A DNA stretch of 35,036 bases from Bacteroidota bacterium (lineage in GTDB: Bacteria; Bacteroidota; Bacteroidia; Palsa-948), in NCBI GenBank assembly GCA_004297845.1, contig SCSP01000397.1, positions 1-35,036 of the forward strand, in the 5' to 3' direction. Position 1 is the first letter of the stretch. Each line of letters starts with the position of its first letter. The notes beneath the pieces are model-generated. The model had not been told where the DNA came from. It did not search any database and saw only the letters and a program-made list of their open reading frames with translations. Positions 1-35,036 of this stretch are shown piece by piece. Made by a program: the position numbers and the translations under genes.

Positions 1-605
1 TCGTTAAGGTCAAGTGCAATCACTTTTGCTCCGACTATTTTTGCGATGAGAGCGCCATAAACTCCCACACCGCCCACACCGATCACAATGGCCAGATCAC
101 CCGCTTCCAGTTCTGATTTTTTCACGACCTGATATGGAGTGGAAATTGCATCGGCAATCACTGCCAGATGCTCCAGCGGATATTTTTTCAAGACATTGTC
201 GGGGACCGGGCATAAAAATTTTGAAGGCACTTTGATATGAGAAGCAAAACCGCCCTGAAAATCATTCCCCGGCATCATTTGGCTTCTGCAAATGTTGCTT
301 CTTCCTTTTTTGCATAATTCGCACTCTCCGCAAGGAAGCACTGCCGGAATGATCACGGATTTATTCAACCATTTTTTATCTCCTCCAATTACTGTTCCGC
401 TAATTTCATGACCGAGTGTGAGGGGTAAGGCATGTTTTGTCTGAACTCCGTAGTGCCAGAAGCTGAGGTCGGTATGGCAAACTCCGCAGCCGGCAATTTT
501 AACTAAAACCTCTCCCTCTTTCAATTCAGGGTAATTTTCTTCAGTAAGTTTGAACCCTTTGTCTGGTTCAATCATTTGCCATTGATATAGTTTATTATTG
601 TTCAT
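1..605 (-). CDS. had: 6-hydroxycyclohex-1-ene-1-carbonyl-CoA dehydrogenase-like alcohol dehydrogenase (3' end cut by window)
   Basis: Zinc- and NAD-dependent medium-chain dehydrogenase, here only its first 201 residues. I see the catalytic zinc motif GCGVCH (Cys43) and GHE (His66-Glu67), four structural-zinc cysteines (92, 95, 98, 106) and the Rossmann motif GVGGVG near residue 178, followed by an Asp at the end of the next strand, which favours NAD over NADP. The stretch HALPLTLGHEISG and the later MPGND.QGGFASH pattern resemble Had of the Thauera benzoyl-CoA pathway, which oxidises 6-hydroxycyclohex-1-ene-1-carbonyl-CoA to the 6-oxo compound. The start is ATG at 605. It follows the PanE-activase gene on the same strand after 200 bases. 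The presence of bcrABCD in the window supports the assignment. A generic zinc alcohol dehydrogenase is the alternative. Confidence 0.75.
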   Translation of the reverse strand, partial: MNNNKLYQWQMIEPDKGFKLTEENYPELKEGEVLVKIAGCGVCHTDLSFWHYGVQTKHALPLTLGHEISGTVIGGDKKWLNKSVIIPAVLPCGECELCKKGRSNICRSQMMPGNDFQGGFASHIKVPSKFLCPVPDNVLKKYPLEHLAVIADAISTPYQVVKKSELEAGDLAIVIGVGGVGVYGALIAKIVGAKVIALDLN

Positions 606-805
606 TAGCTGCTTTTATTTGATGGTTTTTTTAGTTTTCCTTATAGGAAAAACCTTATATATACATGCCTTAAAAATAATTTTTTTGGTTTTGTGTTTCA
701 TTCCCGTCTTACTTTCGATTTTTTTTCGATATTGGTCTGCTTCTTGTTTTGTTCTAAAGGGATAATTTAAATCGTTCATATTTTTATGTTTAGTTGTTTA
801 TATTT
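606..805. other. AT-rich intergenic gap between the PanE-activase gene and had
   Basis: Two hundred bases without a plausible gene. The only structure I see is a short perfect inverted repeat TTTTCC-ttata-GGAAAA at 635-651, 30-46 bases upstream of the had start. I find neither a TAnnTTTG box nor a TGA-N6-TCA palindrome for had, so had may be read through from the upstream genes or use another type of promoter. Confidence 0.5.
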
Positions 806-2626
806 TCAAACAAATTCGGTTGAACTCTTTCCCTGTTCAGTTTGTTTTATGAATGATACTGATTGTGTTTTTGCTATTAGTGCAGCTCCATAAGACACAA
901 CATACTGTGGTTCTTCCAAAACAACCACCTTCTGATGAAATTTTTCTTCGAGAAGCGTTTTAAGGAACGGATGATGTGCAATCACTCCTCCAATCATTAC
1001 TACAGGAACCGATGGGTCAATTCTCATTTTTGCCACACGATTTCCGATAGAGAGATAAATTCCTTTAGCCAGATTATCAATCGGCACTCCGTCAAAAATC
1101 CATTTCATGATTTCTGTTTTTGCGAACACGGTGCAAAAACTGTTCAACTCCTGTTTGTATTCCGATTGAGAAGCAAGGCGGCTCATTTCTTTTATGTCAA
1201 GTCCCGCACGCTCGGCAATTTCAGTAAGGAACGCCCCGGTCCCTGCTGCGCATTTATCATTAAGATAAAAGTTCTCCACCCTCCCTTGTTTATCGCAGCG
1301 AATTACTTTGATGTCTTCTCCGCCTATGTCAAGAATGTTTTTTTCTCCATGCAATAGTTCGTTCGCTCCTTCGGCAGCGCAGTTGATTTCTGTTTTCACA
1401 ATGTCAGCGTCTGGAAAGTTTTTTCTTCCGTAGCCTGTAGCACAGGAAAATTTCACGGGAAATTCTCCGTGGATGGCATTAATAATGTGCTTTGCTGCCA
1501 CCTTGTCCTTGTTCAGTGTTTTCAGTATGTATCTGAACACAATGTTTTTATCTTCATCAATAACTGTGAACTTGGTATATGCCGAACCTAAGTCTATTCC
1601 CATAAAACAATTTCCTTTTGGACTTTTTTGTGTTTTCAGATTGAGTTTTGATTTTTGTCCGGTTATTGCCGGTGAAGAAACCTGTGATAGAAGATTTTTC
1701 TGTGTCATGGCTTTCACCATATTCACCATGGAAAGGTTGAGGGGTGTGCGGATATAATGTTTTCTCCCGTACTCCACAATTTTTCCGTTCAGGTAATCAA
1801 TCTCCGTTTCCCGATTATTCATTAAATCTCCGGCAAGAGAGGGGTAATGATTGCCTCCTTTTTTCAGATATCGGAGACAATTTCTTATAAAGTCGTCCGG
1901 GAACCGAATTTTTTCTGCTTCGGCAACCTCAACTGCTTCTTCAATAATTTGTTCGACTAATTCAATCGTATCGGGAAAAGCCATTGCTTCCGCCATTGTG
2001 AAGCGACCGATCCCGCAGAGCGCGCTGAGCGATGCATTGAGAATAGTTTTTTCCCATGTGCGCTTTGCTAATTCAAACGATGAAATTGATTCTGTTTGAA
2101 GTTGAACGCTGTTCAGCAGAGAAGAAATTTTATCTGCAACATTTTTTTTGCGCTCGTCAAGCGAAGCAATATAATTTGGCGGATTGAAAAAAGTAACCTT
2201 TGCCGTGTTTGGCGCAGAAAGATTTCCTGCAAAATTGATGACCATCCTCGCAATTCTGCTTTCTCCGAGTTTTTCCGAAAGCATATTCTCCACATCAATT
2301 CCATTTTGAGCGGAAATAAAAAATGAAGTATTGTTTTCAGAAATTTCTTTCAAAACACTTTCCACCTGATAGGTTTTCAGTGAAATGAAAATATAATCCG
2401 GATTTTTCTGAAGAAGTTCCGCTCCGCTGAAATAAATATTTTCAAACTTCGCTTTCTTTTGAATTGCATTTTCAAGCAGGATTCCTTCATTCTTAATCTG
2501 GTTGGTTTTTATTTTGTCATTGTCGCAGATCAACACATCGCAGCCCGCCTCCCGAAAATGTACAGCAAGGATCATCCCTACGGGACCCAGCCCGATGATT
2601 CCAATGCGTATTTTTTTTTCACTCAT
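806..2626 (-). CDS. Fusion: ketopantoate-reductase-like (PanE/ApbA) domain + BcrA/BcrD/HgdC-type 2-hydroxyacyl-CoA dehydratase activase
   Basis: A 606-residue two-domain protein. Residues 1 to about 312 form a complete 2-dehydropantoate 2-reductase fold: nucleotide motif GLGPVG (12-17), QNG (107-109), a catalytic-type lysine in WEKTILN (Lys193), and TEIDYLNG with Glu275. After a linker (about 315-337) comes an ASKHA-type ATPase: MGIDLGSAYTK (phosphate 1), LDIGGED, then two cysteines, KCAAGTG (Cys459) and FCTVFA (Cys498), that in HgdC/BcrA/BcrD hold a [4Fe-4S] cluster at the dimer interface. This family uses ATP to push low-potential electrons into a partner iron-sulfur protein. The start is taken at ATG 2626; an in-frame TTG at 2647 would overlap the porin gene. 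The gap to the porin gene is 10 bases. The likely partner is the HgdB-like protein at 5945-7159. The role of the reductase domain is unknown. Confidence 0.85.
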   Translation of the reverse strand: MSEKKIRIGIIGLGPVGMILAVHFREAGCDVLICDNDKIKTNQIKNEGILLENAIQKKAKFENIYFSGAELLQKNPDYIFISLKTYQVESVLKEISENNTSFFISAQNGIDVENMLSEKLGESRIARMVINFAGNLSAPNTAKVTFFNPPNYIASLDERKKNVADKISSLLNSVQLQTESISSFELAKRTWEKTILNASLSALCGIGRFTMAEAMAFPDTIELVEQIIEEAVEVAEAEKIRFPDDFIRNCLRYLKKGGNHYPSLAGDLMNNRETEIDYLNGKIVEYGRKHYIRTPLNLSMVNMVKAMTQKNLLSQVSSPAITGQKSKLNLKTQKSPKGNCFMGIDLGSAYTKFTVIDEDKNIVFRYILKTLNKDKVAAKHIINAIHGEFPVKFSCATGYGRKNFPDADIVKTEINCAAEGANELLHGEKNILDIGGEDIKVIRCDKQGRVENFYLNDKCAAGTGAFLTEIAERAGLDIKEMSRLASQSEYKQELNSFCTVFAKTEIMKWIFDGVPIDNLAKGIYLSIGNRVAKMRIDPSVPVVMIGGVIAHHPFLKTLLEEKFHQKVVVLEEPQYVVSYGAALIAKTQSVSFIKQTEQGKSSTEFV

Positions 2627-2636
2627 AGTTATTTTT

Positions 2637-4055
2637 TTATACGCCAATCACCCATTGCATGATAAACAGGTTATTAAAAATCCGATTCTGACCGATGGGC
2701 TTGGGCGATAAATTTGTTTGAAAAGAAAATTTTATTGCAGAACGGATATCCATCCAGTAAACGGCACCTGCCGTCCAGCGTGTTTTTGTTACATCCCATA
2801 AGGCAAAACAAGGTGTGTTCAGCACATCGTATCGTAAAATGTATTCTGTGTTTTTTATGAATTTTCTTGAAGCATCGGGACGATAGGAAACAGTAAAAAA
2901 ATATGTTTGACTTTCATTCTTAAAACGATACGTGGAATCACTCAGGTTAACATCTTCTGCGGGCACACTAAGCGTGAGTATAGGGTCGGCTTTGTAATAC
3001 ACTTTATCCGCTGTAATCACGTTGTATTGCCCTTTGATATCAATCGTCCCTTTGATGGGTTTGATGTAATCATGAAAAGAAATATCAACGCCATAAAGCA
3101 GGGCATCCACTCCTGAATAGGAGGTTGCATCTTGTCCGACTTTAGCCCGCTGACCGAACAATCCTATTTCCAAAGTTGAATTTGGAACAGGCAGCAAACC
3201 AATTCTTCCTCCTGCGGCTTTGTTTTTATTATTATCAATCAAGTTTGAATAAGAAAGTTTTCCCGCATCTGATCCGGATTCAATCAGAGAGGGTCCGTTG
3301 GAAACAGATAACGCATAGTGGATTTTAAATTTCCGAATGGGAATTTCTCCGCTTGCCTGAAATCCAAAATCTACTAAAGGAATTGCCGCATCAGCGTGTC
3401 CCATTCCCAGCGGAGCATCGGGCAACTTATTTTGCCAGGGGAGATGAAGCCGTTCAGGATAAATGCCAAAAGAAGCCGGAATCATTCCACCGGTAATGGT
3501 CAAATAGGGATTAAAATAATAAACCATGTTTGCATAATAAAGCATGATGCCCGCCCCGTTGCTTGTTGCAGTTGCTGCAGAGGTAGAGGTAGAGGTGGAG
3601 GCGGAGGCGCCTCCGTGATTATGTCCGCCTGAGGATGTTCCTGTTGACGCAGTTGCAGACTGATTGGAATGTAAATGGCCTCCTCCCGCGCTAAGATGCA
3701 TGTGTAGCACAAAATATAACCGCTTGTCAGGTTGATAGAGAAATACGGGCATGAATCCTGCTTCAAAGCCGGCTGAATCGAATTTACTTCCCATGATTAT
3801 GTTAGTAAAAGCAGATCCGGTGAAAAGAAATTTTTTTCTTTCGCTTTGGGTTGTGTCGTTCCGGCTCTCAGGAGAAGAGCAACATTCAGGCAGCGGAGCA
3901 GAAGAAGATTCTTTTTTATTCTTCTTAATGGAAACAGTGTCTGTATTTCCGGACTGGGCAAGGCAGTAGGCAGCAGGCAACAGGCAGAAAGCACTAATGA
4001 TCAAAATCTTCAAATCAAAAGGTGAATTTTTTAGATATGTGTTTTTTTTCAGCAT
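2637..4055 (-). CDS. Outer-membrane beta-barrel porin-like protein with a His/Ser/Thr-rich loop
   Basis: 472 residues with a Sec signal peptide (about 1-35, ending YCLAQ). The body alternates aromatic and glycine residues as in outer-membrane barrels and ends in an aromatic/hydrophobic segment. A low-complexity insert at about residues 125-170 is rich in Ser, Thr and Ala, with histidines (HLHS, HNHGG), and might bind metal. The middle and C-terminal parts are clearly homologous to the porin at 22575-23861: both have G.Y.ERLH, NKLPD.PLG.GH, YAL.VSNGP, KA.GGRIG.LP.PNS.LE.G and G.IDIKGQ in the same order. It sits 9 bases after a small lipoprotein gene and 10 before the PanE-activase gene, so it is probably co-transcribed. 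Substrate unknown; uptake of an aromatic acid or handling of a metal are both guesses. Confidence 0.7.
   Translation of the reverse strand: MLKKNTYLKNSPFDLKILIISAFCLLPAAYCLAQSGNTDTVSIKKNKKESSSAPLPECCSSPESRNDTTQSERKKFLFTGSAFTNIIMGSKFDSAGFEAGFMPVFLYQPDKRLYFVLHMHLSAGGGHLHSNQSATASTGTSSGGHNHGGASASTSTSTSAATATSNGAGIMLYYANMVYYFNPYLTITGGMIPASFGIYPERLHLPWQNKLPDAPLGMGHADAAIPLVDFGFQASGEIPIRKFKIHYALSVSNGPSLIESGSDAGKLSYSNLIDNNKNKAAGGRIGLLPVPNSTLEIGLFGQRAKVGQDATSYSGVDALLYGVDISFHDYIKPIKGTIDIKGQYNVITADKVYYKADPILTLSVPAEDVNLSDSTYRFKNESQTYFFTVSYRPDASRKFIKNTEYILRYDVLNTPCFALWDVTKTRWTAGAVYWMDIRSAIKFSFQTNLSPKPIGQNRIFNNLFIMQWVIGV
3579..3612. repeat. Short hexamer repeat inside the porin gene
   Basis: Imperfect hexamer repeats of the type AGGTAG, drifting to AGGCGG, encode the Ser-Thr/Ser-Ala run on the minus strand. 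Such tracts change length easily, so this loop may vary between strains. Confidence 0.6.
3957..3992. repeat. GGCAGTAGGCAGCAGG-type simple repeat within the porin signal-peptide codons
   Basis: Near-tandem 7-mers of the form GGCAGYA/GGCARCA. On the minus strand they are translated as the hydrophobic core CLLPAAYCL of the porin signal peptide. The same type of word recurs in the signal-peptide codons of the next gene upstream (about 4428-4450). Confidence 0.55.
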
Positions 4056-4064
4056 AATTTATTC

Positions 4065-4505
4065 CTATTCCGAAAGCGGTATTCTCACAGTGAGATTGTC
4101 ATCGCGCTGGGAACGCTTTATCTTCAGTGGCATTCCGCCTGTTACGCGAGCGCCCAAAGCACTCCATGTACTGTCAAATGCCACGGCATATACAAAGTAT
4201 TTTCCGGTTTTCAGCCCTTCTATTTTAATGAACTCCTCACGCGGGGTGCCGACAAAAAAAGCATCATAATCGCTTGGTTTTGTGCCGGGGAATTCATCTG
4301 CATTATATTTCAGAAAAACCGTATCAGGGTATCCGATATGATTGATGATGACATTCCCGTGATGTTCGGAATAGACCGTGAGCGTGGCGTTTCCACCCAA
4401 GCCCGCATCCTTGCGGCAGGATGAAATCAGCAGGCAGCAGGCAAAAGCCAGAAATATGGGAAGAATGCATTCCTCATTCCATTTTTTATTCGTAATTCGT
4501 TTCAT
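4065..4505 (-). CDS. Small lipoprotein of unknown function
   Basis: 146 residues. The signal peptide ends in a lipobox LISSC (Cys30), so it is an anchored envelope lipoprotein. The mature part is about 115 residues of predicted beta character (TLTVYSEHHGNVIIN, GKYFVYAVAFDS, NLTVRIPLSE), resembling small Ig-like or carboxypeptidase-regulatory-like domains; I do not recognise a named family. It lies between the cytochrome/propeller gene (15-base gap) and the porin gene (9-base gap), which suggests one envelope complex. The first codons (MKRITNKK) fall inside a dispersed repeat, so the N-terminus may be recently acquired. Confidence 0.65.
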   Translation of the reverse strand: MKRITNKKWNEECILPIFLAFACCLLISSCRKDAGLGGNATLTVYSEHHGNVIINHIGYPDTVFLKYNADEFPGTKPSDYDAFFVGTPREEFIKIEGLKTGKYFVYAVAFDSTWSALGARVTGGMPLKIKRSQRDDNLTVRIPLSE

Positions 4506-4516
4506 TCGTAATTCGT
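4488..4516. repeat. Direct repeat ATTCGTAATTCGT x2 spanning a start codon
   Basis: Two identical 13-mers (4488-4500 and 4504-4516) separated by TTC. The second copy lies just beyond the stop of the propeller gene, and the pair covers the ATG (4503-4505) of the small lipoprotein. This resembles the short dispersed repeats common in Bacteroidota genomes. Confidence 0.7.
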
Positions 4517-4520
4517 AGCG

Positions 4521-5948
4521 TTAATGATGATGCCCCATGATTGCCCCAAAATACGGGTCAACCGAGAGTTCCGGTTTTAAGCCGGGAATAAGTTCAAGCG
4601 TGTTTAAATCAATGGCAGTCATATATCCGTTTCTTCCCGCACAAGCCGAAGAATGATGCGGGGGCGGTCCATCGCTTGCAATATTTCTGTGCAGTATCCA
4701 AACTTTTCCTCCATTCACATCAGGTATAACTCCGTGCGGCTGCCAGCCGGTATGTATGTTTTTTATGAAGGCATGTGTCTTGGCATTGATGATGGTAACA
4801 CATCCCATTTTTCCCGGGATAGTAACATCATCATTGGGAGAGATGACAAAAAGATAATCGCCTGCATAGTGCGGCTCCTCGGGAGCTTTGCCGGTGGGGA
4901 CAGCAGTTATCAGAGCATCGGTAGAAGCATTAAAGAATCGCACCTCATTAGATCCCACACAACTAACTACATATTCCGTTCCATCGTCCGAAAAGTGAAT
5001 TTCATGCGAATTGTAACCCGGCAGAATGGATAGTTGATTAAAATCAGGATTATAAATATCTGTAACATCAATTTTATAAATGAAATTTCCGGGCTGAGTG
5101 GTTACATAGAGGTAATTTCCTTTCATGCCGGTTCCGTGAGGATATTGCAGCAAGCCGGTACCCTGGTATTTTATCAGCAGGGTCATGTTTTCCAAATCCA
5201 CCACGGCAATGGAGCCATTTGCATTCCAATCCACTACGAAAGCGCGTTTTCCATCCGGAGCGATTTCAAATGTGCTCCATTGTCCGGATCCAATATTGCA
5301 TGTGCCAATTAATGCACCATCGCTGGCGCGGAATTTCTGGAATACATTGCCTGCAAAAAAACTTACATAGAAATATTTTTCATCAGGCGAGATATTAATA
5401 AAGTGAGGGGATTCAATGGAGGGGCTGGTTCCTATATCAACACAACGCATGATTAGCCCGGTTTCGGCATCCATGATGTAAATATTGTCGCAACCTTGGT
5501 TAACCACAAACATTTTAGTTCCCTGATAATTGTTCCATTTTATCAGTCCACTATTGGCGGGCGCTCCGTTGCTTATCCAATTTTTTATAGCAATCACTTC
5601 GTCTCTTGCCATCGGAGTTTCATTGGGCGGCATGGAGGGAGGAACCATAGGCCCTAAATCACTGTATGTATTTATAAAATAGGTTAGGAAACTATAATCG
5701 GGACGATAAGGAATAACAGCCGTATTTCCATAGCGGCTGCCATTAAACAAACTTGTCCATGTTTCGAGCGAAAGCCCTGCGGCCGCATCTTTGCTTTGTT
5801 CCGTATGACATCCGGTAGTGGCACACTTGTTCAACATGATTTTTCCCACTTCGGGCGGATAGCCCTTGTAATCATTGCCTTCTTCTTTTTTGCATGCGGA
5901 AAAGAAAATACAAACAACAGGAAGTAGTATGTATACTATATTCCTCAC
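4521..5948 (-). CDS. Lipoprotein with N-terminal cytochrome c-like domain and YVTN/YncE-type beta-propeller
   Basis: 475 residues starting at GTG 5948, which overlaps the stop of the upstream gene. The lipobox is FFSAC (Cys19). Next is a haem-attachment-like motif CATTGCH (Cys42, Cys47, His48), which has a four-residue spacing (CX4CH) instead of CXXCH, with downstream MVPPSMPP methionines as possible axial ligands. From about residue 130 there are repeated propeller blades (KMFVVNQGCDNIYIMDAETG, SPDEKYFYVSF, PDGKRAFVVDW, PHGTGMKGNYLYVTT). The protein ends in GHHH after an earlier PPPHH, so a metal-binding tail is possible. It is probably an envelope redox or ligand-binding protein. It links the cytoplasmic CoA genes upstream with the lipoprotein and porin genes downstream. 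Function unknown. Confidence 0.75.
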   Translation of the reverse strand: MRNIVYILLPVVCIFFSACKKEEGNDYKGYPPEVGKIMLNKCATTGCHTEQSKDAAAGLSLETWTSLFNGSRYGNTAVIPYRPDYSFLTYFINTYSDLGPMVPPSMPPNETPMARDEVIAIKNWISNGAPANSGLIKWNNYQGTKMFVVNQGCDNIYIMDAETGLIMRCVDIGTSPSIESPHFINISPDEKYFYVSFFAGNVFQKFRASDGALIGTCNIGSGQWSTFEIAPDGKRAFVVDWNANGSIAVVDLENMTLLIKYQGTGLLQYPHGTGMKGNYLYVTTQPGNFIYKIDVTDIYNPDFNQLSILPGYNSHEIHFSDDGTEYVVSCVGSNEVRFFNASTDALITAVPTGKAPEEPHYAGDYLFVISPNDDVTIPGKMGCVTIINAKTHAFIKNIHTGWQPHGVIPDVNGGKVWILHRNIASDGPPPHHSSACAGRNGYMTAIDLNTLELIPGLKPELSVDPYFGAIMGHHH

Positions 5949-7159
5949 GCCCTTACTTTTTGTCTTTCAATCTGTTCTATAAATGTTTCAATCTTGGTGA
6001 TGCTTTGTCCTTCAGAGAAAAATCTCAGATCACACAAATCTCCCTCAACCACCAAATAGGGAATTCCTGTTTCTTCCTTTAACCGCTGAGGCATTCCGAA
6101 CTTTGCGTTGGAATTATTGAAACAGGTTTTTGTATCGTGAAACAAAATTCCATCGCATTTATATTCACTCAGCCAGTTCTTCAGTATTTTCATTTTTGCT
6201 TTCTCGCTGCGGTTGATGAAGATTTTTGTGTATGCCAGAGCAGATGATTCAAATGGTTCCTTCTCGTCAAATTCGTCAAATACCCAACTGCTGCAATAGG
6301 TTGACGCAACTACTGCGGTGTTATTCTGAACAAATAAATCAGAAAGCATTCTGATTTTTCCCCAGATGGGCATCCCTTCCCAAAAAATTCTGCACTGCTC
6401 ATTTTTTACCGCGCCAATTTTACTTTGAACATTTTCTTTTAATTCTTTCAGGAGTATTGAATAATAATCCTTTGCCTGCTGAGTTCCGCGCATCACTACA
6501 ATCGGTCCCATGTGAATTACTCCATCAAAGAAACTTAGTGGCGCAGGCGAAGATATAGAAGTTTTTAGAACATCCTGCCAAAGGCGAGTTGCTTCTTTAC
6601 TTAGTTTTAATGTGTGGCGAAAGCTGTCAATGTCAAATTTATTTCCGCTTGTATTTTCACAGACAGGGATAATTTTTTTATGCTGGTCAACCACCAGGGC
6701 GATTTCTTCTTTTGAAACTTCATCTGCATAGCGCGGTGGATGGATTCCCGCAATGGGACAGTTAAATTCCTTCGCAAAAAAATTAAACCAATCCTGCACT
6801 TCACGGCATTGATTGGTGTTGTACACAATCAAATCCGGTTTGGGAATTCCTTTCAGTCCATATTGCTTTTTCAAGGGCGATTCTCCTTTCAGATAGGCAC
6901 CGATGTCACTGGTAGTATAAGAACAAACATGATTGGAATAACCGCATTTGGCAGATTCAGGAATAAAATCCATGGCGGTTCGTGTCGCTCCCAGCAAGGC
7001 TCCATGATTTTCCGGGAAATAAACTTCAAAACCGAATGAACGAAGCAACTCAACGGGCCCAACACTGGTGCACCAGGCAATTTTTTTTGCTTGTTTGAAA
7101 CCTGCAAAATAATCTTTCATCACTTTGCGAAGCAACTCTGATGATCTTATTTCGTACAT
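5945..7159 (-). CDS. 2-hydroxyacyl-CoA dehydratase / benzoyl-CoA reductase B-C family protein (HgdB-like), solitary
   Basis: 404 residues of the HgdB/BcrB/BcrC fold, with cysteines at positions like the iron-sulfur ligands of BcrB: Cys79 (HVCSYTTSDIG, compare BcrB DVCTYVKCDIG), Cys118 (YNTNQC, compare SYTGC) and Cys346 (HDTKTCFNN, compare INSIKSCNS). FFDGVIHMGPIVVMRGT parallels YFAGVYYIGPIFTAFRGT of the BcrB here. It lacks the YCMGCY pair of BcrB. No second homologous subunit lies beside it, so it may work as a homodimer, like the double-cubane cluster proteins, with the PanE-activase fusion as its ATPase. It starts 2 bases after the ligase stop and overlaps the next gene by 4. Substrate unknown; it could also be an accessory subunit of the benzoyl-CoA reductase. 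Confidence 0.75.
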   Translation of the reverse strand: MYEIRSSELLRKVMKDYFAGFKQAKKIAWCTSVGPVELLRSFGFEVYFPENHGALLGATRTAMDFIPESAKCGYSNHVCSYTTSDIGAYLKGESPLKKQYGLKGIPKPDLIVYNTNQCREVQDWFNFFAKEFNCPIAGIHPPRYADEVSKEEIALVVDQHKKIIPVCENTSGNKFDIDSFRHTLKLSKEATRLWQDVLKTSISSPAPLSFFDGVIHMGPIVVMRGTQQAKDYYSILLKELKENVQSKIGAVKNEQCRIFWEGMPIWGKIRMLSDLFVQNNTAVVASTYCSSWVFDEFDEKEPFESSALAYTKIFINRSEKAKMKILKNWLSEYKCDGILFHDTKTCFNNSNAKFGMPQRLKEETGIPYLVVEGDLCDLRFFSEGQSITKIETFIEQIERQKVRA

Positions 7160-7161
7160 TT

Positions 7162-8910
7162 TTAGACTTCAACTGGTTTTCTCGATAAATTATTTTCCGT
7201 GTCGAGCTTGATGATATATACTTCCTCGCTTACCTTGTTTTTAGATCCGTATAGATTTTCAATGTGCGCCTTATATGTTTCCATCACCTTTTTAGGAGCA
7301 ATTTTCATGGAAGGTGTAAGTGTATTATTTTCAATGCTCAGCTCATCGTCAATGACCATGGCGTATTTGATTTTCGAAAACTTTTGTCCCAGGCCGCAAT
7401 TGGCATCGTGCAGGCAACCCCGCAGGCATTTTCCCAGATCGTTAATGCTTCGCGGACAGAAGCAGCCTTCTTCGGGCGATAGCTCATAATCAGGGTGATC
7501 CAGCATTTTTTTGTTCGGGAATAGGATGGCAACTGGGTACTCGCTCCCTCCGCCTACAACCATGGCGTACATTACGTAATGGCATTTGGTCTGGATCAGA
7601 CCTTCCAGTTCGGTGGGCACTACTTTTTCCCCATTCGTAAGTTTGAAGATGCGGTCTTTACGCGAGATCAGTTTTAACCCGGAGGCGGTGATTTCCCCCA
7701 CATCCCCGGTGCAATACCATCCATCCTCTGTAAATATATTTTTGTTTGCCTCGTCATTTTTGTAATACCCTTTCATCACATTCGGTCCCTTGATCTGAAT
7801 TTCGCCATCAGCCGCAATTCGTATACTCACTCCTGGAATCGGCTTCCCAACTACACCGCTTACGCGCTTGATAGTTGGATCGGTAAGTGTGCAACAAGGC
7901 GAAGTTTCTGTGAGTCCCCATCCTTCGATCACCGGAATACTTCGTTTTTCAAATTCGTCAGATATGTTTTTTGGAAGAGCAGCAGCAGCGGTAAAAACAA
8001 ATTTCAGGCTTGAATGAAAAAAGGTTTCTTCAGCGGAATTGTCGGATTTTGTAAGTTCTATCAGAGATTGGTAAACTTTAGGGACGCTGAAGAATAGCGT
8101 TGGTTGCACAAGTTTCCAATTCTCCAAGATTTGCGTTGGGTCTTTGCCATATCCGGACTCAAGAAACATAGTGGCGCCCGTATAAAGTGCCGTGAAGCGT
8201 TCAAAAATTCCACCGAAACTATGATGCCAGGGCAGGTATGAGAGAAATCTGTCGTTCTCGTTGAGATTCCAGATACGCTCAATGCCTGCCTGTTGAGAGA
8301 GAATGTTTTTGTGTGTGAGTTGTACACACTTGGGAACCCCCATAGTCCCCGATGTATACATGTTCAAACAAATTTCGTCCTCCCCGGCATCAAAGTTCAG
8401 TGAATTATTTTTATGGATATTAGGTTTTGTTAATGCTTCAAATGAATGTAGTTTTTTATGTTGTTTATCAATTAGTGTGTCAAAAACGAAAATTTCTTTT
8501 AAAGGCATAGACGGATTAACTCTTTCAAGTTGCAAGGCTCCGGCAACAGCCAGAAATTTTGCGTCTGAATGCCGGATAAGTTGCTCTGTTGTATCCGCAT
8601 GGAAGTAGGCAAAGATCGGCACACTTATACCTCCCGAAGCCATTACAGCCAGTTCCAGTTCCAGCATTTCCAGACGGTTGGGAGAGTACACAACCATTTT
8701 GTCTCCTTTCCTGAATCCGAAATCCTTGAGATTTGCAGCGATATTCTGTATGTCCTCAAAAAGTTTTTTCCATGAAATTCCCTCGTATGCTTCGTTTTTC
8801 TTTCCACTGTATGCCATTCTGTCTGCAAAGCGCAGCGCGTTTCGTTCCAACATCAGGGCGATGTTTGGAATTATTTTTCCTAAATCCTTATCTGATTCAA
8901 GGTGTCTCAT
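7162..8910 (-). CDS. AMP-forming acyl-CoA ligase with a Cys-rich C-terminal insert
   Basis: 582 residues of the ANL superfamily: phosphate loop YTSGTMGVPK (185-194), GWGLTETSPCC (330-340), GWYCTGD (397-403), and C-terminal LTPSMKIAPK with the likely catalytic Lys536. The overall pattern is closest to fatty-acid (FACS-type) ligases and less like short benzoate-CoA ligases. An unusual segment at 483-505 carries five cysteines (CFC...C...C...C). ATG 8910 is chosen because it gives a TGATG overlap with bcrD; the upstream in-frame extension would run 54 bases into bcrD. Its position between bcrD and the HgdB-like gene points to activation of an aromatic or alicyclic acid feeding the benzoyl-CoA pathway, but the substrate cannot be read from the sequence. 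Confidence 0.8.
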   Translation of the reverse strand: MRHLESDKDLGKIIPNIALMLERNALRFADRMAYSGKKNEAYEGISWKKLFEDIQNIAANLKDFGFRKGDKMVVYSPNRLEMLELELAVMASGGISVPIFAYFHADTTEQLIRHSDAKFLAVAGALQLERVNPSMPLKEIFVFDTLIDKQHKKLHSFEALTKPNIHKNNSLNFDAGEDEICLNMYTSGTMGVPKCVQLTHKNILSQQAGIERIWNLNENDRFLSYLPWHHSFGGIFERFTALYTGATMFLESGYGKDPTQILENWKLVQPTLFFSVPKVYQSLIELTKSDNSAEETFFHSSLKFVFTAAAALPKNISDEFEKRSIPVIEGWGLTETSPCCTLTDPTIKRVSGVVGKPIPGVSIRIAADGEIQIKGPNVMKGYYKNDEANKNIFTEDGWYCTGDVGEITASGLKLISRKDRIFKLTNGEKVVPTELEGLIQTKCHYVMYAMVVGGGSEYPVAILFPNKKMLDHPDYELSPEEGCFCPRSINDLGKCLRGCLHDANCGLGQKFSKIKYAMVIDDELSIENNTLTPSMKIAPKKVMETYKAHIENLYGSKNKVSEEVYIIKLDTENNLSRKPVEV

Positions 8911-9749
8911 CAGGCAGCCACTGCTTGTTTTTCTTTTAATTTGATATGACGGAAACCACCCCATAACGCTGCCCCTATGGCTCCTGCATATCCCGCATCT
9001 GGATGAGTTTTTATTTCAAACTTCTTTCCGGTTTCCTTTAATTGCTCTTCAATGGCCTGAAGCATACCTTTGTTCAGCGCCATGCCTCCCGTAAGCACAA
9101 TAGGGGATTCCCCCTTCAAAGAGCTTAGTAGTTTGATGATTCTGTTCGCAATGGAAAGATGAATCCCTTTAATAATATCAGGAGTGGTGATTCCGCGTGA
9201 TACCATATTGATTACATCCGTTTCGGCAAGCACGGCACAAATTCCCGAAGATATCTCCGGATTATTCGACATGAGTGAAACGCCCCCAACTTCCTCTATG
9301 GATAATCCCAGATATCTGGAAATATTTTCAACGAACTGCCCGGATCCGGAAGCACATTGTCCGGTCATTTTATAGTCCTGCACCCGCGCTCCTTCGGAGA
9401 TTTTAACAGCGCGGACATACAACGCGCCCATATCCACCACTGTTTTTGCATCGGGGAAAAAGAAATTTGCTCCTTTTGCATGTGTGGTCATTCCGTAAAA
9501 ATGTCCGCGTTTGCGTTTTACCAAATCCCCTTCTCCTGTAGAGGCCAAATAGGCAACATCCTCATACTTTAAGTTGTGTTTGGCAAGCATGGCTTGAATC
9601 ATTTCTTCAGCCACTTGTGATGGATTACGTTTGCGGATTTTCTCTGTGTGTTTATCGAGCAGTTTAGGCAACTCGGAGTAATCAACCAGCACCAATTTGA
9701 TGAAGTTACTTCCCACATCAATGCCCACTGTGTACAACGATGTTTTCAT
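8910..9749 (-). CDS. bcrD: Class I benzoyl-CoA reductase, ATPase subunit D
   Basis: 279 residues, an ASKHA ATPase of the BcrD/BadG type: VGIDVGSNFIK, VVDMGAL, GQCASGSGQF (Cys132) and SGICAVLAETDVINMVSRGI (Cys171), then VLTGGMALN. The two cysteines bind the [4Fe-4S] cluster shared with BcrA. QCASGSGQF and AVLAETDVINMVSRGI are characteristic of BcrD and set it apart from BcrA. The length matches known BcrD (about 280). ATG 9749 is chosen over 9770 because 9768-9775 is the putative -7 promoter box. It is the first gene of a long minus-strand unit, overlapping the ligase by one base (TGATG), and diverges from the histidine kinase. With BcrA it would hydrolyse ATP to drive electrons into BcrBC. 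Confidence 0.9.
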   Translation of the reverse strand: MKTSLYTVGIDVGSNFIKLVLVDYSELPKLLDKHTEKIRKRNPSQVAEEMIQAMLAKHNLKYEDVAYLASTGEGDLVKRKRGHFYGMTTHAKGANFFFPDAKTVVDMGALYVRAVKISEGARVQDYKMTGQCASGSGQFVENISRYLGLSIEEVGGVSLMSNNPEISSGICAVLAETDVINMVSRGITTPDIIKGIHLSIANRIIKLLSSLKGESPIVLTGGMALNKGMLQAIEEQLKETGKKFEIKTHPDAGYAGAIGAALWGGFRHIKLKEKQAVAA

Positions 9750-9767
9750 AGTAGAATTCTTGTCGAA

Positions 9768-9811
9768 CAAAATTGACCTAATTGCTCAGATTATACTATG
9801 ACGTGTATCAT
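9768..9811 (-). promoter_or_regulatory. bcrD promoter with CRP/FNR-type palindrome
   Basis: Palindrome CTATGA-N6-TCATGG on the plus strand, with core TGA-N6-TCA at 9799-9810 and centre 9804.5. On the minus strand the box CAATTTTG (9768-9775) lies 30-37 bases from the centre, and the bcrD ATG 55 bases from it. The same geometry is found upstream of bcrA and bcrC. On the other side, TAGTTCCT (9834-9841) occupies the mirror position facing the histidine kinase, but as a -7 box it is weak. Confidence 0.7.
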
Positions 9812-9905
9812 GGTTTTTGGACGCATAATGAAATAGTTCCTGATAAATATCATGTCGGAGATGCTTGAAGTTGCTGAATTTTACGCTGTATTATAACACC
9901 CAAAA

Positions 9906-11117
9906 GTGAGTTTCTCATATAATAACTCGGCAAAATTGTTTATCGGCATATTGTTGATGGCGATTGTTTTTGCAGTTGATTTATATACTCCGCTGGGAAT
10001 TGCCGATGGAATGAGTTACGTTGTTATCGTCCTTCTGACAATTTGGGCAGAAAATAAAACACACACTCTCATCGCTGCCTGTGTTGCAGTAGTTCTCGTT
10101 ATAATTGGTTACTTCCTGTCCCCTGAAGTAGGAACGATTGCAATTCCGATCACAAATCGGTTTTTATCCGTACTCTGCATTATTTCAGCTGCTTTTATTA
10201 TTACAAAATACAAGCAGGTTGAAGATGTTGTAAATAACCAGAGAATAAGTTTAGATCGGGTTTCAGAAAAATTGAAAGAAACAAATGCTAATCTTGAAGA
10301 TCAGGTGAAGCAACGCACCATGGTGCTGGAAGAGGCTCTGCAAAGCCTTGAACAAACGAGACAGGAACTGAGCACAGCGTTGGAACATGAAAAAGAGTTA
10401 AATGCCCTAAAGTCAAGATTTATTTCAATGGCATCGCATGAATTTAGGACTCCGCTGGCTACAATTCTATCATCGCTTTCGCTGATTAAAAATTATATGG
10501 AGACAAAGGATACTGAAAAGCAGCTGAAGCACATTGATAGGATGAAATCAGCCATTTCTCACCTTACAGATTTGCTGGAAGATACCCTTTCAATTGGTAA
10601 GATTGAAGAAGGGAAAATCCAATTTACTCCTGAGAAAATACTTATTGATGAGTTTTCCTCCATGTTAGTGCAGGAAATGCAGCTAATAGCGAAAATAGGA
10701 CAAGTGATAAATTATTCACACAATGGACATTCGGAAGTAGTAAATGACAGAAAGGTATTAAAGCGCATTATGTTAAACCTGATTTCAAATGCGATAAAAT
10801 TTTCAAAAGAAAATACCGAAGTATGTGTATCAACTACTACCAATGACAAATCCTTCATTCTCATCGTAAAGGACGAAGGCATGGGGATATCCGAACAGGA
10901 TCAGGAGCGGTTGTTTGAGCGATTTTTCAGAACCGAAAATGCCTTTAACATTCAAGGAACAGGATTGGGTTTGAACATTGTAGCCAAATATATAGAGCTG
11001 CTCAATGGTACCATTGATGTAAAAAGTAAAATAAATGAAGGATCGGTTTTCACCGTAAACCTCCCCAAAATCGCCAAAATAAGATCTGAACATTTTTTTG
11101 AAAATCAACCTTCATGA
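9906..11117 (+). CDS. Membrane sensor histidine kinase
   Basis: 403 residues starting at GTG 9906. The N-terminus has about four transmembrane helices (residues 10-110) with no large periplasmic domain, so it probably senses a membrane or intramembrane signal. A coiled coil (about 115-165) leads to the HisKA H-box MASHEFRTPL (His178), then the HATPase N-box LNLISNAIKF, G1 DEGMGI, F-box LFERFFR and G2 GTGLGL; all blocks are present, so it should be active. It overlaps the response-regulator gene by 4 bases (ATGA), which indicates translational coupling. Its position divergent from bcrD suggests, but does not show, control of aromatic metabolism. Confidence 0.88.
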   Translation: MSFSYNNSAKLFIGILLMAIVFAVDLYTPLGIADGMSYVVIVLLTIWAENKTHTLIAACVAVVLVIIGYFLSPEVGTIAIPITNRFLSVLCIISAAFIITKYKQVEDVVNNQRISLDRVSEKLKETNANLEDQVKQRTMVLEEALQSLEQTRQELSTALEHEKELNALKSRFISMASHEFRTPLATILSSLSLIKNYMETKDTEKQLKHIDRMKSAISHLTDLLEDTLSIGKIEEGKIQFTPEKILIDEFSSMLVQEMQLIAKIGQVINYSHNGHSEVVNDRKVLKRIMLNLISNAIKFSKENTEVCVSTTTNDKSFILIVKDEGMGISEQDQERLFERFFRTENAFNIQGTGLGLNIVAKYIELLNGTIDVKSKINEGSVFTVNLPKIAKIRSEHFFENQPS

Positions 11118-11773
11118 AAAAAATAAAAATTCTTTTAGCGGATAACAGCTTTTTAATCCGGCAGGGCTTTAAGTCTGTGATTAAAGAGATAGACAACTTT
11201 TCACTTGTTGGGGAGGCTGAAAAGGCAGAGGATTTGAGTGAAAAACTTCTGCTTGCACAACCCGATGTCCTGATCATTGATTACGCATCAGCATTTTTCT
11301 GTGCGGATGATATTTATGTAATCAAAGAGAACTATCCAACTGTAAAAATTCTCGCAGTTACTAATCCAGCTAGTAAGGCTGTTATGTCTATGGCGCTGGA
11401 AAATGGCGCAACTGGTCATTTACTCAAGAGTTGTGCTAAAGAAGAAATTATTGAGGCAATTAATTTTACCGCAGGGGGTCAAAAATATTTATGCGGAAAA
11501 ATAGTTGATATACTTGTCAGGGGGCAGAATGATATTTCGGATTCTTCGTCCTGCGAAGGAGTAAAGCTTTCTGACCGGGAGATTGAAATTATTCAGCTAA
11601 TTGCGGCAGGGCTCGGAAACAAGCAGATTGCCGATAAGCTTTTCCTGAGTGTTCATACCGTTGCGACACACCGAAAAAACATCATGAGCAAAATAGGAGT
11701 TAACAATTCAGCCGGGCTGGTGATGTTCGCCATCAGGCAGAATTTAATTACCCGGGGAATTACTGCAAATTAA
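11114..11773 (+). CDS. NarL/FixJ-family response regulator with LuxR-type HTH
   Basis: 219 residues. The receiver domain (1 to about 120) has the acidic residue Asp10, phosphoacceptor Asp56 in LIIDYAS and the conserved lysine in HLLKSC. The C-terminal LuxR-type helix-turn-helix (about 150-215) has the family pattern LSDREIEIIQLIAAGLGNKQIA and LSVHTVATHRKNIM. It is the cognate partner of the kinase with which it overlaps by 4 bases. It ends 22 bases from the convergent acyltransferase gene. A LuxR-type regulator does not recognise the CTATGA-N6-TCATAG sites in any obvious way, so it probably has other targets. Confidence 0.9.
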   Translation: MKKIKILLADNSFLIRQGFKSVIKEIDNFSLVGEAEKAEDLSEKLLLAQPDVLIIDYASAFFCADDIYVIKENYPTVKILAVTNPASKAVMSMALENGATGHLLKSCAKEEIIEAINFTAGGQKYLCGKIVDILVRGQNDISDSSSCEGVKLSDREIEIIQLIAAGLGNKQIADKLFLSVHTVATHRKNIMSKIGVNNSAGLVMFAIRQNLITRGITAN

Positions 11774-11795
11774 TCAGAAGAAATGCCGGATAAAT

Positions 11796-12719
11796 TCACA
11801 AAATCTTCCTTCCATCCTTCAATCCATACACATGCTCTTTTACCTTCTCTGCCCATACCATGTTTGAGTGATTCTTTGTAAAAGTTGAGTATGGAATAGG
11901 ATTGCCAACTGTTATTTTGATACACTTTCCCTTTTGTTTGTAAGCTTCATCCAATAGATAAAACATTTCAATATTTGCCTTTATTCCTATTTTTTTTCGA
12001 AATGAAGCCAGATTATAAAAAAAATTACTGTTTTTCGCATCAATATATGCCGGAACAATATCTCGCTTATATTTGATCGCTTTGGTGATAAAACTTTTTT
12101 TCCATTCAAGGTCTTTTATTTTTCCACATTGCTTACGCGATACAAAGCCTGCCGGAAAAACTATAATACATTCTCCGGAGGCAAATGTTTGGTCAATTAG
12201 TTTTACCCCTTCAATGGCATTTTTTCCGTGCTTATTAACGGGAATAAATAAGCCATTTAAATTTTTTATGTTCATTAATATATCATTCACCATCGCTTTA
12301 ATATCTGTCCTTATTTTACTCACCTCATTCATTACCGCAATTCCATCGAGCCCGCCTAAAGGGTGATTACAAGCTATAATGCAACCTCCTCCCTTTGGTA
12401 TATTTTCCAATCCTTTACTGGTCACTTCTACCTGGAAATTCTTTATAGCTGCTCTTACGAAATCATGGTCATAATTATTTTCTGTTTGATGCAGAAAATC
12501 GTTAAACTCTTCTTGGTGAACTACTTGTTTGATATATCGCAGCAGAGGACCGGGAAGCAGTTTAAGTAGTTGTGGATTTTTAGTTCCTATGATTTTTTCA
12601 AGATCAAATTTTTGAGGTGCCTTATTATGTTTCTGTATCTGATTTTTTCCCCAATGCCCTTTGATCTTCAGGAACTTCAATAAATTTGTTGGTATCACAT
12701 GGGGGCTGTGTGCATACAT
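11796..12719 (-). CDS. PlsC-like acyltransferase (hemolysin-related lysophospholipid acyltransferase family)
   Basis: 307 residues. The acyltransferase histidine/aspartate motif appears as NHPLGGLD (His119, Asp125, one residue longer than the usual HX4D), with later FPAGFVSR (substrate-binding block) and DIVPAYIDAK. The N-terminal region (about 30-100) is typical of Bacteroidota proteins annotated as hemolysin or 1-acyl-glycerol-3-phosphate acyltransferase-like. It would acylate a lipid at the inner membrane. It lies 83 bases downstream of bcrA on the same strand but has its own candidate promoter in that gap, with the same geometry as the bcr promoters. Why it belongs to this locus is unclear; a membrane response to aromatic acids is a guess. 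Confidence 0.7.
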   Translation of the reverse strand: MYAHSPHVIPTNLLKFLKIKGHWGKNQIQKHNKAPQKFDLEKIIGTKNPQLLKLLPGPLLRYIKQVVHQEEFNDFLHQTENNYDHDFVRAAIKNFQVEVTSKGLENIPKGGGCIIACNHPLGGLDGIAVMNEVSKIRTDIKAMVNDILMNIKNLNGLFIPVNKHGKNAIEGVKLIDQTFASGECIIVFPAGFVSRKQCGKIKDLEWKKSFITKAIKYKRDIVPAYIDAKNSNFFYNLASFRKKIGIKANIEMFYLLDEAYKQKGKCIKITVGNPIPYSTFTKNHSNMVWAEKVKEHVYGLKDGRKIL

Positions 12720-12742
12720 AGAAAAATAACTTTGGGAAATGC

Positions 12743-12785
12743 CAAAGCTATTTTAAACCACGCTAATAAACTATGAGGGATAACA
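12743..12785 (-). promoter_or_regulatory. Acyltransferase promoter with perfect TAnnTTTG box and degenerate CRP/FNR-type site
   Basis: On the minus strand TAGCTTTG (12743-12750) is a perfect Bacteroidota -7 element. Exactly 30 bases upstream of it is the centre (12779.5) of CTCTGT-N6-TCATAG, in which one half matches the bcr palindromes and the other is degenerate. The start codon is 60 bases from the centre. A hairpin CTTTGG-N6-CCAAAG (12730-12747) overlaps the box. Confidence 0.5.
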
Positions 12786-12802
12786 GAGTTTAGAAAGCAA
12801 TT

Positions 12803-14224
12803 TCAAGCCGCTTCCTTTTTTTTCTTCGCAGAGGGAAGCTCTGCTTGTATGTTCCTTCTGGCAAACATGGCTCCGCCAAGCGCGCCCATAAAAATGGAAT
12901 CTGTATGGATATTTATTCTTATGTTGTCTCCGTAATTATCTTTTACCAGTTGAGTCAGGTATTTGATGACAGCCGGATTTCGGGCAACACCTCCTGTAAA
13001 CGTAAATTCATTGAACACTCCCCCCGAGCGTGCAATGAGCGACATGGCACGCATGATGATGGCTTTATGAAGCCCCCCCAGAATATCTTCCCGCTTTTCA
13101 CCCAGGTTGGTGAGTTCCCGGAGTTCAGCGCCTGCAAACACCGTACATGTTGAGCAGATGGTTACTTCTTTTTCGGCTTTCATGGCCATGGGTCCAAGTT
13201 CATTGAGTGAAACGCTCATTTCGTCCGCAATATATCCGAGGTAACGCCCGCATCCTGCTGCACAGCGATCATTCATCTGGAAACTTGTAACCAATCCATA
13301 TTTGTCAACCTGAATGGCTTTGGTATCTTGACCTCCTATATCAAGTACGGTTCTGGTCTCCGGAAAAACCGCATGCGCTCCAAAAGCATGGCATAAAATT
13401 TCAGAGCGGATGCAATCCTGGGGGAAGGGCAGGAGCGCCCGACCATACCCTGTGCCGGTCATATTGGTAATTTGAAACTCCAATTCAGCAATTTCATCAA
13501 TATGCTCACGGAGGGTTTCAGAAACATGATCGAAATTTCCTTTCAATAAATTCATTTCTGCGTCAAAATTCACACTGGTGTTATCCGCTGCGGTCTCCGG
13601 AAGGTTTTTGTATTTTTCTTTCAGTTCATCCATTGCTTTGTGAATCAACTCCTGAAAGTTAAATTGTATACGTTGATTTTCTGCCGGACTGATGCTTTTG
13701 TCCCATACGGTCATAAGTGGTTCAAAGAGCGACATATCCAGTTTATTCACTTCTTCGTTGTATTTTTCCGAAACAATATCCCGGAAGAATTGATTTTTTG
13801 ATCCAAGATTGTTGTACAGGTAATCTTTTTTTATTACGGGCTTAAACGACTTACGGATATTCCGCAGATGGCCAATGATCTCCTCTTGTTTTTTCTCGTC
13901 CTTGAAAAATTCTTTGCATGTTCTTAGCAACTCTTCTCCAAGTTTATCCAGGCGAACCTTGAACTGCTCATACTGAAAAACACTTTCCAGGTCCGTTAAA
14001 TATTTTTTGTATTCGGGCTTTGCTTTAATTTCCTCCTCCAGTTTTTTTTGCAACACTGAAAAACGAGCGTTGTAGATCGCTTCATCGCGTGCTATATCCG
14101 CTGCAACTGCGTAATTTGCACGGGTATTGGTTATTCCACGTCCGATAATTTCATCTTTTTCATTGATGATCACCGCTTTTGAAGTGGTGGAACCAAGATC
14201 CACACCAAGATAATACTTGCCCAT
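12803..14224 (-). CDS. bcrA: Class I benzoyl-CoA reductase, ATPase subunit A
   Basis: 473 residues, the BcrA/BadF type: an ASKHA ATPase with VDLGSTTSKAVI (phosphate 1, 8-19), GRGITNTRANY, then a long helical insert (about 50-250) that BcrA has and BcrD lacks. The second half has GTGYGR, VLDIGGQDTK, NDRCAAGCGRYL (Cys321) and ICSTCTVFA (Cys357/Cys360), with GGVARN near the end. The cysteines form the [4Fe-4S] site at the BcrA-BcrD interface. It is slightly longer than the Thauera protein (about 440), mainly in the insert. It is separated from bcrD by about 3 kb and from bcrBC by 13 kb, unlike the compact operons of Proteobacteria. It has its own promoter (14244-14291). Confidence 0.92.
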   Translation of the reverse strand: MGKYYLGVDLGSTTSKAVIINEKDEIIGRGITNTRANYAVAADIARDEAIYNARFSVLQKKLEEEIKAKPEYKKYLTDLESVFQYEQFKVRLDKLGEELLRTCKEFFKDEKKQEEIIGHLRNIRKSFKPVIKKDYLYNNLGSKNQFFRDIVSEKYNEEVNKLDMSLFEPLMTVWDKSISPAENQRIQFNFQELIHKAMDELKEKYKNLPETAADNTSVNFDAEMNLLKGNFDHVSETLREHIDEIAELEFQITNMTGTGYGRALLPFPQDCIRSEILCHAFGAHAVFPETRTVLDIGGQDTKAIQVDKYGLVTSFQMNDRCAAGCGRYLGYIADEMSVSLNELGPMAMKAEKEVTICSTCTVFAGAELRELTNLGEKREDILGGLHKAIIMRAMSLIARSGGVFNEFTFTGGVARNPAVIKYLTQLVKDNYGDNIRINIHTDSIFMGALGGAMFARRNIQAELPSAKKKKEAA

Positions 14225-14243
14225 GAGTTTTCGTTATGTGTAG

Positions 14244-14291
14244 CAAATAAACTCCTATATGTAATGAAATTCTATGATTTTTGTCATAGAA
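14244..14291 (-). promoter_or_regulatory. bcrA promoter with perfect CRP/FNR-type palindrome
   Basis: TTCTATGA-N6-TCATAGAA (14270-14291, centre 14280.5) is a perfect 8+6+8 inverted repeat. On the minus strand TTTATTTG (14244-14251) lies 30-37 bases from the centre, and the bcrA ATG 56 bases away. This would place the transcription start about 41-43 bases from the centre, the class II CRP/FNR position. Confidence 0.75.
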
Positions 14292-14305
14292 ATAGAGATA
14301 TTTTT

Positions 14306-14359
14306 ATGATTATATCCGCGTGGGAGTTGTTTTTATGATTACATTTACGTAAGAGTTTT
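14306..14359 (+). repeat. Two 29-bp-spaced direct repeats upstream of the copper block
   Basis: ATGATTAYATYYRCGTRRGAGTT occurs at 14306-14328 and again at 14335-14357, a 29-bp period, ending just before the GTG of the Cys-rich protein gene. The second copy contains TACATTTA (14340-14347), a near match to the -7 box. It is a candidate operator for the copper genes, or a recent duplication. Confidence 0.5.
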
Positions 14360-14364
14360 CTCAA

Positions 14365-14736
14365 GTGAAAAAAATATTCTCCGTACTTCTCTCCGTAGTT
14401 TTCCTCTTCAGTGCAATGGGAGTAACTATCAATTCTCATTATTGCGGAATGAAATTAAAGTCAGTTTCTCTTACAGCAAAAGGCTGTTGTTGTAAGAAAA
14501 ATGTCAAAATGCCTAAAGACTGCTGCAAAAATGAAATTAAGTATGTAAAAATTACCGATGACTATTCTCCTGCTTCACAGTTTTACGTTGAAAAAATTGA
14601 TGTGCTCCCAACAATTTTCAGTTTTGTTTATTCATCCGCCATCTCACATCTTCCATCATCCCTTTTTTTCGAAAACCACTCTCCTCCTCCCGGATTTGAT
14701 GACAGGGTTATTGCTTTCCGGTCTATTTTAATTTAA
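14365..14736 (+). CDS. Small secreted HYC/CC-type Cys-rich protein
   Basis: 123 residues starting at GTG 14365. A signal peptide (about 1-25) is followed by NSHYCGMKL, GCCCKK and KDCCKNE clusters, then a C-terminal half without cysteines. Small proteins with an HYC motif and paired cysteines are often found beside copper/silver efflux genes in Bacteroidota, which is the context here, so binding of a soft metal in the envelope is likely. It heads the plus-strand copper block and diverges from bcrA. Confidence 0.7.
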   Translation: MKKIFSVLLSVVFLFSAMGVTINSHYCGMKLKSVSLTAKGCCCKKNVKMPKDCCKNEIKYVKITDDYSPASQFYVEKIDVLPTIFSFVYSSAISHLPSSLFFENHSPPPGFDDRVIAFRSILI

Positions 14737-14795
14737 TTCTTCCATTTTGAATTTATTCCTTGCTGTTAAGGCTAAGGGATGAAATTGCTTTCTGC

Positions 14796-14810
14796 TTTCC
14801 TGGCAGGAAA
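14796..14810. promoter_or_regulatory. Inverted repeat upstream of the HMA-protein gene
   Basis: TTTCCTG-G-CAGGAAA, 7-base arms around one base, in the 114-base gap between the Cys-rich gene and the HMA gene, about 40 bases upstream of the latter. It could be an operator (for example for a metal-responsive repressor); no regulator gene for it is in the window. Confidence 0.35.
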
Positions 14811-14850
14811 ATTGCTTTTAAATTTACTAAAACCATAAAATTCATTTTAA

Positions 14851-15204
14851 ATGAAAACAACAATTACTTCTCTGCTCTGCTGTTTCATATTTTGCGGATC
14901 AGTATTCGCACAAAGTAAATCAGCAACCGAAACCGATACCATAAAGGTATACGGCAACTGCGGAATGTGTAAAGCCACTATAGAAGGTGCTTTAAAAAGG
15001 AAAGAGGGCATCATTTCTAAAAATTGGAACAAAGTCACCAAGATGCTTGTAGTAACTTATGATCCATCAAAAATAAAAATCAACCAAATAGGAGCAAAGA
15101 TTGCCGAGGTAGGTTATGATAATCAATACGCAACAGCAAAAGAAGAAACGTATAATAAACTTCACTCGTGCTGTCACTATGAACGTCCAAAAAAGGATAA
15201 GTAA
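14851..15204 (+). CDS. Secreted heavy-metal-associated (HMA) domain protein
   Basis: 117 residues. A signal peptide (about 1-21, VFAQ) precedes one ferredoxin-like HMA domain with the metal motif GNCGMCKATIE and the later strand VTYDPSKIKINQIGAKIAEVGYD. The CxxC pair binds Cu(I) or a similar soft metal. The C-terminal tail adds HSCCHYE, a possible second site. The stop codon directly abuts the ATG of the CusA gene. It probably acts as a periplasmic metal chaperone for the efflux pump, the role CusF plays in Escherichia coli, though it is not a CusF homologue. Confidence 0.85.
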   Translation: MKTTITSLLCCFIFCGSVFAQSKSATETDTIKVYGNCGMCKATIEGALKRKEGIISKNWNKVTKMLVVTYDPSKIKINQIGAKIAEVGYDNQYATAKEETYNKLHSCCHYERPKKDK

Positions 15205-16482
15205 ATGGTAAAATATCTCATATCACTTTCTTTCCGCAACCGATGGATTGTCCTGCTCATCAGCGCAGGTCTTTTCGGATGGGGAGTGTTTTCAATGAAA
15301 CAAAATCCGATTGATGCAATCCCGGATGTTTCTGACAATCAGGTTATTGTTTTCACCGAGTGGATGGGGAGGAGCCCGCAAGTGATAGAAGATCAGGTTA
15401 CTTACCCGCTGGTTTCAAATTTTCAGAGCATTCCGAAAATAAAAAACGTGCGTGGTACTTCCATGTTCGGGATGAGCTTTGTTTATATAATTTTTGAAGA
15501 TGATGCAGATATTTACTGGGCGCGAACAAGAGTTCTTGAGAAATTAAATTATGCGCAGCGGCTTTTACCGGAAGGAGTTACTCCAACTTTGGGACCTGAT
15601 GGCACAGGAGTGGGACATATTTTCTGGTACACACTTAATGCGAAAGGATATGACTTGGGGGAACTCCGTGCATTGCAGGACTGGTACATCAAATACGGGT
15701 TACAAACTGTAAAAGGCGTGAGCGAAGTGGCTTCATTCGGTGGGTTTCAGAAACAGTATCAAATAAATATTGATCCGCACAAACTAAATTATTACAACAT
15801 CTCCCTAATGGATGTTTTGAAATCGGTTAAGAGCAACAATAATGATGTAGGCGGAAGAAAATTTGAGATGAGCGATATGGCATATATCGTCCGTGGACTT
15901 GGTTACATTAAGTCAAAGGAAGAAATAGAAAATATTCCTGTAGGAAAAGACGGTACTATCCCAATTACGATTGGGATGGTTTCATCCGGAATTCAGATGG
16001 GCGGTGATTTACGCCTTGGAATTTTTGATGAGAACGGGGAAGGCGAAGTAGTAGGGGGAATCATTGTAATGCGCTATGGAGAAAATGCTGACGAAGTAAT
16101 TAAGAAGGTAAAAATTAAACTTGCGGATATAGAAAAAGGATTGCCCGAAGGAATAAAGTTCAAAATAGCCTACGACCGAAGCGAACTCATAGAAGCAAGT
16201 ATTTCTTCTGTAAAAATAATCATCATCGAGGAAATGATTGTTGTTTCACTCATTGTTTTGATATTTCTTTTTCACTGGCGAAGCGCCTTTGTTGTGATTA
16301 TCCAGATACCTGTTTCCATTGCGGCAAGCTTCATATTATTGGAAACATTCGGAATTTCTTCCAACATCATGTCTATTACAGGAATTGCTCTTGCCATAGG
16401 AGTAGTGGTAGATGATGGAATCATGATGGTGGAGAATGCATATCGTCATTTGGCAGATGAACAAATTAAAGAGCAAAAATGA
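15205..16482 (+). CDS. cusA: CusA/CzcA-family RND metal efflux pump, N-terminal part (split gene)
   Basis: 425 residues covering TM1 (LSFRNRWIVLLISAGLFGWG), the first porter domain and TM2-TM4, ending soon after the proton-relay motif VVVDDGIMMVENAYRHL. Full-length CusA has about 1050 residues; this part and the next ORF together give 1064 and align without a gap, so one pump is encoded in two pieces. The stop overlaps the next ATG (ATGA), a -1 frame change in the cytoplasmic loop, beside A-runs. It could be a true gene fission with coupled translation, a programmed slip or a sequence error. The pump exports periplasmic Cu(I)/Ag(I) through CusB and CusC. Confidence 0.85.
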   Translation: MVKYLISLSFRNRWIVLLISAGLFGWGVFSMKQNPIDAIPDVSDNQVIVFTEWMGRSPQVIEDQVTYPLVSNFQSIPKIKNVRGTSMFGMSFVYIIFEDDADIYWARTRVLEKLNYAQRLLPEGVTPTLGPDGTGVGHIFWYTLNAKGYDLGELRALQDWYIKYGLQTVKGVSEVASFGGFQKQYQINIDPHKLNYYNISLMDVLKSVKSNNNDVGGRKFEMSDMAYIVRGLGYIKSKEEIENIPVGKDGTIPITIGMVSSGIQMGGDLRLGIFDENGEGEVVGGIIVMRYGENADEVIKKVKIKLADIEKGLPEGIKFKIAYDRSELIEASISSVKIIIIEEMIVVSLIVLIFLFHWRSAFVVIIQIPVSIAASFILLETFGISSNIMSITGIALAIGVVVDDGIMMVENAYRHLADEQIKEQK

Positions 16483-18398
16483 ATGAAAATAAAAAAATAG
16501 CGGAAGAAAAACGTCTTTCGATCATTGAGCAGGCCTGCCAGCAAATAGGCAAGGGGGCGTTCTATTCCACCATCATCATAGTAGCGTCTTTCCTTCCTGT
16601 ATTTATGCTTACCGGGCAGGAGGGGAAATTATTTTCTCCTTTAGCCTGGACAAAAACCTTCATTCTGTTTATTGATGCCTTTATTGCGGTAACACTGGTT
16701 CCTGTTCTCGCTTCATTTTTTCTAAAAGGGGAAAAATTTCTTCCGGAATCAAAAAACCCTGTGAATAGCGTCTTGCAGAAAGTATATTCCCCCGTCATAA
16801 AATTATGTTTGAAATGGAGAAAAACAACCGTTGGAATTAATTTTATTGCGCTTCTGATTAGTATCCCTATGTTGATGAATACCGGAACGGAATTTATGCC
16901 TCCTCTCGATGAAGGAAGCATCTTGTTCATGCCTGTTACGCTTCCTGATGTCTCCAATTCAGAAGTGAAAAGAATTCTTCAAGTGCAGGATAAGCTCATC
17001 AAAACTGTTCCTGAAGTTTCGTATGTATTGGGGAAGGCAGGGCGCGCAAGCACCGCAACAGATAATTCTCCTATCAGCATGATTGAAACCATCGTGTTGT
17101 TGAAGCCAAAGCACGAATGGAGGGAAGGTGTTACGAAGGAAGAAATTATCAATGAGCTCAATGCAAAGCTCCAGATTCCCGGAACAATAAACGGGTGGAC
17201 ACAGCCGATTATCAACCGCATCAATATGCTCTCTACAGGAATCAGAACGGACGTAGGAGTAAAAATTTATGGCGACAATCTTGACTCCATAAATTTTGTA
17301 GCACAGAAGGTCAAAAATGCTCTTACAGGGATGGATGGCGTGAAAGACTTGTATGCGGAGCCGATTTTCGGGGGAAAATATATTGATGTGAAAATCAAAA
17401 AAGAAGAAATTGGGAGATATGGTTTGAGCGTGGACGATGTGAACATGGTAGTGGAATCTGCTATCGGAGGAATGAATCTCACTACCACTATTGAAGGTCG
17501 CCAGCGCTTCAGCGTGAACCTGCGCCTGTCGCAGGATTATCGTAACTCCATTGACGAAATCAAACGTACCATCATTAAAACAACTGATTTTGGATATATT
17601 CCGCTTTCCGCGGTTGCGGATGTTGAAATTTCGGAAGGTCCGCCGATGATTCAATCAGAAAATTCGTTACTCAGGGGAGCCGTTTTATTCAACGCCCGTG
17701 GAAGAGATTTAGGAAGCACAGTGAATGATGCAAAAAAGAAAATAGAGGAAACAATTAAAAAGTTACCGAAAGGATATTATATTGAATGGAGCGGTCAATG
17801 GGAAAACCAGATCCGCGCCACCAACACATTGAAAATTATTATCCCAATTGTCATCGTTATCATTTTTGTTGTGCTGTACATGGTGTATAAATCCATTCGC
17901 GAAACATTCTTCAGCTTAATCACTGTGCCTTTCGCCTTAATAGGCGGAGTGTATATTATCTATTTCTGGGACGTAAATTTATCCGTTGCAGTGGCAGTCG
18001 GGTTTATTGCACTTTTCGGAATTGCTGTTCAAACAGGAATTTTCATGGTGATTTATTTACATGAATCCATGAATGTATTAGTCCGGCTGAAGGGAAATTC
18101 GAGAGAAACAATTTCAAATGCCGATTTACGGGAATATGTTTACAAAGGTGCAGCACAGCGCCTCCGCCCGAAAATTATGACCGTGTGCGTGATGCTCATT
18201 GGGCTTATTCCTGTGCTTTGGTCGCAGGGCGTGGGCAGCGATATAATGATTCCTATCGTGCTGCCAATGATTGGCGGGGTTTTTACGTCCTCTATTCATG
18301 TATTGCTGACTACACCGGTAGTTTTTGAAATGGTGAAAGAATACGAATTAAATAAATTTGGAAAAATGGATGTGGTGGAATCGGCAATTAAATATTAA
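16479..18398 (+). CDS. cusA: CusA-family RND metal efflux pump, C-terminal part (split gene)
   Basis: 639 residues continuing the pump from the cytoplasmic loop: ASFLPVFMLTGQEGKLFSPLAWTKTF, the second porter domain starting TEFMPPLDEGSILFMP, and TM8-TM12. The Cu-site methionines of Escherichia coli CusA have counterparts: Met201 (PISMIET) for Met573 and Met250 (RINMLSTGI) for Met623. The Met672 position is shifted by one (GGMN, Met332). This supports Cu(I)/Ag(I) over Zn/Co/Cd. The gene is otherwise intact, with no other stops. The ATG overlaps the stop of the first part by 4 bases, and the CusC gene follows after 5 bases. Confidence 0.85.
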   Translation: MNENKKIAEEKRLSIIEQACQQIGKGAFYSTIIIVASFLPVFMLTGQEGKLFSPLAWTKTFILFIDAFIAVTLVPVLASFFLKGEKFLPESKNPVNSVLQKVYSPVIKLCLKWRKTTVGINFIALLISIPMLMNTGTEFMPPLDEGSILFMPVTLPDVSNSEVKRILQVQDKLIKTVPEVSYVLGKAGRASTATDNSPISMIETIVLLKPKHEWREGVTKEEIINELNAKLQIPGTINGWTQPIINRINMLSTGIRTDVGVKIYGDNLDSINFVAQKVKNALTGMDGVKDLYAEPIFGGKYIDVKIKKEEIGRYGLSVDDVNMVVESAIGGMNLTTTIEGRQRFSVNLRLSQDYRNSIDEIKRTIIKTTDFGYIPLSAVADVEISEGPPMIQSENSLLRGAVLFNARGRDLGSTVNDAKKKIEETIKKLPKGYYIEWSGQWENQIRATNTLKIIIPIVIVIIFVVLYMVYKSIRETFFSLITVPFALIGGVYIIYFWDVNLSVAVAVGFIALFGIAVQTGIFMVIYLHESMNVLVRLKGNSRETISNADLREYVYKGAAQRLRPKIMTVCVMLIGLIPVLWSQGVGSDIMIPIVLPMIGGVFTSSIHVLLTTPVVFEMVKEYELNKFGKMDVVESAIKY

Positions 18399-18403
18399 GG
18401 GAA

Positions 18404-19636
18404 ATGAAAGAAAATGAAGTAAGTAAACAGTCAGCAGTAAACAACAGACAAGTAATATTGTCCATTGTCTACTGTCTGTTATCTACTCTTGGATTTGCAC
18501 AGATTCTCTCTCTTGATACTATACTTTCCCGCATTGAAAAAAACAATTCTTCCATACTTTCTTATCAGAACAAGATATTATCTGCAAATGAAATGGCTAA
18601 AGGCGTTAAAAGCTGGATGCCACCTACCTTAAGCCTTCAGTTCGATTCTGCTACCATCGGCATAAGCCAGATGCTTCCAAATCCAAGAAAACAAAATGCA
18701 AAAGTAGATTATCTGAAATCACTTGCCACGTTAGAATCCAACGATGCTTCCTATTTAAAGAATCAATTTTTTACATCTGCAAAAATTGCGTACTACGAAA
18801 GATATGTTTCAGAAAAAAAATCTATAGTACTGAAAGAAAACCTACACCTTTTGAAACTAATGCTTGAAATTTCCGAGTTGCAGATTGCCTATAACAAATC
18901 TAATTTGCAATCCGTGTACAGGGCGCAGGCAAAATTATATTCACAGGAAAGTATGCTAAAGGAAGAACAAGGAATGATTCAGGAAGCCACTTCTGTATTA
19001 AATTACCTGATGAATGAAAATCTGGAAAATGTTTTTGCTATAGACTCTGTTATGTTACTTAAAAAATATACTATGCAACCCCCCGATACTTCAAAAGAAA
19101 CGCTTGAAAGTAAACGAAGCGACATTCAAAAAATGAATAACTCGATAACTTCCATGCAGCTTAATAAGAAAGTAATCATGGCTCAGTCGAATCCTGATTT
19201 CGGAGTGATGGTTGAACGAAATAATACGTACACAAACCGTCATCCGTTCATGCTGGAATTAACAATGACCATTCCCATTCTGCCCTGGGTTTCAAAGATG
19301 TATAAATCGGAATCACGCGCTATGGATTTTCAGATTAACGCCATGGAACAGGAGAAAGCCGGCATGATAAATATGGCGAGTCAAATGGCAAAAATGAATT
19401 TAATCAAACTTCACTCAGCATATCAGATAGTAGATAACTACACAGATAAAATTATTCCCGCTTATGCGAAAAACTTTGAAGTTAATTTATTGGCATACCG
19501 GCAAAACACCGGTGATCTGTTGAAAGTTTTAATGGCATGGGATGATTTACAAATGGCGAAGATGGAATACCTGGATTTTTTGGAAACCACACTGAAAACA
19601 GAAGCGGAACTTGAAAAAGTACTTGAAAATAAATAA
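18404..19636 (+). CDS. CusC/TolC-family outer-membrane efflux protein
   Basis: 410 residues with a signal peptide (about 1-33, ending LGFAQ) followed by long amphipathic helices of the TolC type (IEKNNSSILSYQNKILSANEMAKGVK, then helix pairs to the C-terminus ETTLKTEAELEKVLE). It would form the outer-membrane channel of the Cus pump. It lies 5 bases downstream of the CusA C-part and 7 bases upstream of the first CusB. The signal-peptide codons fall inside a dispersed inverted repeat (18428-18490), so the secretion signal may have been built or replaced by that repeat. Confidence 0.8.
   Translation: MKENEVSKQSAVNNRQVILSIVYCLLSTLGFAQILSLDTILSRIEKNNSSILSYQNKILSANEMAKGVKSWMPPTLSLQFDSATIGISQMLPNPRKQNAKVDYLKSLATLESNDASYLKNQFFTSAKIAYYERYVSEKKSIVLKENLHLLKLMLEISELQIAYNKSNLQSVYRAQAKLYSQESMLKEEQGMIQEATSVLNYLMNENLENVFAIDSVMLLKKYTMQPPDTSKETLESKRSDIQKMNNSITSMQLNKKVIMAQSNPDFGVMVERNNTYTNRHPFMLELTMTIPILPWVSKMYKSESRAMDFQINAMEQEKAGMINMASQMAKMNLIKLHSAYQIVDNYTDKIIPAYAKNFEVNLLAYRQNTGDLLKVLMAWDDLQMAKMEYLDFLETTLKTEAELEKVLENK
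18428..18490. repeat. Dispersed inverted repeat of the ACAGTAGAC type inside a signal peptide
   Basis: AACAGACA (18443-18450) and TGTCTGTT (18473-18480) form a perfect 8-bp inverted repeat within a stretch of AGTAAACA / GTCTACTGTCT words. Such simple words recur between genes in many Bacteroidota. Here the element lies in coding sequence and is translated as VNNRQVILSIVYCLLST. Confidence 0.65.
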
Positions 19637-19643
19637 TTGCGAG

Positions 19644-20945
19644 ATGAACAACTGCGTTCTATATTATGGGAGATATTTTTGTGCGTTAATGCTTCTTGTC
19701 ATTTTCATATTCTCCTGCAATCAAATTCCAAAGCAGGAAGATGAAACGTATATCTGTCCGATGGAATGTCCTATGGACACTCCGGTCATGTTCAGGGAAC
19801 CAGGTACTTGTCCGGTATGTAAGATGGATTTGATACAAAAATCAGAATTTGAAAGGATGAAAGGAGATGATGGAATGAACTCACTATTGAAACCTGCTGA
19901 CGCTTTTGTTATCGCTTCGACAAACCTTGTTATTCCAGAAGAAAGAAATATTGAAACGGAATATTCTGCCGCCGGAGAAATTAGTTATGACACGAGATCA
20001 CTGGAAAATATCGCGTCAAGGTACAGCGGAAGAATTGAAAAATTGTATGTGAAATATATTTTTCAGCCGGTGAAAAAGGGACAAATACTTTTTGAAATCT
20101 ATAGTCCGGAGATTGTTACCGCACAGCAAAACCTCCTCTATCTGTTAAGAAATGATTCGCTTGCCGCCAATCTTATAAATGCAGAAAAGCAAAAATTAAT
20201 TTTATTCGGATTAACGGATTCGCAAATTAAAGTGATAGAAAAAACAAAGAAGGCGGAATATGCATTGCCTGTTTTCAGCCCTTGCGATGGATATATTTAT
20301 GAAACAAAAAATGAATCAGGAATTCCGGAAACAGAAAAAGGCGAAATGGGTATGGATGAAGGATGGCCAATGTCCGGAACGACTGAAAGGGAAAGAAACA
20401 TGGGCAACTCAGCGTATTCTGTCAGAGAAGGAATGTACGTAAAGAAAGGACAAACAATTTTCAACGTGGTGAATCCGGAAAAAATATGGGCAATACTGAA
20501 GATAAGTTCACAGGATATTTCAAAAGTAAAACTGCATCAGCAAGTTAGTTTACAGCTTGAAAACAACCCGGACTCGGTCATTAAAGGAACAATAGATTTT
20601 ATGGAACCATTTTATGAAACCAAAGCCGTAACAATGAATGTGCGCGTGTTTCTTGACAACAAAGAAAATAAAATAAAAACAGGGAGTTGGGTGAAGGCAA
20701 AAATTCATGGCGATACAGTTAAGGGATGGTGGGTTCAGAAAAAATCGGTCTATGATTTAGGAAAAAATAAAATTGTATGGATTAAGAAAAAAAATGGTTT
20801 TCAGGCGCAAAAAATCATTACAGGCGCAGTTATTAAGGACTGGGTGGAAATCAGAGACGGATTATGGGCAGAGGATTCTATCGCCTTTGACGCACACTAT
20901 TTAATGGACAGCGAGAGCTTTATTAAAATCACCGAAGATGAGTAA
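19644..20945 (+). CDS. CusB-type membrane-fusion lipoprotein with heavy-metal-binding domain (first copy)
   Basis: 433 residues. The lipobox FIFSC (Cys25) is followed by a small heavy-metal-binding domain, YICPMECPMD...GTCPVCKMDL (36-63). Then come the periplasmic adaptor domains: barrel-sandwich hybrid (ASRYSGRIEKLYV, PVKKGQILFEIYSPEI), a short helical hairpin and the beta-barrel (VNPEKIWAILKISSQDISKV, IKTGSWVKAKI). ATG 19644 is chosen: it starts 7 bases after the CusC stop and gives a good signal peptide, whereas an upstream in-frame TTG at 19611 would overlap CusC. It bridges pump and channel. It overlaps the second CusB by 8 bases. Confidence 0.85.
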   Translation: MNNCVLYYGRYFCALMLLVIFIFSCNQIPKQEDETYICPMECPMDTPVMFREPGTCPVCKMDLIQKSEFERMKGDDGMNSLLKPADAFVIASTNLVIPEERNIETEYSAAGEISYDTRSLENIASRYSGRIEKLYVKYIFQPVKKGQILFEIYSPEIVTAQQNLLYLLRNDSLAANLINAEKQKLILFGLTDSQIKVIEKTKKAEYALPVFSPCDGYIYETKNESGIPETEKGEMGMDEGWPMSGTTERERNMGNSAYSVREGMYVKKGQTIFNVVNPEKIWAILKISSQDISKVKLHQQVSLQLENNPDSVIKGTIDFMEPFYETKAVTMNVRVFLDNKENKIKTGSWVKAKIHGDTVKGWWVQKKSVYDLGKNKIVWIKKKNGFQAQKIITGAVIKDWVEIRDGLWAEDSIAFDAHYLMDSESFIKITEDE

Positions 20946-22161
20946 CAATATTTTTGTTAGATTTATTTTATTTTCATGTTTTATTTTTCTTCTGGGTTCA
21001 TGCGGAGAAAAGAAAGATGCGATTGAAGAAAACATCTATTATATATGCTCCATGGACCCGCAGGTAATGGAGCGACAGATGGGGCTGTGCCCGATTTGTA
21101 AAATGGAACTTGCAAAGGTCATATTGACAAAGGAGGACATAGAAAGTGTGGCTATTAAAATGAATGAAACCCAAATCAAACTGGCTAACATAAAAGTTGA
21201 TACTGCAAAATTTCAAACTATACATAAAGAAAAATATTTTACAGGAGTTGTAGCCATTGATCAAAATAAAATAAAACAGGTAAGTTCTCGTGTAGCCGGA
21301 AGGATAGAACATTTGTATATCAAAACTACGGGAGAAGTAGTTCAAGCAGGTCAGGCGCTTTACGATTTGTATAGTGAAGAATTAGCCTCTGTTCAAAGGG
21401 AATATTTGTTGTCCGTTAAAAACAATGATTTATATGCTAAGAATAAACCCGAGTATGTTACTATTGTTAATTCTTCAAAAAATAAATTGTTTTTATTGGG
21501 TATGAATGAAGGACAGATGGAGCAGCTACTATCAGAAGGGATAGTTCAAACCAGTTTTCCGGTAATCAGCGCTGTAAGTGGTGTGGTAACGGAAATTAAT
21601 ATTAAAGAGGGAGACTATATGGATGAGGGAACTGTATGTTTTGAACTATCCGACCTTTCTTCTCTCTGGGTGGAAGCCCAGTTGTATCCGGACGAAATGA
21701 AGTATTTCAGAAGCCAAAATGAAGTGGAGTTGATCATTTCTTGCATATCGGATGAAAAACTTATTGGAAAACTTAGTTTTCTTAATCCGGAGTTTCAGCA
21801 AGACAGAAAAGTTAGTCTCGTCAGGATGGAAATTAATAATTCAAATAGGCTGTATAAGCCTGGAATGATGGCCTATGTTATAGTGAAAGCAGGTAAGGAA
21901 AAGGTTCTATCCGTTCCGTCTGATGCCATTATACAAGGAGGCAAGGGATCGGTAGTTTGGATTCGGAATAAAGATGGGAAATTTGAATATAAGAGGGTAA
22001 CTACCGGTATTCATGGAGAGGGTTTTACAGAGATTATTTCCGGAATTAACGAAGAGGAAAATGTTGTAATCTCCGGAACTTATCTGCTAAACAGTGAGTT
22101 TATTTTTAAAAAAGGAATGGATCCAATAGCATACACACAAAGAAAAAAAAATGAAAAGTAA
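20938..22161 (+). CDS. CusB-type membrane-fusion lipoprotein with heavy-metal-binding domain (second copy)
   Basis: 407 residues, same architecture as the preceding gene but clearly diverged: lipobox LLGSC (Cys22), metal domain YYICSMDPQVMERQMGLCPICKMEL (35-58), then VSSRVAGRIEHLYIKTTGEVVQAGQALYDLYSEEL and the barrel LSSLWVEAQLYPDEM...YKPGMMAYVIVKAG. Two different adaptors for one pump suggest a mixed CusB assembly, or that one serves another transporter. It overlaps its upstream neighbour by 8 bases and the next gene by 11. Confidence 0.85.
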   Translation: MSNNIFVRFILFSCFIFLLGSCGEKKDAIEENIYYICSMDPQVMERQMGLCPICKMELAKVILTKEDIESVAIKMNETQIKLANIKVDTAKFQTIHKEKYFTGVVAIDQNKIKQVSSRVAGRIEHLYIKTTGEVVQAGQALYDLYSEELASVQREYLLSVKNNDLYAKNKPEYVTIVNSSKNKLFLLGMNEGQMEQLLSEGIVQTSFPVISAVSGVVTEINIKEGDYMDEGTVCFELSDLSSLWVEAQLYPDEMKYFRSQNEVELIISCISDEKLIGKLSFLNPEFQQDRKVSLVRMEINNSNRLYKPGMMAYVIVKAGKEKVLSVPSDAIIQGGKGSVVWIRNKDGKFEYKRVTTGIHGEGFTEIISGINEEENVVISGTYLLNSEFIFKKGMDPIAYTQRKKNEK

Positions 22162-22585
22162 GTTGAAAATAGTATCGTTGTTGATTGTGATAATATTATT
22201 TATTGCAGCTTATCCATCTGTTCTTATGCAATCACAAACGGTTGAATGGAAAGCACCGGCAAGTGCAAACACGATGAAAAATCCATTGCCATACAATGAG
22301 GAAAGTATTCAAAAAGGGAAATCCATTTTTGTGAGTACCTGTGTTCCATGCCATGGTGATAAAGGAAAGGGTGATGGAATTGCCAGTATCGGATTAAAAA
22401 CAAAACCAGGAAATTTAATATCTGCAAAAGTACAATCGCAAACAGATGGAGCAATATTCTGGAAGATTACAAAAGGTAAAGCACCCATGCCCAATTATGA
22501 TTGCATATTAACTGAAGAACAGAGGTGGCAATTAGTTAATTATATACGAAAACTGGCAAAAACAGAAAACAAAAATGCTAAATAA
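22151..22585 (+). CDS. Exported mono-haem cytochrome c
   Basis: 144 residues. A signal or anchor helix (about 6-25) is followed by one class I cytochrome c domain: CVPCHGDKGKGDG (Cys64, Cys67, His68), with a distal Met likely in KGKAPMPNYD. It is similar to small Bacteroidota cytochromes that accompany envelope oxidoreductases. It overlaps the second CusB gene and the porin gene by 11 bases on each side, so it belongs to the same transcript. Its redox partner is unknown; electron transfer linked to copper is plausible from context only. Confidence 0.88.
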   Translation: MKSKLKIVSLLIVIILFIAAYPSVLMQSQTVEWKAPASANTMKNPLPYNEESIQKGKSIFVSTCVPCHGDKGKGDGIASIGLKTKPGNLISAKVQSQTDGAIFWKITKGKAPMPNYDCILTEEQRWQLVNYIRKLAKTENKNAK

Positions 22586-23861
22586 ATCCGGCTTAAAATC
22601 GAATATTGCGATTATCATAGCATCTATATTTTTGATAGCCGTCAATAGCATATGTTTTTCGCAATCCACAGGTAAGGATTCAGCGCAATGTATCATCTCC
22701 AACTCTGATGCAAAAAAGATCAATAAAAGAATTCTTTTAACAGGAAATTTTTACACTCAATTCAGAAAAGATTTTAGTGACATAACAAACAAAAATAGAG
22801 TATCAGCTTATTTTGATTATGCTTTCAGTCCCATTATGTTATGGAAATTATCCAATCGGTTTTTTATGGAAAGCGAACTGGAAATAAAATCCGACAGGGG
22901 GAAGACTCATATCAAGGTGGGATATGTTGATGTTTCTTTCATTGTAAATAAATTCATGACTATTCAGGCAGGAAATTTTTTAACTCCGCTTGGAACTTAT
23001 CAGGAGCGCCTGCATCCGATGTGGATAAACAAGTTGCCAGATTTTCCTCTAGGATTCGGACACGATGACCTGTTGCCCATTACTGAAACAGGAGCCGGCA
23101 TCCGCGGAGGATTCTCTGTACTGAAATCAAAATTAAACTACGCCCTTTTTGTTTCCAACGGTCCGCAATTAAGCGATGGGGGTCATATCCCGAGAACGGA
23201 AGGAATGCTCTTGTATGAAGACGAGGACACTTCTTTGTTTGGATTTCTCAATTTCAGACAAAATTACAGGGACAATAATTCCAATAAAGCAATGGGTGGC
23301 AGAATTGGAATTTTACCTTTTCCTAATTCTTCTCTCGAATTGGGAGTATGGGCTGAAAGTGCTATTGTGGGAGCAAAATATGGTGCCCATACCCATTCAG
23401 GTTCTTCTCTGGATGTACCCGATTATTCAAAAGTGCGGTCCAGATTATATGGATTTGATTTTTCATACCTGACAAAAGTTTCTTTTCTGAAGGGAATGAT
23501 TGATATAAAAGGACAATGGAATAAAATAAAAACAGATTATGCTAAATACCTTAATACCTATGACACCTCAGGGGTGGTCTGGTCTTATTCTTTTGCCAAT
23601 CATAGCGTGGATTATTACGCTCAGTGCTCCTATCGTCTTTTCTCTTTTGAAAATAATATCATAAACAAATCAGATATCTGTTTTCGCTACTCTTACATGA
23701 AAACACCGAAAGGATCATTATGGGAAAAAGACATTAAACAATACACACTCGGAATCAATTACTGGCTTAACTGGCATTCGGTTTTAAAGTTGGCTTTCCG
23801 GATGGAAACCGGAAACAGAGAAAGACAGGCAATATTCCTTCAATGGGCAATGGGATTTTAA
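22575..23861 (+). CDS. Outer-membrane porin-like protein, paralogue of the one at 2637-4055
   Basis: 428 residues with a signal peptide (about 1-32) and a beta-barrel-like body ending in ERQAIFLQWAMGF. It shares ordered blocks with the porin in the bcrD unit: TYQERLHPMWINKLPDFPLGFGH, YALFVSNGPQL, NKAMGGRIGILPFPNSSLELG, GMIDIKGQWN, and a shared C-terminal pattern (IFLQWAMGF here, LFIMQWVIGV there). It lacks the long Ser/Thr/His insert but has a short GAHTHSGSS. It lies between two cytochrome c genes. Possible roles are a conduit for metal or solute, or a barrel that holds cytochromes; the sequence does not decide. Confidence 0.72.
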   Translation: MLNKSGLKSNIAIIIASIFLIAVNSICFSQSTGKDSAQCIISNSDAKKINKRILLTGNFYTQFRKDFSDITNKNRVSAYFDYAFSPIMLWKLSNRFFMESELEIKSDRGKTHIKVGYVDVSFIVNKFMTIQAGNFLTPLGTYQERLHPMWINKLPDFPLGFGHDDLLPITETGAGIRGGFSVLKSKLNYALFVSNGPQLSDGGHIPRTEGMLLYEDEDTSLFGFLNFRQNYRDNNSNKAMGGRIGILPFPNSSLELGVWAESAIVGAKYGAHTHSGSSLDVPDYSKVRSRLYGFDFSYLTKVSFLKGMIDIKGQWNKIKTDYAKYLNTYDTSGVVWSYSFANHSVDYYAQCSYRLFSFENNIINKSDICFRYSYMKTPKGSLWEKDIKQYTLGINYWLNWHSVLKLAFRMETGNRERQAIFLQWAMGF

Positions 23862-23873
23862 ACAGTTAATAAT

Positions 23874-24146
23874 ATGAAAAGAGAAACTATCCTATTCTGC
23901 ATTTCTACTCTGCTGGTTTCGGCAATTCTATTGAACAGTTGTTCAACTTCTGAAAAACTATCGGAAAAAAGCGGAGTGCAACTTTGGGGAGAAAACTGCA
24001 GTCGGTGCCATTCAGTGCCTCCGCCATCGGCATACAGTGATTACGGGTGGGAAATAATAGGAACACACATGCGGATCCGGGCAAACCTGACATACTACGA
24101 AGAAACGAAGATTGTTGAGTTTTTGAAAACGGCAAACGAAAACTGA
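23874..24146 (+). CDS. Small lipoprotein cytochrome c
   Basis: 90 residues. The lipobox LLNSC (Cys23) is followed by WGENCSRCHSVPPPSAYSD (haem motif CSRCH near residue 45), then THMRIRANLTYYEETKIVEFLKT, typical of a minimal class I cytochrome c; the Met in THMR is the likely sixth ligand. It ends the copper block and is followed by a terminator-like hairpin. Confidence 0.82.
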   Translation: MKRETILFCISTLLVSAILLNSCSTSEKLSEKSGVQLWGENCSRCHSVPPPSAYSDYGWEIIGTHMRIRANLTYYEETKIVEFLKTANEN

Positions 24147-24197
24147 TTATAAATACACAATCCTGTGTTAATCAGTGACAAGCATTTGTTTTTTGCA
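24142..24197 (+). terminator. Candidate terminator of the copper block
   Basis: Composite hairpin overlapping the stop codon: outer arms ACTGATTA / TAATCAGT (24142-24149 and 24169-24176), inner arms ACACA / TGTGT. A T-rich run follows about 11 bases later (TTTGTTTTTTG). The distance to the T-run is longer than ideal for a classical intrinsic terminator. Confidence 0.45.
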
Positions 24198-24275
24198 GCA
24201 ATTTGCGGGATTTAGTGGCTGAGTAGTTACAAAAAGGGTTCATTAGAAAAAGCATAAAAAATTGCCTCTCTCTTT

Positions 24276-24305
24276 TTGTAAATCTATTATATATCACTAC
24301 ATTTG
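24276..24305 (+). promoter_or_regulatory. Canonical Bacteroidota promoter of the secreted-protein genes
   Basis: TTG (24276-24278, -33 element), 19 bases, then TACATTTG (24298-24305), a perfect TAnnTTTG -7 element. A clear Shine-Dalgarno ACGGAGG precedes the ATG at 24349. Confidence 0.7.
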
Positions 24306-24348
24306 AACCGCTATAGTTGAAACAGCTACATTATTAATTACGGAGGTT

Positions 24349-25128
24349 ATGAAAAAAATAGTACTCTCAACGCTTGTCGGATTGGTCGCACAATTCGTCT
24401 TTGCACAAACAGCTGTGAATTTCACAGCGACTGATTGTGTTGGTTTGCCTCACACTCTTTTTACTGAATTAGATGCAGGAAAAGTAGTTGTTATTACATG
24501 GGTAATGCCTTGCGCGGCATGTATTCCTGTGGCTTCTACTGTTGCTACAACTGTACAAGGGTATTCATCTTCTTATCCGGGAAGGGTTAAATTTTATCTG
24601 GTAGATGATTATGCTGATACGCAATGTTCTTCCTTGTCTGGCTGGGCAAGTGCTAATAGCATAACCCCGGATGCTAATTTTTCTGATGCTGTAATTAGTA
24701 TGGCAGATTATGGAGGCTCTGGAGGAAGTATGCAAAAGACTATTGTATTAGGGGGTGACAGTCATGCCGTTTTTTATAATGTGAATGGTACAGTTGCAGT
24801 AAGTGCTTTGCAAACTGCAATTACTAATGCGTTAGCGGCAACTTCGGGTATTGCAAGTAATAATGATATGAGCTTGGGATTGAGTGTGTTTCCAAGTCCG
24901 GCATCATCCAATACCAAAATTAATTACACGATCGTCAAAGCAACAAATGTAAACATTGAACTAATGAATATACTGGGAGAAAGAGTAAATGCTATTTTTT
25001 CAGGGGTACAATTTCCCGGAAAACAGGAATATCAAATAAATGTAGAATCTCTTAGTGAAGGAATTTACTTTATAAAAATAGATGCAGGAGGATTAACTCA
25101 AACAGTTAAACTCACAGTAATTCATTAA
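24349..25128 (+). CDS. Secreted thioredoxin-like protein with type IX sorting domain
   Basis: 259 residues. A signal peptide (about 1-20, VFAQ) precedes a thioredoxin-like fold with the redox-type motif MPCAACIP (CXXC) after KVVVITWV, as in AhpC/TSA-thioredoxin domains. The second half of the fold (KTIVLGGDSHAVFYNVNGTV) is present. The C-terminal 80 residues match the Por (type IX) sorting domain: SVFPSPASSNTKINY, VNIELMNILGERV, LSEGIYFIKID, TVKLTVIH. It should be exported across the outer membrane and anchored or released. It has its own promoter and a good ribosome-binding site, and probably forms an operon with the next two genes. Confidence 0.75.
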   Translation: MKKIVLSTLVGLVAQFVFAQTAVNFTATDCVGLPHTLFTELDAGKVVVITWVMPCAACIPVASTVATTVQGYSSSYPGRVKFYLVDDYADTQCSSLSGWASANSITPDANFSDAVISMADYGGSGGSMQKTIVLGGDSHAVFYNVNGTVAVSALQTAITNALAATSGIASNNDMSLGLSVFPSPASSNTKINYTIVKATNVNIELMNILGERVNAIFSGVQFPGKQEYQINVESLSEGIYFIKIDAGGLTQTVKLTVIH

Positions 25129-25184
25129 TTATTTTTTAATAAGTATTAACCTCAACAATATCTTAACCATTTAATTTATCTACC

Positions 25185-26072
25185 ATGAAAAAGATCACCA
25201 CTATCGTAGCTTGTTGTATTTTATCTGCTTCAGCGTTTACACAAATTCCAAATCAGGGGTTTGAAACATGGAATAACATGGGTGCGTATTCAAACCCTGA
25301 TCAATGGGGCACTCTTAATAATACAACGGCATTAGCTTCTGTATATACTGCAACGAAAGGCACTCCGGGTAACCCGGGATCTTCTTACCTAAAACTAACT
25401 TCAAAAACTACTCCCGCAGGTGTAGCGAATGGAATTGCTGTAAGCGGCAAATTAGATTCCACCACCATGCAGCCAAAATCGGGTTTTGCATTCAGTCAGC
25501 AACCGACAAAATTTACAGGCTCATGGCAGCATATGATCTTCGGAAACAGTCAGGGATCTGTTTCAGCCACACTTACTATGTGGAATGTTACCACAAAAAT
25601 GAGGGAAGTGGTCGCTACCGCCAATCAAACCTTATCCGGAATGGCTATGAGCTGGGCTAATTTTTCAATCAGTTTCACCTACGTAAGCGGCAATATGCCT
25701 GATAGCTGTATTATTGTTTTAAAAGCCAGCGGATCAAATCCAACTAACGGAGATTACCTATGGGTAGATAATCTTGCTCTTTCGGGGACTGCTACAGGAG
25801 TGGAAAATTACGGAAGCAATATAGATGACCTTAGTGTTTATTATAATTCCTCAGGCAATACTATCTTTATTGATTTTAATCTTATTAAATCCCAAAACGT
25901 AAAAATTCAAATGATTGATTTGAATGGTAAATTGGTTAAAGAAGTTAATCCGGGTTTTGTTAACGGAATAACAAATTATTCAATGAGCGCTGATGGAATT
26001 GCAAAAGGCGCATATTTCATTAATGTGATTGCAAATGAAGAATCTGAGGTGAAAAAAATTGTAATTAATTAG
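25185..26072 (+). CDS. Secreted protein of unknown function with type IX sorting domain
   Basis: 295 residues with a signal peptide (1 to about 19) and an all-beta, Ser/Thr/Asn-rich body beginning QIPNQGFETWNNMGAYSNPDQWGT, the pattern of jelly-roll carbohydrate-binding-like PCMD-type secreted proteins of Bacteroidota. The C-terminal Por-type sorting tail (DLSVYYNSSGNTIFIDF, NVKIQMIDLNGKLV, AKGAYFINVIANEE) is recognisable though slightly degenerate. It lies 56 bases after the thioredoxin-like gene and 21 before the next. No catalytic motif seen. Confidence 0.65.
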   Translation: MKKITTIVACCILSASAFTQIPNQGFETWNNMGAYSNPDQWGTLNNTTALASVYTATKGTPGNPGSSYLKLTSKTTPAGVANGIAVSGKLDSTTMQPKSGFAFSQQPTKFTGSWQHMIFGNSQGSVSATLTMWNVTTKMREVVATANQTLSGMAMSWANFSISFTYVSGNMPDSCIIVLKASGSNPTNGDYLWVDNLALSGTATGVENYGSNIDDLSVYYNSSGNTIFIDFNLIKSQNVKIQMIDLNGKLVKEVNPGFVNGITNYSMSADGIAKGAYFINVIANEESEVKKIVIN

Positions 26073-26093
26073 ACCTTTAAAATTCATTTTCAA

Positions 26094-27530
26094 ATGAAAA
26101 AAGTAATTATTCTCCTATTGGCGATGCTATCGCTCAATGCTATTGCACAAAACACTATCACATGGTCATCCGGAATGAATATAGCAGCCAACAGTTACGA
26201 TAATCTTCATCCGCGCATCGTGATAGATGATTCTGGCAACCCGATGGTTATTTGGGGCAGAATGTCCGATAAATCTGTTTTCTTTTCACGCTGGAATGGC
26301 GTTGGGTTCACTGCTCCGGTTAAATTAAATCCAATTTGGATGGATGTTGCCACAGCCGACTGGATGGGTCCTGACATTGCTTCAAAAGGCGATACGGTGT
26401 ATGTGGTGATGAAACGCAGCCCCGAAGCATCGGATACAAATCATATTTATATCACGCGCTCATTTAATGGCGGAGCGACTTTCTCAACGCCCGCACGAAT
26501 TGATTTTATTGCCGACAGCGTTTCGCGATTTCCAACAGTAACCATTGATGCTTCAGGCAATCCGATTGTAGCTTTCATGAAATTTGATACGTCATTCGGA
26601 GATGCAAGATGGGTAGTAACAAAATCATTTAATTACGGAACTACATTTTCAACGGATACAAAAGCAAGCGGACAGAGTGGCGGAGAAGTTTGCGATTGTT
26701 GTCCGGGTGGAATTACAAATTCCGGTAATACGGTTGCCATGTTATATAGGACAAATATCAGCAACATTCGTGATACGTGGGTAGGAATATCTTCCAACAA
26801 CGGCAATACGTTTCCGAATGGATATAACATTGACCAAAACAATTGGATGATTATGGCTTGTCCCTCAACGGGGCCTGATGGAATAATTATTGGCGATACG
26901 CTATATGCTGTTTTTATGAATGAGGCTTCCGGAAGTGCGAGAACCTATTTGAGTAAATCTACCATCAGCAGTTCGGCAGTTAATTCAGTCAATCTTCTGA
27001 CAGGCAGTATTCCTGGACTTGCCGCCCAAAATTATCCGAGAATTGACCGCTTCGGAAATGCAGCCGCCATTGTTTGGAAACAATCAGTTAGTGGCAACGA
27101 CCATCTTCCGGTTTTATTCACAAATGATATTACAAATGGTTTTCCTGCAACGTATGACACCGTTGATCTAAGTAATATTACTAACACGGATGTGGCTCTT
27201 TCTAATGGAAATATTTTCGTAGTTTGGCAGGACGATAATTCAGGTACGGTAAAATACCGCACCGGAACTTTTACCCCACTTAATACTTCAGTAAATGAAA
27301 ATGAAGAAAATCACCTCTCTGTTTATCCTGTTCCTGCCGGCACCGAAATAAATATCCGCCCGCTATCAGGCGAAAAATTTGAATTAGAAATTTTTAATAC
27401 ACTTGGTGAAGCAATTATTAGATCGAAAAATAATAATACAATTGATATTTCACAATTATCGAACGGAATTTATTTTCTAAAAGTACGAGAGAATAAGTAT
27501 TCATATTCACGAAAGTTTATTAAGCGATAA
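26094..27530 (+). CDS. Secreted BNR/sialidase-like beta-propeller with type IX sorting domain
   Basis: 478 residues with a signal peptide (1 to about 18, AIAQ). The body has repeated propeller blades with Asp-box-like SFNGGATFS, SFNYGTTFST and SSNNGNTFP and the recurring phrase DASGNPIVAF / DDSGNPMVIW. An unusual CDCCPGG motif sits near residue 205 and may bind a metal. The C-terminus is a standard Por sorting domain (LSVYPVPAGTEINI, FELEIFNTLGEAI, LSNGIYFLKV, KFIKR). True sialidase activity is unlikely because the catalytic arginine triad is not evident; a binding or adhesive role is more likely. It converges on bcrB 55 bases away. Confidence 0.75.
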   Translation: MKKVIILLLAMLSLNAIAQNTITWSSGMNIAANSYDNLHPRIVIDDSGNPMVIWGRMSDKSVFFSRWNGVGFTAPVKLNPIWMDVATADWMGPDIASKGDTVYVVMKRSPEASDTNHIYITRSFNGGATFSTPARIDFIADSVSRFPTVTIDASGNPIVAFMKFDTSFGDARWVVTKSFNYGTTFSTDTKASGQSGGEVCDCCPGGITNSGNTVAMLYRTNISNIRDTWVGISSNNGNTFPNGYNIDQNNWMIMACPSTGPDGIIIGDTLYAVFMNEASGSARTYLSKSTISSSAVNSVNLLTGSIPGLAAQNYPRIDRFGNAAAIVWKQSVSGNDHLPVLFTNDITNGFPATYDTVDLSNITNTDVALSNGNIFVVWQDDNSGTVKYRTGTFTPLNTSVNENEENHLSVYPVPAGTEINIRPLSGEKFELEIFNTLGEAIIRSKNNNTIDISQLSNGIYFLKVRENKYSYSRKFIKR

Positions 27531-27585
27531 CAGAGTTTTAGTCCGCTTCTCAGCAATAATTTGCTTTTGGAATATCGGAAATTTT

Positions 27586-28887
27586 CTACCCTGCTACTGT
27601 TTCCTGATTCAAAATAAATTTTCGCTGTTCCAACATCTGGAAATATGATTCCAAACGGTTTTTGATATTCGCATAGGAAAAGTAACGCGGATCTACCAGG
27701 TCGCTTTCGATGAAACCAACTGGAACACCGGTGCGTTGTTCAATTTCACGCATAATCATAAGTTGGCCTGCAGAAAATGAGTTGCAACTTTTGATCGAAT
27801 TAATCAGAAAGCCGTCCGCTTTGTATTCCTTTACATATTTTTCAAGCAATCCTACACGCTGAGGTAAGTTCATATTCGTATAACAACCCATGCAATAGCG
27901 CGACAAACTTTCAAGTGGTTCTTTCGGATCATGGCGGAAACCCAAGTCGTAAACTCCCCCCACTTTTGTATAACTGGAAGCGACAATCACTGCACCCATG
28001 TCATAAAATATTTTCCAGAACTCGCGAAAATTTGTCCAGTTGGGCGGACCTTCTACCACCAAACGGAATTTCTGTTCTTTCATTTCTCCTTCAGGAGTTA
28101 CGGGTCCAAGTCCGAGTTTCATTCGTTGCTGAACTTCGTTCCATAACTCGGTATAATATTCAACGGATTCTTTTGTTCCGCGAAAGGCGGTAAAGATGGG
28201 ACCGATGTAATAAACCCCCGCAAAATACGCATCAATGGGCGAAGGAATATTTTTTGCGCTTTCTAAAATCTTCACAAGCAAATCCTCTGCCTTAACAGAA
28301 TTCTCCATCATCCCGGACAAACGTGCCTGATTATATTTTTTTCCTGATACTTTTTCCATTTTCGGAATCACCTCTTCTTTCAATTGCTTCACCATGTAAT
28401 CAATTTGCTCCTTGGTAATTTTGCCGTCTTCCTGATAAGGCGTGTGCAGCATGGCAACAGGCACTCCGGGATATAATCGTTCAAGATTTTCGAACCATTT
28501 CAGAAAAGTAAAACACCCTGTGTAGCTAAGTAGAAGTAAATCGGGCGAAGGAAGTTTTTCTCCTGTGGGACCAATGTTTCCATTCAGCATCATGCCAATG
28601 TCGCATTTCACATACGTGCAAACATCTTCTGAGAATCCTATCTTTTCCGCATCCTTAATGTAGGATCCTGATTTTTTACGCATACCCGATTGCAGTGCAT
28701 TTATTTCAGGATAAACAGGCAGCATGTCAAACGAAAGAATAAGTTCGGTAAGATTTCCAGGGACGAATGTGTAAACTACTTTTTTCCCGAGCTCTTTTGC
28801 TTTGCTGAGATCCTGAAATTGTTTTGCAAGCATATCTTTCTGAAGATTCATGCTTTTTTCTTTGATTGCTTCTTTAGGGTCTGTCAT
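27586..28887 (-). CDS. bcrB: Class I benzoyl-CoA reductase, subunit B
   Basis: 433 residues, the expected BcrB/BadE length. The candidate iron-sulfur cysteines are Cys90 (EDVCTYVKCDIG), Cys125 (SYTGCF), Cys332/Cys335 (YCMGCYTN) and Cys368 (IKSCNSFSAGQ). Highly typical stretches include PSPIDAYFAGVYYIGP, VVEGPPNWTNFREFWK, VASSYTKVGGVYD and FIESDLVDPRYFS. With BcrC it forms the site that accepts electrons from BcrAD and reduces benzoyl-CoA to cyclohexa-1,5-diene-1-carbonyl-CoA. It lies 85 bases downstream of bcrC and probably shares its transcript. The gap carries a dispersed hairpin repeat. Confidence 0.93.
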   Translation of the reverse strand: MTDPKEAIKEKSMNLQKDMLAKQFQDLSKAKELGKKVVYTFVPGNLTELILSFDMLPVYPEINALQSGMRKKSGSYIKDAEKIGFSEDVCTYVKCDIGMMLNGNIGPTGEKLPSPDLLLLSYTGCFTFLKWFENLERLYPGVPVAMLHTPYQEDGKITKEQIDYMVKQLKEEVIPKMEKVSGKKYNQARLSGMMENSVKAEDLLVKILESAKNIPSPIDAYFAGVYYIGPIFTAFRGTKESVEYYTELWNEVQQRMKLGLGPVTPEGEMKEQKFRLVVEGPPNWTNFREFWKIFYDMGAVIVASSYTKVGGVYDLGFRHDPKEPLESLSRYCMGCYTNMNLPQRVGLLEKYVKEYKADGFLINSIKSCNSFSAGQLMIMREIEQRTGVPVGFIESDLVDPRYFSYANIKNRLESYFQMLEQRKFILNQETVAG

Positions 28888-28901
28888 TTTTGCCTCACCA
28901 C

Positions 28902-28929
28902 ATCCCTCTCCAAAGGAGGGAGAAGGGAT
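28902..28929. repeat. CCCTCTCC-AAA-GGAGGG dispersed palindrome between bcrC and bcrB
   Basis: ATCCCTCTCC, AAA, then GGAGGGAGAAGGGAT form an imperfect inverted repeat flanked by a T-run. It belongs to the same simple-repeat family as part of the gap at 32350-32479. In the bcrCB transcript it would form a stem-loop just ahead of the bcrB start and could affect processing or the bcrC:bcrB ratio. Confidence 0.6.
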
Positions 28930-28972
28930 TTTTTTTAATTATTACTATTTCTTTTCTTTAAATTAAATTTTA

Positions 28973-30136
28973 TTAGACCCAGAGTTTTATTGAATCCGAA
29001 AAAGTTCCTGCCTGTTCTTTGATAACCTTAAACTGACCTGTGTTTTCGTGAAACTGAAAATTAATATGCGGAATGCCTGCAGCGTCACATTCTTTTTGCA
29101 TGAGCGGCTGATCCAGCAGGGCAGGATCGCAAAAACTTGCTGCAGAAAAAATTATTCCGTCAGCGTTCCTTTTTTTAGCCAGCTTAACAAGTCGTTTTTC
29201 TTTCGGATTACCAACATCGTAATAGGCAGAAGAAAAAGTGCTCTGATTGATATATGCGTTGGCGAGAGCGGCAAGTGGCGACTCAAAATTTCCCTGAATA
29301 TCTCCTTGTATCCATCGGGAGCCAAGCATGAAATCATCCTCTACAATATAACAACCCGCCATCTCAATGGATTTTATCAAACCGATAGGAGGCTGTTCAC
29401 AAAAGGAACCCGTTACAACAACCCGGATGTTGTCCATCGCTTCACCACGCTCTTTGCTGATATGATCAACAACTTGTTCAAGAATTTCGTTATGTTCTTC
29501 AACAGGAATTGTAATCCCTGCTCTGAGAATATAATAGGTTTCAACAGCAGATAATCGCCACGGAAATTCCTGACGGATGTCATAAATCTTCTCAATAAGT
29601 TTTCTGTTTTTGTTATAGAGTTTGATGGCTTTATTAAGGGATTCATCCGTTACTTTCACTTTGTTTATTGCAAACATATCTTCCATCACCTTTTCCATTT
29701 CTTGCGTATAAAAAAGACCTCCGATGAGCGGATCAAAATTTTGCGGGTAATCAAAGTAGCGCTGAAATTTTCCTTTCTTGGAAAGCTTGAACATTCCTGA
29801 AAGGTTTCTCACACAATCGCAGATAGCAGGGAACATAAAACCGTCAAAATCATGCAAATTCTTATCCAGAGCCATTTCTATTATTCCACGCGGAAGATGG
29901 CAGATGTAAGATTGGTAATAAGCATCTCCCTTGATGATCTGCTTCCTGTCGCCTGCCCCCATAATCCCAACGGGAATTCCATTGGCGGCATGTATAATCT
30001 CCCGGGGAACATAGATGGGAAGATACCCGACTATAATCCTTGTCTTGTCTTTTGATTTCCAGTTTTTCGCTCCTTTAAAATTCAGGTCGAAGGCTAATTC
30101 TTCGCATTCTTTGAGGAGGGTATCAAGAGGCTTCAT
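28973..30136 (-). CDS. bcrC: Class I benzoyl-CoA reductase, subunit C
   Basis: 387 residues from ATG 30136, the usual BcrC/BadD size. Typical blocks: YLPIYVPREIIHAANGIPVGIMGAGD, GDAYYQSYICHLPRG (Cys79), FMFPAICDCVRNLSGMFKL (Cys106/Cys108), YFDYPQNFDP, and FSAASFCDPALLDQPLM near the C-terminus. A longer ORF begins at 30166, but that start lies upstream of the putative -7 box at 30152-30159, and the extra ten residues have no counterpart in known BcrC, so 30136 is preferred. It is the first gene of the bcrCB unit and diverges from mocA. It forms the substrate-reducing BC module with BcrB. Confidence 0.93.
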   Translation of the reverse strand: MKPLDTLLKECEELAFDLNFKGAKNWKSKDKTRIIVGYLPIYVPREIIHAANGIPVGIMGAGDRKQIIKGDAYYQSYICHLPRGIIEMALDKNLHDFDGFMFPAICDCVRNLSGMFKLSKKGKFQRYFDYPQNFDPLIGGLFYTQEMEKVMEDMFAINKVKVTDESLNKAIKLYNKNRKLIEKIYDIRQEFPWRLSAVETYYILRAGITIPVEEHNEILEQVVDHISKERGEAMDNIRVVVTGSFCEQPPIGLIKSIEMAGCYIVEDDFMLGSRWIQGDIQGNFESPLAALANAYINQSTFSSAYYDVGNPKEKRLVKLAKKRNADGIIFSAASFCDPALLDQPLMQKECDAAGIPHINFQFHENTGQFKVIKEQAGTFSDSIKLWV

Positions 30137-30151
30137 TTCTGTTGTTTTGAG

Positions 30152-30225
30152 CAAAGTAACTTCCATGCCTCATATAATACTATGATATGTATCATATTTT
30201 ATAGACTATCAGGCAAGTAGTTTCG
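30152..30225. promoter_or_regulatory. Two-way promoter region for bcrCB (-) and mocA-xdhC-SDR (+) around a CRP/FNR-type palindrome
   Basis: The central palindrome ATGATA-TG-TATCAT (30182-30195, centre 30188.5) contains TGA-N6-TCA. On the minus strand TTACTTTG (30152-30159) is 30-37 bases from the centre and the bcrC ATG 52. On the plus strand TAGTTTCG (30218-30225) is likewise 30-37 bases from the centre and the mocA ATG 54. One symmetric site could therefore activate both directions. Confidence 0.7.
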
Positions 30226-30242
30226 TAGGGAAATAATTTATC

Positions 30243-30830
30243 ATGGAAGAAACCTATGGTGTGGTGATTCTTGCAGGCGGGAAGTCGGAGCGTATGAATT
30301 TTCCGAAGGTATTTTCAAATTTCTCAGGGAAGACATTTTTGGAAACAATAGCCGAAACTTATTTTAACGCGGATATAAAAAACAGTTGCGTGGTGATTAA
30401 TGAGAAATTCAGTGAAGGCTGCTGGGAAGAAAAAATCCGCTTGGTAAGGCCATTTGTTTCATCAATAATAAAAACAGATTCTAACCTCGGAAGATTTAAT
30501 TCATTAAAACTCGGAATTAACAAACTGCTTTCCTCTGACTTTGTTTTTATACAGAATGTTGATAATCCTTTCGTTGATAAAGGCATTATTCAGAGTTTAC
30601 AGAAGAACAGGTATTCTATCGGATACACGCAGCTTTTTTATCAAGGACGAAAAGGCCATCCGGTGTTAATTTCAAACAGGATTGCTTGTCATCTTAATTC
30701 CATTCAAGGCAGTGAAAATAATTTAAGAGACATTTTGAGTGAATTTCCAAAGATAGATGTGGAGGTCGATGACAAAAGAGTTCTTGCCAATATCAATACA
30801 AAAGAAGATTACGAGGAATATATTTTTTGA
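30243..30830 (+). CDS. MocA/MobA-like molybdenum cofactor nucleotidyltransferase
   Basis: 195 residues of the NTP_transf_3 fold: N-terminal LAGGKSERMNFPKV (nucleotide-binding LAGGxSxRMxxPK), the QNVDNPFV region where MocA/MobA have an Asp-containing metal site, and GRKGHPVLIS (MocA-like RGxPVLF). Next to XdhC it is more likely MocA, which makes molybdopterin cytosine dinucleotide for xanthine-dehydrogenase-family enzymes, than MobA. The 4-hydroxybenzoyl-CoA reductases belong to that family. It lies 6 bases before xdhC and shares the divergent regulatory region with bcrC. Exact nucleotide specificity cannot be read here. Confidence 0.75.
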   Translation: MEETYGVVILAGGKSERMNFPKVFSNFSGKTFLETIAETYFNADIKNSCVVINEKFSEGCWEEKIRLVRPFVSSIIKTDSNLGRFNSLKLGINKLLSSDFVFIQNVDNPFVDKGIIQSLQKNRYSIGYTQLFYQGRKGHPVLISNRIACHLNSIQGSENNLRDILSEFPKIDVEVDDKRVLANINTKEDYEEYIF

Positions 30831-30836
30831 TTAGAC

Positions 30837-31625
30837 GTGAAAAACATCTATGAAAAAATAATTGAAATTCAAAAGGGCGGTCAGAATGCCGTTGTCTGCA
30901 CTATTGTAAACACAAAAGGAAGCACTCCCAGAAAAACGGGAGCTAAAATGATCGTGTACGCAAATGGTCAAATTTTTGGAACAATTGGAGGCGGAGAACT
31001 GGAAAAAGCAGTAATAAACAATGCGCTTGAACGAATCAAAGAAAACGAACCAAAAATTTTTCGCCACGATCTGTTGCATCAGCACGGTATGTGCTGCGGT
31101 GGAACCGTGGATATATTCGTTGAGCCGGTTATGAAAAAAAGGAAACTATATATTTTTGGAGCAGGACATACCGGAAAAGCGCTTGCCAAGTTTTCCGTTG
31201 ATCTTGATTTTGAAACTGTATTGATCGATGATCGGAAAGAATATTTAGAAGATTTTAATATTGCAGGGGTAAATAAAATGCGCCTTCCGTTTGCTGAGGC
31301 ATTGCAGCTTCTTCCTTTTGATGAGCAGACCTATATATGTATTATGACCTATAGCCATCCTGTGGACAGAAATATTCTTGCCTGCTGTCTGAAGAAGCCT
31401 TTTGCCTATCTCGGAATGATCGGCAGCAAGAGAAAAGTAGAGATGACAAAAAAAATGTTTTCAGACGGGCTGAATATCTCCGAACAGGACTTGGAAAAGG
31501 TGGATATGCCGATGGGGATTGATATAAAAGCGGAAGGGCCGGATGAGATTGCATTAAGTATTCTGGCTAAATTAATAGCTGTGAAAAACAACGTAACTAC
31601 ATGGGAAAAAGAATTGCAATTGTAA
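30837..31625 (+). CDS. xdhC: XdhC/CoxI-family molybdenum-cofactor insertion protein
   Basis: 262 residues from GTG 30837. The N-terminal CoxI domain has NTKGSTPRKTGAKMIV, GTIGGGELEKAV and HGMCCGGTVDIFVEP. The C-terminal Rossmann domain has LYIFGAGHTGKALAKF and the block YSHPVDRNIL, YLGMIGSKRKVEM and PMGIDIKAEGPDEIALSILAKLI. XdhC binds sulfurated Mo cofactor and delivers it to molybdenum hydroxylases. No such enzyme is in the window, so its client should lie elsewhere; 4-hydroxybenzoyl-CoA reductase would fit the pathway. It overlaps the next gene by 25 bases. Confidence 0.88.
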   Translation: MKNIYEKIIEIQKGGQNAVVCTIVNTKGSTPRKTGAKMIVYANGQIFGTIGGGELEKAVINNALERIKENEPKIFRHDLLHQHGMCCGGTVDIFVEPVMKKRKLYIFGAGHTGKALAKFSVDLDFETVLIDDRKEYLEDFNIAGVNKMRLPFAEALQLLPFDEQTYICIMTYSHPVDRNILACCLKKPFAYLGMIGSKRKVEMTKKMFSDGLNISEQDLEKVDMPMGIDIKAEGPDEIALSILAKLIAVKNNVTTWEKELQL

Positions 31626-32338
31626 CTGGCGCTGCAAAGGGAATCGGAAAAGCGGTCGTGGAGAGATTGATCCATGAAAACTATTTTGTAGTTGCAGTGG
31701 ATATTGATGAGAAAAGCGGAAAAAAATTAATTACTGAATTTGATAAAACAAAATTAAGTTTCGCGAAAGCAAATATCTGTAAGGAGAAGATCGTTCAGCA
31801 CCTGTTTGAAAAAATAATCAAGGAATACAAAAAGATTGATGTTCTAGTAAACAACGCAGGAATTATTCGTGACAACATGATTTGGAATATGACTTCAGAA
31901 GATTTTGATCTCGTTATGGATGTGAATCTGAAAGGAACCTGGTTGATGTGCCGTGAAGCAGCAAAAATTATGAAACAGCAAAATAGCGGCCGTATCATAA
32001 ATATTTCTTCCCGTGCATGGCTGGGAAACAGAGGGCAGTCAAATTATTCTGCCTCCAAAGCAGGTATTGTGTCATTGACCAGAGTTCTTGCCCTTGAATT
32101 GGGGAAATATAACGTGATGGTTAATGCTGTTGCACCGGGATTGATTGACACACCTCTCACAGAAAAAATTGAGAAAGAGGTGCTTCTGAAACTTATCGAA
32201 GCGCAACCAACAAAAAAAATGGGTAAACCGGAAGACGTTGCAAATGCAGTTTCATTTCTTGCTTCAGAAAATACCCGGTTTATTACAGGACAAACAATTT
32301 ATATAGACGGGGGGAAAAGCATTGGGGCGGGATTATGA
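31601..32338 (+). CDS. Short-chain dehydrogenase/reductase (FabG-like)
   Basis: 245 residues of the classical SDR family: TGAAKGIG (cofactor motif), VDID at the end of strand 2 (acidic, favours NAD(H)), NNAG, catalytic Ser in INISSRAW, YSASK (Tyr/Lys) and a C-terminal YIDGGKSIG. It could oxidise a 3-hydroxyacyl-CoA or an alicyclic alcohol. Its position after mocA-xdhC, with translational overlap, places it in the bcr-linked regulon; a step after ring reduction, such as 3-hydroxypimeloyl-CoA oxidation, is possible but not shown. Confidence 0.82.
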   Translation: MGKRIAIVTGAAKGIGKAVVERLIHENYFVVAVDIDEKSGKKLITEFDKTKLSFAKANICKEKIVQHLFEKIIKEYKKIDVLVNNAGIIRDNMIWNMTSEDFDLVMDVNLKGTWLMCREAAKIMKQQNSGRIINISSRAWLGNRGQSNYSASKAGIVSLTRVLALELGKYNVMVNAVAPGLIDTPLTEKIEKEVLLKLIEAQPTKKMGKPEDVANAVSFLASENTRFITGQTIYIDGGKSIGAGL

Positions 32339-32349
32339 TGAAAAGAGGA

Positions 32350-32479
32350 TGCCCCGACTCTAAAGGGAGAAGGCAAATAAAAAATGACAAAAACAAAACA
32401 AATAATAACAATCAACGCCTCTGATCTTTGGTTACTCCCGATAGCTATTGGGGCTACGGTTGTCTTTAAGGATGGGGCA
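32350..32479. repeat. Intergenic region made of dispersed palindromic repeats
   Basis: The gap between the SDR and HEPN-like genes is bounded by TGCCCC (32350-32355) and GGGGCA (32474-32479). Next to these are related inverted words (CTCTAAAGG and CTTTAAGG). Inside is CCCGATAG-CTATTGGGG, an imperfect palindrome. No ORF or convincing promoter is seen; GATCTTTG (32423-32430) is a one-mismatch -7 box. Confidence 0.5.
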
Positions 32480-32493
32480 AACAATAAATTGTA

Positions 32494-32895
32494 ATGAATA
32501 CAAATCAAGTTATTACGTATTTGAAAAATGCCGACTCGCTGTTGAGAATTGCTGATGGCGAGGTTCATCGCCCGAGCGAAGACGCGGTTACATGGTGCAC
32601 TTGCCAATGTACCCGGAAATCTGTAATGGAATTATTACGTTCTTTCCTTTCCGATAAAAACTATTCCGGAATTTCCGAAAATTCACTTGAAAGTCTTTTG
32701 CAGAAATGCAAAAAGATCGATTCAGAATTCAACAACATTGATATTGCCTGTTTTTCCTGTAAAACATTGGATAACGATTGCGTGGGAGGGTATTGCTTGG
32801 AAATGGAAAAAGTAAATGAATGTTTTGAGAAAGCAATAGAGATAAGAGAATTTGTATTTACTAAATTAAAAGTGAATATAAAGGACTTGGAATAA
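32494..32895 (+). CDS. Small HEPN-like Cys-containing protein
   Basis: 133 residues, mostly helical. The pattern YLKNADSLLRIADGEVHRPSEDAVTWCTCQCTRKSVMELLRSFL resembles HEPN-type helical bundles, in which helix 1 carries ExxxxRPxxDxV before helix 2. It has seven cysteines in two groups (WCTCQC; C..FSC, DNDC, YC), more than most HEPN proteins and enough for a metal or iron-sulfur site. No partner nucleotidyltransferase or toxin-antitoxin gene is adjacent. It converges on the NapH-like gene 6 bases away. Function unknown. Confidence 0.6.
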   Translation: MNTNQVITYLKNADSLLRIADGEVHRPSEDAVTWCTCQCTRKSVMELLRSFLSDKNYSGISENSLESLLQKCKKIDSEFNNIDIACFSCKTLDNDCVGGYCLEMEKVNECFEKAIEIREFVFTKLKVNIKDLE

Positions 32896-32901
32896 ATAAA
32901 T

Positions 32902-34866
32902 TTATTTTGTTTTATTTTTTTCGCCACGTTCATGCTCAGCTTTTAATTCTGCTGCCGTTTTAATATGTTCTGCTGCGATATCTATTTGTCCGTTTTTATA
33001 CAAAGCAAAACCTAAGCAGTAATGGGCTTCTGCATTAGAGGGCTGCAATTGCAACACTGCCTGAAAGGAATCTATTGCTTCCTTTATCTTGTTTTGAGCA
33101 AGATATATTTTTCCAGAATGAAGATGAACTATTCCCTTATCAGAAAGATAGTAACTCCCTTGATTAAAAACTTTCTCCGCCAAATCAGGAAATTTCAGGT
33201 GCAAATACAGGTTGCTCAGTGTAAGATAAAAATGACCACTTGTACTGTCCATGTTAATAGCTTCAATATAGTGTTGTATGGCATTTTGGCAAGAACTGTC
33301 TTGTTCGTTTATATTACCTGCCATAAAATGTATCTGTGCAAGCCACTTTCGTTCACTTTCAGAAGGTGTTTTCTTAAAATAGGATAATGCACCCTCTAAT
33401 TCCTTCAATGCTTCTGCTTTTTTATCGGTTTTTTTAAAAATTTTTGCTAACCGCAAACGTGCTTCCATATCTTCGGGATTATTTATGACCATTGCCCGAA
33501 GTAATAATTCCGCGCGGGAATAATTTTTCTTATAGATATATAAAGAAACAAGTTGTCTGACTAATTTATCCGAACTATATATTCCGTATTTATCCGCCAG
33601 CTCCAGATGATAAAGTCCGGATTCTACTTTATCTATAACCTCTTTTTTACTTTTTGGGATTATCGTTTTTTTACTTTCCAGTAACATAAGATATTCATAT
33701 ATATTTTTTCCATTATATGCATGATAGTGTATGAATGCGCTATGCAAAACCAAAGAAAGGATACCCATAGACCCAATTGCAAATATTTTCCCATGAAGAG
33801 TGAATTTATTTCCCTGTTTGAGAACATAATCTGAAATCCGGACAAACTCAAATCGGAACAACTGCACTGCCATTAAGAACATAAATGAAAAGGAAACAGC
33901 GATAGTTATGGCAAGAAGAAAGGGGACTTTATCATAAAGCCCGCGAAATATTAAAAACAAAGCTAATATTGAAAAAGCAAGGAATAGGTCTTCACCGAAA
34001 GAAAAATCATAAACTTTTTCTCTATCTCTGCGTTTTTTAAGCAACTTTAAAATCGATGGTTTTCCAAACCCGAATTTTATGGCTTCTTTCGGGCATATCT
34101 GAACACAATCCAAATCTTTCAGGCATTGGGGATTCACCACGCTGCCAAATTCAGCCAGCTCTTTATGCACTTGAATGTGCGACCAGCAATGTGCTGTACA
34201 TAACCCGCACTGGTCGCAGCTTCCGGTAAGTTTTATCTGCCCGGGCGCAAAACGATCTGCGATGGTAAATACGGCAGCATAAGGACAAACATAACGGCAA
34301 AAACTCCGGCTGCCTAACAGGTAAATGATAAAAAATCCTGAGAAGAAGAACGTAAGCAAAGTAATTTCTATTCCCGGAAGGTTTCTCCAGAAATCCGTGG
34401 TAATAAAGGATGCCCATCCGTCTTTATCCTCGAGTATTCTCATTGCCGGCAATGGTTCATGATTAATTATCCTGACAATCTGCGGCCAGATGAAAAGATA
34501 AATCATAGCAATGGTTGGAATCATGATTAATACCCGTGAACGAACGGGCTTAGGATGAATTTTAAATTTTTGTAAAATCCATGTGCTGATATCTTCCATC
34601 GCAAGAATGTGGCAGCCCCATGAACAAAAAAATCTGCCGAAGATGAGTGTTCCCAAAAAAGTCATGACCATGAAAATAAATCCGGCAGTAATGATTCCAA
34701 GATGTATGGTGTAGAGAACTTCGTTGAATTCGAGTGGCGCCAAGGCGCTGCCATGAAGTTTCCAATAAGCGATATGTAATCCAATGAGCAAATAAACCAA
34801 AAACAGACTCAGCGCCCGCCATTTACTGAATCCATGCCGTCTTTGTTTATTATGTATATCTTTCAT
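32902..34866 (-). CDS. NapH/NosR-type polytopic iron-sulfur protein fused to C-terminal TPR repeats
   Basis: About 654 residues from ATG 34866; an in-frame GTG at 34890 adds 8. Several transmembrane helices (near nt 34800, 34680, 34500, 34330, 33950-33750). FCSWGC and FCRYVCP motifs follow helices 2 and 4, as in NapH, NosR and CcoG-like proteins. A ferredoxin-like segment has CDQCGLCTAHC and a second set ending CVQICP, enough for two [4Fe-4S] clusters. The last third (nt 33500-32930) is a run of tetratricopeptide repeats (NPEDMEARLRLAKIF, TSGHFYLTLSNLYLHL, NAEAHYCLGFALYKNG). It probably passes electrons between quinol and soluble or periplasmic partners, the TPRs docking another protein. A link to ferredoxin supply for benzoyl-CoA reductase is only an inference from position. 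Confidence 0.78.
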   Translation of the reverse strand: MKDIHNKQRRHGFSKWRALSLFLVYLLIGLHIAYWKLHGSALAPLEFNEVLYTIHLGIITAGFIFMVMTFLGTLIFGRFFCSWGCHILAMEDISTWILQKFKIHPKPVRSRVLIMIPTIAMIYLFIWPQIVRIINHEPLPAMRILEDKDGWASFITTDFWRNLPGIEITLLTFFFSGFFIIYLLGSRSFCRYVCPYAAVFTIADRFAPGQIKLTGSCDQCGLCTAHCWSHIQVHKELAEFGSVVNPQCLKDLDCVQICPKEAIKFGFGKPSILKLLKKRRDREKVYDFSFGEDLFLAFSILALFLIFRGLYDKVPFLLAITIAVSFSFMFLMAVQLFRFEFVRISDYVLKQGNKFTLHGKIFAIGSMGILSLVLHSAFIHYHAYNGKNIYEYLMLLESKKTIIPKSKKEVIDKVESGLYHLELADKYGIYSSDKLVRQLVSLYIYKKNYSRAELLLRAMVINNPEDMEARLRLAKIFKKTDKKAEALKELEGALSYFKKTPSESERKWLAQIHFMAGNINEQDSSCQNAIQHYIEAINMDSTSGHFYLTLSNLYLHLKFPDLAEKVFNQGSYYLSDKGIVHLHSGKIYLAQNKIKEAIDSFQAVLQLQPSNAEAHYCLGFALYKNGQIDIAAEHIKTAAELKAEHERGEKNKTK

Positions 34867-34945
34867 GCCATAGATACCGGGATAATCCACAACCTGTTCA
34901 GCATGGGTGTATTTATACTACGCGCGGTGTAAATTGTGACATTTT

Positions 34946-34953
34946 CAAAAATA
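34946..34953 (-). promoter_or_regulatory. Candidate -7 promoter box for the NapH-TPR gene
   Basis: TATTTTTG on the minus strand matches TAnnTTTG exactly, about 80 bases upstream of ATG 34866. The -33 position has TGT instead of TTG, and no TGA-N6-TCA palindrome is present at the bcr-type offset. Confidence 0.4.
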
Positions 34954-34956
34954 TGG

Positions 34957-35036
34957 TACAGATAACAGATACACACAGATTTTCAGATAAACAGCCATCT
35001 GTAATCTGTAAATCTGCAAAAAATCTCTTATCTGTA
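34957..35036. repeat. Dispersed ACAGATAACAGAT-type inverted repeat at the window edge
   Basis: TACAGATAA (34957-34965) and TTATCTGTA (35028-35036) form perfect outer arms. Between them are many ACAGAT / ATCTGT words (ACACACAGAT, ATCTGTAATCTGT). It is non-coding and of the simple dispersed type seen elsewhere in the window; it may extend past the edge. Confidence 0.65.

Follow-up and report, generated by a model that had tools for sequence, protein, structure and literature searches.

The genes and features analyzed in this study are listed in Table 1. The window, that is, the whole 35,036-nucleotide stretch of contig SCSP01000397.1 from a Bacteroidota bacterium, carries a benzoyl-CoA island in which a ketopantoate reductase (PanE)-like domain and an ATP-dependent activase domain are encoded by one gene, accompanied by a solitary gene for an HgdB/HadB-like dehydratase component. 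The usual order of genes in islands of this type is bcrC-bcrB-bcrA-bcrD, acyl-CoA ligase, HgdB-like, fusion, thiolase, Had, Oah, Dch, and FadB-like, with MocA, XdhC, SDR, and molybdenum enzyme genes close by. The window is a rearranged island, with a three-gene block (2637-5948) inserted between the HgdB-like gene and the fusion, and a metal-efflux block between bcrA and bcrB. The three genes encode a YVTN/cytochrome-c propeller protein, a small lipoprotein, and a porin-like protein; the block recurs in locus L025 (72, 63, and 50% identity, respectively), and the YVTN gene alone is found in L011 and L126. A CusA-like efflux pump (15205-18398) is split, either truly or by a frameshift, into two open reading frames of 425 and 639 amino acids with a 4-base overlap.

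Table 1. Features of the fusion gene and of the surrounding island in the window
Feature	Position	Strand	Basis
PanE-activase fusion ORF	806..2626	-	606 aa, ATG at 2626; Pfam, NCBIfam; full length conserved in relatives
PanE/KPR-family D-2-hydroxyacid dehydrogenase domain (predicted)	aa 7-310 = 1697..2608	-	Pfam/NCBIfam; D-mandelate dehydrogenase structures nearest; residues
Catalytic Lys193 of PanE half	2048-2050	-	
Catalytic Glu275 of PanE half	1802-1804	-	
Linker between the halves	aa 311-336 = 1619..1696	-	sequence unconserved in relatives' alignment; low pLDDT
2-Hydroxyacyl-CoA dehydratase activase (archerase) domain (predicted)	aa 340-586 = 869..1609	-	Pfam, NCBIfam, relatives' alignment; nearest HadI 4eht, MbdQ 9gai
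Cluster Cys459 of activase half	1250-1252	-	
Cluster Cys498 of activase half	1133-1135	-	
Had, 6-hydroxycyclohex-1-ene-1-carbonyl-CoA dehydrogenase, truncated by window end	3..605	-	TIGR03201 272.6 bits on 201 aa; full-length relative above cut-off
Solitary HgdB/HadB-like dehydratase component, 404 aa	5945..7159	-	PF06050; closest to HadB 3o3m_A in both sequence and fold
Acyl-CoA ligase, AMP-forming, with Cys-motif insert in C-terminal domain	7162..8964	-	Pfam
BcrD-like benzoyl-CoA reductase activase subunit	8910..9770	-	TIGR02261 306.3 bits, just below cut-off 312.85
BcrA-like activase subunit	12803..14224	-	TIGR02259 440 bits, cut-off 578
BcrB, benzoyl-CoA reductase subunit B	27586..28887	-	TIGR02260 697 bits, above cut-off
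BcrC, benzoyl-CoA reductase subunit C	28973..30166	-	TIGR02263 453 bits, above cut-off
MocA-like, XdhC-like, and SDR genes	30243..32338	+	island companions

The fusion gene is read from 2626 to 806 through 606 codons with zero interruptions. All three Pfam domains exceed their gathering cut-offs (ApbA, aa 8-146, 68 bits; ApbA_C, aa 188-307, 102 bits; BcrAD_BadFG, aa 343-585, 127 bits with a cut-off of 31.5), as do the NCBIfam models apbA_panE and CoA_E_activ (for the latter, 179.5 bits with a cut-off of 125.4). The original prediction, made from the sequence of the window, described a complete PanE-like domain with the GLGPVG motif, Lys193, and Glu275, joined in one frame to a complete BcrA/D/HgdC-like ATPase with both cluster cysteines. 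All these residues are in place, the lysine, the glutamate, and the two cysteines being invariant in relatives, and the join is genuine. A scan of genome contigs identified 25 full-length relatives without breaks (55-78% identity over the best segment); their hosts are Bacteroidota, except for one Ignavibacteria bin. In the class of this bacterium, 52 of 395 genomes are carriers, nearly all with the fusion as a single unbroken frame, and a phylum-wide sample of 396 genomes added the closed genome G439, where the fusion is 74% identical. Thus, the proposed search for this domain architecture across genomes shows that it is not confined to this DNA: full-length fusions, mostly 49-78% identical, occur across tens of Bacteroidota and Ignavibacteria genomes, and the hosts are dozens of Bacteroidota, mostly uncultured. 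A missed stop, a frameshift, or a mis-assembly is excluded by the full-length fusion in the 25 contigs, in most of the 52 carriers, and in the closed genome. An AlphaFold2 model built on an alignment of 34 relatives has high confidence for each half (mean pLDDT 84) and shows a disordered linker (pLDDT below 50 at aa 310-333); it suggests a pair of independent enzymes joined by a flexible tether.

The PanE and activase proteins are encoded by separate genes in six genomes, adjacent in G042, G219, and G313 and apart in G298, G639, and G517; hence, the fusion is unlikely to be a new electron-transfer device. In the PanE-domain tree, the true split forms make up one clade (support 86) beside the fused clade (support 97), which suggests a single event of either fusion or fission; L117 in this tree is a locus-edge artefact and not a true split, and, with two long-branch fused sequences, the tree is neutral as to the direction of the event.

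By sequence, the solved structures closest to the PanE half are D-mandelate dehydrogenases of the ketopantoate reductase (KPR) family (3wfi, 8wl1), and the same group leads the KPR-type entries in the fold search (5x20, TM 0.86-0.87 of the target). Five residues, Lys193, Glu275, Asn108, Asn197, and Ser263, are invariant in 78 PanE sequences, so that the 2-oxoacid-binding residues are kept; they correspond to Lys176, Glu256, Asn98, Asn180, and Ser244 of E. coli PanE from strain MG1655. On the other hand, the equivalents of E. coli Asn184 and Asn194, which we take to be pocket residues of that enzyme, are altered in all 78 sequences, to Ser and to Met or Ile, respectively. The residue at the end of the second β-strand (aa 35) is Asp or Glu in 65 of the 78, as in the NADH-dependent relative, and not the NADPH-type Arg (Arg31 in E. 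coli PanE). The domains and the catalytic Lys/Glu pair of ketopantoate reductase (EC 1.1.1.169) are therefore present without its Asn184/Asn194 and Arg31 features, whereas the KPR-family D-2-hydroxyacid (mandelate) dehydrogenases agree in sequence, fold, and the acidic NADH pocket. The PanE half thus looks like an NADH-dependent 2-oxoacid/2-hydroxyacid enzyme whose side-chain pocket is altered, and not like a ketopantoate reductase; if this is right, the automatic label "2-dehydropantoate 2-reductase" for such proteins should be corrected.

In the activase half, Cys459, Cys498, and the ATP motifs G343-D345-G347 and D433-G435 are invariant among relatives; together with scores above the curated cut-offs (PF01869, CoA_E_activ), these are sequence features of an archerase, a class that is defined by a homodimer with one bridging [4Fe-4S] cluster and by ATP-driven electron transfer. 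HadI is the nearest relative in the profile search, followed by MbdQ and HgdC, and MbdQ and HadI top the list in the fold search. This half is likely an ATP-driven dehydratase starter.

The candidate target of this activase is the solitary HgdB-like protein, whose key residues are Cys79, Cys118, Cys346, Ser32, and Glu50. HadB is its best match both by sequence (203 bits; MbdO is next with 166 bits) and by fold (3o3m_A/C, TM 0.88-0.90), with reductase folds scoring nearly as high. The three cluster cysteines and the equivalents of HadB Ser37 and Glu55, presumably the catalytic residues according to the HadBC structure work, are present in all 54 HgdB-like sequences, and T36, S37, V38, E55, and N56 of HadB are retained throughout. 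In contrast, BcrB, MbdO, and BzdO retain the cluster cysteines and Glu55 and lack T-S-V and N56. The score with the class I benzoyl-CoA reductase subunit B model is 172.6 bits (TIGR02260, cut-off 486.55), that with the double_cubane model is 62 bits (cut-off 350), and reductase residues are absent. In the tree, BcrB groups with MbdO (support 97, with long branches) and the HgdB-like proteins form their own clade outside this pair; in view of the residues and of this tree, with its long branches, we reject an origin of the HgdB-like protein as a BcrB paralog.

The only PF06050 proteins are BcrB, BcrC, and the HgdB-like protein in the genome of the window (98.5% complete) as well as in the closed genomes G439 and G639, and no dehydratase beta subunit (HadC/HgdB) was found in any of the three. 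We know of no characterized 2-hydroxyacyl-CoA dehydratase that lacks this subunit, and therefore we class the HgdB-like protein as working like the HadBC type, not as a member of it. Genome G517 has the PanE, activase, and HgdB-like genes and a bzd-type reductase (BzdN and BzdO above cut-off), and in G298 (92% complete) the HgdB-like protein is the only PF06050 protein apart from an N-terminal 86-aa remnant of BcrC, which makes BcrC an unlikely obligatory partner. The simplest reading is that the HgdB-like protein works as a homomeric dehydratase.

The original prediction asked whether the fusion always co-occurs with the solitary HgdB-like gene, and this is nearly so. Among the 395 genomes of the class, the gene is present in 51 of the 52 fusion carriers, and the converse also holds in 51 of 52 cases; the two exceptions are genomes of 82% and 67% completeness, the former (G162) with a diverged fusion and no PF06050 gene. 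The association (p = 5e-62) is descriptive only, the genomes being related. In 43 of 51 cases, the HgdB-like gene is directly upstream of the fusion and in the same orientation, at a distance of at most 700 bases, and in 30 of these the distance is at most 140 bases. The same search found a BcrB match in nearly all carriers, and Had is present in all tested carriers of at least 90% completeness. A 4-hydroxybenzoyl-CoA reductase-like enzyme (best family TIGR03194, 815 bits, below the cut-off of 994) occurs in 24 of 24 tested carriers and in none of 11 non-carriers. In the genome of the window this molybdenum enzyme is encoded on contig C111, and the MocA-like, XdhC-like, and SDR genes are likely involved in its maturation.

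Other members of the islands vary. Some loci (L012, L017, L024, L025, L119, and L120) have an ADP-forming ligase in place of the AMP-forming one; replacement by a non-homologous enzyme argues that the CoA-activating step is retained. The AMP-binding_C_3 domain of the AMP-forming ligase has an insert with a cysteine motif (CxCPR...CLxGC and, in addition, CHY), and in the ADP-ligase loci this domain stands alone as a protein of 150-190 amino acids (L012:9401-9910, for instance) that keeps the cysteines without the segment of the ligase's catalytic lysine, which suggests a separate metal or Fe-S role. An 86-aa BcrC remnant (L121:1219-1479) adjoins an ADP-forming ligase gene, its genome having no other BcrB or BcrC. 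The closed genome G639 has the genes for ligase, HgdB-like, PanE, HcrB-like, HcrA-like, activase, and thiolase in this order, so that 4-hydroxybenzoyl-CoA reductase-like genes lie between the separate PanE and activase genes. In one genome, G517, one PanE copy overlaps (ATGA) an aminotransferase gene matching the HisC equivalog; HisC-type enzymes often take aromatic amino acids. The BcrB and BcrC matches fall in a single 838-aa frame, possibly a BcrC-BcrB fusion, in G319:C7:5728-8067 (L160, L164). A saccharopine dehydrogenase-like gene is recurrent within the islands (L156:14970-16094, L137:5518-6660, L129, L138), and genes for a 2-oxoacid:ferredoxin oxidoreductase, a plausible source of reduced ferredoxin, lie near some islands (L028:18114-20985, L024, L007, L131, L134). 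A second island piece, L123 (G004:C14), combines Had, Oah, and a sodium/solute symporter-like gene with a PanE that is diverged (50%) and stands alone.

We suggest that the fusion protein has two functions in an anaerobic 2-hydroxyacid pathway, a reading that we favor by a small degree and in which all reactions are deduced from the genes. The PanE half would use NADH to reduce a 2-oxo acid, yielding the (R)-2-hydroxy acid, the adjacent AMP- or ADP-forming ligase would convert it to the CoA ester, and the HadB-like protein would dehydrate the 2-hydroxyacyl-CoA to 2-enoyl-CoA after the ATP-driven injection of one electron by the activase half, once per many turnovers. The original prediction offered, as one option, that the hydride-transfer domain acts on what the partner enzyme produces; the close link to the partner's reaction stands, with the direction reversed, since the PanE half most likely works before the partner and supplies the compound from which the partner's substrate is made. 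The FadB-like hydratase/dehydrogenase and the thiolase of the island could then cleave the 2-enoyl-CoA to aroyl-CoA and acetyl-CoA, although both are also required for 3-hydroxypimelyl-CoA and thus their presence is not specific to cinnamoyl-CoA. As every tested carrier has a benzoyl-CoA island and the 4-hydroxybenzoyl-CoA reductase-like enzyme, the best candidate substrates are phenylpyruvate (from phenylalanine) and 4-hydroxyphenylpyruvate (from tyrosine), which would yield benzoyl-CoA or 4-hydroxybenzoyl-CoA via cinnamoyl- or coumaroyl-CoA; 4-hydroxybenzoyl-CoA would be dehydroxylated by this enzyme prior to ring reduction. A sequence from phenylpyruvate via phenyllactyl-CoA and cinnamoyl-CoA to benzoyl-CoA was hypothesized for another anaerobe, the benzene-degrading culture BzS1 (PMC13416013). 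The fusion itself would serve mainly to hold two proteins of one pathway together.

A broader proposal, which we put forward tentatively and expect to fail rather than to hold, is that uncultured Bacteroidota widely possess the whole of a so far undescribed anaerobic route, which leads from aromatic amino acids through arylpyruvate, (R)-aryllactate, aryllactyl-CoA, and arylacryloyl-CoA to benzoyl-CoA and relies on a homomeric one-gene dehydratase started by an activase joined to the dehydrogenase of the pathway. Should the route exist, 2-hydroxyacyl-CoA dehydratase and benzoyl-CoA reductase, both low-potential radical systems, would be linked within one island, anaerobic aromatic amino acid degradation would be defined for uncultured Bacteroidota, and a dehydratase of one subunit would be available as an easier model of a difficult enzyme class.

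The same logic from 2-oxoacid via (R)-2-hydroxyacyl-CoA to enoyl-CoA could apply to a non-aromatic acid, for example, a branched-chain or dicarboxylic 2-oxo acid. The most closely related solved proteins are HadB and HadI, which belong to the leucine route, and KPR-type D-2-hydroxyacid dehydrogenases are promiscuous; nevertheless, the strict tie to benzoyl-CoA islands, with either bcr- or bzd-type reductase, and to the 4-hydroxybenzoyl-CoA reductase-like enzyme makes such a substrate rather unlikely. It is improbable that BcrC serves the HgdB-like protein as second subunit, so that the module would be another catalytic head for benzoyl-CoA reductase: this would account for the missing HadC and for the constant presence of BcrC in typical carriers, but not for G517 with its bzd-type reductase, nor for G298 with its truncated bcrC. 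Slightly less probable again is the idea that the HgdB-like protein and the activase together make up one more ATP-driven reductase, with ring intermediates as its substrates for ring reduction or reductive dehydroxylation. The shared superfamily, the island location, and the nearly equal scores of reductase folds are consistent with it; the dehydratase-type T-S-V/N signature and, with the limited weight that long branches allow, the position outside BcrB and MbdO argue for a dehydratase, and a reductase would leave the 2-hydroxyacid dehydrogenase partner without a role.

Two further explanations concern the PanE half. As the genome of the window encodes no PF08546 protein besides the fusion, this half might be the housekeeping ketopantoate reductase in an accidental fusion; given the altered asparagine positions, the lack of the fusion in most related genomes, and its confinement to the island, we consider this very unlikely. 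The original prediction also proposed that the PanE domain couples NADPH chemistry to the low-potential electron transfer of the activase. The covalent fusion alone speaks for this idea, which the analysis did not support and which has the lowest probability of all: the PanE half contains neither a flavin nor an Fe-S site, and so its hydride-transfer domain cannot supply single electrons to the activase, while the NADH-type pocket in most sequences, the preserved 2-oxoacid-binding residues, the flexible linker, and the separate genes in six genomes also speak against it.

The components of the proposed 2-hydroxyacid pathway are of known kinds. The original prediction knew of no named protein with this domain order, and this agrees with our literature search, in which, with most subscription journals outside its scope, no description was found of the fusion, of the lone HadB-type component, or of their fixed placement in benzoyl-CoA islands; all three are seemingly undescribed.

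Among the closest known systems is the (R)-2-hydroxyisocaproyl-CoA dehydratase of Clostridioides difficile, HadI-HadBC with LdhA, which has in common with the island an activase, a HadB-type alpha subunit with the same three cysteines and T-S-V/E-N residues, and a D-2-hydroxyacid dehydrogenase. Here, however, the dehydrogenase is fused to the activase and belongs to the PanE and not the LdhA family, there is no HadC, a ligase replaces the CoA-transferase, and the genes lie in a benzoyl-CoA island. The phenyllactyl-CoA dehydratase FldABC/FldI of Clostridium sporogenes (cited in PMC13416013), compared by description, is alike in the proposed substrate class and chemistry, but it has two dehydratase subunits and a CoA-transferase and feeds a reductive branch, as opposed to the single subunit, the ligase, and the probable onward thiolysis in the island. 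The D-mandelate dehydrogenases of the KPR family (3wfi, 5x20, 8wl1), closest to the PanE half in sequence and among the closest in fold, share its catalytic Lys/Glu and carboxylate-binding residues; they are free-standing, and 8wl1 keeps the Asn184 equivalent where the PanE half has Ser. Class I BcrABCD, encoded in the same island, and MBR (MbdONPQ) belong to the superfamily of the HgdB-like protein and the activase, but in the HgdB-like protein the residues typical of the reductases are missing, and its score falls well short of the BcrB cut-off. Finally, the double-cubane system DCCP/DCCP-R (6eno, 7yyl) likewise combines one dehydratase-fold protein with its own activase, whereas the HgdB-like protein is below the double_cubane cut-off and its nearest fold is HadB.
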